Assembly (NCBI GenBank): GCA_934654815.1
Contig: CAKUGU010000003.1
Coordinates: 21,614 to 85,613 of the forward strand
DNA length: 64,000 bases
Reading direction: 5' to 3'
Source of the DNA: an uncultured Ellagibacter sp.
Lineage (GTDB): Bacteria; Actinomycetota; Coriobacteriia; Coriobacteriales; Eggerthellaceae
The notes below the pieces were generated by a model, which was not told where the DNA came from, did no database searches, and was given only the letters and a program-made list of their open reading frames with translations. Made by a program: the position numbers and the translations under genes. Below are positions 1 through 64,000 of this stretch, in pieces (the stretch's first letter is position 1; each line of letters starts with the position of its first letter).

Positions 1-648
1 CTGCTCGACGAGGTGGGCATTTGCTTCCTCTTCGCGCAGAAGTACCACAGCGCGATGAAGCACGTGGGGCCGATCCGTAAGGAGCTCGGCATCCGCACGG
101 TGTTCAATATCTTGGGGCCGCTCACGAACCCGGCGAACCCGGCGTTCATGGTGATGGGCGTGTACGACGGCTCGCTCGTGGAGCCGCTTGCGCGCGTGCT
201 TACGAGCCTGAGAGTCAAGCGGGGCATGGTGGTGTTCGGCGAGTGCGTGCTCGACGAGCTCTCGACGGCGGGCCCGACGCGCGTGTGCGAGTTCGCCGCT
301 GGCGAGGGGGAGGACGCTCTCCTCGCGGCGGGCGGCGTGCGCGAAGGCGCAGTGGTGTACCGTGCGTACACGATCTCGCCCGAGGATTTCGGCATGAACG
401 CGTGCGCTCGCGACGACTTGCGCGGGGGCGATGCGCAGGAGAACGCGACGACGACGAGGGGCATCCTTTCGGGTGAGATCGCAGGATGCAAGCGCGACAC
501 CGTGGTGCTGAACGCCGCTGCGGGTTTGTACGTGGCGGGTGCGGTTGAGAGCCTTCGCGCCGGCGTCGAGCGGGCACGCGAGCTCATCGACTCGGGGGCG
601 GCATTGTCGAAGTTGGAAGCCTACGCGGCCGCAAGCTGCGCCGAGTAG
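1..648 (+). CDS. trpD: Anthranilate phosphoribosyltransferase TrpD, C-terminal part (gene cut by window edge)
   Basis: The frame is already open at base 1, so the start lies outside; about 215 residues remain. TrpD transfers the phosphoribosyl group of PRPP to anthranilate, the second step of the tryptophan pathway, in the cytoplasm. Visible signatures are KHVGPIRKELG followed by FNILGPLTNP, and near the end VVLNAAAGLYVAG, all typical of the C-terminal PRPP/anthranilate-binding domain. The stop is 28 bp before trpC in a classic trp order. Whether the missing N-terminus is fused to a TrpG amidotransferase cannot be seen. Identity is secure; only completeness is unknown. Confidence 0.95.
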   Translation: MLDEVGICFLFAQKYHSAMKHVGPIRKELGIRTVFNILGPLTNPANPAFMVMGVYDGSLVEPLARVLTSLRVKRGMVVFGECVLDELSTAGPTRVCEFAAGEGEDALLAAGGVREGAVVYRAYTISPEDFGMNACARDDLRGGDAQENATTTRGILSGEIAGCKRDTVVLNAAAGLYVAGAVESLRAGVERARELIDSGAALSKLEAYAAASCAE

Positions 649-676
649 GGCGAGCGAGTTCGTGACGAGGGAAAAC

Positions 677-1636
677 GTGAACATTCTTGAGGAAATAGCC
701 GAAAAGACGCGCGAGCGCGTGGCGGCCGAGAAAAAGGTGCGGTCGCTTGCGAGCGTGCGCCGCGCCGCCGAGGAGGCTCGCGCAGGGGAGTGCGCGACAT
801 GCGCAGCGGAGCTTTCTCCCGATGAGGGCGGGCCTGTGACCGAGGAGGAGCGCCGTGCGGCACGCGATGCGGCGCCGTGCGGGTTTCCCTTCGAGGTGGC
901 GCTCGAGCGTGCGGGCGTGCAGTTCATCTGCGAGGTGAAGAAGGCCTCGCCTTCGAAGGGCATGATCGCGCCCGACATCGAGCCGCTCGCGGTGGCGCGC
1001 GAATACGAGCGTGCGGGCGCGGCAGCGATATCGTGTTTGACCGAGCCGTTCTGGTTTTTGGGGCGCGACGAGTACCTACAGGAAATCGTCGCGGGCGTCC
1101 GTATCCCGGTGCTGCGCAAGGACTTCGTGGTCGACGAGTACATGGTGTACGGCGCGAAGGCGCTCGGCGCGAGCGCGGTGCTGCTCATCTGCGCGATCTT
1201 GGACGACGCGCAGCTTCGCGCGTATCGCGAGCTCGCCGACGAGCTGCATCTCTCCGCGCTTGTGGAGGCGCATACCGAGCACGAGGTCGAGCGCGCGCTT
1301 GCGGCGGGCGCGCGCGTGGTGGGCGTGAACAACCGCGATCTGAAGACGTTCTCCGTCGACATGGGGGCGTCCCGCAAGCTGCGCGACCTGGTGCCGCCGG
1401 GCGTGCTGTTCGTGTCCGAAAGCGGGGTCAAGGGGGCAGACGACGTGGATGCGGCACGCGAGATGGGAGCCGACGCCGTGCTCGTGGGCGAGGCGCTCAT
1501 GCGCGCCGGCGACAAGCGGGCGAAGCTCATCGAGCTTGCGGGCGACGCGCTTCCCGGCGGGCAGGGCGCTTCGGGCGGCGCGGTGCCCGGGAGCGTGGCC
1601 GGCTCGTTTGCGGGTGGGGGCGATGCGCCATGCTGA
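677..1636 (+). CDS. trpC: Indole-3-glycerol-phosphate synthase TrpC
   Basis: Closes the indole ring of CdRP to give indole-3-glycerol phosphate. I place the start at GTG 677 (MNILEEIAEKTRERV), which has GAGGG five bases upstream and matches the usual TrpC N-terminus; GTG 662 is an alternative. The beta/alpha barrel motifs are clear: EVKKASPSKG, VLRKDFVVDEYM, VGVNNRDLKTF and FVSESGVKG. At 319 residues it is about 60 longer than usual. The extra length is an insert near residues 30-60 (two Cys, many charged residues) and a Gly/Ala-rich tail of about 25 residues. It overlaps trpF by 7 bp. Confidence 0.95.
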   Translation: MNILEEIAEKTRERVAAEKKVRSLASVRRAAEEARAGECATCAAELSPDEGGPVTEEERRAARDAAPCGFPFEVALERAGVQFICEVKKASPSKGMIAPDIEPLAVAREYERAGAAAISCLTEPFWFLGRDEYLQEIVAGVRIPVLRKDFVVDEYMVYGAKALGASAVLLICAILDDAQLRAYRELADELHLSALVEAHTEHEVERALAAGARVVGVNNRDLKTFSVDMGASRKLRDLVPPGVLFVSESGVKGADDVDAAREMGADAVLVGEALMRAGDKRAKLIELAGDALPGGQGASGGAVPGSVAGSFAGGGDAPC

Positions 1637-2337
1637 TCAAGCTCTGCGGGCTTACGCGCGCGGCGGATGCGCAGGCGGCGAACGCGGCTGCGCCCGATTT
1701 CGCGGGATTCGTGATCGACGTGCCCGGCCGCAGGAGAAGCATCGACGCCGATGCGGTCGCCGCGCTCTCGCGCGGGCTTGACGAGGGCATCGTGCGGGTG
1801 GGCGTGTTCATGGACGAGCCGCCCGAGCGCATAGCGAGCTTGGTGGCGGCGCGTGCGATCGACGCGGTGCAGCTGCACGGGCGCGAGGACGAGGCGTATC
1901 TCGCAAGGCTGCGCGCGCTGCTGCGGGAACCCGGCGCGTTCACGGGTTCGGCGGCGGCTGCGCTGGATGGCGCCTTCGATGCGGGCGCGCGGCCGACCCG
2001 CGAGCGATGGCGCGGCCGCATCGTGCGCGCCTTCCGCGTGCGCGGTGCGGACGATGTGCGCGCGGCGCGCGAGACGTGCGCCGATGCGGTGCTGCTCGAC
2101 GGCGGCGCGGGGGAGGGGAGGGCGTTCGACTGGGAGCTGCTCTCCGGCTTCCCCCGGCCGTTCTTCCTGGCGGGCGGGCTTTCCCCCGAGAACGTGGGCG
2201 AGGCTGTGCGCCGCGTGAGGGAGCTTTCAGGAAGCGCGCTTATCGGCGTCGACATGTCTTCCGGCGTGGAGACCGAACACGTTAAGGACCCTGTGAAAAT
2301 GGCGGCCGCGGTCGCCAAGGTTAGGAGCATTTCATGA
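1630..2337 (+). CDS. trpF: Phosphoribosylanthranilate isomerase TrpF
   Basis: Isomerises phosphoribosylanthranilate to CdRP. ATG 1630 begins [10 protein letters not shown], where the Cys of KLCGLTR is the family's catalytic base. The catalytic Asp region is seen as LLDGGAGEG and the phosphate-binding end as [12 protein letters not shown]. At 235 residues it is slightly longer than average, with an Ala-rich insert around residues 100-130. It starts inside the trpC end and its TGA overlaps the trpB ATG (ATGA), so translation is probably coupled along the operon. Confidence 0.95.
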
Positions 2338-3533
2338 GCAATTCGCCAACATCCCGCGGGCGCTTCGGCGCCCACGGCGGGCAGTACATCCCCGAAACGC
2401 TGATGAACGCCGTGATCGAGCTCGAGGAGGCGTACGCCCATTACAAAAACGACCCTGAGTTCAACGCCGAACTCACCGACCTGCTCAACAACTACGCTGG
2501 GCGTCCGAGCATGCTGTACTTCGCGCGCCGCATGACCGAGGACTTGGGCGGGGCGAAGATCTACCTCAAGCGCGAGGACTTGAACCACACGGGCGCGCAC
2601 AAGATCAACAACGTGCTCGGGCAGGCGCTGCTCGCCAAGAAGATGGGCAAGACCCGGCTCATCGCCGAGACGGGCGCGGGCCAGCACGGCGTGGCGACCG
2701 CGACCGCGGCTGCGCTGCTCGACATGGAGTGCGTCGTGTTCATGGGCAAGGAAGACATCGAGCGCCAGGCGCTCAACGTGTACAAGATGCGGCTTCTGGG
2801 TTCGGAAGTGCGCTCGGTCGATTCCGGCACGGGCACGCTGAAGGACGCGGTGAGCGAGACCTTCCGCGAATGGACGACGCGCATCGACGACACGCATTAC
2901 TGCCTGGGGTCGGTCATGGGACCGCACCCGTTCCCGACGATCGTGCGTGATTTCCAGGCGGTCATCTCGCGCGAGATCAAGGAGCAGGTGTACGCCGCGG
3001 AAGGGAAGCTGCCCGACGCGGTGGTGGCGTGCGTGGGCGGCGGGTCGAACGCGATCGGGGCGTTCTACCACTTCATCGACGAGCCGTCGGTGCGCCTGGT
3101 CGGGTGCGAAGCCGCAGGTCGCGGCGCCGACACGTTCGAGACCGCGGCGACGATATCGACGGGGCGCTTAGGCATCTTCCACGGCATGAAGAGCTATTTC
3201 TGCCAGGACGAGTACGGCCAGATCGCGCCGGTGTACTCCATCTCGGCGGGGCTTGACTACCCCGGGATCGGACCCGAGCACGCGTGGCTGCATGACACGG
3301 GGCGCGCCGAGTACGTTCCCGTGACCGACGACGAGGCGGTCGATGCGTTCGAGTACCTAAGCCGTACCGAGGGTATCATCCCCGCCATCGAGAGCGCGCA
3401 TGCGGTGGCGTACGCGAAGAAGATGGCCCCTGAAATGGGGAAGGACCAGGTTCTGGTAATCAACATCTCGGGCCGCGGCGACAAGGACTGCGCCGCGATC
3501 GCCCGCTATCGAGGGGAGGATCTCCATGAATAA
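2334..3533 (+). CDS. trpB: Tryptophan synthase beta chain TrpB
   Basis: PLP enzyme that condenses indole with serine to give tryptophan, working as an alpha2beta2 complex with TrpA. The 399 residues match the family length. Signatures are [15 protein letters not shown] at the start, the PLP lysine in HTGAHKINN, the catalytic Glu in AETGAGQHG, the PLP-phosphate loop GGGSNAIG, and ISGRGDKD at the end. It begins in an ATGA overlap with trpF and overlaps the trpA start by 8 bp. Confidence 0.97.
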
Positions 3534-4338
3534 CGAGACCACGGCCCGCACGGGCGCGGCGCGCATCGCCGCGGCGTTTGCGGGCGGCAAGAAGGCGTTC
3601 ATCCCGTTCGTCACCTGCGGGGACCCCGACATCGAGACGACCGAGAAGCTGGTGCTGGCCATGGCGGAGGCCGGCGCGGGCGTGATCGAGCTCGGCATCC
3701 CGTTTTCCGATCCGACGGCGGAGGGGCCGGTCATCCAGGCGGCGAACCTGCGCGCGCTTTCGGGCGGCGTCACCACCGACGACGTGTTCGAGCTTGTGCG
3801 GAGGCTGCGCGAGAAGACGGACGCGCCGCTTGCCTTCATGACGTACGCGAACGTGGTGTACTCGTACGGGACCGAACGGTTCTGCGATCGTATGGCGGAG
3901 GTGGGGGTCGATGCGCTCATCCTGCCCGATGTGCCCTTCGAGGAGAAGGCCGAGTTCGCGTTGCCGTGCCGCGGGCGGGGGCTGGCGCTGGTGTCGCTCA
4001 TCGCGCCGACGTCGGCTGGGCGCGTGCGTGAGATCGCAGCGGATGCGGAGGGGTTCGTGTACTGCGTGAGCTCGCTCGGTGTGACGGGCGTGCGCTCGAG
4101 CATCGAGGGCGACGTCGCCGGGATGGTGAAGCTTGTGCGCGAGGCGAACCCAAAGGTGCCCTGCGCGGTGGGCTTCGGCATCTCGACGCCTGATCAGGCC
4201 CGCAAGATGGCGGCCGTGTCGGACGGCGCGATCGTGGGCAGCGCGATCGTGAAGCTCGTGGCCGAACACGGGGCGGAAGCGGTGGAGCCCGTGGCCGCCT
4301 ACGTGCGCGAGATGACAGATGCCGTGGCGGAGGCGTAA
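3526..4338 (+). CDS. trpA: Tryptophan synthase alpha chain TrpA
   Basis: Cleaves indole-3-glycerol phosphate to indole for TrpB. ATG 3526 lies within the end of trpB with GAGGGGAGG upstream. Length is 270 residues. The catalytic Glu of ELGIPFSDP is present. The second catalytic acid, Asp in the usual DPLADGP, is Glu here (DPTAEGP); I recall the same variant from other anaerobic lineages, so it is probably functional. The phosphate-binding segment is [10 protein letters not shown]. It is the last gene of the operon in this window. Confidence 0.95.
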
Positions 4339-4381
4339 GGTGCAACGAGCGCGCGGGATGAAGCGAGTGCGTCCCGCGCGC

Positions 4382-4443
4382 TCCATGCCCGCAGGCGAAC
4401 CCGTTGTAGTGCGGCTTCTCCATGAGCGTTGCTTGTTCGGCCG
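4382..4443 (-). repeat. 62-nt repeat copy A (YNGFACGHG element, degenerate)
   Basis: This segment aligns base for base over 62 nt with 8884-8945, with roughly nine differences. Read on the minus strand it encodes AEQATLMEKPHYNGFACGHG, close to AEQATLAKKPRYNGFACGHG in the other copy. Here it lacks the ribosome-binding site, start and downstream region seen at 8596-8994, so it looks like a relic. Confidence 0.7.
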
Positions 4444-4472
4444 CGAGCTTCGAAGCCTCGCCGATGCCGAGC

Positions 4473-4631
4473 AGCGACGAGGCGGTAGGCGTCGCGCTCC
4501 AGGCGGCCGGCGCATGTGGCGTCGTGGAGAGCGTCGCGGGGCACACCGACCCTGGCTGTCTGTGTTGCGGTGAACGCGCCCTCCGACTCGGAAAGCACGG
4601 CGATAGACGGCATGCGGTTGCTTCTTCTCAT
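4473..4631 (-). pseudogene. AbiEi-like antitoxin N-terminal fragment
   Basis: About 53 residues from ATG 4631 (beginning MRRSNRMPSIAVLSESEGAF) resemble the winged-helix N-terminal domain of AbiEi-family antitoxins: an aromatic-T-x-x-Q-A-like helix (FTATQTARVGVPRDAL), then AGRLERDAYRLV. The match stops after YRLV, where the sequence runs into the YNGFACGHG repeat in another frame. No toxin gene or Shine-Dalgarno site is seen. I infer a truncated type IV antitoxin relic; the family call comes from motif memory only. Confidence 0.5.
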
Positions 4632-4812
4632 GTTGCAGTCGCAGGCCAATAACCTACAACTGCAACGGATTCTGTTGATTTTGATTGGGCGGCATGCGGC
4701 ATGCAACCGACCGTGAATTATTCAACGGTTCCCTAGGCAGACGCCATTCCATCGGGGGTTGTGGGCCGTTGCTCGTCTTGAATCGTTGTATTTAGACTGA
4801 GGGTCCAAGAGC

Positions 4813-4846
4813 TAAAAAGCTCCCGCGCGATTACTGCGCAGGAGCT
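4813..4846 (-). terminator. Rho-independent terminator of the alpha/beta hydrolase gene
   Basis: AGCTCC-c-GCGC (4818-4828) pairs with GCGC-a-GGAGCT (4836-4846) around a 7-nt loop. Read on the minus strand the stem is followed by TTTTT. It begins 39 bp past the stop of the minus-strand gene at 4885. Confidence 0.85.
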
Positions 4847-4884
4847 GAAGGGAAACGGGTTGCGAGGCTAGCTACGCTCTATCT

Positions 4885-6873
4885 CTACCCGCAGAAGTAA
4901 GTCAGGTAGTGGAAGCGGGTGCTACCGTAGAGTATACCCATGAGGCAGGCCACGGTGCCCACCAACAAAGCGCACAGCCACAGGTTGCCAGTCTTTTTGT
5001 AAATGAAGGTTGACGCCGCCGTCGCAACGGTCATGCCGACGGGCAAGCCCCAGATGCGTTGGGTGTCGAGACCCATGCCCCACAGCCAGTTGGTATCGGC
5101 GGGCGACCCAATGCTCTGCAGGTGCCACTTAACAACAACGATGAGGATCACCATGGCGATGCCGACGACGACGTTCACGGCCATCGCGATGATAAGGTCC
5201 TTGGTCTCGCTGCCCGTGGTCGGCAGGCGGCGAATGATGTTCATGTCGATGGACAGGACAACGAAGCACAGGATGAACACGACAAGGTAGTTGATGTAAT
5301 AAGGAATCTTCACAAGAGGAAGATCCTTTACCCCGAAGAACCACGCGTAGAAGTCAGTGCCCAGAACGGAAGATTGTAATTGCATGTAGGCGAAGCCGAC
5401 GCCGACGGCCAAAGCCGCCACAAGGGCGCTCTTTCCGATCATCCCGGCGATGGCTTTCGCCTTCTCGCCAGTAGTCGATTTCTCACTATAGCCTACGGGC
5501 GTGATGCCGAAGTCGCAGGGCTTCAAGGCCTTCTTCTTGCGCTCGCTGAGAATAAAGACAAGGGAGCCGATGACGCACACAAGTGCCAGGCCGATCACGA
5601 CGCCGAAGCCCATGTTGGAGAAGCTGAGATTAAATCCGCATGCCCAAAGATGCACATACTTTCCGCCACCGACGATACCGAACGCGTCTGTCTTGATAAC
5701 GAGGTACGGCACGAGCAAACCGACAATCGTGGCAACGACAAGGCTCTTGCCGCGGAAGCCGACGTTGCGCGCGAGCGGGCGGCGTACAGAGGCGAAAGCG
5801 GGAATCTCCTCGATTGCCAGAAGGGCCGTAGCCATCACGAAAGCGACCCAAACGAAGATCCCCAGAAGCCCAATGTAATCCTTGTACATCCAAACCTGAT
5901 CCGAGGAGTCAATGTAATTCGGCACCGCATCGCCTACAGCAAGTTGTCCGTATTTCAGCATATTCCCGATAGTCTGGGAGTTCACGAACGCGGCTTCGTG
6001 AATGCGCTGATTCTCGACGATATAGACAAAACCATTGCCCTCTTCAAAGGATCCGTAGACCTTGCCCTCCTCAACTTCGGTTACATTTTCGCAGCCAGGA
6101 ACGTTATGGAGAATAGGAAGCGGGTCCTGAATCGGCATGGGACCGCCGACTTCAACGTCACCGACAAGGGAGACATAGTTCCCTCGGTAATTATTCCATT
6201 CCTCAGCGTAAGGATTGTTCTCTCCACGAAGCAGAATAACCGGGGACTCCAGGATGACCGTCTGCGCTCCATATTTCGCGCCGAGCATCGTCGCCGCATT
6301 GCACCCCATAGAGTGACCAGAAGCGATGATGTTGTTAGTATCGACGTAGGGAAGGGTATAGGCGTACTGGAAGAACAAGTCTGCTTCGTCGAGCAAGCCT
6401 CTCGGGGACGTTGCCGCCCCGAAGCTTTTATCCGTTATTGTGCCGTCGAAATAACCCTGGGAATCGCCCGAGCCGTACAGATCCGGTGTAACCACGACAA
6501 AGCCGCGACGCGCGAACTCCATAGCCTGAGACTCGTGATTTCGAGCATTGCCTGCATTGCCGTGGAACATGATGATCGTCGGCGCGGGAGTGGCATCGGT
6601 CGCGTTCTGCGGACGGTATACCAGCCCGCTGAACTCGGCTCCGTCGTTGCCCGACAGTTTGATTCGATCGATGCTGATGTTGCCCATTCCGGTGATGACT
6701 CCCCAGTTGATGGCGCTGACGAGTAGCAATAGCGCTAGGGTGATGCACCAGCCCCTGCGCACATTCCTTCTCCGACGCGCCCGCTTCTGCGGGTCGCTGA
6801 ACTCGGCGCTCAGCTTCTCGTCCATCGCGCGGTCGCGTTCCGCCTGCGCGATGGCTTTTTCTTTTTTCGTCAT
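4885..6873 (-). CDS. Membrane-anchored alpha/beta hydrolase with C-terminal multi-helix domain
   Basis: A 662-residue protein. Start ATG 6873 (MTKKEKAIAQ) is preceded by AAGGGG; an upstream in-frame extension to 6957 lacks a good site. A basic, Ala/Glu-rich cytoplasmic head of about 40 residues leads to a membrane helix (about 42-62). Then comes an alpha/beta-hydrolase fold with the oxyanion segment MFHGNAGN and nucleophile elbow GHSMG (Ser). The C-terminal half has about seven hydrophobic helices. I recall similar hydrolase-plus-membrane proteins in Eggerthellaceae, without known substrate. It is divergent from the LuxR-type regulator at 7118, a likely controller. Esterase or peptidase activity on an extracytoplasmic substrate is inference. 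Confidence 0.75.
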   Translation of the reverse strand: MTKKEKAIAQAERDRAMDEKLSAEFSDPQKRARRRRNVRRGWCITLALLLLVSAINWGVITGMGNISIDRIKLSGNDGAEFSGLVYRPQNATDATPAPTIIMFHGNAGNARNHESQAMEFARRGFVVVTPDLYGSGDSQGYFDGTITDKSFGAATSPRGLLDEADLFFQYAYTLPYVDTNNIIASGHSMGCNAATMLGAKYGAQTVILESPVILLRGENNPYAEEWNNYRGNYVSLVGDVEVGGPMPIQDPLPILHNVPGCENVTEVEEGKVYGSFEEGNGFVYIVENQRIHEAAFVNSQTIGNMLKYGQLAVGDAVPNYIDSSDQVWMYKDYIGLLGIFVWVAFVMATALLAIEEIPAFASVRRPLARNVGFRGKSLVVATIVGLLVPYLVIKTDAFGIVGGGKYVHLWACGFNLSFSNMGFGVVIGLALVCVIGSLVFILSERKKKALKPCDFGITPVGYSEKSTTGEKAKAIAGMIGKSALVAALAVGVGFAYMQLQSSVLGTDFYAWFFGVKDLPLVKIPYYINYLVVFILCFVVLSIDMNIIRRLPTTGSETKDLIIAMAVNVVVGIAMVILIVVVKWHLQSIGSPADTNWLWGMGLDTQRIWGLPVGMTVATAASTFIYKKTGNLWLCALLVGTVACLMGILYGSTRFHYLTYFCG

Positions 6874-7117
6874 TTGATTCCCCTTTTCGGTAGTTGCCAA
6901 TTGGGCGCGGTTGCTTTCGCAAACGCTTCCTCCCCCTCCCTCCTTAACTACACGCACCCCTTTTACTGCAACCTCGATACTTTCAGATAAACCCCTGAAC
7001 TACATCGCCCATGTACTGGGCAGTTCGTGCAAATGACTAAACCAGGGAGATAAACCTTCTATAAACTAACAGGTAGATATCTTGATAAATTGCCTGGTGG
7101 GACGTGGGGAGAGATAG

Positions 7118-8545
7118 ATGAGCAGAATCGATGAAATCGCGAGGGAAATCGCAGCCATTCCCCTCGCGATTTACGGGTTTTCTTTCATTAAAGCGTGTGC
7201 GTCAGCCTCGGGAGTGCTCCTTGACGTATCAGCCATCCCCGGCGTGCGCACGGTGTTTTTCACAATCTCCGCCCTCGTTCTGGCAATCGTCATATATCGC
7301 CTGGGCCCGCAACGTATCCGAGAGAGAGGCCTCGGGATCGGCATGGCCTGCTTTTTCCTCTCCATCCTCTTTCTAGGCATTGCCGCCTTCAACGTTACGC
7401 AGAGTTTTACCGATGGGATTTTGCTCGCAAGCATCATGACCCAGTCCGCCGGCACCGTCATCCTCTCTGCCCTTTGGATCGACCTATACGCCGCCCTCAA
7501 CCCCAACCAAGCCATCTTCGCCAACTCCTGCGCTGTGATAATGGCGCAGTGCATCGTGTTTTTTACAGAGTTCAACCCCGCGCCGAGAGCCCTTTTCTTA
7601 CTTGCAGTGCTGGCAATTGCTTCCATCCTTGCCTATCGATTCGCTCGACGCGAACTAAACTGCCACGATCGATATGAGCGCGACGCAAGGTTGCCGGAAC
7701 CGCATTGCGCCGATGATGCTGCAAGCGAGCTTTTCCCGATTCCGCGCAAGGCAATGCTCTTCATCGCGGCTTACTCGTTCGCTTGTGGCGTCGCGGCACC
7801 GACCGGGGACGTAATCTCTGCCCGCTACGCCACCGCGATACCAAGCGCTATCGTAATCATCCTGATGCTGATAAGCGGCACGCGCTTCAACGCCTCTATT
7901 CTCTTTCGCATAGCATTGCCGCTGATGACCGGGGGGTTCTTGCTGGTCGCTGTCGTACCTGGCTTCAGCGGCCCCGTGTCCTCCCTAGTGCTCCATGCCG
8001 GGTACTCCGCTATGGAGCTGCTGCTTGTCCTGATGGTGTGCGCCATCTCCTGCAAAACGGGTGCGTCTGCCATCTGGCTTTTCTCCCTCTTGGCGGCAAC
8101 GCAGTTCGGTACGCGCGTGTTGGGAATAGGCATTGGATCCCTTGTGTCCTATCTGGGAGTTCCTTCTATAAGCGCAATCTTCAAGATAATCGTTCTGACC
8201 ATCATCGCGATGACTACCGTCAGCCTCATGTCGGAGAAGGGACGGTTTATCTTCAAGGAGCTGGAAGAAACTGCGGAAATGCGGGACGAATCCTCGGGGG
8301 GAGCGTCTGGCAGCGATTGCACGGCGGCTCGCTTGAGCAGCTTAATCGCCGCCCACGACCTCACCGATCGCGAGACGGAGGTGTTCCGTCTCGCCATGCA
8401 AGGAAAGACAAACGGCCAAATTGCCAACGACATGTTCATCTCAGAGGGCACGGTGAAATCGCACCTTCATCACATCTATCAGAAGTTCGGGATATCGAGC
8501 AGAAAAGAGCTGTTCTCTCTGGTTGACGATACGGACCGCAAGTAA
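7118..8545 (+). CDS. Membrane-spanning LuxR-family transcriptional regulator
   Basis: A 475-residue one-component regulator. Residues 1 to about 375 form roughly ten to twelve hydrophobic helices in an MFS-like arrangement. After a polar linker, the last 65 residues are a LuxR helix-turn-helix: LTDRETEVFRLAMQGKTNGQ, then IANDMFISEGTVKSHLHHIY. ATG 7118 has GGGGAGAG upstream. This design, a membrane sensor fused directly to a LuxR DNA-binding domain, is very common in Eggerthellaceae, where such genes sit beside the enzyme they control. It is divergent from the hydrolase gene across a 244-bp gap, its most probable target. The ligand is unknown. Confidence 0.85.
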   Translation: MSRIDEIAREIAAIPLAIYGFSFIKACASASGVLLDVSAIPGVRTVFFTISALVLAIVIYRLGPQRIRERGLGIGMACFFLSILFLGIAAFNVTQSFTDGILLASIMTQSAGTVILSALWIDLYAALNPNQAIFANSCAVIMAQCIVFFTEFNPAPRALFLLAVLAIASILAYRFARRELNCHDRYERDARLPEPHCADDAASELFPIPRKAMLFIAAYSFACGVAAPTGDVISARYATAIPSAIVIILMLISGTRFNASILFRIALPLMTGGFLLVAVVPGFSGPVSSLVLHAGYSAMELLLVLMVCAISCKTGASAIWLFSLLAATQFGTRVLGIGIGSLVSYLGVPSISAIFKIIVLTIIAMTTVSLMSEKGRFIFKELEETAEMRDESSGGASGSDCTAARLSSLIAAHDLTDRETEVFRLAMQGKTNGQIANDMFISEGTVKSHLHHIYQKFGISSRKELFSLVDDTDRK

Positions 8546-8595
8546 TCCATTAATCTGATGGCGCTCTCATGGGCAAAATCGAAAGGGCCTGTTTA

Positions 8596-8994
8596 CTAAT
8601 CATATGATTCATCGAGCGAACTAACCACTAACTCGCTGGGGTGCGAGTTAAGTTTTGCAGGAAAAGTTTTGTCAGGGGTTCGCCGACACGATGGAAAGGT
8701 GGCTTTCGGCGCTGCGGAGGCCGCATCTAGCGCGATCGGTGGAGATGCGTTGGTCGAAAGGGACTGCGGTGCCGTTGGCGCCGCAAAAAAAGAAGGAGCC
8801 TCATGAGGGGCTCCTTCTTGTCCGAGCTGCTTTTGCCAAGCGCGTTTTTCCTTCGCGCGGCAGTATTTCGTGCTCCCGTGCACTCCGTGCCCACAGGCGA
8901 ACCCGTTGTAGCGCGGCTTCTTCGCGAGCGTTGCCTGTTCGGCCGACTGATGCCAGACGGGCCCGGTTTTCGGCACGTGCTGCTTCCTAGACAT
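8596..8994 (-). CDS. Small YNGFACGHG protein; reading frame crosses a terminator
   Basis: ATG 8994 is preceded by a near-perfect Shine-Dalgarno AAAGGAGGTGA, so translation initiation looks real. The first 65 residues carry AEQATLAKKPRYNGFACGHG, a CGHG-type Cys/His motif, then KYCRAKEKRAWQKQL and an EGAPHEAPSFF stretch. I recall small hypothetical proteins of this YNGFACGHG type in gut bacteria, with no known function. The coding sequence for EGAPHEAPSFF is itself a perfect terminator hairpin (8790-8819). The in-frame stretch beyond it to 8596 is probably rarely transcribed, so the functional product may end near residue 70 or the element may act as RNA. A degraded copy lies at 4382-4443. Confidence 0.5.
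   Translation of the reverse strand: MSRKQHVPKTGPVWHQSAEQATLAKKPRYNGFACGHGVHGSTKYCRAKEKRAWQKQLGQEGAPHEAPSFFAAPTAPQSLSTNASPPIALDAASAAPKATFPSCRRTPDKTFPAKLNSHPSELVVSSLDESYD
8790..8819 (-). terminator. Rho-independent terminator inside the YNGFACGHG frame
   Basis: AAGAAGGAGCC (8790-8800) and GGCTCCTTCTT (8809-8819) form a perfect 11-bp stem with an 8-nt loop. On the minus strand it is followed by a run of seven T, so it acts for minus-strand transcription from the 8994 gene. Confidence 0.9.
8884..8945 (-). repeat. 62-nt repeat copy B (YNGFACGHG element)
   Basis: Partner of the repeat at 4382-4443. This copy lies inside the small gene starting at 8994 and codes for residues of roughly 17 to 37, including YNGFACGHG. 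Confidence 0.7.
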
Positions 8995-9026
8995 CCCCTC
9001 ACCTCCTTTGTTGCTCGTGTTTAGAG

Positions 9027-9371
9027 TTGAGCTGCATTATATCGCAGGCGTTTGACGGCTTGGGCCTTTTTTGCGTTTTGCTGCTGCAACGCAGTGCTTG
9101 CAAGGACAACGTGACGATTGCCAATTCTGATTTCCTCTCTCGCGAAACACGCGATTTCGCGTTCGGCAAATTCGAGATATTTGCTCAAAAGCCGAATCTC
9201 GTTGTTGTCGATGTGCTTTCTCCGATTAAACGGCGAAGTGTGAACGGGTTAGGCCCGCTGATGATGCTCGACTCCAACGGAAACGTCGCTTGCCTTATTA
9301 TCAGGGGCTCAAATATCCAAGTTGTCATTGGATATTCTGCGAGGCGTATTGTCCAAGATCGTTACGCTTGA
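9027..9371 (+). CDS. Hypothetical protein, uncertain
   Basis: An open frame of 114 codons beginning with TTG 9027, without a convincing Shine-Dalgarno site. The predicted protein has a hydrophobic start, then a mixed segment ending in IIRGSNIQVVIGYSARRIVQ. I recognise no family. Base use is more AT-rich than the trp genes, as in the following genes. It may be a small lineage-specific gene, a decayed fragment or chance. It lies between the divergent YNGFACGHG gene and the zinc-ribbon gene. Confidence 0.3.
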   Translation: MSCIISQAFDGLGLFCVLLLQRSACKDNVTIANSDFLSRETRDFAFGKFEIFAQKPNLVVVDVLSPIKRRSVNGLGPLMMLDSNGNVACLIIRGSNIQVVIGYSARRIVQDRYA

Positions 9372-9452
9372 TGGGAGCGGTTCCCAAAGCTAGCTCGTAT
9401 TCGCACCTTTATAATCTTTATTGCGCCCAAGTTTTAAATAGCTGATAATCAA

Positions 9453-9462
9453 TAGAAAACTT
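9453..9462 (+). promoter_or_regulatory. Motif TAGAAAACTT (partial member of the AAACTTACTT set)
   Basis: TAGAAAACTT lies 65 bp before the zinc-ribbon start at 9528. The same ten bases occur at 17709 and 22070, where they continue into AC. Here they continue GAACG, so this copy is only half of the longer motif. Confidence 0.35.
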
Positions 9463-9527
9463 GAACGTTGCCAGAAATGCAATGTCAGGTTGATTTTAAC
9501 GATAAATATTTGGGGGAGGGGGGGAGT

Positions 9528-9716
9528 ATGTGCTGTCCATGCATTCACTGCGGAAAATGCGTCGAAAGACAAGGGAGATGCATAATTTGCCATGCAAAGC
9601 TGCCAAGCATGTTTTCTCCGTTTTGCGTTGAATGCGGGGCTCAACAGCCTCCTGCTCCTGGAATTCGGCTTGAGAGCAGAAGTCGACATATAAGGAAAAG
9701 AAACGGGGTTAGTTGA
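9528..9716 (+). CDS. Small zinc-ribbon protein
   Basis: A 62-residue protein from ATG 9528 behind a strong purine-rich site (GGGAGGGGGGGAG). It opens MCCPCIHCGKC, then RCIICHAKL and FCVECGAQQPPAPG: three Cys pairs spaced as in zinc ribbons, with a basic tail. It aligns well with the minus-strand protein at 10767 (CNNCGKC, CPICQTIL, CPACKKPVPRKPG), so the two are paralogs. No enzyme domain. It sits just before an orphan ferredoxin subunit and belongs to a set of six such mini-proteins in the molybdoenzyme island. A role as metal-handling, chaperone or regulatory adaptor is inference. Confidence 0.75.
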   Translation: MCCPCIHCGKCVERQGRCIICHAKLPSMFSPFCVECGAQQPPAPGIRLESRSRHIRKRNGVS

Positions 9717-9720
9717 TTCG

Positions 9721-10056
9721 ATGAAAGCTATGCTTGCCGATTATGAATATTGCCTCGGTTGTTCCGACTGCGAAATTGCATGCATTGAAGAGCGTGGAGT
9801 AACTCCCGATAAAATGGGAATCAAAGTGACTAAGCTGGGCCCGTTTCGGACAAGAGACGGCGCATGGCAATACGATTTCATGCCAGTTCCCACTGATTGG
9901 TGCGATTTATGTTCGACTCGTATAAAGGCTGGTGGTCAGGCGGCATGTGTTCGTCACTGCTCCTATAACGTGATTTCGTGCGGTGACTTAGAAGATTTCA
10001 TCGACTCGGTAAAGCAAAAACCGAAAATGACCCTGTTCACGATACGTGAACGATAG
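9721..10056 (+). CDS. Orphan ferredoxin-type iron-sulfur subunit (2x[4Fe-4S])
   Basis: 111 residues with the island's small-subunit pattern: CLGCSDCEIAC near residues 11-21, and CDLC then CVRHC near residues 61-80, enough ligands for two [4Fe-4S] clusters. The other small subunits directly follow a molybdopterin catalytic gene. This one follows a zinc-ribbon gene by 4 bp and no catalytic subunit is adjacent. It may pass electrons to a distant enzyme or be left from a lost one. The Shine-Dalgarno site is weak, so translation is probably coupled to the zinc-ribbon gene. A TetR regulator follows. Confidence 0.85.
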   Translation: MKAMLADYEYCLGCSDCEIACIEERGVTPDKMGIKVTKLGPFRTRDGAWQYDFMPVPTDWCDLCSTRIKAGGQAACVRHCSYNVISCGDLEDFIDSVKQKPKMTLFTIRER

Positions 10057-10101
10057 AAGTTCGAGTCGCGTGGCAGGGAAAACGAAGAAAAGAAGGCGGA
10101 T

Positions 10102-10770
10102 ATGGGTAATCGCGATGAAAATAAACGCGTAATGGAGCAAAGACTCTACGATGCTGCACTATCGCTATTCTGCGAATTGGGATACATGCAAACAACGCTT
10201 TCAGACATTGCTGCGGAGGCTGGGGTTTCAACTCGCACCCTTTATAACTACTTCCCTACCAAGGAGTCTATTCTCAGAAAGTTCGGTCGAGAAAACATTC
10301 TTGAACTTAAGTCGTTTGCTGGTTCGTTACCTAGCTCCATGCCTTTAAAGGAAAAGGTTTTGGAGACGATGGTTATGGATTTTAAGCTGATGTTTGGACT
10401 TTTCGATGTTAGCTATATCCTGCACACAGCACGAGACGAGTCAGGCGTTTTCAATCGATTTGAACTCGAAAATGTCATGATCGCGGAATCTCTTTACTGC
10501 ACCCTTTTCAAGCACGAGCAGCTAAAACATGGAATCGAACCGAATGACATGGTCGCTTTGTGCGCGTCGGTGATATTGGGTCTCTACCGTAATTGCACAG
10601 ATTTGTACCGTTTTCGCAAAAAGGGCGCTCTTGATGAAAAAGACCTACGCCAGTTCTATTTGAGTCATCTCAATGTGATATGGAATTCGCTTGAAAAATC
10701 ATTGCTTTCCCTGCCGAATGGAAGTTCAAAGCTTTTCAGCGCCGATCGGCACCTATTCGGAAGTTTTTAA
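10102..10770 (+). CDS. TetR-family transcriptional regulator
   Basis: 222 residues; ATG 10102 follows AAGGCGG. The N-terminal helix-turn-helix is typical: ALSLFCELGYMQTTLSDIAA, then EAGVSTRTLYNYFPTKESIL. The C-terminal ligand-binding part has no recognisable specificity. It lies after the zinc-ribbon/ferredoxin pair and about 670 bp before the transhydroxylase-like operon, whose upstream region holds two 15-bp palindromes of the size TetR proteins bind. Control of one of these two units is likely but unproven. It converges with the minus-strand zinc-ribbon gene, overlapping by 4 bp. Confidence 0.9.
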   Translation: MGNRDENKRVMEQRLYDAALSLFCELGYMQTTLSDIAAEAGVSTRTLYNYFPTKESILRKFGRENILELKSFAGSLPSSMPLKEKVLETMVMDFKLMFGLFDVSYILHTARDESGVFNRFELENVMIAESLYCTLFKHEQLKHGIEPNDMVALCASVILGLYRNCTDLYRFRKKGALDEKDLRQFYLSHLNVIWNSLEKSLLSLPNGSSKLFSADRHLFGSF

Positions 10771-10958
10771 TTGACGTCTTCTCTATATGGCATGTCCATT
10801 GTTGCGAATCCTGGTTTCCGTGGGACGGGTTTTTTGCACGCTGGGCAAACGGTGGCGCGCGGAGGAAGGATTGTTTGGCATATCGGGCAGCGGCCTGCAA
10901 GCCTTTGAGAAAGCTCGCGGCATTTTCCGCAATTATTGCAGCTGTAGCATGCACCCAC
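10767..10958 (-). CDS. Small zinc-ribbon protein
   Basis: I choose GTG 10958, which has AAAGGA six bases upstream and gives 63 residues beginning MGACYSCNNCGKC; an in-frame ATG at 10994 would add 12 residues. The Cys pattern continues CPICQTILPP and CPACKKPVPRKPG. It is a clear paralog of the protein at 9528 (shared CGKC, C-x-x-C and a P-x-x-PG turn). It sits tail-to-tail with the TetR gene. Function unknown; zinc or iron binding is expected from the Cys pairs. Confidence 0.7.
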   Translation of the reverse strand: MGACYSCNNCGKCRELSQRLAGRCPICQTILPPRATVCPACKKPVPRKPGFATMDMPYREDVN

Positions 10959-11091
10959 AACAATTCCTTTCTGCCGAGAATCAAACGATATCAAATAAGA
11001 AGTAAGTGCGAAGAAGATGTCTGCTTTAGAAGAGACGCGCCAAGGGCGCTTTTCATTTTGATAGCAGGTCTTCTTTGCTGCTATGAGGCTG

Positions 11092-11111
11092 ACAAAACTT
11101 ACTTTTTGCTT
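11092..11111 (+). promoter_or_regulatory. AAACTTACTT motif copy
   Basis: The segment ACAAAACTTACTTTTTGCTT is nearly identical to 17711-17729 (AAAACTTACCTTTTTGCTT). It lies about 340 bp upstream of the transhydroxylase-like gene and points toward it. Confidence 0.45.
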
Positions 11112-11343
11112 GGTAAGCTACTCGCAGGGAAAACGAGCGAGAGGGGGAGAAATGGTTCGTTTTGAAGGAGCAATCTGGGCAGAGCGTCCCAATTTCGGCC
11201 GCGCGGTCTCGTTCTCATGGCGCGCAGTCGAGCGTGACTTCCATAATGACAATCGACTCTCTTGGTGGCTGGCGCATCTTTCTTTGCCGCTTAAATAGCT
11301 CATCATAAACTCATCGAACAATTCAAGAGGAAGTGGACTTTTA

Positions 11344-11358
11344 GCAATCGAAGATTGC
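11344..11358. promoter_or_regulatory. Palindrome GCAATC-gaa-GATTGC
   Basis: A perfect 6-bp inverted repeat with a 3-nt spacer, about 90 bp upstream of the start at 11445. Its size and position suit a regulator dimer; the TetR protein encoded at 10102 is a candidate. Confidence 0.4.
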
Positions 11359-11390
11359 CTAGCGCTTCAACGCAAAAAAGCTCTCGCGAC

Positions 11391-11405
11391 GTGCATTTTA
11401 TGCAC
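11391..11405. promoter_or_regulatory. Palindrome GTGCAT-ttt-ATGCAC
   Basis: A perfect 6-bp inverted repeat with a 3-nt spacer, 40 bp before the transhydroxylase-like start and centred 47 bp from the other palindrome. It has the same architecture but a different sequence. Confidence 0.4.
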
Positions 11406-11444
11406 AGGGAGGGCTTGGATCGTCGTACCTGAGTGAGGAGAATC

Positions 11445-14129
11445 ATGGGCAAATTAGAACGCGGAGAAATCACCACAACTATCAAGACCATGGGGTTTTG
11501 CGGTCCATGCACCGCATCGGATTCCGCCGAAATTGACGTGTGCGATGGGCGTATTTTGAGAACGCGACCGTTCAGCTACATTAACCATCAAAGTAAAGAC
11601 GGGTTGAATCCGTGGAGCATCAAGGCGCGGGGCAAGGAATTTAAGGCAAAGGAGAAAACGGAACTTTCGCCGTTTGCTCTGGCATATAAAGAACGTGTGT
11701 ACTCGCCCAATCGCATTTTGCATCCGATGAAGCGTGTTGACTGGGATCCGGATGGCGAGCGAAATCCGCAAAACAGAGGGAAGAGCAAATACGTTCGTAT
11801 CAGCTGGGATGAAGCAACCGATATCATCGCCAAGGAAATCAGGCGCGTGAAAGAGCACTACGGCTTGAATTCTATTTTGGTGCAATCCGATGGGCATCAC
11901 CTGATCAAGACCATTCACGGCCCCCGCGGTACGGAAGGCTATCTACTTGATCGGATTGCGGTGAAGGAAACGGGCGTCGAGCTGGTGAACGACTTCTGGA
12001 TGCATGAGGATGAGCAGGGAGCCGTGCAAACTGGTCGCGTCAAAGGCGGCGGCTACACTATGCAGGCGCGCAACCCTGATAGCTGGGAAGGGTGGTATTG
12101 GGGAGCCAAACATATCTGGGGTCAAGATCCGGTTGGCGAAGGCGATCAGTACAATCTATTCTACGACGTGGCGAATCATGCCGATTCCGTCTTGTTTTGG
12201 GGCTGTGACGTCGAAACGACGCCATGGGGCTGGGGTGGCTGCTTCCCGAGTCGTTACTGCTTCTTCTTGACCGATATCGGTGTGCAGCAGATCTACATCT
12301 GCCCCGATGTAAACTACGGAGCTGCCGTTCATGCCGATAAGTGGATTCCTATTCTGCCGAATACCGATTCGGCTTTGCAGCTAGCCATAGCATATGTGTG
12401 GATCCAGGAGGATCTTTACGACAAAGAGTATATCGATACTCACTCGATAGGCTTTGACTGGTTCGTCTACCATATCAACGGTGGCGACGACGGCATCGTA
12501 AAAACTCCCGAATGGGCTGAGGGCGTCTGCGGCGTGCCTGCCCGCATCATCAAGGCGCTTGCGCGGCATTGGGCGAAGCACAACGTGTCGATCGCACATT
12601 GCAATGGTGGGTCGATGATTCGCTCCGCCTACAGTCATGAGCCGGCTCGTCTGGAAGTCGCGCTTTTGGGAATGCAAGCGCTCGGCGCGCCTGGTCGCAA
12701 CCAGGTGAAGATGATGGAATGGCAGCTTTTCGGCCTAACGAGTCAGATGCCGGCTCCTCGTTCTGAGGTCATTCCTACTCTGAACGACATCCTTTGGCCT
12801 TATGCCGCTGATCAGCGCGAATCGTTCGTGCCTGAAACGTTGATCCCCGAAGCTTTGGCGGGCGATTACGATCACGAGCATCCGCTCGAATGGTACGGCG
12901 TTACCTGCGCGGGCCTTCCCACTGAAGACCAGTTCGTGAAATACCAATACCCCGTCCCCGGAAGCGAGCGCATCCATATGGTGTGGACGGACTCGCCAAA
13001 GTGGACGAGCTCTTGGAACGGCGGCAACGAGTTCATGAACGCGATCCGCTCGGATTACATCGAGACAGTTATCGCGCAGCATATCTGGATGGAGGACGAT
13101 TGCCTTCTGGCCGACATCATTCTTCCCATCAACACCAAATTCGAAGAACGCGATATCAACTGCGACATCTCTTCTGGCAACTACAACGTGCTGATGATCG
13201 AGGGTCAGTCCATCGAGCCGCTCGGCGAGTCGAAATCCGACTACGAAAGCACGCTCGAGATCGCTAAGAAGCTTGGCATGTACGACGATATCACTGGCGG
13301 TGAAACCGTTGACGACAAGATTAAGCGCGGCTTTATGGGGTCGGGCATCCAGGACCGCATCTCCTATGAGGAATTTCTCGAGAAAGAATGCTACGTCGTG
13401 CCCACGGCAAAGGATTGGGAAAGCGATAAGGCGGGTTTCCAGCGTTTTTACGAAGATCCCGAGACCTATCCCTTGACCACACCATCCGGCAAGATCGAAT
13501 ACTACTCGCCGCGTTTGGCGGAGAACTTCCCCGACGACAAGGAGCGCACGCCTTATCCGCATTGGATTGAGAAGGGCGAGACGCATCCCGACGAGCGTTT
13601 ATCCACACCCCGTGCTGAGAAATACCCGTTTCTTCTGGTTTCCAACCATCCACACTGGCGTCTTCACTCGCAGATGGACGATTGCACGTGGCTGCGTGAA
13701 ATCGAAACGTGCAAGGTTATGGGGCCAGATGGCTACCGTTACGAGCCTTTGTGGATCAACCCCGTCGATGCGAAGGAGCTCGGCATCGAGCATGGTGACA
13801 TCGTGAAGATTTACAACGAGCGCGGTTGGACCATGGGCGGCGCGTACGTGACCGAGCGCATCATGCCCCATTCGGTGCTGCAAGATCACGGTGCTCGCAT
13901 CGACCCCATCGAGCCTGGCGTATCCGACCGCGGCGGTACCAACAACCTTATCGCTCCTAAAGCCATCGCGTCGAAGAATTGCGCAGGCGAGGTCACGAGC
14001 GGTTACTTGGTCGGAGTCGAGAAAGTCGATGTGTTCGCGCTTGCCAGGCAATACCCCGAAGCATTCAGTAAACCTTACGACCCGGATTTTGGTGTTATGC
14101 AGGATGCATGGTTTGCCGAGGGCGAATAA
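11445..14129 (+). CDS. Pyrogallol-phloroglucinol transhydroxylase-like molybdopterin enzyme, large subunit
   Basis: 894 residues; ATG 11445 has TGAGGAG five bases upstream. It belongs to the DMSO-reductase superfamily (RISWDEATDIIAKEI near 118-132; a cofactor-binding C-terminal domain from about 720). Residues 212-214 are Asp-Ser-Trp. In the Pelobacter acidigallici transhydroxylase, as I recall, Asp174-Ser175-Trp176 holds the Mo-ligand Ser, and that alpha subunit is 875 residues with a beta subunit of 274. The following gene matches that beta subunit, including its C-terminal beta-barrel. I infer hydroxyl transfer or removal on a polyphenol such as pyrogallol, in the cytoplasm; no Tat signal is present. 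The substrate could differ. It differs strongly from the other seven enzymes here, which have Cys at the ligand position. Confidence 0.8.
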   Translation: MGKLERGEITTTIKTMGFCGPCTASDSAEIDVCDGRILRTRPFSYINHQSKDGLNPWSIKARGKEFKAKEKTELSPFALAYKERVYSPNRILHPMKRVDWDPDGERNPQNRGKSKYVRISWDEATDIIAKEIRRVKEHYGLNSILVQSDGHHLIKTIHGPRGTEGYLLDRIAVKETGVELVNDFWMHEDEQGAVQTGRVKGGGYTMQARNPDSWEGWYWGAKHIWGQDPVGEGDQYNLFYDVANHADSVLFWGCDVETTPWGWGGCFPSRYCFFLTDIGVQQIYICPDVNYGAAVHADKWIPILPNTDSALQLAIAYVWIQEDLYDKEYIDTHSIGFDWFVYHINGGDDGIVKTPEWAEGVCGVPARIIKALARHWAKHNVSIAHCNGGSMIRSAYSHEPARLEVALLGMQALGAPGRNQVKMMEWQLFGLTSQMPAPRSEVIPTLNDILWPYAADQRESFVPETLIPEALAGDYDHEHPLEWYGVTCAGLPTEDQFVKYQYPVPGSERIHMVWTDSPKWTSSWNGGNEFMNAIRSDYIETVIAQHIWMEDDCLLADIILPINTKFEERDINCDISSGNYNVLMIEGQSIEPLGESKSDYESTLEIAKKLGMYDDITGGETVDDKIKRGFMGSGIQDRISYEEFLEKECYVVPTAKDWESDKAGFQRFYEDPETYPLTTPSGKIEYYSPRLAENFPDDKERTPYPHWIEKGETHPDERLSTPRAEKYPFLLVSNHPHWRLHSQMDDCTWLREIETCKVMGPDGYRYEPLWINPVDAKELGIEHGDIVKIYNERGWTMGGAYVTERIMPHSVLQDHGARIDPIEPGVSDRGGTNNLIAPKAIASKNCAGEVTSGYLVGVEKVDVFALARQYPEAFSKPYDPDFGVMQDAWFAEGE

Positions 14130-14140
14130 AGGAGGACGAG

Positions 14141-14935
14141 ATGAAAGTTTTCATGGTCGACGTTGCGAAATGCAGCGGTTGTTATAACTGCCAGATTGCG
14201 TGCAAAGACGAGCATTGCGAGAACGACTGGGCTCCCTATGCTGCCTCGCAGCCGAATTCAGGTCAGTTCTGGTGCGAGATGCATCAAAGGGAGCATGGGC
14301 AAATTCCTAAGGTCCGTGTGGAGTATTGGCCGACGTTCGGTGGGCAGAACCCCGCCATCGCCGACTATGCGCCCGATGTGCTCATGGAGCGTGAGGATGG
14401 CTTACAGGTAATTATGCCCGAAAGGGCGAAGGGGCGTCGCGATATCGCCGAGAAGTTCGAAGGCGTGTACTACAACGAGGAGCTCGATATTCCTCAAGCA
14501 TGCACGGGATGTGCTCACCTGGTCGACGAGGGAAAGCTTCCTCACTGCGTTGATTTGTGCGCAACGGGGGCCTTGCGTTTCGGTGAAAAGGAAGAGTTTG
14601 CCGCCGAGATAGAGGAGGCAGAAACGCTTGGTGCCGGTGGTGACGGCGTGCCGCGCGTTTATTACCTCAACCGCCCTCATCTTTTCATAGCGGGTGACGT
14701 ATGGGATCCCGAAGATAACGAAATTATTGAGGGGGCGAAGGTTTTACTCACCATGCCGTCAGGCGAAGTTCGCCAAACTGAAACGGATGATTTCGGCGAC
14801 TTCTACTTCCGTAGAATCGATGAGGGGACTTACGACATTTCCATAGAAGCGGAAGGCTTCAAATCGATTGAACGCAAGGGAATCGAGCTTACCGGGAGCT
14901 TGAACTTAGGCGATTTCCCGCTTGAGCGCGCCTAA
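14141..14935 (+). CDS. Transhydroxylase-like iron-sulfur small subunit with C-terminal beta-barrel domain
   Basis: 264 residues; ATG 14141 follows AAAGGAGG, 11 bp after the large subunit. Residues 1 to about 185 are a ferredoxin-like domain with CSGCYNCQIAC near the start and CTGC plus CVDLC around 121-140. The last 75 residues (FIAGDVWDPEDNEIIEGAKV onward, with TYDISIEAEGF) resemble the carboxypeptidase-regulatory/Ig-like barrel at the end of the Pelobacter beta subunit. As I recall, that protein has a further Cys group (CMHCENAPC) and three clusters. Here the matching segment (WPTFGGQNPAIADYAPDV) has no Cys, so probably only two [4Fe-4S] clusters form. Pairing with the gene before it is certain from context. 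Confidence 0.8.
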   Translation: MKVFMVDVAKCSGCYNCQIACKDEHCENDWAPYAASQPNSGQFWCEMHQREHGQIPKVRVEYWPTFGGQNPAIADYAPDVLMEREDGLQVIMPERAKGRRDIAEKFEGVYYNEELDIPQACTGCAHLVDEGKLPHCVDLCATGALRFGEKEEFAAEIEEAETLGAGGDGVPRVYYLNRPHLFIAGDVWDPEDNEIIEGAKVLLTMPSGEVRQTETDDFGDFYFRRIDEGTYDISIEAEGFKSIERKGIELTGSLNLGDFPLERA

Positions 14936-15046
14936 AGTGCCAACAGTTTCGGCACGCTGCGCCTAAAGCTGCTTCGCGTGAGGGCGGTCTAGGCGTATTG
15001 CGTCTGGATATCGACGAATCGGATACGACGAGACGAAGGAGAGGAA

Positions 15047-17332
15047 ATGCCAACACTTCATTACGACGAGATGGCTACGCCTGCGGTGACAACGTTGCCC
15101 GATGGTACGACCGTGCATCGCACCTGTTCAGCTGGCATCGGATGTCATAATTTGGGCTGCGGTCTTAAAGTATACGTGAAAGACGGCAAGCTACAGAAGA
15201 TCGAAGGGGACGAAGAAAATCCAATCAGTAAAGGTAGGCTTTGCGTACGTTGCCTGACGGCGAAGGAATATTACTACCACAAAGACCGTTTGCTCTACCC
15301 GATGAAACGTGCTCGCGAGGATCGCGGTAAAGATAAATGGGAGCGTATCACGTGGGATGAGGCTCTCGACACCATTATTTCGAAGTACAAAGAAACGGTT
15401 GAAAACTACGGTATCGGCGCGGTGAGCGTATGGTGCGGTACGGGGCGCGAAGCGAGTCAGATTCACTTCCAGATGGCAAATGATGTATTCGGAACAGTGA
15501 ATGCCGTGCATCCGAATAGCGGTTGGTCGTGCATCGTGCCGCGTATGGCCGCGATGCTGTGGACCATGGGCAGCTCGTATATTGAGGCCGACAACTCCAT
15601 CGGTTTTCCTGCTCGCTACGATGATCCACGATGGGAATGCCCGAAGTACATGCTTATCTGGGGCCGTGATCCGCTGCGCTCTAACCCAGATGGTCTGTTC
15701 GGGCACTCAATCGTCGAGATGATGAAGCTCGGCATGAAGCTTATCGTCTGCGATCCGCGTGTGAATTGGCTTGCGACGCGTGCTGAGGTTCATTTGCAGT
15801 TGCGCCCGGGCACCGATGGCGCGTTGGCGCTTGGCCTTCTGAACGTGATCATCGAGGAGGATCTTTACGATCATGATTTTGTCGAGCGATGGACCTACGG
15901 CTTCGAACAGCTTGCCGAGCGCGTGAAGGAGTACCCGGTTGACAAAGTTGCCGAAATCACCGAAGTCGACGCTGAAGATATCCGTACCGCTGCTCGCTGT
16001 ATTGCGCAGCGTCCTTCGACCCTTTCCATGGGTTTGGCTGTCGATCAGAACCCCAACACGCTTCAGATTGGGCATGCGTTGCTATCGCTTTTCGCCATTA
16101 CTGGCAACATGGATATTCCCGGTGGTTGCTTTATGGGCTTGCCGCCTATTTTTGCTGGCATGGCCGAAAACGCTCCGACAGCAGAAGAGGAAGGCGAGCC
16201 TGAAGGTCTTGCCAAATTCAACAACATCGGTGTCGAGCCTCTCGGGCATGATCGTTATCCGGCTATGAGCGCTATTGTCAATACGACACATCCTGATGCA
16301 ACGCTTGATGTACTTGAGACGAATGTGCCGTACAAAATTCGGTTCGCCTATGCTTTCGGGCATAACTCCATTTCCTGTATGGTTCCGCAGCCGAAACGCT
16401 GGTACGAGGCTATGCGCAAGATTGATTTCGTTGCATTTGCTGACCTGTTTATGACTCCGACGATCATGGGTGTTGCCGATATCGTGCTTCCTGCCGCAAC
16501 TTTTTTTGAGAAAGAGGGTTACGTTTCCAACAATAACGCCTCGCAACCGGGGCAAATGGGCGCTATTATTCCTATTCTCGAGCCTGAGGGCGAATGCCGA
16601 TCGGACTTGAATATTATGCTTGAACTGCACAGGCGTCTTTACCCCAATAGTAAGAAACCTGGTTGGGCCGACCCAGAAGACTTCATTAACAGCCAGCTCT
16701 CCAAGATGCGCGATGTCGATGCGACGTATGCCGATCTCAAAGAACATGTCATTGCGCAGTATGAGATTGAATACAAAAAGTACGAAAAAGGCTTACTCCG
16801 AAGTGATGGTCAGCCTGGATTCAACACTCCAACAGGGCGTATCGAACTGTACTCAACAGTGCTTGAGCGTTTGGGCGATGATCCTCTTCCCTATTATATT
16901 GAGCCGAAGTTTAGCGCTGTTTCCCGCCCTGATTTGGCGGAAGAATACCCACTTACGGTGACGACTGGTGCGCGCAGATTCACGTCTTTCCATTCGGAGA
17001 ATCGTCAGATCGAAACACTGCGCGAGATTCACGAATGGCCGACGGTGCAGATTAATCCGGAAACCGCTGAAAAATACGGTATCACCGAAGGCTCGTGGGT
17101 ATATGTGGAAAGCCCGCTTGGCAAAGTGAAGATGAATGCCCATTTGACTCCCATAGTGAAAGAAACCGTGGTGTCGTGTGATCACGGCTGGTGGCTGCCG
17201 GAATCTGATCCGGAAAATCTGTTCGACGTATTCGACTACAACGTTAATCAGCTCATTCCCCACGAAGAAAACGGCCCGCTTGGCTTCGGCACTCACTATA
17301 AGAGCATGCCTTGCAAGATCTATCGAGCATAG
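15047..17332 (+). CDS. Molybdopterin oxidoreductase, acetylene-hydratase-like group (cassette A catalytic subunit)
   Basis: 761 residues; ATG 15047 follows GAAGGAGAGG. N-terminal [4Fe-4S] Cys are C33 and C38 (GCHNLGCG) and C66 and C69 (GRLCVRC). WERITWDEALDTI lies near 98-110. The likely Mo ligand is Cys162 in SGWSCIVPR, by alignment with Cys141 of acetylene hydratase as I recall it. A late motif, TGARRFTSFHSENRQIE, is shared by most enzymes of this island. There is no Tat signal, so it is cytoplasmic. The ferredoxin gene follows after 11 bp and an MFS gene after that, a layout like Gordonibacter phenolic dehydroxylase loci. Reductive dehydroxylation of a phenolic is the leading inference; the substrate is unknown. 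Confidence 0.85.
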   Translation: MPTLHYDEMATPAVTTLPDGTTVHRTCSAGIGCHNLGCGLKVYVKDGKLQKIEGDEENPISKGRLCVRCLTAKEYYYHKDRLLYPMKRAREDRGKDKWERITWDEALDTIISKYKETVENYGIGAVSVWCGTGREASQIHFQMANDVFGTVNAVHPNSGWSCIVPRMAAMLWTMGSSYIEADNSIGFPARYDDPRWECPKYMLIWGRDPLRSNPDGLFGHSIVEMMKLGMKLIVCDPRVNWLATRAEVHLQLRPGTDGALALGLLNVIIEEDLYDHDFVERWTYGFEQLAERVKEYPVDKVAEITEVDAEDIRTAARCIAQRPSTLSMGLAVDQNPNTLQIGHALLSLFAITGNMDIPGGCFMGLPPIFAGMAENAPTAEEEGEPEGLAKFNNIGVEPLGHDRYPAMSAIVNTTHPDATLDVLETNVPYKIRFAYAFGHNSISCMVPQPKRWYEAMRKIDFVAFADLFMTPTIMGVADIVLPAATFFEKEGYVSNNNASQPGQMGAIIPILEPEGECRSDLNIMLELHRRLYPNSKKPGWADPEDFINSQLSKMRDVDATYADLKEHVIAQYEIEYKKYEKGLLRSDGQPGFNTPTGRIELYSTVLERLGDDPLPYYIEPKFSAVSRPDLAEEYPLTVTTGARRFTSFHSENRQIETLREIHEWPTVQINPETAEKYGITEGSWVYVESPLGKVKMNAHLTPIVKETVVSCDHGWWLPESDPENLFDVFDYNVNQLIPHEENGPLGFGTHYKSMPCKIYRA

Positions 17333-17343
17333 GAGGCGAAACG

Positions 17344-17682
17344 ATGAGCAAATATGGCCTGTTGATCGACAATCAATACTGTACCGGATGCCATTCGTGC
17401 GAGGTCGCGTGTAAAAACGAGCGCGAATTGCCGCATGGACAATGGGGCATCAAGGTTCTGGAACTTGGACCATGGAGACGTGCCGATGGCAAGCACTGGG
17501 AATATCGTTATATTCCTGTTCCAACTGCTGACTGCGATTTATGCGTCGAACGCGTGGGCGAGGGGAAGGATCCTGCATGCGTCCATCATTGTCTGGCAAG
17601 TGCCATGGAATTCGGCACCCTTGAGGAGCTTGCGGTGAAGATGGAAGCTAAAGATAAAATGGCTTCGATTTTTATCCCATAA
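17344..17682 (+). CDS. Ferredoxin-type iron-sulfur subunit of cassette A
   Basis: 112 residues; ATG 17344 follows AGGAGG. CTGCHSCEVAC (residues 13-23) and CDLC with CVHHC (about 64-85) can bind two [4Fe-4S] clusters. It should deliver electrons from a cytoplasmic donor to the molybdopterin subunit encoded just upstream. No membrane helix or anchor subunit is present, which argues against direct quinone coupling. It closely resembles the proteins at 21587, 24065, 29541, 36581, 39404 and 49191. Confidence 0.9.
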   Translation: MSKYGLLIDNQYCTGCHSCEVACKNERELPHGQWGIKVLELGPWRRADGKHWEYRYIPVPTADCDLCVERVGEGKDPACVHHCLASAMEFGTLEELAVKMEAKDKMASIFIP

Positions 17683-17708
17683 CCTGGGGATTCGCATTGC
17701 TCAAGCAA

Positions 17709-17729
17709 TAGAAAACTTACCTTTTTGCT
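17709..17729 (+). promoter_or_regulatory. AAACTTACTT motif copy
   Basis: TAGAAAACTTACC followed by TTTTTGCTT, 122 bp before the MFS start at 17851 and pointing toward it. Very close to the copy at 11092-11111, with one extra C. Confidence 0.45.
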
Positions 17730-17850
17730 TCTACACTCCATAGAAGGGGATCGGGTATCAAAAGATGAGGTTGGTCGAAAGGAGGGTGGCGACTTCAACC
17801 GTACGACCCGAATGCATTCCGTTATTGCAATCATTTGAAAGGGGAAAGAA

Positions 17851-19077
17851 ATGTCCGAAAAGACGAAAATCAGCGCAGGCCAAATCGGCGTATTCGTTGC
17901 GCTGATGTGCATGTATTTCATTGGTCCGATGCATAGTGCCGTCAATGTCGCCTCGCAGGACTTGATGAACGTTTACGGCGTTGACGCGAGTGCTGTGTCC
18001 TACATGGTATCGATCACTAATTTGCTTGAAATCCCGGCGGCGCTTGTCATCGGTCTCGTTGCGGGTCGCAAGCTCAGCTATCGCGTATGCGCACTGCTTG
18101 CAACCGCGCTCGTAGCAATCGGCGGTATTCCGACTATCCTCGGCGCAGCGCTTCCGTGGTGGGGCATTATGGCAACTCGCTGCATCCTGGGTCTCGGCCT
18201 TGGCTGCTTCATGCCGATTGTCATGGGCGTCATCTCGCTTATGTTCCAGAAGGAATCGGTTCGCGCAACGATGATGTCCATTGCAAGTGTGTGCTTTAAC
18301 GTGGGCATGATTCTGCTTACTTCGTTGGCCGGCATCCTGGGCGCTATTTCCTGGAACCTCGCTTGGGGCATCTACCTTATCGCGCTTATTCCGTTTGTCA
18401 TGTGCATCTTCCTTCTGAATCCGAAGAACGTCCCTGCGGTTCCGCAGGAGGACGAGAAGGGCGAGAAAGTTAAGATCAAGCTTCCGGTTTCCGGTTGGGT
18501 TCTGCTCGTGCTGTTCCTCGGCACCATCATCATGAGCCAGTCGCTGTTCAACTTGGGCGGTGTCTCAATCGGTGCCGTTGTGGGCAATCCTGCCGTTATC
18601 GGTACGGTGTTCTCGCTGTTTTCGGTTGGCGCCATTGCTTCTGCCGTTCTTTTCGGGCCTGCTTTCAAGTTTCTTTCCGCTTACACGATTCCAGTGTTCT
18701 GGATCATCGGACTTTGTGGGTACGTGCTGTGGTTCGTCGCCCATGCAACCGGCAATGTGGTGCTGTTCTACGTAGCCATCATTCTCGCAGGTTTCGGCAC
18801 GAACACCATGACTGTTGGCGTGCCGATGCTCCTCTCCACGTTCGTTGCCCCGGCTATCGTTGGTGCGGTTATGGGCTTTAGCTATGTGTTCCAGAACGGT
18901 GGCGGTTTCCTTGCCTCCCCGATCGACCAGGCTGTTCTTTCCATTGCTGGAACTGACGCCATTTTGAGCTCTGTCTGGATCTTCAACATCGTGCTTGGTG
19001 TCATCCTCCTTCTCGGTATGTTCTGGGTTGCGAAGAAATCCAATGCGGCGAAGAAGGCCGAAGCTGCTGATAAGTAG
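17851..19077 (+). CDS. MFS transporter of cassette A
   Basis: 408 residues with about twelve membrane helices; ATG 17851 follows AAAGGGG. The loop between helices 2 and 3 carries a GRKLSYR stretch in place of the textbook G-x-x-x-D-R-x-G motif. It is closest to the MFS protein at 30022: shared FIGPMHSA/VIPDMGYIAPS-like first helix and the same length. It follows the cassette A enzyme pair and precedes cassette B, so import of the phenolic substrate or export of the product is likely. A terminator 35 bp after the stop separates it from cassette B. Confidence 0.85.
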   Translation: MSEKTKISAGQIGVFVALMCMYFIGPMHSAVNVASQDLMNVYGVDASAVSYMVSITNLLEIPAALVIGLVAGRKLSYRVCALLATALVAIGGIPTILGAALPWWGIMATRCILGLGLGCFMPIVMGVISLMFQKESVRATMMSIASVCFNVGMILLTSLAGILGAISWNLAWGIYLIALIPFVMCIFLLNPKNVPAVPQEDEKGEKVKIKLPVSGWVLLVLFLGTIIMSQSLFNLGGVSIGAVVGNPAVIGTVFSLFSVGAIASAVLFGPAFKFLSAYTIPVFWIIGLCGYVLWFVAHATGNVVLFYVAIILAGFGTNTMTVGVPMLLSTFVAPAIVGAVMGFSYVFQNGGGFLASPIDQAVLSIAGTDAILSSVWIFNIVLGVILLLGMFWVAKKSNAAKKAEAADK

Positions 19078-19112
19078 ATCAATCCTTCAAATCTAGCTAT
19101 TTCCCTCCACGT

Positions 19113-19146
19113 AAAGCGGGCTGTCATTCGGCGGCCCGCTTTTTGA
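19113..19146 (+). terminator. Rho-independent terminator after the cassette A transporter
   Basis: AAAGCGGGC (19113-19121) pairs with GCCCGCTTT (19134-19142) around a 12-nt loop, and the stem runs into TTTTT. Confidence 0.9.
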
Positions 19147-19298
19147 TCTTCAATTGCGGCGCACTGTACGATTCTCTACAAAATATGATGATATTCAGGC
19201 GAAATGCGCCGAAGCAAAGATTCCTCAGCCCATATTATTTTTTCTTAATAAAGGGGAGATGCCCTTTTATGACGAGGAAAAGAGAGGGGAGAGAGACG

Positions 19299-21584
19299 AT
19301 GGCCCAGCTTCATTGGAACGAGCATGCGAAGCCAGCTGAAGTCGATTTGGGGGATGGGACGAAGGTGTTTCGCACGAGCGCATGGGCTCCTCCGGGGTGT
19401 CATGGCGTTGGCTGCGGGCTTAAAGTTTTTGTGAAAGACGGCAAGCTCGTAAAAGTTGAGGGAGACCCCGACCAACCTATTACGCAAGGGCGTTTGTGCC
19501 CAAGATGCATGGCGATCAAGGATTATGTCGAGCACCCTGATCGACTGAAGTATCCCATGAAACGCGCTCGGGAGTTCCGCGGGCTTGCCGATAAATGGGA
19601 GCGCATCAGTTGGGATGAGGCATACGACATCATCGTTGAGCATTGGAAGTCCATTCGCGAACGCTTCGGCAAGAACTCAATCGGCGTTTTCGCGGGTACT
19701 GGACGAGAGGCAAGCCGTTATCACTTTACGATGGCGCAAGATGTGTTCGGGTCGAATACGGCCATCCAGTCCATCAGTGGATGGTCGTGCATTATTCCCC
19801 GTATGGCCGGCATGTCGTGGGTCATAGGTGCGCCGTATCTCGAGATTGATAACGCGATAGGCTTTCCTGAGCGCTACGATTCCGATAAATGGGAATGCCC
19901 GAAATACATTTTGAATTGGGGACGCGATCCGTTGCGCTCGAACCCTGATGGATTATGGGGCCACTCACTCATCGACATGATGAGGCGTGGCGCGAAGCTT
20001 ATCAACGTCGATCCACGCGTCAACTGGCTTTCAACGCGCGCGGAGTATTATCTGCAATTACGGCCAGGTACTGACGCGGCGCTCGCGCTGGGCATTCTGA
20101 ACGAAGTCATCCAATCGGGCGAGTACGACAAAGAATTCGTTGACGCTTGGACATACGGGTTCGACGATCTCGCCGCGCGTGCTGCGGAATATCCTGCTGA
20201 AAGGGTTGCCGAGATTTGTGAAGTGAGTTCCGATCATATTCGGGCGGTCGCACGATGCCTGCTTGAGCGACCGTCGACGCTTTCCATGGGGCTCGCGGTC
20301 GATCAGAACCCCAACAGCATACAGATCGCGCATGCGCTGCTTGCCATATTTGCGATTACTGGGAATATCGATATTCCCGGAGGTGTATTTTTAGGACAGC
20401 CCCTGCTCATGTTCCAGGCGCTTCAAGGCGATTCTTCGGTAGAGCATGAATCGAGCGAGCCCGAGATTGGCATCGGGCATGACGTTTACCCCGCTCTTCC
20501 TGCTGTTGCCAATACGCCCCATCCCGATATTGTTTTGGAGTGCCTTGAAACAGGGCGCCCTCAACGAATCGAGTTCGCTTATATTTTGAACACCAATCCT
20601 CTTGCCTGTATGCCAGCGCAGCCGCAGCGATGGTATGAAGCTTTGCGCAAAATCGAGTTCATCGCGTGCGCTGATATTTTCATGACACCGACTATGGCGG
20701 CTTTGGCGGATGTGGTTCTACCTGTATGCACATCACTTGAGCGCGACGGCATCGTCACCAACAATCAAGCCTCTATGCACGGACAGCTTGGAGCCATGAT
20801 CAACGTCATCGATCGCATCGGTGATACGAAAAGCGATCTTGAAATCGCTATCGATCTACATAAGCGTACGCACCCTGAGTGCACCGATGAGAAGTGGCGC
20901 AGCGTCGAATCTTTCTTGACGAGTGATCTTAAGCCGGTTCGCGACTGTGATGTAACTTTCCCCGAACTTAAAGAGCATGTATTCGGGCAGTATGAACTTG
21001 AGTACAGAAAATACGAAAAGGGCTTGCTTCGCGATGACGGGCAGCCGGGGTTCCGCACTCCAACGGGGCGTATAGAGCTGTATTGCTCGATGCTTGCCGC
21101 TGTTGGTGAAGACCCTCTGCCGTACTATCTTGAGCCACCGCTTGGGCATATTGCTCGTCCCGAATTTGCCAAGGAATATCCGCTTACCATGACATCGGGT
21201 GCTCGCCGATTCACTTCTTTTCACTCCGAGCATCGTCAAATTGAGCGATTGCGGCAAATTCATCCATGGCCAACCGTCCAAATCAATCCAAAGACCGCGG
21301 AACGGTTGGAAATTTCTCAAGGTATGTGGGTATACGTCGAAACACCCTGGGGAAGGGTAAAGGAAGTTGCAGATTTAACGCCTATTGTCAAAGAGGATGT
21401 CGTTTCTTGTGACCATGGCTGGTGGTATCCAGAGCGCGAGGAAGAAGACTTGTTCGATATTTGGGAAACAAGTTTTAATCAGGTCATGCCACATCGCGTA
21501 GTTGGAAAAACCGGCTTTGGAGCGCCGTACAAATGCTTGCCATGCAAGGTTTATCGATTCGATCAGGCGGTTGAGGGGGCTTAA
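19299..21584 (+). CDS. Molybdopterin oxidoreductase, acetylene-hydratase-like group (cassette B catalytic subunit)
   Basis: 761 residues from ATG 19299 (MAQLHWNEHAKPAEV) behind GAGGGGAGAG; the frame is open further upstream but lacks a better site, and the cassette A paralog begins at the equivalent residue. Cluster Cys are C34, C39, C67 and C70. The probable Mo ligand is Cys164 (SGWSCIIPR). FTSFHSEHRQIE is present near the end. It is nearly collinear with the proteins at 15047 and 24414, so these three are sister paralogs from duplication. Its ferredoxin follows by 2 bp. No Tat signal. Substrate unknown; phenolic reduction inferred from the group and context. Confidence 0.85.
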   Translation: MAQLHWNEHAKPAEVDLGDGTKVFRTSAWAPPGCHGVGCGLKVFVKDGKLVKVEGDPDQPITQGRLCPRCMAIKDYVEHPDRLKYPMKRAREFRGLADKWERISWDEAYDIIVEHWKSIRERFGKNSIGVFAGTGREASRYHFTMAQDVFGSNTAIQSISGWSCIIPRMAGMSWVIGAPYLEIDNAIGFPERYDSDKWECPKYILNWGRDPLRSNPDGLWGHSLIDMMRRGAKLINVDPRVNWLSTRAEYYLQLRPGTDAALALGILNEVIQSGEYDKEFVDAWTYGFDDLAARAAEYPAERVAEICEVSSDHIRAVARCLLERPSTLSMGLAVDQNPNSIQIAHALLAIFAITGNIDIPGGVFLGQPLLMFQALQGDSSVEHESSEPEIGIGHDVYPALPAVANTPHPDIVLECLETGRPQRIEFAYILNTNPLACMPAQPQRWYEALRKIEFIACADIFMTPTMAALADVVLPVCTSLERDGIVTNNQASMHGQLGAMINVIDRIGDTKSDLEIAIDLHKRTHPECTDEKWRSVESFLTSDLKPVRDCDVTFPELKEHVFGQYELEYRKYEKGLLRDDGQPGFRTPTGRIELYCSMLAAVGEDPLPYYLEPPLGHIARPEFAKEYPLTMTSGARRFTSFHSEHRQIERLRQIHPWPTVQINPKTAERLEISQGMWVYVETPWGRVKEVADLTPIVKEDVVSCDHGWWYPEREEEDLFDIWETSFNQVMPHRVVGKTGFGAPYKCLPCKVYRFDQAVEGA

Positions 21585-21586
21585 CC

Positions 21587-21928
21587 ATGGATCAACAGTA
21601 TGCAATCATGATTGACAACGAGTTTTGCACAGGCTGCCATACTTGCGAACTCGCTTGTCAAAACGAGCATAACCTCCCCAAAGATCAATGGGGTGTAAAG
21701 TTACTTGAAATGGGCCCGTGGCAGCTTGAAGATGGTTATCACTGGGAATATCGCTTCGTTCCAGTGCTGACAAGCACGTGCGATTTGTGCGCGGAGCGCG
21801 TTTCGGCGGGCGGCGTTCCCAATTGCGTGCAGCACTGCCCAGCAGCGGTTATGGAATTCGGTACGCTTGATGAGCTTTCGAAGAAAATGGCAAGAAAAGG
21901 GAAAATGGCTTCGATTTTCATTCCGTAG
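21587..21928 (+). CDS. Ferredoxin-type iron-sulfur subunit of cassette B
   Basis: 113 residues; ATG 21587, two bases after the catalytic gene, with GAGGGGGC upstream inside that gene. CTGCHTCELAC and CDLC...CVQHC provide ligands for two [4Fe-4S] clusters. Sequence and length match the cassette A partner closely, including the shared ending KMASIFIP. It passes electrons to the catalytic subunit. A strong hairpin follows at 21990. Confidence 0.9.
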   Translation: MDQQYAIMIDNEFCTGCHTCELACQNEHNLPKDQWGVKLLEMGPWQLEDGYHWEYRFVPVLTSTCDLCAERVSAGGVPNCVQHCPAAVMEFGTLDELSKKMARKGKMASIFIP

Positions 21929-21989
21929 GTTTATGTCGCCGTTTCGTTTTGCGCGCTTTCATGCGGTAGTTCAAGATTATTGTTATTTG

Positions 21990-22015
21990 CAGGCCATGGG
22001 CTCTCCCGTGGCCTG
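21990..22015. terminator. Hairpin after cassette B
   Basis: CAGGCCA-t-GGG (21990-22000) pairs with CCC-g-TGGCCTG (22005-22015) around a 4-nt loop. There is no T-run, so it may stall transcription or protect the mRNA end rather than act as a classic terminator. Confidence 0.5.
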
Positions 22016-22069
22016 CTTAACGCAGGGCTCTTCGAATTTCAAGAATAAACTTCCGGGTAGATTTCTCTC

Positions 22070-22083
22070 TAGAAAACTTACTT
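22070..22083 (+). promoter_or_regulatory. AAACTTACTT motif copy
   Basis: TAGAAAACTTACTT lies 53 bp upstream of the PucR-type regulator start and points toward it. Confidence 0.45.
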
Positions 22084-22135
22084 CTTAGCCAGTAGATTTC
22101 GTTTTTGCTAGAGGAATCTGAAGTCGGAGGGCGTC

Positions 22136-23959
22136 ATGAACATTATGAAGACGGGTGCATGCACAGGGGATGGGCCGTTTTTCACATTAGAGATGCTGTT
22201 TGACTATCTTGCAAGTCGTGGCTTCCTCATCGTCCGGCGACCCTCCAAACCCGTTTGTTTTTCACGTGCGGTGCCGTTCGATGAATTTGCGGCAACGATT
22301 TCGCATAAGGCTGGCGGGAAAGATTGCCATGCGTTCAATCCTTCTGCTTTTCGGAATCATCTGGTTGTCTTCGGAGGCGAAGCTGACGAAGCGTATCGAG
22401 ACAATGATCTTATTGCGTTGCGTAGGGCTAACGAAATGGGTTTACCGGTTCTAGGCTTTGTCTCCGAACGGTATCCTGAAAGTCTTTTTGAACAGGTAAT
22501 CGAGGGGCGACGGACGTCTTTAGGTCTCGTTTCACTTGCTCGGGCGGAAAACGGAGCAGAATCTCGTCAGCCAGACTTGATTTGCTCAGTTTTGCGATTT
22601 CTTCTCGATGAACATCTTTTCGTTAATCGTTTATCGGTTGCAGCTGGAGAAAGAGGGTCGCTTCAAAATCTTGTCGACATTGCGGAAGAGCGTTTCGAAA
22701 GTTTTGCGAATATTACAGATGCCCACTATCGCCTCCTTGCTTATACGAAAAATCATCAGCCTGACGACGAGATAAACAGATCCCTTGTCGATCTTGGATA
22801 TCATTGCGAAGAACATCTTCACAGGCAGCATACGATGGGCTATCTGCTCGAAAGCGTTGCAAAGCAGCGCGACTCGAAGGTATGGCCCCCAGATGATACT
22901 TTTCCCTATTATCTAATGACGGGCGTAATGCGGATTTCGGGCCAATATGCCGGTCATGTGCTTGTTACGAGCGCATTGCCTCCAACGCAGGGGGAGCTCG
23001 ATGTCTTTAATATCTTTTTGGCATACTGCGATCGCTTTGTGCGTCGAAGTATGGGGTGCATTTCCTTGAAGGAGTCTCCCAAGCAAGCGTTCATTTCCCA
23101 GCTGGTGGCGACTCGAGAGGTTGACGGGGCTTTTGTCCGAGAGAGAGCTGAATTCTTAAACTTGCCGGTAGCTGGAGTTTTCGTGCTAGCTCGCCTGGTT
23201 TGCGGTGACGCTTTCAATGGGCAAGCCGGCCATATTGCTGAAGATATCGACAGCAGGTTGAATATCGATCACGTTACCTTTGTTCGGGAAGGGCGGGCAA
23301 ATGTTTTGCTCCATGCCGAATCGATCGAAGACCTTTGGAAGGCGCTTGTCTTTGCGGGGAAAATGGAATACGGATTAACGCAGGCCTCCCTTTTCATTTC
23401 TGACCCTTTCTTTCGCCTGCAGGGGTTGTTTTATGCAGCAAGGGAAATCGATATGGTTGCGCGCTGCGAACGCGAAATCATGATCAGTCTTCGATCTGTG
23501 GAGTCAGAGAACCTACGAACGTTTGCGCATGGGCGCACGCGAATTCTGTCATTTCGCGATGCATTCGTCTTTTGCCGGCAGGATTTATTTGACGACGAGG
23601 GCTTTACGGGTTTCGTCCTTTCTCATCTTCTTGTCACGTTGATTGAAAACGGTGGTAAGGGAACGCGATTGATGAAAGCTTCGGAGAGAATGGAAAACCT
23701 TGCGTTTCTTTATATCTTCCTATCGAACGAGCGCAGGGCGACGCAAGTCGGGGCGATGTGTGGCCTTCATAGAAACGGCGTCCTGTATCGCATTCAGAAA
23801 ATGGAGAAGGATTACGGCATCGACCTCGATGATGTGATGACGCGCGAGTATCTTCTCGCGAGCATTCGCGTCAAACTCTCCTCTTCGCGTGATTTTCGCG
23901 AGCGTTTCGACTGTGCCGTCTCGGGTTTGCTGAGAAGCAATAACGGCAGGTCTGCTTAA
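22136..23959 (+). CDS. PucR-type transcriptional regulator
   Basis: 607 residues; ATG 22136 follows GGAGGG. The N-terminal third resembles a PucR ligand-sensing domain. The C-terminus has the PucR/CdaR helix-turn-helix: ERMENLAFLYIFLSNERRAT, then HRNGVLYRIQKMEKDYGIDL. Such proteins usually respond to a catabolic substrate and activate nearby genes. It stands between cassette B and the oppositely oriented cassette C, and has one AAACTTACTT copy just upstream, which could be its own operator. Effector unknown. A bidirectional terminator separates it from cassette C. Confidence 0.8.
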   Translation: MNIMKTGACTGDGPFFTLEMLFDYLASRGFLIVRRPSKPVCFSRAVPFDEFAATISHKAGGKDCHAFNPSAFRNHLVVFGGEADEAYRDNDLIALRRANEMGLPVLGFVSERYPESLFEQVIEGRRTSLGLVSLARAENGAESRQPDLICSVLRFLLDEHLFVNRLSVAAGERGSLQNLVDIAEERFESFANITDAHYRLLAYTKNHQPDDEINRSLVDLGYHCEEHLHRQHTMGYLLESVAKQRDSKVWPPDDTFPYYLMTGVMRISGQYAGHVLVTSALPPTQGELDVFNIFLAYCDRFVRRSMGCISLKESPKQAFISQLVATREVDGAFVRERAEFLNLPVAGVFVLARLVCGDAFNGQAGHIAEDIDSRLNIDHVTFVREGRANVLLHAESIEDLWKALVFAGKMEYGLTQASLFISDPFFRLQGLFYAAREIDMVARCEREIMISLRSVESENLRTFAHGRTRILSFRDAFVFCRQDLFDDEGFTGFVLSHLLVTLIENGGKGTRLMKASERMENLAFLYIFLSNERRATQVGAMCGLHRNGVLYRIQKMEKDYGIDLDDVMTREYLLASIRVKLSSSRDFRERFDCAVSGLLRSNNGRSA

Positions 23960-23989
23960 ACTCGCTTCCATAATGGCACGATGAACAGC

Positions 23990-24020
23990 GAAGCGCCCCT
24001 GCGGGGTTCAGGGACGCTTC
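23990..24020. terminator. Bidirectional hairpin between the regulator and cassette C
   Basis: GAAGCG-c-CCCTG (23990-24001) pairs with CAGGG-a-CGCTTC (24009-24020). It lies between convergent genes; only short T runs flank it. Confidence 0.7.
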
Positions 24021-24064
24021 TTCTAGGGTCCGCCGGAGGGGAGGCGGTACGGGTAGTGCTTCGT

Positions 24065-24400
24065 TTACGGCAGGAAGATCACTGCCTTGGAACCCTTTTC
24101 GTCAAGCTTTTTGGAAAGCTCCTCAACGGGTCCCCATTCGATGACGTTCGCCAGGCAATGCAGGGCGCAGGTTGGGATTCCGCCTGCGGCCACGCGCTCT
24201 TCGCACATATCGCAGAAGCTCGTGGGGAAAGGCAGGTAATTCCATTCGATTTTGCCTTCCTCCATTTCAAAGGGACCGAATTCGGTGACTTTGATGCCCC
24301 ACTTGTCCATAGGGTATCCGTGCTCGTTTTTGCAGGCGAGCTCGCAGCTTTGGCACCCGCTGCAGTATTCGTAGTCGATAAGCAGTCCGTTGTTCGACAT
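24065..24400 (-). CDS. Ferredoxin-type iron-sulfur subunit of cassette C
   Basis: 111 residues; ATG 24400 follows AAGGAGG, 13 bp after the catalytic gene on the minus strand. CSGCQSCELAC and CDMC...CALHC supply two [4Fe-4S] sites. It is the electron-transfer partner of the enzyme at 24414-26699. It keeps the group's GIKVTEFGPF segment between the Cys groups. Confidence 0.9.
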   Translation of the reverse strand: MSNNGLLIDYEYCSGCQSCELACKNEHGYPMDKWGIKVTEFGPFEMEEGKIEWNYLPFPTSFCDMCEERVAAGGIPTCALHCLANVIEWGPVEELSKKLDEKGSKAVIFLP

Positions 24401-24413
24401 GGTTGCCTCCTTC

Positions 24414-26699
24414 CTAGAGAACGCATTCTTCGTTGGGGGTCTTGTAGACCTTCACGGGCGTTTGCTTGTACGGCGCGCCGAAGCCCATCTTGCCGAGCAC
24501 GCGATGGGGGATAAGGCTGTTCACGTTTGACTTCCAAACGCCGAACAGGTGCGGTTCCTCGCCGTCTTCCTCGGGGAACCACCAGCCATGCGCCGCTGCA
24601 ACGACGTCCTTGCGGACGATGGGCGTGACCTTGGCGATCTCGTGCGCCATGCCCCAAGGATTCTCGATAGTGACCTCATCACCGTCTTTGATGCCGAGCT
24701 TGGCCGCCGTTTGGGGATGGATTTCCAGGTACGGTTTGGGCGTCAGTTGACGAAGGCTCGGAATCTGCCGGTGCTCGGAATGGAACGACGCGAAGTAGCG
24801 TGCGCCTGTCGTGCACATGAGCGGATATTCTTTCGCCAGGTCGGGACGTGCTTCTGCACCGAGTTTCGGCGGGAAGTAATAGGGCAGGGGGTCATCGCCG
24901 AGCGCCTGGTATCCGGTCGACCACAGCTCGACGCGACCGGTTGCCGTTTGGAAGCCCGGTTGCCCGTCGGCGCGAATGAGTCCGCGCTCGGCTTTGTGGT
25001 AGCCGCCGATATCGTTCGTCGCGACGACCTTCTCGGAGAGTTCTTCCCAGGTGGTGTCCATTTTCCCCACGTCGTCGATGAGGTATTCCTCGACCGTCTT
25101 GAAAGGATATTCCTCGTGGTACGCCTTCTCGTAGAAAGCGTTGCCGAAGTGGATGAGCATCTCGAGATCGGACTTGCATTCGCCGACCTGAAGTCCCTTG
25201 TTGATGGCGCCCGCGATGCCCATCTGGCAGCCCTGGTTCGTCATGACGATGCCGTCATGCTCGGCCCAGGTGGCAAGCGGCAAGACAACGTCGGCCAACG
25301 CCATGACGGTGGGGGTCATGAACATTTCCTTCGCCACGACGAACTCCATCTTCATAAGCGCGTCGTGCCAGCGCTTGGGTTGGGCGGAGCAGGTCGGCGA
25401 GAGGAGATTCGTGGAATCGAACCAGGCCATCTTCAGCTCGTAGGGGCGCCCGGTCTCGAGGCATTCGAGCGTGATATCGGGGTGCGTGGTGTTCAGGAGG
25501 ACCTTCACGATCGGGTAGGTGTCCCAGCCGATGCACTTGTTCTTCAGCTCTTCGCTCATGTAGTCGGTCGCGCCCGTCATCTCGAACTGCATCTGCACGC
25601 CGACGACGGTGCCGCCGGGGACGTCGAGGTTGCCGGTGATCGCCGCCATGGCGATGAGGCACTGTGTGACCTGGCACCCGTTGGGGTTCTGGTCGACGGC
25701 CACGCCCATGAGCAGGCTCCAGTGATGCACGCCGTCATAGCCGAGCTTTCGAGCTGCGGTAACGATCTCTTCCTCGGTGAGACCGCATTCTTTTGCCGCA
25801 TAAGCGGGGGTATATTCCTGAACCCGTTCCTTCAACTCGTCAAATCCGAAACACCACTTATCGATGTAGTCGTGATCGACGAGGTCCTCATTGATGAGAA
25901 CGTTGAGGATTGCCAGGCAGAGTGCTGCATCGGTGCCGGGAATCAACTGGAGAACCTGGTCGGCGCGACTGGCAAGCCAATTTACGCGTGGGTCAGCCAT
26001 GATAAGCTTCGTCCCTCGCTTCATGAGCTCGATAAGCGCATGGCCCCACAACCCGTCAGGATTCGACTTCAGGGGTTCTTTTCCGAGGCAGAATACGTAA
26101 TCGGGACGCGTCCAGTTGGGGTCATCCCATGCTTCGATTGATCCGCCGTTGTAGTCGAGTTCGATGTAGGCGCTGCCGAGCATCATTGTCATAGCGGTCT
26201 GGCGAGGGCCCATGCACGACCATCCGGACTGAGCATAGCAATTGTTGGGCGTACGTAAAACTTTCGAAGAGAGTGTGAACCCATACCGGACGGCTTCACG
26301 TCCTGTTCCCATATAAACGCAAATCGATTCCGAACCGTATTTCGCGCGGATCTCCTCTGTCTTGCTCACGATAAGCTCGGTCGCCTCATCCCAGCTGATG
26401 CGCTCCCACTTGTCGAGGCCGCGATCCTTCGGGTCGCGCTTCATGGGGTACAGCAAGCGATCGGGGTGGTACACCGCCTCTTTCAGGGCAAGGCAGCGCG
26501 GGCATAAGCGGCCGCGGGTGAGCTGATGGTCAGGGTCGCCTTCGACCTTGACCAGCTCGCCGTCCTTCACGAACAGGCGGATGCCGCAGCCGACCGCATG
26601 GCATCCTGGAGGCGACCAGGCGCAGGTGCGGATGATCTCGGTGCCGTCGTCGAGGACCGTTTTCTTTGGGGCGGGATGCTCTTTGAAATGAAAAGCCAT
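24414..26699 (-). CDS. Molybdopterin oxidoreductase, acetylene-hydratase-like group (cassette C catalytic subunit)
   Basis: 761 residues from ATG 26699 (MAFHFKEHPAP) with GGAAAGGAG upstream; the frame is open to 26831 but the paralogs support this start. C33, C38, C66 and C69 bind the N-terminal cluster. Cys162 (SGWSCMGPR) is the expected Mo ligand. YFASFHSEHRQIP sits near residue 650. Third member of the 761-residue sister group with 15047 and 19299, but on the opposite strand and divergent from cassette D. The intervening 432 bp carries two AAACTTACTT motifs, one facing each operon. Probably cytoplasmic. Substrate unknown. Confidence 0.85.
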   Translation of the reverse strand: MAFHFKEHPAPKKTVLDDGTEIIRTCAWSPPGCHAVGCGIRLFVKDGELVKVEGDPDHQLTRGRLCPRCLALKEAVYHPDRLLYPMKRDPKDRGLDKWERISWDEATELIVSKTEEIRAKYGSESICVYMGTGREAVRYGFTLSSKVLRTPNNCYAQSGWSCMGPRQTAMTMMLGSAYIELDYNGGSIEAWDDPNWTRPDYVFCLGKEPLKSNPDGLWGHALIELMKRGTKLIMADPRVNWLASRADQVLQLIPGTDAALCLAILNVLINEDLVDHDYIDKWCFGFDELKERVQEYTPAYAAKECGLTEEEIVTAARKLGYDGVHHWSLLMGVAVDQNPNGCQVTQCLIAMAAITGNLDVPGGTVVGVQMQFEMTGATDYMSEELKNKCIGWDTYPIVKVLLNTTHPDITLECLETGRPYELKMAWFDSTNLLSPTCSAQPKRWHDALMKMEFVVAKEMFMTPTVMALADVVLPLATWAEHDGIVMTNQGCQMGIAGAINKGLQVGECKSDLEMLIHFGNAFYEKAYHEEYPFKTVEEYLIDDVGKMDTTWEELSEKVVATNDIGGYHKAERGLIRADGQPGFQTATGRVELWSTGYQALGDDPLPYYFPPKLGAEARPDLAKEYPLMCTTGARYFASFHSEHRQIPSLRQLTPKPYLEIHPQTAAKLGIKDGDEVTIENPWGMAHEIAKVTPIVRKDVVAAAHGWWFPEEDGEEPHLFGVWKSNVNSLIPHRVLGKMGFGAPYKQTPVKVYKTPNEECVL

Positions 26700-26829
26700 C
26701 CTTCTCTCCTTTCCAAAGTCGTTGCATGAAGAAAGCGCGCATAAGCGCATACGCGTCTTGGAATGAACATAAGGGGAAGGGATTGTGCTGCCAGATCTTT
26801 CGGGGCGCAAGCCCATCTTATCGGCAAAC

Positions 26830-26839
26830 AAGTAAGTTT
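26830..26839 (-). promoter_or_regulatory. AAACTTACTT motif copy (toward cassette C)
   Basis: On the minus strand the ten bases read AAACTTACTT, 130 bp upstream of the cassette C start at 26699. Confidence 0.45.
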
Positions 26840-26906
26840 GGCAGCTTTAAGCAACCGAGCTTTTCAGCGGGGGGATGCCGTTTGCCCTGGAATCCGTTCC
26901 GCTTAC

Positions 26907-26920
26907 CAACTTACTTTTTT
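26907..26920 (+). promoter_or_regulatory. AAACTTACTT-like motif copy (toward cassette D)
   Basis: CAACTTACTTTTTT on the plus strand, about 210 bp upstream of the cassette D start. It has C in place of the first A. Confidence 0.4.
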
Positions 26921-27131
26921 CCCTGCATACTAACTCCACGCTTCGGTAACGCTGCGAAACGGCGTGCCGGCGAGGGGGATAAACGGATCTTGCACGGGTG
27001 CGACGAGACGATCGTACCAAAGGAAACCCATTGAAGTTTCATGGTCTGACCAGGCGTGACGAGATGCGCCGAGCCAGCAAGGGAACGCAAGGGGAGAAGC
27101 TTGTCTTGAAAAGCTTCGGAGAGGAGTGGGT

Positions 27132-29540
27132 ATGACGAAACGCATTGACATGGAAGTTGAGCAGGGCGGCACCAACGAGGTGCGCCCTGACTTCTTCCGC
27201 GAGCCTCCGGTGAAGTACACGGGCGGCGATTTGCCGTGGCAGTGGGAGGAAGACGGCATGATCTGCACGCGCACCGGCGCATGGGCGGCTCCTGGCTGCC
27301 ACGACGGCTGCGGCGTCATTGTCTACACCGATAAAGAAACGGGAAAATTCATCAAAGTCGAAGGCGATGAGGAAAGCCCCTATTATCAGGGTCGCCTGTG
27401 CGCCCGCTGCATCGCCCTGAAAGAGGCGGTGTACCATCCCGATCGCGTGCTGTATCCTATGAAGCGCGACCCGAAGGACCGCGGTAAGGCGGACAAATGG
27501 GAGCGCATCACGTGGGATGAGGCCTACGCGATGATCAAAGAGAAGTTCGATACCATTAAAAAAGAATCCGGTGCAAAAGCCGTTGTCTTCCATTTGGGAA
27601 CCGGCCGTGGAACTGCGCCATACATGACACGTCTGCAATACGCTTTCGGGTCGGTGCAGTACGCTTATATGCTGTCTGGCAATAGCTGTTACGTGCCTCG
27701 TGTTGCTGCGTGCAACGTTCTTATGGGAACATACACCGTGCCTGACTGCTCTCAGAATCATTATGACCGCTATGAACATGAAGGCTGGGTACCCCCGAAG
27801 AATATCTTCGTATGGGGAAACAACCCGCTCGTGTCTAACGCCGACGGCAATCTTGGTCATTGGGTTGTTGACTGCATGAAGCGTGGGTCGAAGCTCATTG
27901 TGGTCGACCCGAAGCTTACTTGGCTTGCAGCGAAGGCCGATTTGTGGCTGCAGATTCGCTGCGGAACAGATGCAGCGCTCGCGCTTGCTATGGGTAAATA
28001 CATCATCGAAAACGATCTTTACGATCATGAGTTTGTTGATTGCTGGTGCTATGGTTTCGATGAGTACTACGAGGCGACTAAGGAATGGACGCTTGAGAAG
28101 GCTTCCGAGGTCACCTGGATTCCCGAGGAGAAGATCGCGCGCGCGGCCGAGATGATGGCCGAGAAGCCCACGTCGGTGCAGTGGGGCTTGGCGCTTGACA
28201 TGACCATGGAATGCCTGGCGGGCTCCGCCGCCGTGGTCGACCTGTGGTCCATCACCGGCCAAATCGACATCCCCGGCGGCATGGTGACGGTTCACCAGCC
28301 CTTCAATATCCAGACGTGGAATCCGCCCGATCCGGCTGAATGCCTCACTCCCGAGGAGCAGGCTCAGCGTATCGGCGGCGAGGACTTCCCCGCGCTTAAG
28401 TACTCGGGTGTCGTTCTCACGCAGGCTGACATGACGGTCGACCAGATGCTTACGAACCGCCCGTACAAGATTCGCGCGAATTGGATCCAGTCGACCAACC
28501 CGCTTTCGTGCACGGCACAAGAGCCGAACACGCGCATGGAGCGCGCATACTGCAACGCCGAGTTTAACGTGTACGTCGATCCGTTCATGACACCGACGGC
28601 GCAGGCTTGCTGCGATGTGTTCCTGCCCGTGTGCATGTATCCCGAGCGCAATGGCATCCGCTCTATTTACTATCATGTGCAAACGACCAACCAGGCCTGC
28701 AAGCCGCTTGGCGAGAGCAAGTCCGATATGGAAATCTGCTGGGAGCTCGGTCGTCAGTGGAATGACAAGCTTTGGCCGGGCGACACGCTCGAGGAATTCT
28801 TCACTTTCACGATGAAGGAAACGGGCATGACCTTCGAAGAGGCGCGCGAGGAAAACTGGATTTACCCCGAGTACCACTACGAGAAGTTCCGCACCGGCGA
28901 GCAGCGCCCCGATGGCAATCTGGGCTTCAACACGCCGACCGGACGCGTCGAGCTGTACTCCACGCTGTTCGGGCAATGGGGGCAAAAGCCCGTCCCGCAT
29001 TACGCGGAGCCGCCGTATAGCCCCAATCAGGTGCCCGAGCGCTTCGACAAGGAAGAGTACCTCAAGAAGTATCCGCTGATCATGACCACCGGAGCGCGTC
29101 AGTGGGCGTCGTTCCACTCCGAGCATCGTCAGATTCCGCATTTGCGTGCGTTGCATCCGAACCCGGAATTTGAGATTGCTCCCGAGACGGCGGAAAAGTA
29201 TGGCATCAAGCATGGTGACTGGTGTTGGATCGAGAACCATCTGGGCCGCGTGCAGTTGAAGGCGAACGTGTCTCCCGTGCTCGACCCGTCGACCATCTCC
29301 CTCGACCACGCATGGTGGTTCCCTGAGCGAGACCCTGAAGATAGGGGTAACGGTTGCTTCGATACCTACATTTCAAACGCGAATGTCGTCGTCGAGGCTG
29401 GTTGCGGCGAGAGCGGGTTTGGCAACAACTGCAAGTCCCATATGTGCCGTGTGTACAAGTGCGAGCCTGAAGAAGTCATCGGCGACACCGATATGGAAAT
29501 GATTTCCGAGCGCTTCGCGATGAAAGAGGAGCTGATGTAA
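27132..29540 (+). CDS. Molybdopterin oxidoreductase, acetylene-hydratase-like group (cassette D catalytic subunit)
   Basis: 802 residues; I choose ATG 27132 (MTKRIDMEVEQG) over GTG 27126 because GGAG lies at a better distance. A 40-residue N-terminal extension precedes the cluster: C56 and C60 (GCHDGCG), C90 and C93 (GRLCARC). Cys186 (SGNSCYVPR) is the likely Mo ligand. WASFHSEHRQIP lies near the end. The shorter C-x3-C spacing and the Asn-Ser-Cys motif place it with the enzyme at 46850 rather than the 761-residue group. Ferredoxin, MFS and FKBP genes follow, making the most complete cassette. Cytoplasmic; substrate unknown. Confidence 0.85.
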   Translation: MTKRIDMEVEQGGTNEVRPDFFREPPVKYTGGDLPWQWEEDGMICTRTGAWAAPGCHDGCGVIVYTDKETGKFIKVEGDEESPYYQGRLCARCIALKEAVYHPDRVLYPMKRDPKDRGKADKWERITWDEAYAMIKEKFDTIKKESGAKAVVFHLGTGRGTAPYMTRLQYAFGSVQYAYMLSGNSCYVPRVAACNVLMGTYTVPDCSQNHYDRYEHEGWVPPKNIFVWGNNPLVSNADGNLGHWVVDCMKRGSKLIVVDPKLTWLAAKADLWLQIRCGTDAALALAMGKYIIENDLYDHEFVDCWCYGFDEYYEATKEWTLEKASEVTWIPEEKIARAAEMMAEKPTSVQWGLALDMTMECLAGSAAVVDLWSITGQIDIPGGMVTVHQPFNIQTWNPPDPAECLTPEEQAQRIGGEDFPALKYSGVVLTQADMTVDQMLTNRPYKIRANWIQSTNPLSCTAQEPNTRMERAYCNAEFNVYVDPFMTPTAQACCDVFLPVCMYPERNGIRSIYYHVQTTNQACKPLGESKSDMEICWELGRQWNDKLWPGDTLEEFFTFTMKETGMTFEEAREENWIYPEYHYEKFRTGEQRPDGNLGFNTPTGRVELYSTLFGQWGQKPVPHYAEPPYSPNQVPERFDKEEYLKKYPLIMTTGARQWASFHSEHRQIPHLRALHPNPEFEIAPETAEKYGIKHGDWCWIENHLGRVQLKANVSPVLDPSTISLDHAWWFPERDPEDRGNGCFDTYISNANVVVEAGCGESGFGNNCKSHMCRVYKCEPEEVIGDTDMEMISERFAMKEELM

Positions 29541-29900
29541 ATGGCGAAAGACGTTGCATACGGCCTTTTGATCAACTACGAATTCTGCACAGGCTGTCAT
29601 TCTTGCGAGGTTTCCTGCCAGATGGAGCACGACCTTCCCGTCGATCGTTGGGGCATCAAGCTGCAGAAAATCGGCCCTTGGCATATCGAAGGCGATAAGT
29701 ACCAATACGATTTCGTTCCTGTGCCGACCGATCAATGCGATTTATGCGCCGAGCGCACAGCGAAGGGGAAAAAGCCGCTTTGCGTGAAGCACTGCCAGAG
29801 CCTTGTCATGGAATATGGCCCGGTAGACGAGCTTGTTGCAAATGCCGATGGCAAAACCAAGTACACGGTTTTCGTGCCGAAGGCAGGAACGGTTAGCTAG
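29541..29900 (+). CDS. Ferredoxin-type iron-sulfur subunit of cassette D
   Basis: 119 residues; its ATG directly abuts the stop of the catalytic gene (TAA-ATG), with AGAGGAG upstream. CTGCHSCEVSC and CDLC...CVKHC provide two [4Fe-4S] sites. Electron-transfer partner of the enzyme at 27132. The stop is followed by a strong terminator, so the transporter downstream may have its own promoter or rely on read-through. Confidence 0.9.
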   Translation: MAKDVAYGLLINYEFCTGCHSCEVSCQMEHDLPVDRWGIKLQKIGPWHIEGDKYQYDFVPVPTDQCDLCAERTAKGKKPLCVKHCQSLVMEYGPVDELVANADGKTKYTVFVPKAGTVS

Positions 29901-29922
29901 CTTCTTCATTTTAATATGCCAT

Positions 29923-29958
29923 AAGGTTCGGTGGCCTTAAAATGGGACACCGAACCTT
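29923..29958 (+). terminator. Terminator-like hairpin after cassette D enzyme genes
   Basis: AAGGTTCGGTG (29923-29933) pairs perfectly with CACCGAACCTT (29948-29958) around a 14-nt loop. It is followed by AACCTTTTCGGTTTTT. Confidence 0.75.
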
Positions 29959-30021
29959 AACCTTTTCGGTTTTTGCCGAAGAAGGACCATTTTCGAAAAC
30001 GAAAACAAGGGGGGTTCTTCG

Positions 30022-31239
30022 ATGGGAAATGCAAAACGTCAGCAAGGGGCGACGTTTGGGGTATACGCCGTGATTCTCGCGGTGTATTTTGTCATTCCCG
30101 ATATGGGGTATATCGCGCCGAGCCTTTCGGCCATCGGCGAGCAATATGGAGTCGATGCGGGTACGGCGTCGTATCTATCGACCATCGTGTCGCTTACGCA
30201 GATCATATCGGCGTTCGTGTGCGGAATCATCGCTGGTAAATATGTGAGTCGCAAGGTTCTGCTTTCCGTTGCCGTTACGGGCATGGCCGTTTTCGGCGTG
30301 TTGCCGGTGTTCTTCGTGCCCGACGTCGTGCCGTTCTGGGTGCTTATGGCCGACCGTGCTGTGTTTGGTCTGTTCTTGGGCTTCTTGCAGCCTATTATCT
30401 TCGCATTCGTCGCCAATGTGTTTGCTGATGAAAACAAACGGGCAACAGGATACGGTATCGGCAACGTCGCCTTCAACGTGGGCGCTGTTTTCGCGTCGTC
30501 GGTCGGCGGCATATGCGTCGGCATCGGTTGGAACACAGCGTTTTGGCTCTACGCAATCGGCCTTATCGTGCTCGTTTTCGTCATCGTCTTCTACAAAGAG
30601 CCCCTTGCCGAGATGAGCGACGGGGAGAAGTCGGAGAAGGCTCGCATCACCCCGCTCGCATGGTTCTACATGTCGGTTATCTTTATCGCTATGATTCTCG
30701 ACTATCCGTTCTTCACGGTGTTCATCAGCGCTCTTATTGAACATGGAGTTTGCGATGGAGTAATGGGTGGCCAGCTTCTTTCGCTGTTTACTTTGGTGGG
30801 AATTGCTGTTGCTGCGGTCTTTGGCACGGCATTCAAGCATCTTCGAATGAAGACGCTGCCGTTGGCGTGCCTCCTCTGCGCTGCGGGCATGGCTGTCATC
30901 TTCTTTGGAATTGGCGTTACTGAGTCGTTCCCGATCGTCGTTGTGGGCGTATGCATTATTGCTATCGGTCATATGGCCATTACGGTCGGTGTGCCTCATT
31001 ACGTAAGCATTACGTGCACATCTGCGGTTGCTTCCGCTGCGCTTGCCTATACGGCTATGGCAATGAATCTCGGAGGGTTCGTGTCAAGTCCCTATGTGCA
31101 GCTGGTTACTTCGATTGAAGGTTCCGGCGATTATGCCGTGGTGTTCCTTGTGTCTGCGATACTCATGCTTGTCTTTACTGTCATTGTGAATGCAGTTGCA
31201 GGTAAGAAGCGGGGTGACGAGAATGTGGAAGTACGGTAG
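30022..31239 (+). CDS. MFS transporter of cassette D
   Basis: 405 residues with about twelve hydrophobic helices; ATG 30022 follows GGGGGG. Its helix 2-3 loop reads AGKYVSRK, and overall it is most like the transporter at 17851. It lies between the cassette D enzyme pair and a SlyD-like FKBP gene that starts inside its 3' end (17-bp overlap), so the two are co-translated. Probable uptake system for the cassette substrate. Direction of transport cannot be told. Confidence 0.85.
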   Translation: MGNAKRQQGATFGVYAVILAVYFVIPDMGYIAPSLSAIGEQYGVDAGTASYLSTIVSLTQIISAFVCGIIAGKYVSRKVLLSVAVTGMAVFGVLPVFFVPDVVPFWVLMADRAVFGLFLGFLQPIIFAFVANVFADENKRATGYGIGNVAFNVGAVFASSVGGICVGIGWNTAFWLYAIGLIVLVFVIVFYKEPLAEMSDGEKSEKARITPLAWFYMSVIFIAMILDYPFFTVFISALIEHGVCDGVMGGQLLSLFTLVGIAVAAVFGTAFKHLRMKTLPLACLLCAAGMAVIFFGIGVTESFPIVVVGVCIIAIGHMAITVGVPHYVSITCTSAVASAALAYTAMAMNLGGFVSSPYVQLVTSIEGSGDYAVVFLVSAILMLVFTVIVNAVAGKKRGDENVEVR

Positions 31240-31648
31240 TACTGCGATTGTCCGCTATCGAGGAACTCTACAAGATGGTTCAGTCTTCGATAGCACCGAT
31301 GGCATCGACCCGCTTGAGTTTCAAATCGGATCAGGCATGGTCATCCATGGGTTTGACGAAGCCGTTCAACAAATGGGGATCGGCGAACGCCGTACGGTAA
31401 CCATACCAGCCGAAAATGCGTATGGAAACTATAGCGAAGATCGGATAGAGCATGGCCCGATGTATGCTATTCCCAACGCTAAGGATATTAAAATCGGTAA
31501 GCTTTTCTACTTCGTTACTGAAGAAGGGCTGAAGTTTCCTGCGCGTGTGACTTCAGTTGATGAAGGAATTGCAACGATTGATTTCAACCATCCGCTTGCA
31601 GGCGAGGATCTTACATTCGATATCGAGCTTGTTGATGTTAAGGAGTGA
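31223..31648 (+). CDS. SlyD-like FKBP-type peptidyl-prolyl isomerase
   Basis: 141 residues from ATG 31223 (MWKYGSTAIVRYRG) with GGGGTGA upstream; it overlaps the transporter end by 17 bp. The FKBP half shows VIHGFDEAVQQMGIGERRTV. An insert-in-flap-like domain follows (about 65-120), and the end reads FNHPLAGEDLTFDIEL, as in SlyD. The His/Cys-rich metal-binding tail of E. coli SlyD is absent. SlyD-type isomerases bind unfolded and Tat or metalloenzyme precursors. Encoded in a molybdoenzyme cassette, it may help fold or load these enzymes. A second copy accompanies cassette F (39920). Confidence 0.85.
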   Translation: MWKYGSTAIVRYRGTLQDGSVFDSTDGIDPLEFQIGSGMVIHGFDEAVQQMGIGERRTVTIPAENAYGNYSEDRIEHGPMYAIPNAKDIKIGKLFYFVTEEGLKFPARVTSVDEGIATIDFNHPLAGEDLTFDIELVDVKE

Positions 31649-31854
31649 GGATGTCGTCTCGCTTGCTTAATTAACTAAGGGCGGAAAAGGCGAGAGGAAA
31701 TGTCGCGAGTCTAAGAAGCGGTTTTAAAGGCTATAGGACGTGAAAAGCAAAATATATTCGATACCTCTTGAATTGGTTTTGACGAATGCGTATTGTCGGC
31801 ATCAGGGAAAGTAGTGCTATCTTCCGAATACTTCTGAATACTTAACTTTGATTC

Positions 31855-31896
31855 TCGAGCCTATCTGCACATGCATGGATAGGCTCGAGATTTTTT
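31855..31896 (+). terminator. Rho-independent terminator
   Basis: CTCGAGCCTATC (31855-31866) and GATAGGCTCGAG (31879-31890) form a perfect 12-bp stem followed by ATTTTTT. It is about 205 bp after the FKBP gene and probably ends the cassette D transcript. Confidence 0.9.
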
Positions 31897-32132
31897 ATCG
31901 GGACGACTTCGACTCTCCCGAGGGAAAACGCGGCAGGAGAGGATTTCGGAAGTACATCGCGGGCCAGACATTGGGCGAGGCGTGGTTGGGGGCGGCCTGA
32001 ACAAGCCAAATCGCTCGATAGACAATCGGTAAATTAGGATTCTCGCTATTGAGGAATATCGATGGTGAGCGCGACAAGAGACCACTGGCATCGTAACCGG
32101 AATTGGGAAAACTGAATGGATGACACTTTCTT

Positions 32133-32174
32133 GCCTGCCCTCGCAAGCCTGATTTCGGGCTCGCGAGGGCAGGC
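32133..32174. terminator. Long GC-rich hairpin without T-run
   Basis: GCCTGCCCTCGC (32133-32144) pairs with GCGAGGGCAGGC (32163-32174), extended inside by AGCC/GGCT. No T-run on either side. No gene is directly next to it, so its role is unclear. Confidence 0.5.
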
Positions 32175-32319
32175 GGAGCTATGTTTAAGATTCAAACTAA
32201 TGCCCTGCCTCATCGCGATTGAAGTCGAGCCGATTTGGGGAATTGCAGGATAGCGTTTATATCGCAGGTGCCAGACTAGCAATGAAAGCCGATCGATTTT
32301 TGGCAGTGCGTCTTTATGA

Positions 32320-32349
32320 TTGCGATTCAGGTATCAATAAAAGTATTAT
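32320..32349 (+). promoter_or_regulatory. Possible sigma-70-type promoter for the zinc-ribbon/MFS genes
   Basis: TTGCGA (32320-32325), an 18-bp spacer and TATTAT (32344-32349). It lies 265 bp before the zinc-ribbon start at 32615. The match is fair only. Confidence 0.3.
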
Positions 32350-32614
32350 ATGGTGTCTTCTCCTTTCTTTCCCGGCCTAATACTTCGCGATTGAAGAATG
32401 GCTCCTATCTGCAGCTATCGCCGGATTATCTCATATTCCGGTTCGTCTATAGTCTGGTTCCAATTCGAGCTATTTGGGGTGCGCATCTATCGCTAACAAC
32501 AATCCGCCTCTCGCGCCTACAATCATCAAGGGGTTCGAATCCAAGCATACAAAAAAATATAGCCATTCCCTTCACGCTACATCAGGCAGCGTTTAGACGA
32601 AAGGAGCAAAGTCG

Positions 32615-32851
32615 ATGTGCTTCAGACCAGCGGGCGTCGACCAATCTATCGATTGCCCAAATTGCGGAAAGCGAGTTAACGCCGTTTTGGGGGTCTTCCC
32701 CGACGAATGCCCTTTCTGCGGAGCGAAAGTCGAGTCAGGGGGCGCTGCTGGGGGACCGTCCCCTGTGCCTCCTGCGGCGCCGGGCGCGCCAATGCCGCCC
32801 GCAGCTCCGGGAGCTCCGAAGGCTCCTGGAGCGCCAAGGCCGAGCGATTAG
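32615..32851 (+). CDS. Small zinc-ribbon protein with PGAP-repeat tail
   Basis: 78 residues; ATG 32615 follows AAAGGAG. It begins MCFRPAGVDQ, then has a two-Cys-pair ribbon (CPNCGKR ... CPFCGAKV) and a flexible Gly/Pro/Ala tail ending PGAPKAPGAPRPSD. The protein at 49649 shares both the MCFRPA start and the PGAPKAPGAP tail, and the DNA at the two starts is identical for 17 bases (ATGTGCTTCAGACCAGC). It precedes the MFS and enzyme genes of cassette E by 70 bp. No known function; a tethering or metal-delivery adaptor is speculation. Confidence 0.8.
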   Translation: MCFRPAGVDQSIDCPNCGKRVNAVLGVFPDECPFCGAKVESGGAAGGPSPVPPAAPGAPMPPAAPGAPKAPGAPRPSD

Positions 32852-32921
32852 TGGATAAGTTGCGAACCGCAAGCGCAGCCCTAACGTTTCAGGCTGTGCC
32901 ATGGAAGGGGGAGGAGCGCAA

Positions 32922-34172
32922 ATGGGATCCATTAAAGCGAACGAGAGCGGGGGAATTGCGTCCAGGCCAGGGGCTTACGGCTGGGTCGTGACAATCGTTG
33001 TGTGGCTTACCGGCGTGGCCATGCCGCTCAACATGCTGAAGGTCTCGATTCTTTCGCCCGCACTGATGGGCGCATTCAACGTTGGGACGGACGTTATGAG
33101 CTCGGTTATGGCCATGTTCTACTTGGTCGGAGCTATTCTCGCTATTCCCGGTGCCCTGATAGTTCAAAAAATTGGAAATAGGATGACTTTCGTTATCTCG
33201 CTTGTCTGCGCGATAGTGGGCGGGATTATGGGCTATGTGACTCAGGAAATAGGGGTGTTTATTCTCAGCCGCGTGGTGGAAGGCATTGGGTTCGGCTTGG
33301 TCGGAACCGCTGCAGTGCCTGCCATATCGGCATGGTTCCCTCCGTCGAAACGGGGCGTTCCCCTGGGAATATGGTCGATTTATGTCACGATGGCGTTTCT
33401 CATCGGACCCCGGCTGTTCTCGGGAATCTATACGAGCGTCGGCGACTATCATCCCGTTTGGGCGATATGCCTCGCGTTCAACATTGTCGTTCTTGTGGCG
33501 CTGATTGTCCTGTATCGTGAGCCGGAGTTCGAATTCGGCGAGGGTGGGCAGATTGTCGAGATGAGGCCTTCCGAGGGGCCGAAGCCCATGCGATTCGCGA
33601 AGGTCCTTCGCAATCCGGCGGTGTGGCTTGTCGGGATCATCTTCTTCTGCGAAGAAGTGCCGTTCCTCGGAATGTCGAATTTTTTGACGACTTATGCAGC
33701 GGCGGAGACGGACATCTCCATGAATGTGATGTCGACGATTATCTCGATAATGGCAATCGTGGGATGCTTCGTGAACCCCCTTGCCGGTCGTATTTCCGAC
33801 AAGATCGGTTCGAATAAGAAGCTCATGGTCGTGAGCTGTATCGGCGGAACGATATACGCATGGTTGGTGTTCCAGACGACTACGGTCGAGGGCTTCGTCC
33901 CCGTCGTCATATGCAACGCTCTGGCTGGCGGCATCATTCCCGTGATGGTTTGGTCGGCTATCCCTAAGGTCGTTGAGCACCCAGAGGATATACCTGCTGC
34001 GACGGCGATCGTTCTGTTTTTCCAGCAGATGGCGGCGCTTCTTGGATCGAAGATTCTCGGAGCCATCGTCGCCAGTTTCGGAAGCTTTGCGTTCGCGGGG
34101 CAGTTCTTTATGGCGCCGATCTTCGCCTTGGGGCTTGTGGTTGTTCTGGCTGGATGGAAGAAGCTCCCTTAA
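32922..34172 (+). CDS. MFS transporter of cassette E
   Basis: 416 residues; ATG 32922 has GGAGGAG at the best distance (ATG 32901 is upstream in frame). About twelve hydrophobic helices. Its helix 2-3 loop reads VQKIGNRM and the helix 4-5 region FPPSKRGVPLGIW. The latter matches FPAEKRGLPMGVW and FPEAKRGLPMSIW in the transporters at 50710 and 52114, so these three form one subfamily distinct from 17851/30022. It precedes the cassette E enzyme; the start of that gene is 120 bp on. Probable phenolic substrate importer. Confidence 0.85.
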   Translation: MGSIKANESGGIASRPGAYGWVVTIVVWLTGVAMPLNMLKVSILSPALMGAFNVGTDVMSSVMAMFYLVGAILAIPGALIVQKIGNRMTFVISLVCAIVGGIMGYVTQEIGVFILSRVVEGIGFGLVGTAAVPAISAWFPPSKRGVPLGIWSIYVTMAFLIGPRLFSGIYTSVGDYHPVWAICLAFNIVVLVALIVLYREPEFEFGEGGQIVEMRPSEGPKPMRFAKVLRNPAVWLVGIIFFCEEVPFLGMSNFLTTYAAAETDISMNVMSTIISIMAIVGCFVNPLAGRISDKIGSNKKLMVVSCIGGTIYAWLVFQTTTVEGFVPVVICNALAGGIIPVMVWSAIPKVVEHPEDIPAATAIVLFFQQMAALLGSKILGAIVASFGSFAFAGQFFMAPIFALGLVVVLAGWKKLP

Positions 34173-34291
34173 CAAGGGTGGATGGGTCATCGATTCGGGG
34201 CAGGCGTTCCCTTTGAGCTCCCGTTTTGCGCTTCGGTGCGATACGGGGAAGAAGACCGGTCTTGCTGCCGGCTGATTCGAGAGGAGAGATA

Positions 34292-36562
34292 ATGAACGAG
34301 GAAAAGAGTTGGGTGACGGACCTTGGTGATGGTACGCACCAGGTGAGGACCTGCGTCTGGTCGCCACCGGGCGACCATCCCGTCGGCTGCGGCATCATCG
34401 TCACGGTTAAGGACAACAAAATCGTGAAGGTGGAGGGGGACCCCAGTCATCCCATCACGCATGGTAGGCTCTGCCCGAGATGCATCGCGCTCGACGAGGT
34501 CGAGTATCATGAAGACAGGATTCTGCATCCCATGAAAAGGGCCCGCGAGGACCGCGGCAGGGACAAGTGGGAGCAGATCACCTGGGATGAAGCGTTCGAC
34601 CTCATCGAGTCCAAGACGCGGGAGTACTGGGCCAATCCAGGTCCGGAGAGCATTCTGACCTTCACCGGCACGGGGCGAGAGATCACCATGTACTCGGCCG
34701 CCTACTGCCACGCCATCTTCAACTCCCCAAACTACTGCATGACACTTAGCGGCGGCTCGTGCTACGGCCCGCGATGCACGATTGCCAATTTTCAGCTCGG
34801 AGCGGGCTATCCGGAACTCGATTATGCCGCCTATTTCCCGGATCGTTACGATGATCCGCGTTGGGAGCGCCCTAAATATATTCTGGTTTGGGGCAAAAAC
34901 CCCATATACTCGAGCCCCGATGGCTTCTTCGGGCATGCGCTCGTCGACTTGATGAAGCTCGGTTCCAAGCTGATCGTCGTCGACCCGCAGGTCACCTGGA
35001 TTGCCGCCCATGCCGAGTACCATCTGCAGTTGCGCCCGGGCACCGACACGGCTCTCGCGCTGGCGATGTGCAACGTTATCATCTCCGAGGACCTCTACGA
35101 CCATGACTTCGTTGAAAAGTGGGTCTACGGGTTCGATGAGTTCGCCGAGTGCGCAGCCGAATGGACGCCGGAGAAGGCGGGGGAGGTCTGCTGGATTCCT
35201 GCGGAGACTATCCGCGGTGCGGCAAGGGCATTTGCCGCGAATCGACCCTCGTCAGCTCTTTGGGGGCTCTCGATTGACACGATGACGAACGGTGTTCAGG
35301 CGGGACATACCTTCCTTGCGATTTGCGCGCTCTGCGGGTACATGGACATTCCTGGCGGTATCACGCTCGCTCGCCCCTCGAGCTTTACGGGAAAGTGGCG
35401 CTACGAAACCGTGAATTCCGTGCCCGACGAGATTCGAGCCAAGCGCATCAGGGACTTAGACGACAAGTACAAGTGTTGGGATGCCGCTGGCCCCGGCCCG
35501 CTTCCGGACGTGACTCTCGATTGGCTCGAAATGGAGAATCCCCCGACCCAGTTCAAGATGAGCTACTGGTTCGGAACGAACCCGCTGACGTGCATGGCGG
35601 CATCGCCGAAACGTTGGGAAAAGGCTCTCAACAAGCTTGAGTTCAACGTCTCGCAAGATATTTTCATGAACCCCTCCATTATGGCCTTGTGCGATTTGGT
35701 TCTCCCCTTATCCACCTCGGTTGAGCACGAGGGCATCGTTATGCCGCACTTCGGCCGCAACACGCATTTCTTGGGTGCGATGAGCAAGGCGGTCGAGCCC
35801 CTCGATAGCAAAAGCGATGTGGAAATCATGCTCGAGCTGGGGCACAGGCTGCGTCCAGAGCTCTGGCCATGGCAAACGCCCGCGGAGTTCTTCACCGACC
35901 AGCTCCATACGGCGTACGATTGGGGATTCGAGGATCTTCAGGACATGGTCGTCTACCAGCAGCCCTTTGAGTATCACAAGTACGAGACGGGCAAGCTTCG
36001 CGCCGATGGCAACCCCGGGTTCGACACGCCGACAGGGCTGATTGAGCTCAAGTCGAGCATCTACCCCGTGTTCGGCGAGAAGGCGCTCCCGTACTTCGAG
36101 GAACCGTATTTCAGCCCGTATAGCGACAAGATTTCCCAGGAGGTCAAAGAGGAATATCCGCTCGTGCTGACGACTGGCGGGCGGAACATAGCGATGTTCC
36201 ACTCGGAGCATCGGCAGGTTCCCTCGTTGCGCGCCATCAACCCGTGGCCGCTTGTGACTATCAATCCCGAAACAGCGCGCAAGCACGGAATCGAAGAGGG
36301 CGATTGGGTTGCGTTGGAGAACCCTATCGGCCGCTGCATCCAGAAAGCCCATCTTAGCCCGACCGTCGACTCCCGCGTCGTCCACGCCCAACATGCCTGG
36401 TGGTTCCCCGAGCAGGACGGGGAATCCCCCAACCTGTTCGGAACCTATAAGGCGAACGTCAACAACCTCATCCCCCATGAAGTGGTCGGAGTTACCGGGT
36501 ACGGGGCGCCGTACAAGAACGTCATCTGCAAGATCTCGAAGGTCGATGACCTCGACAGCTAA
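34292..36562 (+). CDS. Molybdopterin oxidoreductase, acetylene-hydratase-like group (cassette E catalytic subunit)
   Basis: 756 residues from ATG 34292 (MNEEKSWVTDLGDG) behind GAGGAGAG. The N-terminal cluster site is altered: where all sisters have Cys in PPGCH, this protein has Asp28 (PPGDHPVGCG). Cys33, Cys61 and Cys64 remain, and Cys21 lies nearby. Asp could serve as fourth ligand, or Cys21 could. The probable Mo ligand is Cys157 (SGGSCYGPR). The late motif is NIAMFHSEHRQVP. Its ferredoxin follows by 18 bp. Cytoplasmic; substrate unknown. Confidence 0.85.
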   Translation: MNEEKSWVTDLGDGTHQVRTCVWSPPGDHPVGCGIIVTVKDNKIVKVEGDPSHPITHGRLCPRCIALDEVEYHEDRILHPMKRAREDRGRDKWEQITWDEAFDLIESKTREYWANPGPESILTFTGTGREITMYSAAYCHAIFNSPNYCMTLSGGSCYGPRCTIANFQLGAGYPELDYAAYFPDRYDDPRWERPKYILVWGKNPIYSSPDGFFGHALVDLMKLGSKLIVVDPQVTWIAAHAEYHLQLRPGTDTALALAMCNVIISEDLYDHDFVEKWVYGFDEFAECAAEWTPEKAGEVCWIPAETIRGAARAFAANRPSSALWGLSIDTMTNGVQAGHTFLAICALCGYMDIPGGITLARPSSFTGKWRYETVNSVPDEIRAKRIRDLDDKYKCWDAAGPGPLPDVTLDWLEMENPPTQFKMSYWFGTNPLTCMAASPKRWEKALNKLEFNVSQDIFMNPSIMALCDLVLPLSTSVEHEGIVMPHFGRNTHFLGAMSKAVEPLDSKSDVEIMLELGHRLRPELWPWQTPAEFFTDQLHTAYDWGFEDLQDMVVYQQPFEYHKYETGKLRADGNPGFDTPTGLIELKSSIYPVFGEKALPYFEEPYFSPYSDKISQEVKEEYPLVLTTGGRNIAMFHSEHRQVPSLRAINPWPLVTINPETARKHGIEEGDWVALENPIGRCIQKAHLSPTVDSRVVHAQHAWWFPEQDGESPNLFGTYKANVNNLIPHEVVGVTGYGAPYKNVICKISKVDDLDS

Positions 36563-36580
36563 TGAAAGGAGGCGTCAACG

Positions 36581-36919
36581 ATGTCGAAGAGAGCGATGCT
36601 GATAGATTACAAGTACTGCACGGGGTGTCACTCCTGCGAGGTGTCCTGCCGGAAGGAGAAGAATCTTCCGCTTGATGAATGGGGAATCAAGGTTAACGAG
36701 GTCGGGCCTGCGAAGTTCTCCGACGGGAAGTGGGAGTGGGACTACGTCCCCGTCCCGTCCAGGCTCTGCGACCTATGCGAGGAGCGCATAGAGAACGGGA
36801 AGGTTCCGCTCTGTGAGCTCCACTGCCTCGCCGCCGTGATAAAGGTGGTGCCAGCCGAGGAGGTCGCTAAGCTCATTTCCGAGAACGACGAGGGGAAGAT
36901 CGCCATTTACGTTCCCTAA
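36581..36919 (+). CDS. Ferredoxin-type iron-sulfur subunit of cassette E
   Basis: 112 residues; ATG 36581 follows GAAAGGAGG. CTGCHSCEVSC and CDLC...CELHC provide two [4Fe-4S] sites. It is the electron partner of the enzyme at 34292. A GC-rich hairpin in the next 50 bp separates it from cassette F, which starts 82 bp on in the same direction. Confidence 0.9.
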   Translation: MSKRAMLIDYKYCTGCHSCEVSCRKEKNLPLDEWGIKVNEVGPAKFSDGKWEWDYVPVPSRLCDLCEERIENGKVPLCELHCLAAVIKVVPAEEVAKLISENDEGKIAIYVP

Positions 36920-36934
36920 TTCCAACGAATCAGC

Positions 36935-36969
36935 CCGCCGTCCCCGCCGATGCAAGGGCGGGGCGGCGG
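36935..36969. terminator. GC-rich hairpin between cassettes E and F
   Basis: CCGCC plus CCCCGCC (36935-36948) pairs with GGCGGGG plus GGCGG (36957-36969), with a small bulge. No T-run follows, so partial termination or attenuation is more likely than full stop. Confidence 0.5.
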
Positions 36970-37001
36970 AATCGGAGGCAACCAAACGAGAGGGGATCAA
37001 A

Positions 37002-39401
37002 TTGGAGAAAGAGTATTTGGATTGGAAAGACAATCCAACTATGCGAGCATGGCATCCCGACCGGCTGAACGCCCGCAGCGAGTACACCATCAGCGAGACA
37101 AACAATGACTTGAACAAGCCGTGGCGATTCGAAGAGGACGGGCTCACCGTGACGAGGACGAGCCCGTGGTCGCCTCCCGGCTGCCATCCCGTTGGGTGCA
37201 CCTTGAAGTGCTACACGGACAAGGACGGGAGGCTCGTCAAGGTTGAAGGCGATGAGAACAATCCCGTCACGCAGGGAAGGCTCTGCGCGCGCTGCATCAC
37301 GCTCAAGGACTACATCTACAACCCATCGAGGATCCTCCACCCGATGAAGCGCGACCCTAAGGAACGCGGCAACGTCGACGCCTGGGAGCAGATCACCTGG
37401 GACGAGGCGTTCGATATCATCAAGAGGGAATACGATCGCATCACTGCCCAGTACGGCCGCGAGTCGATTGTATGCTTCGTCGGCACCGGCCGCGAGGGCG
37501 GTACGATGGCCCCCTTCGGGAGCCGAATGCTCTGCACCCCGAACTTCTGCTACACGCAGTCGGGCTACGCATGCTACATTCCCCGCATGGCGGCCTCGTC
37601 CTATTTGCTCGGCGTCGCCTATCCCGAGATCGACTACGCGGGAGGACTGCCGGGGCGCTATGACGACCCCGAGTATGAGATCCCCGAATGCGTCGTCGTA
37701 TGGGGCAAGGATCCTTTGCCCTCGAACCCCGACGGCTTGTTCGGCCATGCGCTCATCGACCTCATGAGACGCGGAACCAGGCTCATCGTGGTCGACCCCC
37801 GAAGCAACTGGCTGTCGACGCGCGCCGACTACGCCCTGAGGCTGCGTCCCGGCACTGATGGCGCTCTCGCCATGGCCTGGCTGAACGTCATCATCTCCGA
37901 GGGGCTCTACGACCGCGAGTTCGTGGAGTACTGGTGCTACGGCTTCGACGAGTTGGCTGAGCGCGTTTCCGAGATGACACCGGAAAAGGCAGCGGAGATC
38001 ACGGGTGTTCCCGCCAAGACGATCGTCGAATCCGCCCGTATGTACGCGGAGGCGACTCCTGCGTCGATTTCTTGGGGTCTCGCCCTCGATCAGAAGGCGA
38101 ACGGCATGCAGGTCGGCCACTGCCTGATTGCCCTCATGGCCATTTGTGGGAACATCGACGTACCTGGCGGCATCAGGATCGGCGACAAGACGATGGGATT
38201 GAACGAGGCGGGCTTCGGTTTCGAAGAGGGTCTCGGCAAGGATCTCGTCGGCAAGATGATCGGCGCCAAAGAATATCCCGCTTACTGCGGCCTGATTCTC
38301 AACTCGCATTGCGATCTGACGCTCCGAGCCATGGAAACGGGCGACCCGTATCCGATCAAGATGGGTTTCTACGGCGGGAATAACCTTCTATCGTGCACGT
38401 CGGCTGAACCCCAGCGGTGGATGAAGGCGATCAACGATACTATGGAGTTCGTCATAGCCTTCGATACGTTCATGACGCCTTCGGCTCAGGCGACCTGCGA
38501 TATCTTCCTGCCTCTCGCCGCGGCCGCCGAGCGAGAGGGCGTGGTGCAGACCCATTACGGCTCATCGCCCGTCACCATGGGCTTTATGAACGAAGTCCTC
38601 AGACAGGGCGAGGGCATGTCCGACATGGAGCTCTGCTTCAATCTCGGTAAAGTGCTGAATCCGCATCTTTGGGAGCAATACGACGAGGTGAGGGATTTCA
38701 TCGAGCATCTACGCCTCGGTAAGAAGTACCGATATGAGGACATCAGGAAGGAAGTCGTGCTGCAGCGTTACGTCGGCTATCGTAAATACGAGACCGGTCT
38801 GCTGCGCCGCGACGGCAAGCCCGGCTTTAACACCTCGACGGGTCGCGTCGAGCTGTGGTCGTATGCGTTTCATCAGTTCGGCGACCAACCGCTCCCCTAC
38901 TATGAAGAGCCTCAATACAGCCCTGTATCTACGCCTGAGCTGCTGGAGAAATACCCCTTCGTCCTGACGACGGGCGCTAGAACGTACGCTTTCTTCCATT
39001 CTGAGAATCGCCAGATCCCATACTGCCGTGAGCTCAACCCCGACCCGCTGCTCGAAATCAATCCCGATGATGCGAAGGCCGCCGGGGTGACCGATGGACA
39101 GTGGGTCAAGGTCTCCAACCAGTTTGGCGAGGCGCTCCTCAAGGCCAAGGTCTCCCAAATCGTCAAGCCGGGTGTCGTGCACGCCCAGCATGGCTGGTGG
39201 TTCCCCGAACAGGACGGCAATGCTCCCTACCTCTACGGGACCTTCCGATCGAACATCAACAATCTCGTTCCCAACTTCCACTTCGGGAAAATGGGATTCG
39301 GGGCTCCCTTCAAATGCCTGCTCTGCAATGTGGAGCCGGTCTCAGAGAACTACGACACTGACATGAAGCTCGTTTGGGACAAATTCGGAAAGCTGGTGTA
39401 G
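37002..39401 (+). CDS. Molybdopterin oxidoreductase, acetylene-hydratase-like group (cassette F catalytic subunit)
   Basis: 799 residues from TTG 37002 (MEKEYLDWKDNP) with AGGGG seven bases upstream; ATG 37041 is an alternative but has no site. After a 50-residue polar extension, cluster Cys are C61, C66, C95 and C98. Cys191 (SGYACYIPR) is the likely Mo ligand. YAFFHSENRQIP is near the end. Its ferredoxin, an FKBP and a zinc ribbon follow in very tight order, then an OFA-type MFS. This is the cassette with the fullest set of helpers. Cytoplasmic; substrate unknown. Confidence 0.85.
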   Translation: MEKEYLDWKDNPTMRAWHPDRLNARSEYTISETNNDLNKPWRFEEDGLTVTRTSPWSPPGCHPVGCTLKCYTDKDGRLVKVEGDENNPVTQGRLCARCITLKDYIYNPSRILHPMKRDPKERGNVDAWEQITWDEAFDIIKREYDRITAQYGRESIVCFVGTGREGGTMAPFGSRMLCTPNFCYTQSGYACYIPRMAASSYLLGVAYPEIDYAGGLPGRYDDPEYEIPECVVVWGKDPLPSNPDGLFGHALIDLMRRGTRLIVVDPRSNWLSTRADYALRLRPGTDGALAMAWLNVIISEGLYDREFVEYWCYGFDELAERVSEMTPEKAAEITGVPAKTIVESARMYAEATPASISWGLALDQKANGMQVGHCLIALMAICGNIDVPGGIRIGDKTMGLNEAGFGFEEGLGKDLVGKMIGAKEYPAYCGLILNSHCDLTLRAMETGDPYPIKMGFYGGNNLLSCTSAEPQRWMKAINDTMEFVIAFDTFMTPSAQATCDIFLPLAAAAEREGVVQTHYGSSPVTMGFMNEVLRQGEGMSDMELCFNLGKVLNPHLWEQYDEVRDFIEHLRLGKKYRYEDIRKEVVLQRYVGYRKYETGLLRRDGKPGFNTSTGRVELWSYAFHQFGDQPLPYYEEPQYSPVSTPELLEKYPFVLTTGARTYAFFHSENRQIPYCRELNPDPLLEINPDDAKAAGVTDGQWVKVSNQFGEALLKAKVSQIVKPGVVHAQHGWWFPEQDGNAPYLYGTFRSNINNLVPNFHFGKMGFGAPFKCLLCNVEPVSENYDTDMKLVWDKFGKLV

Positions 39402-39403
39402 CC

Positions 39404-39898
39404 ATGACCGCATACGGACTTTTGATCGACTACGAGTATTGCACGGGATGCCAGTCGTGCGAGGTCTCCTGCAAAGAGGAGCACGGCTACCCGGTTGGGA
39501 AATGGGGCATCAGGGTTTATGACGACGGTCCCTGGGAGATCGAGGAAGACCACATGAACTGGAACAAGGTTCCCGTCCCGACCGATCTGTGCGATTTGTG
39601 CGCCGATCGGACGAGCAAGGGCAGGGAGCCGATATGCGTTCATCACTGTCTTGCGGACGTCATGAAGTACGGCCCCGTCGCCGAGCTCGCCTCACTTATG
39701 GAAGACAAGCCGAAGCAGGTCCTGTTCGTTCCTCAGTTCAAACCCTATGAGGCGCGCGGCAAGTTCGAGTCCAAGCGAAAGGACGACGGCACGCGCCGCC
39801 GTGCCGCAGCAATCGAGGTCGAGGCGTATGGCCAGGTCGAGTTCGCGACGCATCGCGACGACTCGGACGTTCGCAGGGTGACCGAGCTTAACGACTAG
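39404..39898 (+). CDS. Ferredoxin-type iron-sulfur subunit of cassette F with C-terminal extension
   Basis: 164 residues from ATG 39404, two bases after the catalytic gene. The first 112 residues follow the group (CTGCQSCEVSC; CDLC...CVHHC; two [4Fe-4S]). Beyond VLFVPQ there are about 50 extra residues, highly charged and without Cys (KFESKRKDDGTRRR and so on), not seen in its paralogs. The tail might bind a partner or the following FKBP. The next gene begins 21 bp on. Confidence 0.9.
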   Translation: MTAYGLLIDYEYCTGCQSCEVSCKEEHGYPVGKWGIRVYDDGPWEIEEDHMNWNKVPVPTDLCDLCADRTSKGREPICVHHCLADVMKYGPVAELASLMEDKPKQVLFVPQFKPYEARGKFESKRKDDGTRRRAAAIEVEAYGQVEFATHRDDSDVRRVTELND

Positions 39899-39919
39899 GA
39901 AATGCGAGGGGGAGACGAA

Positions 39920-40354
39920 ATGGGCGAGAACAGCCGTATCGGAATGAAGGCCCGGGTCTTCTACAAAGGCGGGATCACGGGCGAAGAGCCTCTAGATGAC
40001 TGCAGTCAGGGAGTTCCCATCGAACTCGTGCTGGGGGTTGGGGACATCCCTCCAGGGCTCGACAGGGCTTTCCTCGAAATGAACGTGGGCGAGGAGCGGA
40101 CGGTTGTCATCCCGCCTTCCCTTGGGTATGGAGAGCACGACAAGGACGGTGTCCAGATATACCCCCGAACCCTTTCCCCTGCATTCGAGGGCGTGGGAGT
40201 TGGGGATATCGTGTCTTGGACGAACCCCGTCAGCGGCAGAGCCATTCCCGTAAGGGTCGTCGATGCGGACGCTCAGCTCGTCACACTCGATTTCAACCAC
40301 CCCTTCGCAGGCAAGGAGCTAACGTACTGGCTGCGTCTCGAATCGGTCGAGTAG
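39920..40354 (+). CDS. SlyD-like FKBP-type peptidyl-prolyl isomerase
   Basis: 144 residues from ATG 39920, chosen because GAGGGGGAGA lies just upstream (ATG 39902 is an in-frame alternative). FKBP features are GDIPPGLDRAFLEMNVGEER and PPSLGYGE; the end FNHPFAGKELTYWLRL matches SlyD. No metal-binding tail. It shares the plan of the protein at 31223. Its place between the ferredoxin and a zinc-ribbon gene, all within a few bases, implies co-expression with cassette F. A dedicated folding helper is likely but unproven. Confidence 0.85.
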   Translation: MGENSRIGMKARVFYKGGITGEEPLDDCSQGVPIELVLGVGDIPPGLDRAFLEMNVGEERTVVIPPSLGYGEHDKDGVQIYPRTLSPAFEGVGVGDIVSWTNPVSGRAIPVRVVDADAQLVTLDFNHPFAGKELTYWLRLESVE

Positions 40355-40564
40355 ATGTGCATCTACTGCGCCGGCTGCGGGGCGTGCGACCGAGCTGCTC
40401 GCGAGCGTGGTCGCGATGACGGGCTTATCGGCTGCGCCGGCTGTGGAGTCGGCTACGACAAGAAACTCGGCCGATGCCCTCGATGCGGGAAGCCTGCCCC
40501 TACCCCTCCAGGGGGCAGGCTTCCTGTGAAAGCTTCTATTAAGCGGAACCAAGAGAAAAGGTAA
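40355..40564 (+). CDS. Small zinc-ribbon protein
   Basis: 69 residues; ATG 40355 abuts the FKBP stop (TAG-ATG), so translation is coupled. It begins MCIYCAGCGACDRA, then GCAGCGVGY and CPRCGKPAPTPPGG: three Cys groups of zinc-ribbon type and a basic tail. It shares the MC start and the P-x-x-PGG turn with the other small proteins of the island. A 13-bp hairpin lies inside its 3' coding region (40488-40524), just before the MFS gene. Function unknown. Confidence 0.75.
   Translation: MCIYCAGCGACDRAARERGRDDGLIGCAGCGVGYDKKLGRCPRCGKPAPTPPGGRLPVKASIKRNQEKR
40488..40524 (+). terminator. Perfect hairpin inside the zinc-ribbon gene
   Basis: GGAAGCCTGCCCC (40488-40500) pairs with GGGGCAGGCTTCC (40512-40524). 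It lies within codons of the zinc-ribbon gene and 45 bp before the MFS start. No T-run; possible attenuation or mRNA-processing point. Confidence 0.45.
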
Positions 40565-40568
40565 GAAA

Positions 40569-41846
40569 ATGTCTAAAACGGCAAAGATGCATTACGCATG
40601 GTGGGTTTTCATAGGATGTTGCTTCGTAAACGCCGCTTCGATGGCGGCCTCGATCAGCATCGTCGGCGTGTACCTTCTCCCGGTTTCCAAGTCGATCGGG
40701 GTCGGCCCGGGAGACTGGATGCTGTGGATGACGATTTGCTCCGTGGTGTCCTGCATCGCCACTTCCTTCTGGGGGCAGGCGATCCAGACGAAGAACATCA
40801 ACGTAGTGACGACGCTTTCGGCGGTTCTGCTCGCGCTCGCCGTGTTCATGTTCTCATTCGGCAACAGCGTGCAGTGGTTCTATATCTGGGGGGGCGTTCT
40901 CGGGCTCGCCATGCCCTGCATCGCGACCCTGACCGTCCCCACGCTGTTGGGGAACTGGTTCGGCAAAAAGCACCGCGGGAAGGTTCTCGGCATCGCGGCG
41001 GCGTTCACCGGCGTCGGCACCTTCTGCTGGGCGCCTTTATTCACGATGATTCTCCAGAACCTCGGCTGGCAGACCGCTTATCAGATCAACGCTGTGCTCA
41101 TCGTCGTCTGCCTCGTCCCGTGGACCTTGTTCGTATTCAAGTTCAAGCCAGAGGATAAGGGGCTCGAGCCGTACGGCTTCGACGCGAAACTCGCTGCCGA
41201 GGAAGCAAATGCAATGAGGCAGGGCGTCGCTCGCTCCAGGGCGCTGAAAACCGCACCTTTTTGGATCATGGCCTTCGTCATTCTGTTCACCTCGATCGGC
41301 ATGGGATTCAACAGCAACCAGGTCGCCATCGCGACCGAGGCCGTCGGCGGCATCGTGGGGATGGAGTCGGCGGCGATGCTCGGCGCGTCGATGATCTCCG
41401 TTGCGGCCGTCGGCAACATTCTCGGAAAGATCGTGTTCGGGTTCATGCAGGGCAAGGCAGGCTTGAAGGCGACCTTCATTGTGTTCGTTGCGGCGTTTTT
41501 TATCGGTTTTGCGCTCTGGGCGTTCGTGCCCGCATCTGCAGCTCTGCTTATCGGCGCCTTCCTGTTCGGCAGCCATAACGCTCTCGTCTCAGTTGGGTAC
41601 CCGCTCGTCGTGCGCAACCTGTACGGCAACAAGGACTACTCGAAGATTTTCTCCAACCTCATGACCGTGAACGGCCTCATGGGCGGAATCAGCGGCACCA
41701 TCATCAGCTTCGTTTACCAGACGCTGGGCTCCTACCATGCGGCGCTCATTGCGGCGATGGTCATCATCGTCGTCATCGGCATCCTTCTCGTCGCCGCATG
41801 CTCCTTCATCGGGAAGATCAAGTGGGACAAAGTCGAGGAGGCGTAG
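40569..41846 (+). CDS. MFS transporter, oxalate/formate-antiporter-like (cassette F)
   Basis: 425 residues; ATG 40569 with AAAAGG upstream. About twelve helices. The first helix MHYAWWVFIGCCFVNAASMA and the lack of the classic loop 2-3 motif recall OFA-type antiporters rather than the other MFS proteins here. It follows the helper genes of cassette F by 4 bp. It may exchange a phenolic acid for its reduced product, an idea drawn from the OFA mechanism. An 18-bp hairpin follows the stop. Confidence 0.8.
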   Translation: MSKTAKMHYAWWVFIGCCFVNAASMAASISIVGVYLLPVSKSIGVGPGDWMLWMTICSVVSCIATSFWGQAIQTKNINVVTTLSAVLLALAVFMFSFGNSVQWFYIWGGVLGLAMPCIATLTVPTLLGNWFGKKHRGKVLGIAAAFTGVGTFCWAPLFTMILQNLGWQTAYQINAVLIVVCLVPWTLFVFKFKPEDKGLEPYGFDAKLAAEEANAMRQGVARSRALKTAPFWIMAFVILFTSIGMGFNSNQVAIATEAVGGIVGMESAAMLGASMISVAAVGNILGKIVFGFMQGKAGLKATFIVFVAAFFIGFALWAFVPASAALLIGAFLFGSHNALVSVGYPLVVRNLYGNKDYSKIFSNLMTVNGLMGGISGTIISFVYQTLGSYHAALIAAMVIIVVIGILLVAACSFIGKIKWDKVEEA

Positions 41847-41883
41847 CTTCTAAGCCCGCATAGGCAGTCAGCTAACTCTTTGC

Positions 41884-41923
41884 GAAGATGGGGACGGGGC
41901 GGAGACGCCCCGTCCCCATCTTC
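41884..41923. terminator. Perfect 18-bp hairpin after the OFA-type transporter
   Basis: GAAGATGGGGACGGGGCG (41884-41901) pairs with the exact complement at 41906-41923 around a 4-nt loop (gaga). No T-run, but the stem is long enough to end or stabilise the transcript. Confidence 0.65.
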
Positions 41924-42030
41924 ATGTCCAAGGCGTCCGTCGCAAGCCCTTTCTCTTTGGCCATGCGCAGGATTTCGCGACGGATGAAGTATAATCGATA
42001 AGGGGGATGGCATCTATGTGAGGGGCATGC

Positions 42031-42957
42031 GTGCACATTGAGCTACTAAAGGAATTCCAGGTTTTCGCTCTTACCCAGAACCTCAGCAAAGCCGCGAGGG
42101 AGCTGCACATGACGCAGTCGTGCCTTGGGAAGCATATGGCGGAGCTTGAAAGCGAGACGGGGATTGAGCTGATAAACCATGACCCCAAGCGAGTTTCTCT
42201 GGCTCCTGCGGGGAGATACTTTGCGCAGGAGACCTCCACCATGATCGCCATATGGGAGGATTGCCTAAAGCGATGCAGGGAACTGCAGAAACAGCCCCAG
42301 AAATCGCTCTCGATAGCCATGTTTCTTGAAGGCAACTCGGCGAACGACATCTTGTTCCAGATGGGAAGGGATTACCATAAGGCAAATACCGAGGTAGAGA
42401 TAACCTTTTCGAAGCTCGTAGGGGCGAATCCGATCGAGTCTTTGGACGACGATGCGTTTGATGTCGCAGTCGATCTTCGCTTCGGCGATTGCTCCCGGTA
42501 TCTGGAAGGTCTATCCGAGAACGGGGTAAGTGCCGTCGAGCTACAGTCGGCTCCCCTGGTCGTTTGGTATCGAAACGATAACAGGATTGCGAGGAACGAC
42601 AACATCCGGCTTGAAGATCTTGATAGGATACCTATCATGACGAGCGTTTCAAGTAGTTATGATTACATGAGGGCGGCGACAAAGGCGTTGTTCGAAGAGA
42701 ACGACATGACGCCGTTTCTGAAACCCGTCCACTTCGACATAGCCTCTCCCGCTTCCTATTTCCTTTCCGACTTCGATTCAAGGTCTGTCATGCTTACTTC
42801 AATCGGGATGGTCAACAACCAGTGCCTTGCGTCGCGCGAGGATATCTGCCATCAGGTTATTGTCGACGAGAGACTTGTCTCCACCTCGTTCGCCCTTGCG
42901 CGCGTTGGCAACGCAAAAGCGCAAGCGTTTCTAAAATATTTGTCTCTGAATTTGTGA
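42031..42957 (+). CDS. LysR-family transcriptional regulator
   Basis: 308 residues from GTG 42031, preceded by GAGGGG. The N-terminal winged helix-turn-helix is typical: LLKEFQVFALTQNLSKAARE, then MTQSCLGKHMAELESETGIE. The rest is a LysR substrate-binding domain. It lies between cassette F and an oppositely oriented ABC importer operon, either of which could be its target. LysR proteins usually bind a small effector and activate a neighbouring operon. Its effector cannot be inferred. Confidence 0.88.
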   Translation: MHIELLKEFQVFALTQNLSKAARELHMTQSCLGKHMAELESETGIELINHDPKRVSLAPAGRYFAQETSTMIAIWEDCLKRCRELQKQPQKSLSIAMFLEGNSANDILFQMGRDYHKANTEVEITFSKLVGANPIESLDDDAFDVAVDLRFGDCSRYLEGLSENGVSAVELQSAPLVVWYRNDNRIARNDNIRLEDLDRIPIMTSVSSSYDYMRAATKALFEENDMTPFLKPVHFDIASPASYFLSDFDSRSVMLTSIGMVNNQCLASREDICHQVIVDERLVSTSFALARVGNAKAQAFLKYLSLNL

Positions 42958-43229
42958 TTCAGTGACGATTCATAAGCCGTGTCTCGTGTTCAAATAAATC
43001 GGCGAGTCAAGCGCGCGTCTCGTGATGTGCGCTATGCTGCCGGTGTTGACAGAGGAAGGTTGTCATCAGAAGATAGAAATCCCTGTTGCTAACGTCGCAG
43101 ATTTTCTCACGCTTCTTGCTGCGTCTTAAACACATCAATTGGTCTATAGTAGCGAGAACTTGCGTTTCGCTTACCCCGTATAGTTTATGCGATGCACCGT
43201 CCGCCGGCGCGCCGCAAGGTCAAGCTCCC

Positions 43230-44162
43230 CTAATCCATCTTCCAGCGAATGGAATGCGCCTGGATCTTCTCGACGACCACATTGACGATCAGCACGACGA
43301 CGGCCATCTCGAATATGCCCGCGAACACCTTCGCGTAGTCGCCGTAGTGCGTGTAGAGGTTGATCCAATGCCCCATGCCGAAGTTCGAGCCGACCGCCTC
43401 GGCGAACACGAGCATCATGAACGCGATGATGACGTTCACCTTGAGCGCGTCGATGTAGGCGGGAAGCGCGCTCGGCAGGAGGATCTCCAGGACCATCTTC
43501 GAGCCGCCGATGCCGAGAGTGCGTGCCGAGTCGATGATGTTCTCGTTCACCTGGGAGACCGAGATGATGGTGCTCAGGAATACGCAAAGGAAGATCGCGA
43601 GCCCTACGAGCGTGACCGACGTCAACTCGAAAGCCGGCAGGATGATGACGACATAGGGCGCGTACACCATGGGCGGGATGGGGGCTAAGATGCGCGCGAT
43701 GGGGAAGAAGAAGGTCTTGAGGCGCGGATGCCATCCCACGAACAGGCCGAGCAGGATGCCTGCGGCCGTGCCGATGACGAATCCGATGACAAGGATGCCG
43801 GTGGAGTACCCCGCGTTCACGAGCATCTCCTGCCAGTTGGCGGGAAAGACGGCGAACACGTTTTCCGGGGCGGGGAAGATCACCACGTTCATCAGCTTCA
43901 GCTTCGAGGTGACCACTTCCCACACCAGGAGGACGGCCCAAAGGAAGGCGATGACCTCGCCCGCATGGCGGTTGATCGTCCCGCGTCTCCAGTGGTAGAC
44001 CTGCAGCGCGACGAACAGCGCCTCGATAAGCGCGATGGCGACGCAGAACGCGACGGGGCTTTTGGTTTTGAGCGCGCCTGGCATGGAAATGGTCGCGTAG
44101 AGCGCGATGAGAACCACATGCGACAGGATGAACGCCGGGTTGAGCAGCTCTTTAATCTTCAT
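43230..44162 (-). CDS. ABC transporter permease, taurine/NMT1 type
   Basis: 310 residues; ATG 44162 follows AGGAGG. A first set of helices (residues 10-100) precedes the binding-protein-dependent transport domain, with the EAA-type loop seen as DSARTLGIGGSKMVLEILLP. The family is TauC/SsuC-like. It overlaps the ATPase gene by 11 bp and forms an importer with it and the lipoprotein at 45016. The substrate may be a sulfonate, a pyrimidine-like or an aromatic compound; the sequence does not say. It is the last gene of a minus-strand operon. Confidence 0.88.
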   Translation of the reverse strand: MKIKELLNPAFILSHVVLIALYATISMPGALKTKSPVAFCVAIALIEALFVALQVYHWRRGTINRHAGEVIAFLWAVLLVWEVVTSKLKLMNVVIFPAPENVFAVFPANWQEMLVNAGYSTGILVIGFVIGTAAGILLGLFVGWHPRLKTFFFPIARILAPIPPMVYAPYVVIILPAFELTSVTLVGLAIFLCVFLSTIISVSQVNENIIDSARTLGIGGSKMVLEILLPSALPAYIDALKVNVIIAFMMLVFAEAVGSNFGMGHWINLYTHYGDYAKVFAGIFEMAVVVLIVNVVVEKIQAHSIRWKMD

Positions 44163-44934
44163 GAGCGTCCTCCTGATCGATATCGAGCGAGAACAATTCC
44201 AAAAGCTCGCGGCGAAGTTCTCCGAATCGCGGGTTCTCGGCCAGCGTTGCGGCGTCTCGGTCGCGGGGAAGATCGACGTCGAGCACCTCGGTGATTTCCC
44301 CTGGCCGCATGAAGAAGATGCGGTCGGCGAGCAGGATCGCTTCGTCGATGTCGTGCGTCACGAACACGACCGTCTTGCGATGCTCGCCGCTTCCCCACAG
44401 ATCGAGGAGCATTCTCTGCAGCTGAGAGCGCCTGTGCTGATCGAGCGCGCCGAACGGCTCGTCGAGAAGCAGGATGTCGCTGTCGAGCGCAAGGGCGCGC
44501 GCGATGGCGACGCGTTGCTTCATGCCGCCGGAAAGCTGGTAAGGGTAAAGATCGGCCGCATGGCCCATTCCCACGTTCTTGAGCGCCTGGGCGGCGTTTC
44601 GCCTCGCCTCGGTCTTGCTCAGCTCGGGGTGGGCCTGTCGGATGCCGTACTCGACGTTCTTGATCGCCGTCTTCCAGGGGAAGAGTGAATACTGTTGGAA
44701 CACCACCGCGCGATCGAGCCCCGGGCCCTCGATCGGCTTGCTGTCGAGCGTCAGCTCTCCCGAGGTTGCGGGCGACAGGCCGGAAATCAACCTGAGCAGC
44801 GTTGTCTTGCCGCAGCCGGAATGGCCGACGACACAGACGAATTCGCCGTCTTCGATGCAGAAATTCAGGTCATGTAGCGCCGTGAAGCCGTCGGCGTAGT
44901 CGTAGGTGAGGTTCCTTGCTTCGATTCTTCCCAC
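44152..44934 (-). CDS. ABC transporter ATP-binding protein, taurine/NMT1 type
   Basis: 260 residues from GTG 44934 with AAGGAG upstream. Walker A GHSGCGKTTLLR, Q-loop VVFQQYSLFPWKTA, signature LSGGMKQRVAIARAL, Walker B DILLLDEPFGALD and switch THDIDEA are all present, so the ATPase should be active. It is the TauB/SsuB type. It energises the permease encoded downstream. An intercistronic hairpin separates it from the binding-protein gene. Confidence 0.92.
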   Translation of the reverse strand: MGRIEARNLTYDYADGFTALHDLNFCIEDGEFVCVVGHSGCGKTTLLRLISGLSPATSGELTLDSKPIEGPGLDRAVVFQQYSLFPWKTAIKNVEYGIRQAHPELSKTEARRNAAQALKNVGMGHAADLYPYQLSGGMKQRVAIARALALDSDILLLDEPFGALDQHRRSQLQRMLLDLWGSGEHRKTVVFVTHDIDEAILLADRIFFMRPGEITEVLDVDLPRDRDAATLAENPRFGELRRELLELFSLDIDQEDAHED

Positions 44935-44960
44935 AGGCGCTCCTTGGGTTTTACGGGGTT

Positions 44961-44997
44961 CCGCTGACCGAAAGCCCCCGCTCCTTTCGGTCAGCGG
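44961..44997 (-). promoter_or_regulatory. Intercistronic hairpin in the ABC operon
   Basis: CCGCTGACCGAAAG (44961-44974) pairs perfectly with CTTTCGGTCAGCGG (44984-44997). No T-run in the minus direction. Such hairpins between binding-protein and ATPase genes usually stabilise the upstream message and raise binding-protein levels. Confidence 0.6.
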
Positions 44998-45015
44998 GGG
45001 CGAAAGGGGTTCAAG

Positions 45016-46221
45016 CTACATGTTGTAGCCGTAGGTGGTGTTCTCCTTGGGATAGCGCTCCTTCATTTCCTTCCAGAGCTTCTCGTCGGGCTCGCGCTCG
45101 GCGAGGACGTCGAGCGCAGCGACGTACGCCTCGTTGTAGAAGTAGTCGTCGAGGGTGTAGGGGGTGTCCTTGTCGATGAAGCCGCAGGTCTTGTAGTCTT
45201 CGAAGTAGCTCTTGATGTAGTCGACCTGGGGGTCCATGACGATTTCCATTGCGGTGCGGAAGCTGTCGGTGCCGTAGTAGACCGCCTCGAGAGACTCGGC
45301 ATCGACGCCGTTGAAGGCGACGAGGTTCTTGATCGTCTGCTCCTTGTTCTCCTTGAACAGCTTGTAGCCGCGCAGCTCGGCGACGATGAACTGGGTGAGT
45401 GCGTAGTTGTGCTCGGTGATCATTGCCTTGTTCACCGTCATGCGGCAGCAGGGATACTTCCCGACGAGGTCCTCGTTGTATGCGGCGATCTTGAGACCCG
45501 ACTTGACGGCGATCATGTAAACCGGCACGCCGTTGAAGATAGCGACGTCGGCCGTCCCCTTGAGCACGTTCTCGCAGCCGACGGACATGCTTTCCGTGTA
45601 GATGACCTTGTAGTCCTCGCCGCGCTTGAGGCCGCTGTTCAGGAGCAGCGCCTCGATCACGATGAGCTCGGAGTCGGCCTGGATGCCGCAGATCGTGAGG
45701 CCCTTGAAGTCTTCGGCGGATTTGAGGGTGATGTTCGAATCGGGCGCTACGGCGCACACGCCGCCTTCGGACATGATGCCGCCTGTCATGTAGAGGTTCT
45801 CCTCGCCTTCCGCGATGCGGTTCAGCGCGAGGTTCATGGCCACGACCATGTCGAGGTCGTTGGTCGCGACCGAGGAGTACGCCGTGCCCATGTCCTCGAC
45901 GATGGTCAAATCGACGTTGACCTTCTCGTCGTCGAAGTAGCCTTCCTGGTAGGCGTTGATGACGGCGACCGGGTTGGGGTTGCCCTTCGTCATGCCGAGG
46001 CGGACGGTGTATTCGTCGCTTCCAACTTTCGAGAGGTCGAGCGGGCTGTGATCGACGCCATCGGGGCCGACGAGGCTCGAATCGGTTTTGGCGGAGGAGT
46101 CGCCTTGGGCGCTCGATGAACTTGAGGTGGATGAGGCGCATCCGGCGAGGCCCGCGGAGAGGGACAGGGCGAGGGCGGCGGAGCCCGCGACGAACGAACG
46201 GCGGCTAATCGACTTGGTCAT
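45016..46221 (-). CDS. ABC transporter substrate-binding lipoprotein, NMT1/TauA type
   Basis: 401 residues; ATG 46221 follows AAAGGAGG. The signal peptide has a twin-arginine-like SRRSFVAG and a lipobox LAGC (Cys near residue 28), then a Ser-rich linker. The mature part is a periplasmic-binding fold of the NMT1/THI5 and taurine type (VRLGMTKGNPNPVAVINAYQ). It captures the substrate outside the membrane for the permease/ATPase pair. A Tat route would suggest folding before export, but the RR motif is weak (no canonical FLK). Upstream lies a perfect 10-bp inverted repeat (46293-46319). Confidence 0.9.
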   Translation of the reverse strand: MTKSISRRSFVAGSAALALSLSAGLAGCASSTSSSSSAQGDSSAKTDSSLVGPDGVDHSPLDLSKVGSDEYTVRLGMTKGNPNPVAVINAYQEGYFDDEKVNVDLTIVEDMGTAYSSVATNDLDMVVAMNLALNRIAEGEENLYMTGGIMSEGGVCAVAPDSNITLKSAEDFKGLTICGIQADSELIVIEALLLNSGLKRGEDYKVIYTESMSVGCENVLKGTADVAIFNGVPVYMIAVKSGLKIAAYNEDLVGKYPCCRMTVNKAMITEHNYALTQFIVAELRGYKLFKENKEQTIKNLVAFNGVDAESLEAVYYGTDSFRTAMEIVMDPQVDYIKSYFEDYKTCGFIDKDTPYTLDDYFYNEAYVAALDVLAEREPDEKLWKEMKERYPKENTTYGYNM

Positions 46222-46292
46222 GAAATCCTCCTTTGAAGAACCCTATATTTGTTAAGCGCCTATATATTAGCAAACAAACACTTGCTGATGGT

Positions 46293-46319
46293 CAATTATT
46301 CGACCATGCCGAATAATTG
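46293..46319. promoter_or_regulatory. Inverted repeat CAATTATTCG-N7-CGAATAATTG
   Basis: A perfect 10-bp inverted repeat, 72 to 98 bp before the binding-protein start. It is likely an operator for the ABC operon; the bound regulator is unknown. Confidence 0.55.
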
Positions 46320-46363
46320 TACGATGTCTTTGCCCAACGTCGGCTTGCAGGGTGATGCGAGCG

Positions 46364-46376
46364 TCTCAATGTGAAA
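46364..46376. promoter_or_regulatory. Putative activator site 1 (TCTCA-atg-TGAAA)
   Basis: First of three related half-palindromic sites; the right arm differs by one base from TGAGA. Centre about 160 bp upstream of the -24 element. Confidence 0.5.
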
Positions 46377-46382
46377 CTCCAT

Positions 46383-46395
46383 TCTCACTTTGAGA
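46383..46395. promoter_or_regulatory. Putative activator site 2 (TCTCA-ctt-TGAGA)
   Basis: Exact TCTCA-N3-TGAGA. Together with site 3 it forms a 15-bp perfect inverted repeat (46381-46395 with 46406-46420). Confidence 0.65.
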
Positions 46396-46405
46396 CAAAA
46401 AACTA

Positions 46406-46418
46406 TCTCAAAGTGAGA
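46406..46418. promoter_or_regulatory. Putative activator site 3 (TCTCA-aag-TGAGA)
   Basis: Exact TCTCA-N3-TGAGA, centred about 119 bp upstream of the -24 GG. Position and symmetry fit a sigma-54 upstream activating sequence. Confidence 0.65.
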
Positions 46419-46529
46419 ATCCTTCGTATCTTACCTAGTGCAGAAAAATAGATGATGAAAATATTTTTGCGCATTTCATCAGGCGTTATAAGACTTTTCT
46501 CTAAAGAAATCCCAATGAAAATCAAGTTT

Positions 46530-46545
46530 TGGCATGGCTTTTGCA
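46530..46545 (+). promoter_or_regulatory. Sigma-54 (-24/-12) promoter
   Basis: TGGCATG-N4-TTGCA: the -24 GG is at 46531-46532 and the -12 GC at 46543-46544, exactly ten bases apart, as the family requires. Only one base differs from TGGCACG. Transcription should begin near 46556 and read the small gene at 46634 and the cassette G enzyme. rpoN and an enhancer-binding protein are encoded in this window. Confidence 0.88.
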
Positions 46546-46633
46546 ACTAGTAGGGTAAGCGCGAAAGCGCAGGGCGAGGCATGGGGTCCGCGCTGAAAAA
46601 CGCGTAAAGGAGTCGTCTTGAGAGGAGGACAAG

Positions 46634-46804
46634 ATGCCAGAGGAGAGGAAGGATCTGGATCGGGATTTCCAGCAAGCACGTAAGGACAAGGTGATGGCCG
46701 ATCCCGAGAAGAACAAGGAAGCGTGGCAGCAGAAGGCCCAGGATAAGGCCGGACGCGATTGGACCAAGCCGCGCCGCCCGGTTCTCAAGGATGGCGAAGT
46801 CTAG
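46634..46804 (+). CDS. 56-residue charged protein, first gene of the sigma-54 transcript
   Basis: A short gene with an excellent ribosome site (GAGGAGGACAAG before ATG 46634). The product, MPEERKDLDRDFQQARKDKV and onward, is almost entirely charged or Gln-rich and probably helical. It ends RRPVLKDGEV. No Cys, no membrane helix, no family I recognise. It starts about 78 bp after the expected sigma-54 transcription start and is followed after 45 bp by the cassette G catalytic gene, so it is surely co-transcribed. It could be a small chaperone or a stability factor; this is inference. Confidence 0.7.
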   Translation: MPEERKDLDRDFQQARKDKVMADPEKNKEAWQQKAQDKAGRDWTKPRRPVLKDGEV

Positions 46805-46849
46805 GGGGACTCGTAAGTTCACGAGATGTGAGAGAGGGGTAAACAAGGT

Positions 46850-49189
46850 ATGCTTACCAACGAGCTCGAAGGCGTCAACAAAGACGTCTACAAAACTGAC
46901 TGGCAGTGGCAGGAAGGCGAGTACACGGTTACTCGTACGAACATGTGGACCGCACCCGGCTGCCACAACGGATGTTCCGTTCTGTACTACACCAAGGACA
47001 ACAAGGTCGAGAAGATCGAGGGCGACCCGCTGAGCCCATACAACCAGGGCCGTCTCTGCATGCGTTGTCTCGATGTTGTCGAAACGTTCTACCATCCCGA
47101 TCGCCTCAAGTGGCCGCTCAAGCGCGTCGGCGAGCGTGGAGAGAACAAGTGGGAACGCATCACGTGGGATGAGGCTTACGACGACATCGTAAAGCACGTT
47201 CGTGAAATCCAGGAAAACTACGGCCCTGAGTGCATCGTCTCCATGCAGGGCACCGGTCGCAACATTTGCTGGCAGACGCCGTATCTGAGCTACGCAGGCT
47301 TCGGCAGCCCGAACTTCGTTCTCGGCTTCCTTTCCGGCGACTCATGCTATTTGCCCCGTACCACCATGGGCCACTGCTTCATGGGCGACTTCTTCGTGGC
47401 CGACTGCTCGCAGCATCTCGAGAAGCGCTATGCCGACCCCGAGTACGTCTTCCCTGAGTACATGCTCATCGTCGGCAACAACCCGCTGGTCTCCAACGGC
47501 GACGGCTTCTTCGGGCATTGGATCGTCGACGTCATGAAGGAAGGCGGCACGAAGCTTATCGTTCTCGACCCGTCTTGCACGTGGCTTGCTTCCAAGGCCG
47601 AGTTCTGGCTGCCGGTTCGTCCCGGCACCGACGCCGCGGTCATCATCTCGATGATCGGCGTTGTTATTGTGGAAGACCTCTACGATCACGACTTCGTCGA
47701 GAAGTGGTGTTATGGCTTCGACGAGCTCGCCGAGCGCGCCAAGGAGTATCCGGTCGAGCGCGCCGCCGAAATCGCCGGCATCGACCCAGAGCTTATCCGT
47801 GGTGCGGCCCGCGCCTTCGCGAAGGGCAATCCGTCCACGATTCAGTGGGGCCTTAAGGTCGACCAGTCCGTCTGCGGCCTTCCGACCGCTCAGGCGCTGC
47901 TTTCCCTCGGCGCCATCTGCGGCGACATCGACGTCCCTGGCGGCATGATGATTCCTCGCTGCGCCTACGACATCCCTGACTCCTACGGCTGCGGTATGTG
48001 GAATCTCTCCGATGAGATGCTCGGCAAGATGCTCGGCGTTGAAACCTCTCCGCTTCATGCGCTTGGCTTCGACCCGACCGCCAATGGCGATACCGTTCTG
48101 AACGCCATCGAAACGGGCGAGCCTTACCCGATTAAGATGCTGTTCATCCAGTCCACCAACCCGATCGCTAACATGGCCGCTGACGCTCCTCGTGTTTACC
48201 GTGCGATGCGCTCCGTCGACTACAACGTCGTCGTCGATGTCTTCATGACTCCGACCGCCGTCGCTTGCGCGGATATCGTCCTTCCCTGCGGTATGAGCTG
48301 CGAGCGTAACTCCGCTCGTGTGTGGTGGTGGCCGCTGCGCTCTATCGTCAAGGTCGGCGACTACTACGAAGCCAAGTCCGACGAGCAGATCATCCTTGAG
48401 CTTGGCAAGCGTCTGAACCCGAGACTGTTCCCCTGGAACGACGACATCGAGCTCATGACTTGGTGGATCCAGTCTGGCAACCGCTTCCATGCCGGATGGC
48501 CGCACAAGACCGACGAGACCTTCCCCGAGCTGTGTGAGAAGGTCATTGACTGGCCCGACGACTGGGCGTACCGCAAGTACGAGCTCGGTTGGCTGCGCGA
48601 CGACGGTCAGCCTGGCTTCAACACGAACACCGGCAAGTGCGAGCTTTACAACACGCTGTTCGAGGCGTGGGGCTTCGACCCGCTGCCGTACTTCGAAGAG
48701 CCGCCTGAGTCCCCGGTTTCCACGCCGGAACTCATGGAAGAATACCCGTTCGTGCTCACCACCGGTGCCCGTACCTGGGAATACTTCCATTCCGAAGAGC
48801 GCATGGTCCCGCGCCTGCGCGAATCTCACCCCGATCCGTTGACCGATCTCAATCCCGAGACCGCGAAGAAGCTCGGCGTCTGCGAAGGCGACTGGGTGTG
48901 GGTCGAGAACATGCGTGGCAAGGCGAAGCAGCGTGTTCGCTTCAACGCCTCGCTCAAACCGGATACCGTTCGCTCCGAGCATGGCTGGTGGTTCCCCGAG
49001 CAAGAGGGCGCAGAACCGAATCTGTTCGGCGTGTTCGATTCCAACATCAACAACCTTACGGTTCAGGGCGTTACCGGACCGACACTGTACGGCGCTCCGT
49101 ATGCGAACCAGATTTGCAAGGTTTACCCGGTCACGAAGGAAAACGACTGCTCTTGCAGCGAGATCGTGACCCGCAAGGGAGGTTTCTAA
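46850..49189 (+). CDS. Molybdopterin oxidoreductase, acetylene-hydratase-like group (cassette G catalytic subunit)
   Basis: 779 residues from ATG 46850. Cluster Cys are C38 and C42 (GCHNGC), C70 and C73 (GRLCMRC), with the short C-x3-C spacing also seen in cassette D. Cys166 (SGDSCYLPR) is the likely Mo ligand. The late motif deviates: WEYFHSEERMVPRLRESHP instead of FHSEHRQIP, so its substrate pocket may differ. Codon use is markedly biased to frequent C-ending codons, suggesting high expression. It is the only enzyme here behind a sigma-54 promoter. Cytoplasmic; substrate unknown. Confidence 0.87.
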   Translation: MLTNELEGVNKDVYKTDWQWQEGEYTVTRTNMWTAPGCHNGCSVLYYTKDNKVEKIEGDPLSPYNQGRLCMRCLDVVETFYHPDRLKWPLKRVGERGENKWERITWDEAYDDIVKHVREIQENYGPECIVSMQGTGRNICWQTPYLSYAGFGSPNFVLGFLSGDSCYLPRTTMGHCFMGDFFVADCSQHLEKRYADPEYVFPEYMLIVGNNPLVSNGDGFFGHWIVDVMKEGGTKLIVLDPSCTWLASKAEFWLPVRPGTDAAVIISMIGVVIVEDLYDHDFVEKWCYGFDELAERAKEYPVERAAEIAGIDPELIRGAARAFAKGNPSTIQWGLKVDQSVCGLPTAQALLSLGAICGDIDVPGGMMIPRCAYDIPDSYGCGMWNLSDEMLGKMLGVETSPLHALGFDPTANGDTVLNAIETGEPYPIKMLFIQSTNPIANMAADAPRVYRAMRSVDYNVVVDVFMTPTAVACADIVLPCGMSCERNSARVWWWPLRSIVKVGDYYEAKSDEQIILELGKRLNPRLFPWNDDIELMTWWIQSGNRFHAGWPHKTDETFPELCEKVIDWPDDWAYRKYELGWLRDDGQPGFNTNTGKCELYNTLFEAWGFDPLPYFEEPPESPVSTPELMEEYPFVLTTGARTWEYFHSEERMVPRLRESHPDPLTDLNPETAKKLGVCEGDWVWVENMRGKAKQRVRFNASLKPDTVRSEHGWWFPEQEGAEPNLFGVFDSNINNLTVQGVTGPTLYGAPYANQICKVYPVTKENDCSCSEIVTRKGGF

Positions 49190-49190
49190 G

Positions 49191-49532
49191 ATGGCTGAGA
49201 AGTACGGCATTCTGATTGACTACCAGTGGTGCACCGGCTGCCACTCCTGCGAGATGGCGTGCAAGGTCGAGCATAACTTCGGCGAAGGCGTCTATGGCAT
49301 CAAGCTGTTCGAGGACGGCCCGCGCAAGTACCCCAACGGCAAGTTCGAGTACACCTACCTTCCGGTTGCGACGAGCTTGTGCGACCTGTGCGCCGAGCGC
49401 ACGGCGATGGGCAAGCTCCCGACCTGTGTGCACCATTGCCAGGCCGCTTGCATGAAGTACGGCACGGTTGACGAGCTCGCCGCCATGGCCAAGGAAAACC
49501 CGCGTACTTGGATTTACGTGCCCGAGCAGTAA
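49191..49532 (+). CDS. Ferredoxin-type iron-sulfur subunit of cassette G
   Basis: 113 residues; ATG 49191, two bases after the catalytic gene's stop, with GGGAGG upstream. CTGCHSCEMAC and CDLC...CVHHC can bind two [4Fe-4S] clusters. Electron partner of the enzyme at 46850. A clear terminator closes the unit 37 bp downstream. Confidence 0.9.
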   Translation: MAEKYGILIDYQWCTGCHSCEMACKVEHNFGEGVYGIKLFEDGPRKYPNGKFEYTYLPVATSLCDLCAERTAMGKLPTCVHHCQAACMKYGTVDELAAMAKENPRTWIYVPEQ

Positions 49533-49568
49533 GTTCTCAGCGGCCTAAACGCTTCAATCCCCCTTTGG

Positions 49569-49617
49569 GCCGGCGCTCCGTCTCCACTCCCCGCCATTTC
49601 GCGGAGCGCCGGCTTTT
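49569..49617 (+). terminator. Rho-independent terminator of cassette G
   Basis: GCCGGCGCTCCG (49569-49580) pairs with CGGAGCGCCGGC (49602-49613), followed by TTTT. The loop is 21 nt. Confidence 0.85.
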
Positions 49618-49648
49618 CAATTGTTCGATCGTATTCTAAGGAGACATC

Positions 49649-49906
49649 ATGTGCTTCAGACCAGCAACCAGTGTCACCGCAGTTAAGTGCATCGAGTGCG
49701 GTGCTTTCAACAAGCCCGATAACGAGACATGCCAGAAGTGCGGCGCCGATCTCGGTCCGTCCAAGGCCGCCGCTGCAGCGAATCAGGCTCCGCAGCCTTC
49801 TGCACCGGCCAATATCTCTTTGACCCCGAAGGGCCTCGACCATAAGGCTCCTTCTGCTCCTGGAGCGCCAAAGGCTCCCGGCGCTCCGAAACCTCCGCAA
49901 GTGTAG
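49649..49906 (+). CDS. Small zinc-ribbon protein with PGAP-repeat tail
   Basis: 85 residues; ATG 49649 follows AAGGAG. It begins MCFRPATSVTAVKC, with one ribbon (CIECGAFN ... CQKCGADL), then a long Ala/Pro/Ser linker and a PGAPKAPGAPKPP end. It is the closest relative of the protein at 32615. It lies right after the cassette G terminator and before a second zinc-ribbon gene. The tail looks like a flexible tether. Function unknown. Confidence 0.8.
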   Translation: MCFRPATSVTAVKCIECGAFNKPDNETCQKCGADLGPSKAAAAANQAPQPSAPANISLTPKGLDHKAPSAPGAPKAPGAPKPPQV

Positions 49907-49960
49907 GCTTGCATGACGTGATTATGGGTGGCGAGGAAATTTAATTGCGAGGTGATGGCG

Positions 49961-50302
49961 ATGCCTAATTGCAGAACATGCAGTCCATGGTGCAGTCGCT
50001 GCCATAAAAAGGCCGAGATTAAATTTCCCGTTGAGTGTCCGAATTGCGGCTGGTACAACCCGTATGAGCGGGAGTTTTGCAAAAAATGTGGGGCTCCAGT
50101 CGTTCATGATGAATCGAAAGTTGTCACCCATCTTAACGCCGAGGTAAAGAAGTCTTGCTTTTTCTGCACGCCGTTCGTTCGGCCTTTATGCGACGAGTGC
50201 CTTGAAAAAGGAAGGATAAAGATTTGTCCGGAATGCGGAAGCTATGTGCTTGGATCGCGCAAGAATTGCAAGTCTTGCGGATACGAATTTGCGAGTGAAT
50301 AG
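49961..50302 (+). CDS. Double zinc-ribbon protein
   Basis: 113 residues from ATG 49961 (MPNCRTCSPWCSRCHKK), with GAGGTGAT upstream; in-frame ATG 49955 and GTG 49928 are alternatives. It carries four Cys groups: CRTC/CSRC at the N-terminus, CPNCGWYNPYEREFCKKCGA, CFFC...CDEC, and CPECGSYVLGSRKNCKSCGY. It is the largest of the island's zinc-ribbon proteins. It follows the PGAP-tail protein and precedes two MFS genes. Function unknown; protein-protein or nucleic-acid contacts are both possible. Confidence 0.75.
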   Translation: MPNCRTCSPWCSRCHKKAEIKFPVECPNCGWYNPYEREFCKKCGAPVVHDESKVVTHLNAEVKKSCFFCTPFVRPLCDECLEKGRIKICPECGSYVLGSRKNCKSCGYEFASE

Positions 50303-50553
50303 TTTCGCTTTCGGGTTGTTGGGCCATTCCTTTTTTAGGATAAGTTTGAACCCTAGTTCTCCTGCATTATGCGGTTGAGAGGGGATAGCATGTCAAGACT
50401 ATGCAACGTGAAGAGGACTTCTCCAGGTGAGGGGCTTGATTCGACGGAAAGCTCTCTTTGTCAGGCAAGCAAAATAGCATGGCCGGACGCGATCCCGTTT
50501 CTAGCATGTTGCTATTAGAGTGACGGTCGTTTTATAGCTCTTCATTTTGTTAA

Positions 50554-50585
50554 TGGAGCCGCGCTGAAGGGGAAGCGCGGCTCCA
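50554..50585. terminator. 12-bp hairpin
   Basis: TGGAGCCGCGCT (50554-50565) pairs perfectly with AGCGCGGCTCCA (50574-50585). No T-run on the plus side. Confidence 0.5.
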
Positions 50586-50597
50586 GAACAACCTCTC

Positions 50598-50614
50598 TCG
50601 AGCATATTGCTCGA
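50598..50614. promoter_or_regulatory. Palindrome TCGAGCA-tat-TGCTCGA
   Basis: A perfect 7-bp inverted repeat with a 3-nt spacer, about 100 bp before the MFS start at 50710. Candidate operator; regulator unknown. Confidence 0.45.
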
Positions 50615-50709
50615 AGTGTCTATTTCCTGATCGAGTATCATACGCTCAGGGGTGTCTCTGACGCTAGCGCAATCTCGAGCGGGTTGTTCTGTTTCATGGA
50701 GGGGACATC

Positions 50710-51978
50710 ATGTCAACGAAACAGAAAAATGTTAGAACCGCCTGGGCGATTGTCGTAATTGCCTTTCTCGGCGGCCTTGCGCTCGCAAGTGCGCAAAACA
50801 AAGTACCACCTTGCATTGACGTCGTGATGGCTTATTTCAATATTGGAGAAACCGATGCCGGTTGGTTGACCTCGGTCTTCACTATTATGGGCATGATCAC
50901 GGCGATTCCTGCTTCCTGGCTTTTGCGTAAATTAGGTGCGAAGAAGATCGGCGTTATCTCGCTTCTTTGCGCTGCGATCGGCTCGGCTCTTGGCGCGTTT
51001 TCCACCGAGCTGTGGATGCTCATGGCGACGCGCGTTCTCGAAGGCGTCGGCGTCGGCATGATTGCTGTCGTCGGCCCGGCGATTATCTCCATGTGGTTTC
51101 CCGCTGAGAAGCGCGGTCTTCCTATGGGCGTTTGGGGATCATGGCAGATGGCATCGCAGACTATTCTGTTCCTGGTAGGCGGCGGGATTTCGAGCTCGTT
51201 CGGCTGGCAGGGCGTATGGTGGTTCGTGTTCGCGATGTGCGTTGTGGCCCTCATTCTCTACCAATGGAAGGTTGAGGAGCCGCACGACGGAATGCCGAAT
51301 TATGCTGAAGGGGAAGATGACGAGGAATTCCATTTCGGCGATGGCTTCAAATCGTCGTCAACGTGGATTCTGACTCTCTGCGGAACGATTTTCACGTTCT
51401 GCTGTTTTGGATTCGCAACTTATATTTCGCTGTACTGGGCTCAGGCTTTCTACGGTGGAGATATGAGCGCTTCGAACCTTTGGGTTTCGATTATGTACGC
51501 CATTGAGGTTCCGGTCGTTATCTTCATCGGCTGGCTTCTTAACAAGGTGCCTTTGACGAAGCGCCGCTTCGTCGGCGTGATCGGCTTTGCACTGTATACG
51601 TTCATCTTGTTCTTCTGCTTCCGGATGGACGACCCTGCGCTGCTTTTGCCGTTTATCATAATCTACCCGTTCCTCGAGGGCTCCATCCCCACAGTATATT
51701 GGACGCTTATCCCGTCGACTGCGAAGAAGCCTGAGAATTCTGGTACAGCAATCGGCATTCTCAACGTCGGATTGAACATCGGCACGCTGCTCGGTCCTCC
51801 GATCACTGGATTCTTTATCGAAAACTACGGTTGGTCGGCGGCGACGATTCCTCTGGCGATCGCCTCCATCATCGGTGCGGTGCTGTTCTTCTTTGTGAAG
51901 ACCTACTATCACGGCCATTCCGAAGGTGTTGTGCCAATGGACCAGGAAGCCGCTGCTGAACAGGCTGCGGCGCAGTAA
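50710..51978 (+). CDS. MFS transporter
   Basis: 422 residues; ATG 50710 follows GGAGGGG. About twelve helices; loop 2-3 LLRKLGAKKIG; helix 4-5 region FPAEKRGLPMGVWGSW shared with 32922 and 52114. The C-terminal tail is cytoplasmic and Ala/Gln-rich. It is the first of two neighbouring transporters after cassette G and before the sigma-54 activator gene, so it may serve cassette G. The substrate is unknown. Confidence 0.85.
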   Translation: MSTKQKNVRTAWAIVVIAFLGGLALASAQNKVPPCIDVVMAYFNIGETDAGWLTSVFTIMGMITAIPASWLLRKLGAKKIGVISLLCAAIGSALGAFSTELWMLMATRVLEGVGVGMIAVVGPAIISMWFPAEKRGLPMGVWGSWQMASQTILFLVGGGISSSFGWQGVWWFVFAMCVVALILYQWKVEEPHDGMPNYAEGEDDEEFHFGDGFKSSSTWILTLCGTIFTFCCFGFATYISLYWAQAFYGGDMSASNLWVSIMYAIEVPVVIFIGWLLNKVPLTKRRFVGVIGFALYTFILFFCFRMDDPALLLPFIIIYPFLEGSIPTVYWTLIPSTAKKPENSGTAIGILNVGLNIGTLLGPPITGFFIENYGWSAATIPLAIASIIGAVLFFFVKTYYHGHSEGVVPMDQEAAAEQAAAQ

Positions 51979-51997
51979 CTGCAAGTTGTGTTCAATG

Positions 51998-52027
51998 GGC
52001 GCCGGGCAATGTTCGATGCTCGGCGCC
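51998..52027 (+). terminator. Hairpin between the two MFS genes
   Basis: A 10-bp stem, including one G-T pair, with arms 51998-52007 and 52018-52027. No long T-run, so termination may be partial. Confidence 0.5.
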
Positions 52028-52113
52028 AGCCTTGATTGAAAGCAAAACTGTTTGGAACCAAGGCAAAGCTTGAATCCTCGATTGACGTTGCAAGGATTTA
52101 ACGAGGAGGGAAT

Positions 52114-53298
52114 ATGAACGGAAAGAAAGCATGGGTTGTCGCGCTTGTCACGATTTTCGCTGGCATAGCTCTTGCCCTGGTTCAAAACAAGGTTGCGCCC
52201 TGCATGACAACGCTGCAAAGTGCTTTCGGCATCGATATGGCGACGGCAGGCTGGCTTAGCTCGCTATTCTCTTTGGTGGGCATCATCATGGCTTTACCGG
52301 CATCCGTGATTTTGAATAAGCTCGGACCGAAGAAGAGCGGGGTCATCGCGCTCGTGTGCGCGATTGCAGGTTCGCTTCTGGGTGTGCTGACCACCGACAT
52401 CGCGATTCTCATGATCAGTCGCGTTATCGAGGGAGTTGGCGTCGGCCTTATTTCGGTCATCGGCCCGTCCATCATCGCGAGTTGGTTTCCCGAGGCGAAA
52501 CGTGGCCTTCCCATGAGCATTTGGGCGGTGTATCAGATGGGCGCGCAGGCGGTTATGTTCTTCCTTGCCGCATTCCTCACGTCGAACTTCGGTTGGCAGG
52601 GTATGTGGTGGTTCGGCTTGGCTGCGTGTGTCGTTGCGCTGATTTTCTACGTACTGTGCGTTAAGAGCCCGCGTCCTGAAGAGAGCTATGCCGATGTCGA
52701 AAGCGAGAACGTGTCGCTTAAAGAGGGAATGAGCTCTCCTTCGACGTGGATTATGGCTCTTGTCACCTTCTTGTTCTGCATTGGGTGCTTCGGCTTCGTG
52801 AACTGGGTTGCCACGTATTGGGCTACTGTGCCGAGCATCGGCGAGGGCGCCAACTCGTGGGTCGGCTACTTTTCGCTTGCGGCGGTGGTTGCCGCGATCA
52901 TCATGGGCATGCTCTTGAACCATATCAAGAAACGCAAGCTTTTCGGCATGGCGGCGCTCGTGGCGTACGGCGTCGTCGCCGTGTTCGGGTTGACGCTCGA
53001 CAACCCGGCGCCGCTCGTCATCTTTACCATCGTGTATGGCTTCATGGATTCCGGCTTCCCGTGCGTTTTGTGGACCATGACGGCGCAGACAGTGAAGAAG
53101 CCCGAACTGGCAGGCGTCGCAACTGGCGTTGTCTGCATCGGGTTCAACGCAGGCATTCTCGTCGGGCCGCCGATTATCGGCGCGGTCGCCGAAAGTCTTG
53201 GCTGGACGGCAGCTGGTTGGGCTATCGCTGGCTGCTGCATCGCTGCTGCGATTCTTCTCGCGTTTGTGAAGACCTATGCGACTGAGGACGTGGCATAG
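52114..53298 (+). CDS. MFS transporter
   Basis: 394 residues; ATG 52114 follows GAGGAGGGA. About twelve helices; loop 2-3 reads LNKLGPKKSG and the helix 4-5 region FPEAKRGLPMSIW. It is a close paralog of the transporter at 50710 (shared start pattern ALAxxQNKVxPCM and the same gene length class), so a tandem duplication is likely. It ends 23 bp before the end of the convergent sigma-54 activator gene. Confidence 0.85.
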   Translation: MNGKKAWVVALVTIFAGIALALVQNKVAPCMTTLQSAFGIDMATAGWLSSLFSLVGIIMALPASVILNKLGPKKSGVIALVCAIAGSLLGVLTTDIAILMISRVIEGVGVGLISVIGPSIIASWFPEAKRGLPMSIWAVYQMGAQAVMFFLAAFLTSNFGWQGMWWFGLAACVVALIFYVLCVKSPRPEESYADVESENVSLKEGMSSPSTWIMALVTFLFCIGCFGFVNWVATYWATVPSIGEGANSWVGYFSLAAVVAAIIMGMLLNHIKKRKLFGMAALVAYGVVAVFGLTLDNPAPLVIFTIVYGFMDSGFPCVLWTMTAQTVKKPELAGVATGVVCIGFNAGILVGPPIIGAVAESLGWTAAGWAIAGCCIAAAILLAFVKTYATEDVA

Positions 53299-53321
53299 GA
53301 AAGCAAGCGGACGTGATTTCG

Positions 53322-55508
53322 CTAGAGTTTCTTCAGCTTTCGATACATTGTTGCCTTGCTGATGCCGAGCAACTTCGAGGCCTGAAGAACGTCGTTGTTC
53401 GTTCGCTTGAGCGCTTCGTTGATGGCGAGGCGCTCAAGCTCTTGCAACGACAGGGTGGGCAGCGGCGATTCAGCAATGCCGGTGGATGCTTCCTTGCGGG
53501 AGTGGCTCAGCGTCGTTTCAGGCGAATCGTCTTTGTTCAGAACCTTGATAGTTGAAGACGGATCATTTTGCATGTCGGGGTGGTGCGCGAAAACGGTTTT
53601 CTCGTCATTGATTAGATAGGCGGGAAAGTCGCCGAGTTCGATAATGCCCTTCTCACACGTGTAGTAAGCCGAATAGATGGCATGCTTGAGCTGACGAACA
53701 TTGCCCGGCCAGGAGTACGAATCGATGAAGGCGGAAGCGCTGTCGGAAAAAACGGCCTTGCCGTAACTTGTTTTCGAGTCACATTCGCCCAAATAGTAGT
53801 TGGCAAAGAAAAGGGCGTCGCCTTTTCGGTCTCGCAAGGGCGGAAGCCCTATCGACAGCACGGAAAGGCGGTAGAGCAAGTCTTCGCGAAACCTTCCGTT
53901 TGCCGCCATTTCCGTTAAGTCCCTGTTTGTAGCCGAGATCAAGCGGAAGTCTACCTGCTTGTAGCTCTTGCCCCCGACGCGCATGACGCGTTTGTTCTCG
54001 AGCACGCGAAGAAGGGTCGACTGCAGTTCGAGGGGCATGTCTCCGATTTCGTCGAGGAATAGCGTGCCTCCGTTCGCAAGTTCGATCTTTCCGGGTTTGC
54101 CGGTTTTGTCCGCTCCGGTGAAACTGCCGCTGTCGTAGCCGAAAAGCTCGCTTTCAATGAGGTTCGGGGGAATTGCGGCGCAGTTGATGGACATGAACGG
54201 CCCGCTTGGGCGAGATGCGTTATGGATCGCCTGGGCAAACAGCTCCTTGCCTGTCCCGCTTTCACCGGTGATGAGGACGTTCTCGTTGATGAGGGCGAAC
54301 CGGTGGGCGAGTTTTTTCGTGCGGCCGATTTGCGGGCTTCTTCCCAGAATTTGCGAGAAGGTGATGGGCGCGGTGTCGCCGACGGTTTTTTTCGGCGCAT
54401 CGGATCCGGCTTCTCTCGGCGCGATTTCTCGAAGGAGGAGGATATAGTTTGAATCCGAATCGTCTTCGCCGCTTCGGATCTCGCGCGGGATGAGCGAATA
54501 GCGGCGGTCGTTGGCATCGAAGGTGTACTTCTTCCCATTCGAGAAATCTTGCCGTACCTTTTCGTCTTCCCCTAGATCGCACAGACAGCGAATCGACTTG
54601 CCGACAAGCTGCTCGGGGATAGTGAGCAGAATCTTCGCCGCATCGTGATTGGCATAGACGATCTTAAGGTTGCCGTTGATGATGATCGTTGCCTCTTTGG
54701 TGATGTCGACGAGGCTTTTCGAGAGATTCTGGAAAAGGTGGGCGAAGCTGTTTGCCTGAGCGTATTCGCCTTCGGCGGTTTCCAAGTCGGAACGGTACGT
54801 GTTGATGCGCAATTGCGAGCTGATCGTGTTGGCGATCGTCGACACGAGGCTCATGGCATGGATGAGCAGCTTCTTCTCGGTCGAAGTGATCCGATCGGGT
54901 ATTTTCTGCGTGAGAAGCAGCGCGCCGAGTGGGTCTCCATACTGGTCGAGGATAGGCGCCGCGCAAGCGATGAGCTCTTGGAGCCCGAAGCAGTAGTGCT
55001 CGGGGCCGATCACTGCGAAGGGACGGCGATGTTTCATGCAGAGGTCGTGGGCATTCGTGCCGGCGTTCTCGATGTTGAGAAGGTACTTCTTCGCCGCGAA
55101 GTTGTGAAGCTCCAAGTTTCCCACTTGGAGAAGGGAAAGCCCATCCAGGTTCATGAGCTCGAACACGTAGTCGTTCTCGATGTTGAGCGACTCGACGGTT
55201 CGCAGCTTCTCTGCGGTTTCGTCGATGAGGGCTTTATTCGCTTCGAGCGCGAGGCTCACGTATTCGTCTGTCGCGTATTCCCCGAGTATGGGCCGGTCGG
55301 GTTCGAGCCCGGCGCTCTTCGAGTCGATCCACGACTGCGCGATTTCGGGCCTTACGTAGGGAGACGTGCGCGGATCGGTTCCGTTGTTCAGGAAGTCGAG
55401 CTTCGCGTCGAAGATATGCTCCCAGAATGATTCGTCTTCAGACATCAACTTGATAAGGCGTAAATCGTCCGCGTAGTCGATGTCGAGGTTTTGGTTGGTT
55501 TTGCTCAT
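53322..55508 (-). CDS. Sigma-54-dependent enhancer-binding activator (AcoR-like: GAF, PAS, AAA+, Fis)
   Basis: 728 residues from ATG 55508 (MSKTNQNLDI); TTG 55526 is an alternative. Order: an N-terminal region with RPEIAQSWIDSKSAG near 53-67, GAF-like sensor (about 75-235), PAS-like (about 265-360), AAA+ core (385-620) and Fis-type helix-turn-helix (last 45). Walker A is GESGTGKE (415-422), Walker B GTLFLDE (481-487). The sigma-54 contact loop reads GSFTGA (461-466), a small change from GAFTGA. It should drive open-complex formation at sigma-54 promoters such as 46530. A palindrome sits just upstream of its start. The sensed signal is unknown. Confidence 0.92.
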   Translation of the reverse strand: MSKTNQNLDIDYADDLRLIKLMSEDESFWEHIFDAKLDFLNNGTDPRTSPYVRPEIAQSWIDSKSAGLEPDRPILGEYATDEYVSLALEANKALIDETAEKLRTVESLNIENDYVFELMNLDGLSLLQVGNLELHNFAAKKYLLNIENAGTNAHDLCMKHRRPFAVIGPEHYCFGLQELIACAAPILDQYGDPLGALLLTQKIPDRITSTEKKLLIHAMSLVSTIANTISSQLRINTYRSDLETAEGEYAQANSFAHLFQNLSKSLVDITKEATIIINGNLKIVYANHDAAKILLTIPEQLVGKSIRCLCDLGEDEKVRQDFSNGKKYTFDANDRRYSLIPREIRSGEDDSDSNYILLLREIAPREAGSDAPKKTVGDTAPITFSQILGRSPQIGRTKKLAHRFALINENVLITGESGTGKELFAQAIHNASRPSGPFMSINCAAIPPNLIESELFGYDSGSFTGADKTGKPGKIELANGGTLFLDEIGDMPLELQSTLLRVLENKRVMRVGGKSYKQVDFRLISATNRDLTEMAANGRFREDLLYRLSVLSIGLPPLRDRKGDALFFANYYLGECDSKTSYGKAVFSDSASAFIDSYSWPGNVRQLKHAIYSAYYTCEKGIIELGDFPAYLINDEKTVFAHHPDMQNDPSSTIKVLNKDDSPETTLSHSRKEASTGIAESPLPTLSLQELERLAINEALKRTNNDVLQASKLLGISKATMYRKLKKL

Positions 55509-55550
55509 GGTGATCCGATCCCCCAATCGGCGTCATTGTGAGTCAAGGAA

Positions 55551-55575
55551 ATTGATACTCCTCTCGAGTATCAAT
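55551..55575. promoter_or_regulatory. Palindrome ATTGATACTC-N5-GAGTATCAAT
   Basis: A perfect 10-bp inverted repeat in the 82-bp gap between the divergent activator (55508) and LRR protein (55591) genes. It is probably an autoregulatory operator. TATCA-N3-TGAGA (55569-55581), one base from the sites at 46383 and 46406, overlaps its right arm. Confidence 0.6.
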
Positions 55576-55590
55576 TTGAGACAATTGTAG

Positions 55591-57537
55591 GTGCAACGAA
55601 CAGTGAATGTCGAGTTAAAAAACAGCATATTGCCTTTCTCCCCGGGGGGGAGGTCGGGAGACGGTTTGCGCCTGAATCCCGTCGAACTTCGCAACCGGGA
55701 TCTCATCAATGATCCCGCGCTTTCTGGTTATCGCGTTGAGGGGCGGGCGAAGAGCGACGACGGTTACGACAAGAAGCGGCCCGACATCGTCGAACTGCGC
55801 TATGGCGGATTCGAATACTCGATTCTTCAAGACGGAACGCTACGCCTCGATACCTACGATGGCTTGGCGGACGACGCGTTCATCCCTTCGGAAATCGATG
55901 GGAGGAAAGTAGCTGCTTTCGGCGCGACGCTGTTTCGCGACTGCGAGGCGTTAAGGCGTGTTTCGATCGATTCCGGCAACGAGCTTTTCTCGACCGACGG
56001 CGTCGCCGTGTTCTCGAAGGATGGCAAAACGCTCGTGCGTCTCGCCGCTTCGGTTGCGGAATATTCCGTTCCCGAAGGGTGTGAGCGGATCGGTGACCAT
56101 GCGTTCGATTCTGCCGAGCGTTTGGAGCGGGTGTGCCTGCCCGGCTCGCTGATCAGGATAGGAAAGCTCGCGTTCGCCAAGTCGGGGGTTCGGAAAATCG
56201 CGATTCCTCCGTCCGTCGAAACGGTTGAAGACAGGGCCTTCTTCTCGTGCCGTGATCTTGTCAGCTGCGAGCTTTCGAACGGCCTTCGAACGATCGGGGA
56301 GGGCGCGTTTTCGCTCACGGCGATTAAGAGCTTTTATGTCCCGGAGAGCGTCGAGCATATCGGGCGCGCGGCGTTCGGACTCACCCCTGCTCAGAAGCGG
56401 GTTGGGTTCGGGGCGATCACCGTCGCTCCGGGCAATGGGACGTATCGCATCGACGAGAAGGGCGGGCTGTACGCAGCCGATGCGCTCGTCGAGCTTATCG
56501 GCGACGTGGAGGCCTATGCGGTGCGCCCGGGAACGCGCGCCATAGCCGATCGCGCCTGTTGCTGGCATGGGCGCCTTCGGTCGGTCGAGGTGCCCGAAGG
56601 GGTGCGGACGATCGGTGACGAGGCGTTTCGCGGGGCGCGCGTGTTGAGGAAAGTGGCTCTTCCCGAGTCGCTCGAGTCGATTGGCGCTGCCGCTTTCATG
56701 GACACCGATGTTTCCAGATTGCGCCTTTCCCGCAATGTGCGCACAATCGGGCGCTCGGCGCTTCTCGTGCAGGGTGAGGGAATGATGAAGTCGGGGCACC
56801 CGCTTGAGTCCGTGGATCTTGACGAGGGCAACCCCGTCTTCTACCTGGAAAGCGGGCTGCTCTGCGAACGAGGGGGCGGCGACGCCGGAGGTGACAGCTG
56901 CCTTCTATACCTTGGGCCGCAGGACAACGTGACGATTCCGGATGCGGTGAACCGCGTTGCCCCCTTCGCGTTTTGCGGTGCCCGCGGTATCGACCGGCTC
57001 GTAGTACACGGGCATCTGCACAGCATCTGCACGAGCGCGTTTTCCACGCGGTGTTCCATTCCTCATATGCGGGTCGAGTGTCAGCGCCCGGACGGCAGCC
57101 GCGAATGGGAGGAATTCCGCGTGCCGAGCCTGACGACGAATTTCCGGGCCCAAACGCTTCTGCTCGGGACCGACGGAGACGGCACGGTGTTCAACTACCC
57201 GTACTACGACTCGTGGGTGACGCATTCGTCAGCCATCGACGAGTTCGCGCCTGCTGCCGTTGCACGGCTGCGATCGGGCAATTATTTGGACGAGCGTATG
57301 CGGGAAGTGTACCGGGGCATCGTTTCCCATCGGGCTTCGAAGGTGTGCCGTTACCTTGCAGGTGCGGGCGACATCGACGCGATTGCGTTCCTCGTCGAAG
57401 ACGGCACCCTCGCGCTTGAAGAGGTGGCGGCCGAGGCTGACCGCTCTGCTGGTGCGGGAGACGCGCAGCTGAGCGCGTACCTGTTCGAGCTGAAGCACCG
57501 TTTCGGCGCGCCTTCGGGCGTCGACTTCAACCTATAG
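55591..57537 (+). CDS. BspA-type leucine-rich-repeat protein
   Basis: Up to 648 residues. The start is uncertain: GTG 55591, GTG 55603 (AGGTG upstream) or a later TTG are possible. Residues about 90-480 contain BspA-like leucine-rich repeats with the pattern VPEGVRTIGDEAFRGAxxLxKVALPES. There is no signal peptide or anchor, unusual because BspA proteins are often surface-exposed, so this one may act inside the cell. The C-terminal 170 residues differ and may bind partners. It heads an operon with the VWA, MoxR and chaperone genes (15 bp to the next start). A recognition or adaptor role is inference. Confidence 0.75.
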   Translation: MQRTVNVELKNSILPFSPGGRSGDGLRLNPVELRNRDLINDPALSGYRVEGRAKSDDGYDKKRPDIVELRYGGFEYSILQDGTLRLDTYDGLADDAFIPSEIDGRKVAAFGATLFRDCEALRRVSIDSGNELFSTDGVAVFSKDGKTLVRLAASVAEYSVPEGCERIGDHAFDSAERLERVCLPGSLIRIGKLAFAKSGVRKIAIPPSVETVEDRAFFSCRDLVSCELSNGLRTIGEGAFSLTAIKSFYVPESVEHIGRAAFGLTPAQKRVGFGAITVAPGNGTYRIDEKGGLYAADALVELIGDVEAYAVRPGTRAIADRACCWHGRLRSVEVPEGVRTIGDEAFRGARVLRKVALPESLESIGAAAFMDTDVSRLRLSRNVRTIGRSALLVQGEGMMKSGHPLESVDLDEGNPVFYLESGLLCERGGGDAGGDSCLLYLGPQDNVTIPDAVNRVAPFAFCGARGIDRLVVHGHLHSICTSAFSTRCSIPHMRVECQRPDGSREWEEFRVPSLTTNFRAQTLLLGTDGDGTVFNYPYYDSWVTHSSAIDEFAPAAVARLRSGNYLDERMREVYRGIVSHRASKVCRYLAGAGDIDAIAFLVEDGTLALEEVAAEADRSAGAGDAQLSAYLFELKHRFGAPSGVDFNL

Positions 57538-57552
57538 CAAGGAGGTGCGACC

Positions 57553-59262
57553 ATGAAAGACGAAACGCCCATCCTGGAAGCCGACTTCTCACTCAAGGAA
57601 CGCGAGCGCTTGGGTATCGGGCACGCTAAAAGCGTCGAGCGTATCGGCGTTGTGAGCGAAGAGCGCATGAAGAAACGCTACGAGAAATTCGAGCGCTACA
57701 CGCCTGTGGCGACGGATATCCTCAAAGAGGCCCAATCGGCCCTGGCGATACGGTTCAGATTCCTCGACCGGGCCCTGTGGCGCATGCCCCTCGTCCCGTG
57801 CTTCGATATGTACGGTATCGCAAGCGACGGTCGACGCATGCTGTTCGACCCCGTTTTCGTGGTCGATCGGTTCAACCTGTCCCAAAACGAGGTCGTGCGG
57901 GACGTGGCGCACTGCCTGTTCCATTGTATCTTCCGCCACCCGTTCATGCTGTACTCGGTGCTGCGCCAGCCGTGGGACGTCGCGTGCGACATAGCGATCG
58001 AGTCGATGCTGCTCGACATGGTTGGGAAGGCCTTCCCGTCGAATATGGACCGTCGTGCCAGGGAGTCCCTGCGGGTGCTGCGCGCCCAGGCAGGTGGGGT
58101 GATCACGGCCGAGAGGCTGTACCACTTCTTCTCGAACACGGGAAGTCATGTCGACTTGAATTCGCTCGCCCCGATATTCCGCCACGATGTGCACGGACTC
58201 TGGTACGGAAGCGACGAGGGGCGTGCAACCGACGCATCGTCGGCGACGGCTACGAAGGATACGGGGGAGGCGCGCGAGGACGGTGCCGCTACCAGGCAAA
58301 ACGGGGTCGAGGAGCTCGACGAGATCAGTAGTGGTCCGGTTGCGGTTCCGAAGCCCGAACCTGAAGGGGGGTCCGCGGGAGAGGCGGTCGACGGGGGAGA
58401 GGGTCCCGAATCGGAATCGGAGGCTCTGCGCGATGATGGGCCTTCCGGCGATGGCGGCGCCGGCGAAAGCGTAAGCGGCCACGACTCGGCAATCGACGAG
58501 GAGCTTGCCGGGCAATGGGAGCAAGTCAGCCGCCAGATTCAAGTTGAGCTCGAGACTCATCTGGCTCAACAAGGCGAGGGGGCTGGCAACCTTATCGCCG
58601 AGCTTCGAGCGGTGAATCGCGAGAAGTATGACTACGCGAGCTTCCTCAAGCGCTTTGCCACGCTTCATGAGCGCATGAAGGTGAACGCCGACGAGTTCGA
58701 CTACATCTACTACACCTACGGGCTGAAGCGCTACGGCAACATGCCGCTTATCGAGCCTTTGGAATACAAGGAGGATCGCCAAGTCCATGACTTCGTCATC
58801 GCGATCGACACGTCGGAATCGTGCTCGGGCGATCTGGTGCAAAGCTTCATGCGCAAGACGTACAACATCCTGAAGCAGGCCGAAAGTTTCCATAGCCGGG
58901 TGAATATCCATATCGTGCAGTGCGACGCCCGCGTGCAGGAGGACACGAAGATCACGTCGCTCGATGACTTGGAACTCTACATGAAGGACATGGAGTTGAA
59001 GGGCTTCGGCGGCACGGACTTCAGGCCGGTGTTCGACTACGTGAACCTGCTCATCGAGAAAGGCGAATTCACCGATTTGCGAGGAATCGTGTACTTCACC
59101 GACGGTGAGGGGACCTTCCCGCGGCGTCCGCCCGCCTACGACGCGGTTTTCGTGTTCCTCGACGACGGCTGCACCGACCCTAAGGTGCCCCCGTGGGCGC
59201 TCAAGGTGATATTGGACGAGCACGAGCTCGAATTCGACGGGAAGCCTTTCGGCTCCCGGTGA
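57553..59262 (+). CDS. VWA-domain protein with degenerate metallopeptidase-like domain (DUF2201 type)
   Basis: 569 residues; ATG 57553 follows AGGAGGTG. The N-terminal half resembles the putative metallopeptidase region of DUF2201 proteins, where HExxH is usual; here it reads HCLFH (120-124), with Cys for Glu, so peptidase activity is doubtful. A Glu/Gly-rich disordered stretch follows (about 225-320). The C-terminal VWA-like domain has an intact MIDAS: DTSES (419-423), Thr488 and Asp517. VWA proteins of this kind pair with MoxR ATPases, as in CoxE/CoxD and NorD/NorQ, to mature or activate metalloenzymes. Its MoxR partner is encoded 17 bp downstream. Confidence 0.82.
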   Translation: MKDETPILEADFSLKERERLGIGHAKSVERIGVVSEERMKKRYEKFERYTPVATDILKEAQSALAIRFRFLDRALWRMPLVPCFDMYGIASDGRRMLFDPVFVVDRFNLSQNEVVRDVAHCLFHCIFRHPFMLYSVLRQPWDVACDIAIESMLLDMVGKAFPSNMDRRARESLRVLRAQAGGVITAERLYHFFSNTGSHVDLNSLAPIFRHDVHGLWYGSDEGRATDASSATATKDTGEAREDGAATRQNGVEELDEISSGPVAVPKPEPEGGSAGEAVDGGEGPESESEALRDDGPSGDGGAGESVSGHDSAIDEELAGQWEQVSRQIQVELETHLAQQGEGAGNLIAELRAVNREKYDYASFLKRFATLHERMKVNADEFDYIYYTYGLKRYGNMPLIEPLEYKEDRQVHDFVIAIDTSESCSGDLVQSFMRKTYNILKQAESFHSRVNIHIVQCDARVQEDTKITSLDDLELYMKDMELKGFGGTDFRPVFDYVNLLIEKGEFTDLRGIVYFTDGEGTFPRRPPAYDAVFVFLDDGCTDPKVPPWALKVILDEHELEFDGKPFGSR

Positions 59263-59279
59263 CGATAAGGAGGAAAGCA

Positions 59280-60785
59280 ATGAATATCGCGCAAGCAAAA
59301 CAGCAGATAAAAGATACCGTTGAAGCCTATTTGGCAACTGACGAGAACGGGGAGCCGCTCCTTTCCGTAGAGCACCAGCGCCCGATCTTCTTGGTCGGCG
59401 CGCCCGGCATCGGCAAGACCGCCATCGTTTCGCAAGTGGCCTCTGAATTGGGCATCGGGCTTGTGTCGTACTCCATGACGCATCATACGCGTCAAAGCGC
59501 GCTCGGCCTGCCCTTCATCGTCGAGCGCGACTACGGCGGGGAGCACTACGAGGTGTCGGAGTATACGATGAGCGAGATCATCGCGTCGGTCTTCGACTGC
59601 ATAGAGGAAAGCGGGTGCGAGAAGGGCATCCTCTTCCTCGACGAAATCAACTGCGTGTCCGAGACGCTGTACCCGTCGATGCTTCAGTTCCTCCAGTTCA
59701 AGACGTTCGGAAGGCATAAAGTTCCCGACGGTTGGGTCGTGGTGACGGCGGGCAACCCACCCGAGTACAACCGGTCCGTCCACGAGTTCGACGTGGTGAC
59801 GCTCGATCGCCTGAAGAAAATCGTTGTCGATCCCGATTTCGACGCGTGGAAGGCGTACGCGGTGGAAAAAGGCGTCCACCCCGCCGTGCTTACGTTCCTC
59901 GAGGCGAAGAAGGATCGCTTTTACATGATGGAATCGTCGCTCGACGGCAAGGCGTTCGTGACGGCGCGCGGCTGGGACGATTTGTCGGACATCGTCAGAG
60001 TCTACGAGAAACTGGGCAAGAAGGTCGACTACGACCTGGTATGCCATTACGTGCAGAATGAAACGGCTGCCGGCGACTTCGCGGCGTACTACGACCTGTT
60101 CAACAAGTACTGCGACGACTACCGCATCGAAGACATCCTCTCGGGCAGTCGGGACGAGGGAATCGTGGCGCGTGCCAAGGAAGCGAAATTCGACGAGAGG
60201 CTTTCGCTCTTGGGGCTTCTACTCGACTCGCTTGGGCATAATTTCCGAAGGGTCATGAACAGGACTGACGTGCTGCTTGCTGTTCGGGACGACCTGCGCG
60301 ACGCGAAGGAACGAGTCGTCGCAGGCGGTATTACGCCGCAGATTGCGCTCGACCGCATTGTCGGTGAGAAGGAGCGCCAACTCGAGCTGCTCGTGGCGAG
60401 CGGCGCCGCTTGCAAAGGCAAGCGCAACCGCATTCGCGCCGAGAGGGAAATGCTTGTGGCGTATTCGCGCGACAGCACGGTCGCGTCGTCGCGGGCGGGC
60501 GATTTCTCCGCGGTGGAAAAGCTGTTCGCGCACGATTCGGACATGGCGGACGCGACAGCTTCAATCGAGTCGCGCTTGTCGGCCGCGTACTCGTTCATTG
60601 AGGAGGCTTTCGGCGACGCTCAGGAGATGCTCATTTTCACGACGGAGCTCACGCAGCGTCCGGCGTCGGCGCGCTACGTTGCTCAATACGGAAGCGAGTC
60701 CTACTATAATCATAACGAGAAGATGATCCTGTCCGATAAGCAGCGCGAGCTGCGCAAACGCATCGAGGATCTGGAAACGTTGTAG
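59280..60785 (+). CDS. MoxR-type AAA+ ATPase
   Basis: 501 residues from ATG 59280 (MNIAQAKQQIKD) with AAGGAGGAAA upstream. Walker A is GAPGIGKT (40-47) and Walker B ILFLDEIN (117-124); a NPPEYNR sensor segment follows, so it should hydrolyse ATP. The C-terminal 220 residues are helical and not typical of small MoxR proteins (about 330 residues), so it is a longer variant. With the VWA protein encoded before it, it probably forms a chaperone complex that remodels or loads a metalloenzyme. The molybdoenzymes of the island are the obvious client candidates, but this is unproven. Confidence 0.85.
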   Translation: MNIAQAKQQIKDTVEAYLATDENGEPLLSVEHQRPIFLVGAPGIGKTAIVSQVASELGIGLVSYSMTHHTRQSALGLPFIVERDYGGEHYEVSEYTMSEIIASVFDCIEESGCEKGILFLDEINCVSETLYPSMLQFLQFKTFGRHKVPDGWVVVTAGNPPEYNRSVHEFDVVTLDRLKKIVVDPDFDAWKAYAVEKGVHPAVLTFLEAKKDRFYMMESSLDGKAFVTARGWDDLSDIVRVYEKLGKKVDYDLVCHYVQNETAAGDFAAYYDLFNKYCDDYRIEDILSGSRDEGIVARAKEAKFDERLSLLGLLLDSLGHNFRRVMNRTDVLLAVRDDLRDAKERVVAGGITPQIALDRIVGEKERQLELLVASGAACKGKRNRIRAEREMLVAYSRDSTVASSRAGDFSAVEKLFAHDSDMADATASIESRLSAAYSFIEEAFGDAQEMLIFTTELTQRPASARYVAQYGSESYYNHNEKMILSDKQRELRKRIEDLETL

Positions 60786-60839
60786 GGGTTGGGGAGAAAT
60801 CCGCACAGGCGGCTTTCAAGATAAAAGGGGGAATTCCTT

Positions 60840-61679
60840 ATGGCAAAGTACACACTTTCAAACTACGATCCGATTCACGTAGAGCTTCCGAAGCCGCAGG
60901 TTCCGCCAAGCTTGGTGGAGACGCAGATCAACAAGATGTTAGAGCCCTTGTCGAAGTACCAGGAGGTCGCCGAAGACAGAGGAGTTGTTTTCGGGGACTT
61001 TCTCGTCGTTACCACCGCCGATGCGAAGATGGACGGCAATCCGGCGCGGAATTTCATCATGGAGCATTCCATCTACCACGTCGGCGCGGGCGAGATGCCT
61101 AAAACGTTCGACGACGAGCTTCTCGGGGTGAAGCCCGGCGAAACCAAGAGCGTTTGCGCCAAAATCAAGCTGCCTCTCGCCAAAGACGGCGAGGCTTCCA
61201 ATCTGACCATGGACGTGACGGTCGAGAAGATCCTCACCTGCACGCCTCCTGCGCTTACGGACGAGTTGGTGCAGGAACATTTCGGCCCTGCGACGACGGT
61301 CGAGGAGTTCCGCGAGGGCGTGGCGAAGCAGTTCGGACTGCCCGACATGGCCAAAGACGACCCTCAGTTCCCCGACTTGGTGCTTGGAAAGCTTGCGGAG
61401 CGTCTGGTTGAAGACCCCGACCCCGCAGACCGTATGGAAGGTATGCCCGACGACGCGCTGAGGGCGACGTGCGCTATCGATGCGCTTGCCGATCATCTCG
61501 ATCTCAATCTCACCGAAGACCAGATCATCGCGCAGATGCCGGGCGACGACCTTAACCAAAAGATGAAGATCCACCAGCAGCTCAAAGACCAGGGCATGGC
61601 CGATCAGGCGGTTGTGTTCGCGAAGCGCGAGGCCGCGCTGTCGTGGCTTGTCAACAAGTCGAGCGTCTCGTACAAGTAG
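60840..61679 (+). CDS. Trigger-factor-like chaperone lacking the ribosome-binding domain
   Basis: 279 residues; ATG 60840 follows AAAAGGGGG. Residues about 40-140 form a trigger-factor FKBP domain (MPKTFDDELLGVKPGETKSV, DVTVEKILTCTPPALTDELV), and the rest resembles the trigger-factor C-terminal arm. The N-terminal ribosome-binding domain with its GFRxGxxP loop is absent, and the protein is about 150 residues shorter than trigger factor. It should therefore act off the ribosome as a dedicated folding helper. It is 54 bp after the MoxR gene. Third FKBP-type isomerase of the window. Confidence 0.82.
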   Translation: MAKYTLSNYDPIHVELPKPQVPPSLVETQINKMLEPLSKYQEVAEDRGVVFGDFLVVTTADAKMDGNPARNFIMEHSIYHVGAGEMPKTFDDELLGVKPGETKSVCAKIKLPLAKDGEASNLTMDVTVEKILTCTPPALTDELVQEHFGPATTVEEFREGVAKQFGLPDMAKDDPQFPDLVLGKLAERLVEDPDPADRMEGMPDDALRATCAIDALADHLDLNLTEDQIIAQMPGDDLNQKMKIHQQLKDQGMADQAVVFAKREAALSWLVNKSSVSYK

Positions 61680-61768
61680 TCGCCGCGTAGGGCTTGATTC
61701 TCGCGGCAGAAGGGGTATTGCCAGTGCTTTCGCAAGATGCACGGCAGCCGACAAGAGGGGATGCAATC

Positions 61769-62392
61769 ATGAACTACCAGGGATTGAAAGAGGAGATAAA
61801 CGCGCTTCCCGACTCAAAGAGAAGAGCCTATCGCTCGTTGTTCAGCGTGGCGAGCGTGGGTGGTGATGTGTGGCCGAAGTTCCGTCCGCATCTTGATGGA
61901 GCCGCCTGCGCTGACGAGTTCTTTGAGGCGATTTACAACGACGACGAGATGCGCTTCGAGAACGTTTGGGCCGAATGGGCGAAGATGAAGCGCAAGAAAT
62001 GGGTGTCTCGCTTTGACGCCGACGAGGAGTACGAGAACATCCGATTCGAAGAGCGGGGCATCTTCCTTACCGGGAACGCGGGAAACGAGCTGCTCATCCC
62101 GATGATCGGTCGCGGAAAATTCGGCGGTATCTACATCTTCGAGGACAACGGCTTCAACGAAAGGGCGGCTGAACTGTACGGATCGATCAACGGCAGTTTC
62201 AGTTGTATGGGCGTTGAGATCGAGGGGGCTTTCGACATTTACCGGACAGACTGCGCGCTCATCTTCGAGCGTTGGGACGTCGATAAGCTCATGCGTCGCA
62301 AGGATGGAAAAGGTCAAGCGAGCAGCGGCTGCGACTGCAATCGAATATGGGATGTCGAGGGAATCGATTGGGATGCGGCAAAACGAGTGTAG
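61769..62392 (+). CDS. Hypothetical protein of the chaperone operon
   Basis: 207 residues from ATG 61769 (MNYQGLKEEINALPDSK) with AAGAGGGG upstream. I do not recognise a family. It is soluble, acidic, and has a Gly-rich turn (GNAGNELLIPMIGRGKFGGI) and a CDCNR motif near the end with two Cys. Last gene of the plus-strand operon that begins at 55591; it is separated from rpoN by a bidirectional terminator. It may be another component of the putative maturation complex. Confidence 0.7.
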   Translation: MNYQGLKEEINALPDSKRRAYRSLFSVASVGGDVWPKFRPHLDGAACADEFFEAIYNDDEMRFENVWAEWAKMKRKKWVSRFDADEEYENIRFEERGIFLTGNAGNELLIPMIGRGKFGGIYIFEDNGFNERAAELYGSINGSFSCMGVEIEGAFDIYRTDCALIFERWDVDKLMRRKDGKGQASSGCDCNRIWDVEGIDWDAAKRV

Positions 62393-62400
62393 TCGCATTA

Positions 62401-62448
62401 CAGGCGGATGGGGCGCGGCTGATTGATTGATCGGCGTCCCACCCGCTG
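62401..62448. terminator. Bidirectional hairpin between the chaperone operon and rpoN
   Basis: Arms at 62401-62416 and 62434-62448 (CAGGCGG and CCCGCTG ends) form a long, imperfect GC stem between convergent genes, followed by TTTACG. Confidence 0.65.
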
Positions 62449-62449
62449 T

Positions 62450-63868
62450 TTACGCGCGCTTTCGCAGTGAGCGAGGGAGGATGTCGAGCTCTGCTCTGTA
62501 TTTGCCAACCGTGCGTCGCGAGATCGGGATGGACTCTTCTCTCAGCTGATCGGCGATTTCCTGATCGCTGAGCGGGTTGTAGGGATTTTCGGTTCGCACT
62601 ATTTCCGAGAGGCGGTGCTTGGCGCTCGCTTGCGCGACCGTACTTGTTCCGTCGCTTGTGATAGGGGATTGGAAGAAATAACGTAGTTCAAAAACACCAC
62701 GCGGGGTTTGCATGTAGTTGCCGCTGGCGATTCTGCTTACGGTCGACTTCGAGTAACCGGTCAGAGACGCGACCTTCTCCATAGTCAAGGATTGCAGATG
62801 ATCGATTCCATGGCAGAAGAATGCATGCTGCAGCTCGACGATGCAGCATGAGATTTTAAACAGAGCCTCTTTTCGATAATGGATGTTATCGACGAGCGAT
62901 TCCGCTTCGTCGAGCTTTCGCTTCAGGTATTTCTCGGTTTCCTTATTCTTCTCGCTTTTAGCCAAGGTGCGATAGCGATTATTTATTCTCAAATGAGGAA
63001 GAAAGAAATCCTGCATATGAACGCAGTAGCTCCCTATGGTTTCAATGGGGTCAGCGGCTGAGGCATCGACATCGTTTGCGCCCCGAACGTTTTTCGCCGG
63101 CTCAACTATGACTTCCGGCCAAATGGTGCGAGATGGGGCGCTGAATCCGGCTCCGGGACGTGGGTTGCAGGTCCTCAGCTTGTCGAGTGCCTCGTCGATT
63201 TCTTCAAGAGAGACGTTCTTCTCTTTCGCGATTCGCTCCGGGCTCGCTTTTCCGAATTCTGGTAGACCTCCTTCAAGGATTTTCTTCACTGGTCCAATGA
63301 GGGCTTTGCGCACTTCGAGTTGGATTGCGAGACATTCGGTCAAATTACGCGCTGCTATTCCGGCCGGCTCCATATGCTGAACGATATCGAGCACGCGAAG
63401 CACATCGCTTTCGTCAACTCCGAGCATGTTTGCGATTTCGTCTGTCGAGATGCAAAGGTACCCGTTGTCGTCCAGACTGTCGATGATGAATTCACCGATG
63501 CTCTGCTCGCTCGGGGAATCTGTTGCTAAATGAAGCTGCTCGATGAGACTGTCGGCGAGAGTGCCTTTCTGCGCGAGGAAATCGGCGAAGTCCCTATCCG
63601 AACGATTTGCATAGCCCCCGTTCTCGAGAGCGCCGTCCATTGATTCGAGAGTCGCATCGACGCTGATCGACGGTTTGTATTCGCTTGATGGCTTTACGTG
63701 CTGAGGCCATTCTTGGTCAGTATCGTCGAAAAAGGGATTCTCTTCAGCGCATTGCTTGACGTGCTGCGACAAATCGCTCGCAGACATCTGGAGAATGGCA
63801 ATCCCCTGCTGCAACTCCGTGCTGAGAAACAGCTCCTGACGAAGCTCGGTACGTTGAGTAAGTTCCAT
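62450..63868 (-). CDS. rpoN: RNA polymerase sigma-54 factor RpoN
   Basis: 472 residues from ATG 63868 (MELTQRTELRQELFLSTELQ), preceded by GGGGG; the frame is open to the window edge but the family start is here. Region I is Gln/Leu-rich; the core-binding part follows; the helix-turn-helix contains SLTMEKVASLTGYSKSTVSR; the RpoN box near the C-terminus reads SRRTVGKYRAEL, against the consensus ARRTVAKYRE. It should recognise -24/-12 promoters. Placing rpoN beside its activator and its candidate target operons suggests a dedicated circuit. Sigma-54 is, as I recall, scarce in Actinomycetota. Confidence 0.95.
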   Translation of the reverse strand: MELTQRTELRQELFLSTELQQGIAILQMSASDLSQHVKQCAEENPFFDDTDQEWPQHVKPSSEYKPSISVDATLESMDGALENGGYANRSDRDFADFLAQKGTLADSLIEQLHLATDSPSEQSIGEFIIDSLDDNGYLCISTDEIANMLGVDESDVLRVLDIVQHMEPAGIAARNLTECLAIQLEVRKALIGPVKKILEGGLPEFGKASPERIAKEKNVSLEEIDEALDKLRTCNPRPGAGFSAPSRTIWPEVIVEPAKNVRGANDVDASAADPIETIGSYCVHMQDFFLPHLRINNRYRTLAKSEKNKETEKYLKRKLDEAESLVDNIHYRKEALFKISCCIVELQHAFFCHGIDHLQSLTMEKVASLTGYSKSTVSRIASGNYMQTPRGVFELRYFFQSPITSDGTSTVAQASAKHRLSEIVRTENPYNPLSDQEIADQLREESIPISRRTVGKYRAELDILPRSLRKRA

Positions 63869-64000
63869 GAAGTCGCCCCCCTGCGCCTTCAAATATATAA
63901 CGGTAATTATATCACCAGAGGATTGATGATTAGCGAGGCGACAACGGTGCGACCGCCTGAAGATGCTAGCGGGATGGCGTGCTTTCATGCAGATGCGCAT

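Follow-up and report, generated by a model that had tools for sequence, protein, structure and literature searches.

An LRR-VWA-MoxR operon with a trigger-factor relative is linked to an acetylene-hydratase-like molybdoenzyme in Eggerthellaceae

Analysis of a 64,000-nucleotide stretch of DNA from an uncultured Ellagibacter sp. (hereafter the window) revealed an operon at 55591-62392 that travels with one molybdoenzyme of the acetylene hydratase type (46850-49189). Judged from its genes and their neighborhood, this operon probably represents a dedicated biogenesis machine for this cytoplasmic enzyme. In turn, certain molybdoenzymes of the gut may become active only with the help of an assembly device of their own. 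Relatives of these enzymes from gut Eggerthellaceae change polyphenols as well as neurotransmitters and are described as difficult to produce as active enzymes in standard hosts (PMC11887054, PMC7028382). A dedicated assembly set, if true, would partly explain such poor heterologous activity and point to co-expression partners. Furthermore, it would provide the first candidate client for the very common, unexplained LRR-VWA-MoxR family of the gut and would represent a reuse of trigger-factor parts off the ribosome. Pfam matches to molybdoenzymes numbered 18, 81, 85, and 109 in four gut Eggerthellaceae genomes.

Gene content of the island

An ORF check of the window confirmed all seven genes of the initial annotation as open frames (Table 1). 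Together with the domain matches, this corroborated the assignment of the operon to an LRR protein, a VWA protein, a MoxR-type ATPase, a trigger-factor relative, and a 207-residue protein, with Pfam domains identifying the gene that precedes it as a sigma-54 activator and the one that follows as rpoN. The operon genes are separated by 15, 17, 54, and 89 bases, respectively, and their order recurs in other genomes; thus, it is not a product of chance.

Table 1. Coordinates, strand, and basis of assignment of features within the window
Feature	Position	Strand	Basis or remark
Likely activator-binding (enhancer) sites, TCTCA..TGAGA inverted repeats	46363..46420		Sequence
Sigma-54 (-24/-12) promoter, predicted	46530..46545	+	Top score within window
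56-residue protein, no family	46634..46804	+	Opens molybdoenzyme operon; kept before enzyme in relatives
Acetylene-hydratase-like molybdoenzyme, proposed client	46850..49189	+	Pfam, structure relatives, conserved locus
Ferredoxin-type iron-sulphur subunit	49191..49532	+	Fer4_2 just over cut-off
Zinc-ribbon protein	49928..50302	+	Zn_Ribbon_1 barely at cut-off; place kept in relatives
MFS transporter	50710..51978	+	Pfam; kept in several loci
MFS transporter	52114..53298	+	Pfam; kept in several loci
Sigma-54 activator (bEBP)	53322..55526	-	Sigma54_activat; ATG start likely near 55508
12-base perfect inverted repeat, possible operator	55549..55577		In the activator-LRR intergenic gap
BspA-type LRR protein, proposed adaptor	55591..57537	+	LRR_5
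VWA protein (DUF2201_N + DUF2201)	57553..59262	+	Pfam; MIDAS intact
MoxR-type AAA+ ATPase	59280..60785	+	AAA_5 and AAA over cut-off
Trigger-factor relative	60840..61679	+	Lacks the ribosome-binding domain; isomerase-like region and C-terminal part present
207-residue protein, no family	61769..62392	+	Predicted helical N-part, beta C-part
Sigma-54 factor RpoN	62450..about 63868	-	All three sigma-54 domains; frame open to 64000

The LRR protein (LRR_5, E 2e-40) carries a conserved C-terminal domain downstream of its repeats. Within the VWA protein, Pfam detected DUF2201_N (E 4e-11) and DUF2201 (E 1e-11); the N-domain is rich in histidine, the catalytic Glu of HExxH is missing, and the MIDAS residues (DxSxS, T, D; D419, S421, S423, T488, and D517) are kept in all 81 rows. 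The MoxR residues G40, G43, G45, K46, T47, D121, E122, N159, and R177, which we take to be those of Walker A, Walker B, sensor 1, and the Arg residues, are kept in 89-90 of 90 rows. The bpMoxR match of the ATPase reached 23.8 bits, under the Pfam cut-off of 27, and no beta-propeller family was detected on the VWA protein, which places the pair outside the MoxR-vWA-beta-propeller ternary systems.

For the product of 60840-61679, no Pfam family was found, but positions 106-265 of the 410-position NCBIfam profile tig matched with E 3e-22. A profile comparison also gave an alignment to residues 122-273 of 1t11, and the predicted fold matches trigger factors. At 79 bits (cut-off 180) and lacking the ribosome-binding domain, the protein is not a tig equivalog; it shares the fold and the isomerase region with trigger factor but not the domain contacting the ribosome, in line with its first description as a ribosome-free relative. 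At two other loci (L025 and L069), trigger-factor-sized frames of 418 and 435 residues with weak matches lie ~1 kb after MoxR; these longer frames were excluded from the counts of the short relative. The 207-residue protein returned no family at E 0.01 (Pfam, NCBIfam) and only seven matches among 5.8 billion proteins, self included. The 56-residue protein had no Pfam match at E 0.001, and Fer4_11 and Fer4 remained below cut-off in the ferredoxin-type subunit.

Co-occurrence of the module with one molybdoenzyme

The closest solved relative of the enzyme is acetylene hydratase (2e7z, E 3e-94; next 6e-64), and its Molybdopterin and dinucleotide-binding domains (Pfam) assign it to the acetylene-hydratase-like enzymes. 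The first cysteine of the iron-sulphur site is missing in this type. Among 138 family-level genomes, the VWA protein (E limit 1e-150) and the MoxR protein of the window type are found in an identical set of 12, of which 11 also carry an 88-92% orthologue of the enzyme. Orthologue and module share one contig in 11/11 genomes, 5-11 kb apart, within about seven different surroundings. Within the same 138 genomes, MoxR of this type is present in 11/13 enzyme genomes versus 1/125 others and the trigger-factor relative in 12/13 versus 2/125, with the mutual relatedness of the genomes causing Fisher p values to overstate independence and some of the genomes being fragmentary. The initial annotation had tied the module to the molybdoenzymes of the island in general; a scan of seven molybdoenzymes of the window narrows this tie, supported by co-occurrence and linkage, to the enzyme at 46850-49189, as a link was found for this one only. 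As a control, 102 other acetylene-hydratase-like paralogues (the first 102 rows under 61% identity in the enzyme search) were examined and none lies within 15 kb of a MoxR; the MoxR rows omitted from this proximity test have no contig in common with the controls.

Linkage of this kind shows a shared fate and is no proof of a chaperone-client bond. The island could have been inherited and transferred as a whole, its genes merely hitch-hiking without functional bond, an explanation we consider to have a rather low probability. It would fit the observations that the MoxR rows of the window type form a single group, that rpoN often adjoins the island, and that divergence at fourfold sites is somewhat lower for the enzyme than for MoxR and the trigger-factor relative, so that the history of the enzyme may partly differ from theirs. 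However, fourfold-site differences from the window amount to 0.40-0.53 for the enzyme and 0.41-0.50 for MoxR; consequently, recent transfer cannot explain the linkage. Moreover, activator and transporter genes change position within the island while enzyme and module stay together, and the outer flanks differ between genomes, with 0 to 2 common genes (mostly rpoN) within up to 20 kb outside the Gordonibacter group. A joint loss also speaks against hitch-hiking: enzyme, LRR, VWA, and the AAA part of MoxR are all missing from the locus of genome G070. One genome (G131) speaks against the biogenesis reading: its 85% enzyme orthologue is intact, yet searches for MoxR (E 1e-60) and for the trigger-factor relative gave no match.

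Distribution of the sigma-54 elements

The activator (Sigma54_activat, E 2e-65, and HTH_8; PAS_9 below cut-off) was found in 11/138 genomes, all of them enzyme or module genomes. A strict sigma-54 promoter, scoring 19.5-21.4 of 21.4 at a background of 0.027 per 300 bases at score >=18, precedes the enzyme operon in 6/10 loci with enough upstream DNA, namely in the window and five other loci, and a TTTCA variant was recognized by eye in three more. Genome G045 reached a score of only 17.0 and has no rpoN. With a -24/-12 promoter, an activator, and rpoN, the enzyme operon has the elements of a sigma-54 regulon. No such promoter was detected in the 300 bases before the LRR gene of the window; among the 12 loci scanned at this position, some of them with guessed starts, L088 scored 21.4 and L003, L004, and L085 18.2-18.5. 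These results support the initial annotation in that rpoN and activator go with the island; the clear sigma-54 promoter of the window lies before the enzyme operon.

Within the window, the half-site TTTGAGACAA occurs solely at the 46363..46420 repeats and at 55575, thus connecting the enzyme upstream region with the gap between activator and LRR gene. This shared site, the activator and rpoN as parts of the island, and the proposal of MoxR-vWA pairs as threshold switches (PMC7159879) would also agree with a signalling or control device, in which the LRR protein senses and MoxR/VWA switch at a threshold, the module being co-inherited as regulator of the enzyme rather than as its folder. We regard this as unlikely, considering that the trigger-factor relative, together with an FKBP gene in a sister branch of the module, points to folding and that G001 and G045 keep the module with no activator match (E 1e-130).

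Proposed assembly route and the wider family

For the preferred reading as a biogenesis machine, we infer the following contacts and order of steps. The trigger-factor relative would hold and isomerise the new enzyme off the ribosome, and the LRR protein, using both the repeats and the conserved domain at its C-terminus, would deliver the apo-enzyme to the VWA protein. The latter, with its MIDAS and a proposed His-rich metal site, would dock onto a MoxR ring. ATP hydrolysis by MoxR would then open or reshape the apo-enzyme, allowing the molybdenum cofactor and/or the iron-sulphur site to be loaded. Transcription of the enzyme operon would be switched on by RpoN and the activator at the 46530 promoter. 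In this reading, specific cytoplasmic molybdoenzymes are probably matured by a recruited MoxR/VWA remodeller, to which an LRR adaptor and parts of trigger factor belong. The original idea of a device loading or activating molybdoenzymes gains a genetic tie to one enzyme, while loading or activation itself is what we infer.

Known MoxR-VWA pairs share parts of this design. The client of CoxD/CoxE belongs to the xanthine-oxidase family. These AAA+ and VWA proteins of Oligotropha help to build the molybdenum active site of Mo-Cu CO dehydrogenase and, thus, resemble the window pair in protein types and in acting on a molybdenum enzyme; their system has a helper, CoxF, with an XdhC motif, and an LRR or trigger-factor part is absent from the relevant passages of PMC4240915. 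NorQ/NorD of Paracoccus insert FeB into nitric oxide reductase and likewise combine a MoxR-type AAA+ protein with a cytosolic, MIDAS-containing VWA partner encoded beside one metalloenzyme (PMC9976466). In contrast to the cytoplasmic 46850 enzyme, their client is a membrane haem enzyme; the N-part of NorD is described as without homology, and the abstract and Background of PMC9976466 mention neither LRR proteins nor trigger-factor relatives nor a sigma-54 set. The ternary conflict systems (VMAP, iSTAND, FtsH, beta-propeller) likewise add a third partner to MoxR and vWA (PMC7159879, PMC8195603); in the window module, unlike there, this partner is a BspA-type LRR protein, and the module is moreover linked to an enzyme; in the available text of PMC7159879, DUF2201 and trigger factor have no occurrence and LRR has one. 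Within the same bacterial group, the catechol dehydroxylase accessory genes DadhD-H are enzyme-specific helpers that an acetylene-hydratase-like molybdoenzyme requires, but they encode ferredoxins, a helicase-domain protein, and a chaperone of the TorD-like type, and MoxR does not occur in the corresponding text of PMC11887054. Gordonibacter urolithinfaciens is reported there to be genetically tractable.

LRR-VWA-MoxR cores are common across Clostridia. From at least 592 MoxR loci, 80 were kept; 31 Clostridia genomes behind these loci were examined, and 28 of them lack an acetylene-hydratase-like enzyme of this family; for other VWA-MoxR pairs of the family, a molybdoenzyme frame was seen in just 4/20 hand-picked loci. 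The expectation that the gene set is not common in genomes without such molybdoenzymes, hence, failed in part, G131 adding the reverse case of an enzyme without the module. This wide distribution, the weak bpMoxR match, and the several LRR genes around VWA-MoxR (e.g., at L034), which resemble variable recognition parts, would suit a general gut-bacterial defence or conflict module, akin to the MoxR-vWA ternary systems, that settled beside molybdoenzyme genes by chance. We consider this improbable: PADLOC matched the AAA part weakly at best (IetA, E 4e-5) and none of the other four operon proteins, the operon contains a chaperone gene, and two branches of the module adjoin two specific enzymes against 0/102 in the control.

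Tentatively, the biogenesis reading may be extended to a family-wide molybdoenzyme assembly machine, in which an LRR-VWA-MoxR ATP remodeller and off-ribosome trigger-factor pieces, often with a methyltransferase, would equip enzymes that have unusual iron-sulphur sites with metal or cofactor and replace a TorD-type chaperone; the trigger-factor pieces would be joined in branch A, whereas branch B would have them as two proteins, an FKBP and a C-domain protein. If true, the much larger Clostridial branch would serve other client enzymes. The sister branch also lends support to the biogenesis reading: there, MoxR is usually fused to a methyltransferase, and at 20/35 places a second molybdoenzyme (MoB) is encoded no more than 15 kb from it, the remaining 15 including some contig ends but also G062, G071, G087, and G004, where contig ends do not account for the distance. 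All four cysteines of the iron-sulphur site are missing in MoB. Of the 21 genomes with the trigger-factor C-domain protein, 16 encode it no more than 15 kb from MoxR.

Composition of the proposed chaperone module

The seven genes proposed by the initial annotation exist where it had placed them. LRR, VWA, MoxR, trigger-factor relative and 207-residue protein follow one another with gaps of 15, 17, 54 and 89 bases, flanked by the sigma-54 activator on one side and rpoN on the other.

Features of the window and of related genome loci (L handles, loci around MoxR homologues)
Feature	Location	Strand	Observation
Other molybdoenzyme	11433-14129		matches first domain of pyrogallol hydroxytransferase-like large subunits (E 4e-9)
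Weaker match to the inverted repeat	22893		3 mismatches; one such match
FKBP/SlyD-like isomerase genes	31190-31648, 39902-40354		adjoin two other molybdoenzyme cassettes
Predicted sigma-54 promoter	46530		top-scoring in window; ahead of small gene and enzyme
Acetylene-hydratase-like molybdoenzyme	46850-49189	+	
Sigma-54 activator (bEBP)	53322-55526	-	
Inverted repeat	55549-55577		12 bases, perfect; separates activator from LRR gene
Chaperone operon	55591-62392	+	
rpoN	62450..63868	-	
Two VWA-MoxR pairs	L018:6679-15601		face each other; one with methyltransferase fusion
Trigger-factor-sized frame	L025:12599-13852		Clostridium genome; ~1 kb downstream of MoxR
MoB molybdoenzymes	L007:2129-4504, L011:2226-4559, L012:2156-4564, L056:13186-15630		Ser, Tyr, Asn at usual iron-sulphur cysteines

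The VWA protein consists of DUF2201_N and DUF2201, its MIDAS residues being kept in all 81 alignment rows. Within the N-domain, H120, H124, D146, E150 and D212 occur in 81 of 81 rows, H214 in 80 and H129 in 79, but position 121, the catalytic glutamate of HExxH enzymes, is glutamate in none (0/81); because of this pattern, the domain may be read as a metal or structural site and not as a peptidase. The Walker A, Walker B, sensor and arginine residues of MoxR are found in 89-90 of 90 rows. After its repeats, the LRR protein carries a C-terminal domain mostly terminating in DFSL or DFDL, conserved in branch A, the window-type MoxR module (E 3e-30 or better), and weakly matched in the sister branch B (E 3e-5 to 0.02).

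Alignment of the trigger-factor relative with the tig model was limited to model positions 106-265 of 410, and, against a trigger factor of known structure, it aligned with that protein's residues 122-273; all eight structure matches of its predicted model (pLDDT 88.6, pTM 0.55) with E < 0.001 were trigger factors. The earlier description as "ribosome-free" is therefore compatible with the sequence. Family searches assigned the 207-residue protein to no known family; a protein search returned seven hits, itself included, and further relatives (39-56%) were found at related loci.

Co-occurrence and linkage with the enzyme

Within 138 genomes from the family of the genome G002, an orthologue of the acetylene-hydratase-like enzyme was detected in 12 (85-92% identity; next best match 60%), G001 being a thirteenth with an orthologue truncated where its contig stops (89% across 138 residues). 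Full-length MoxR matches (61-67%) occurred in 12 genomes, exactly those carrying the window-type VWA, and the trigger-factor relative in 14 of the 138. Window-type MoxR was present in 11 of the 13 enzyme genomes versus 1 of the 125 others, the trigger-factor relative in 12 versus 2, the activator in 10 versus 1 and rpoN in 12 versus 19; the corresponding p values (1.6e-13 and similar) serve as a guide only, since the genomes are related. The enzyme is 91-92% conserved versus most loci where MoxR reaches 61-67%, with fourfold-site divergence only somewhat lower, and appears to be under strong constraint. A 65% relative in Sporomusa bears the name acetylene hydratase.

MoxR and enzyme lie 5.0-10.6 kb apart on the same contig in ten genomes, G001 being the eleventh linked genome. 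As a control, 102 further acetylene-hydratase-like paralogues were taken from the search that gave the orthologues (for 83 of them, the genome has a listed MoxR), and none has a MoxR at 15 kb or less. The G065 assembly is fragmentary; the contig with its enzyme stops short of the module, and the trigger-factor gene lies on another contig next to one end of a MoxR gene. G131, with an intact enzyme and no module, is a genuine exception, and G124 carries the module on a 6-kb contig without an enzyme orthologue in the 138-genome search. Searches of the 138 genomes found neither enzyme orthologue nor window-type VWA in G070, whose flank genes are shared with G071 (up to 99%). At its locus L082 the LRR is missing and the MoxR frame lacks the ATPase part; the trigger-factor relative and next two genes persist beside rpoN. 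This looks like a single deletion that took out the ATPase part of MoxR along with the VWA, LRR and enzyme genes.

Comparison of flanks up to 20 kb outside the Gordonibacter group (for G069 and G113, a single flank) revealed 0 or 1 common frame at 45% identity and 0 to 2, mostly rpoN, at 30%; thus one gene set, often including rpoN, occupies about seven surroundings. Inside the island, activator and transporter genes change position.

Activator matches (E 1e-130) were obtained in 11 of 138 genomes, every one within the enzyme or module set, and nine genomes have rpoN no more than 15 kb from the enzyme. Inverted repeats are located 110-170 bases upstream of the predicted enzyme promoter. A strict scan recovered the same promoter ahead of the orthologous enzyme operon in six of ten loci with enough upstream sequence, and TGGCAY-N5-TTTCA was read by eye from the printed sequence in three more; in G045, where rpoN is also absent, the match is no more than weak (17.0 of 21.4). 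Upstream of the LRR gene, the scan found no sigma-54 site in the window, a full match in L088 and weaker ones in three other loci.

Spread of the core and likely function

MoxR homologues number at least 7999, and 80 of at least 592 genome loci were kept. Mechanical gene picking and clustering, which overlooked MoxR itself in eight of the 80, placed MoxR in 72; an LRR cluster was present in 69 loci, VWA in 66. Core loci come from Eggerthellaceae, Lachnospiraceae, Oscillospiraceae and others; among the 80, a short trigger-factor relative was found beside MoxR in L001-L004 only. Of 31 examined Clostridia genomes with the core, 28 lacked any molybdopterin oxidoreductase family match at E 1e-10, and the other three had one each; in itself, then, the LRR-VWA-MoxR core is no molybdoenzyme device. 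The initial annotation had suggested that the gene set loads or activates the island's molybdoenzymes; of the two outcomes that it named as refuting this, wide occurrence of the set in genomes without such enzymes holds for the core.

Arrays of several LRR_5 genes surround VWA-MoxR in the Clostridia loci L034, L033 and L071. The trigger-factor-sized frame in L025 may be coincidental or may represent an early stage of the association. Other VWA-MoxR pairs in the family (MoxR 48-54% identical; outside the tree) were examined at 20 chosen loci: only 4 had a molybdoenzyme frame in the vicinity, of a distant kind, and one had an LRR found with the window's query.

NorQ/NorD (PMC9976466) and CoxD/CoxE (PMC4240915) are known MoxR/VWA pairs serving metal sites. 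This bacterial group also has catechol dehydroxylases, whose nearest relative is acetylene hydratase (PMC7028382) and which require enzyme-specific helpers including a TorD-like chaperone (PMC11887054). No TorD family member was found among the scanned window proteins, which cover part of its frames. On these grounds, together with linkage and protein families, the module most likely functions in assembly of the 46850 enzyme, in which the LRR protein would be the adaptor and the trigger-factor relative would hold the enzyme. Doubt comes chiefly from G131 and from how widely the core is distributed. MoxR/VWA maturation as a kind is already known; the literature searched contained no MoxR/VWA combined with LRR, trigger-factor parts and a DMSO-reductase superfamily client.

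Sister branch B and its molybdoenzyme

In the midpoint-rooted MoxR tree (rooted for drawing), all 13 branch-A rows cluster together (support 98-99), adjacent to branch B (99) and apart from the remaining rows, mostly Clostridia plus two from Eggerthellaceae. Branch B MoxR has a methyltransferase attached C-terminally. In branch A, the methyltransferase has a gene of its own, which follows the trigger-factor relative and precedes the 207-residue gene in L002, L003, L082, L084, L085, L087, L088 and L089, is broken by an assembly gap in L004/L093, and was not found in L001, L083 and L086; the window has no room for it because of the 89-base spacing.

In the branch B loci L012, L056 and L069, a protein comprising only the trigger-factor C-terminal part is encoded adjacent to a SlyD-like FKBP gene; the trigger-factor parts are thus split here and joined in branch A. 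The C-part protein starts with an F/Y-TL-T/S-SY-x-PV motif, the window relative has a similar one, and the full trigger factor of L069 carries the same motif ahead of its isomerase part; the motif therefore marks the point at which the ribosome-binding part was lost. Orthologues of the C-part protein (59% or more) occur in 21 genomes, within 15 kb of MoxR in 16 and together with MoB in 18. Given the window's isomerase genes beside two other molybdoenzyme cassettes, a folding isomerase seems to be a theme of its island.

MoB adjoins branch B MoxR and is 38-39% identical to the 46850 enzyme. Its orthologues (76% or more) occupy 35 places in 34 genomes; at 20 of these places a MoxR lies no farther than 15 kb away (5.1-5.7 kb in 16 of them); the other 15 include contig ends and places clearly without a linked copy. 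L018 and L035 have a third kind of molybdoenzyme as neighbour, 42-44% identical to MoB. The first 60 residues of the 46850 enzyme contain no twin-arginine pair. In this enzyme type, asparagine replaces the first iron-sulphur cysteine in 13 of 13 sequences, a cysteine also missing in three of five other window enzymes; in MoB, all four are missing in each of four sequences covering the site. MoB is a superfamily member without cluster ligands, yet well conserved.
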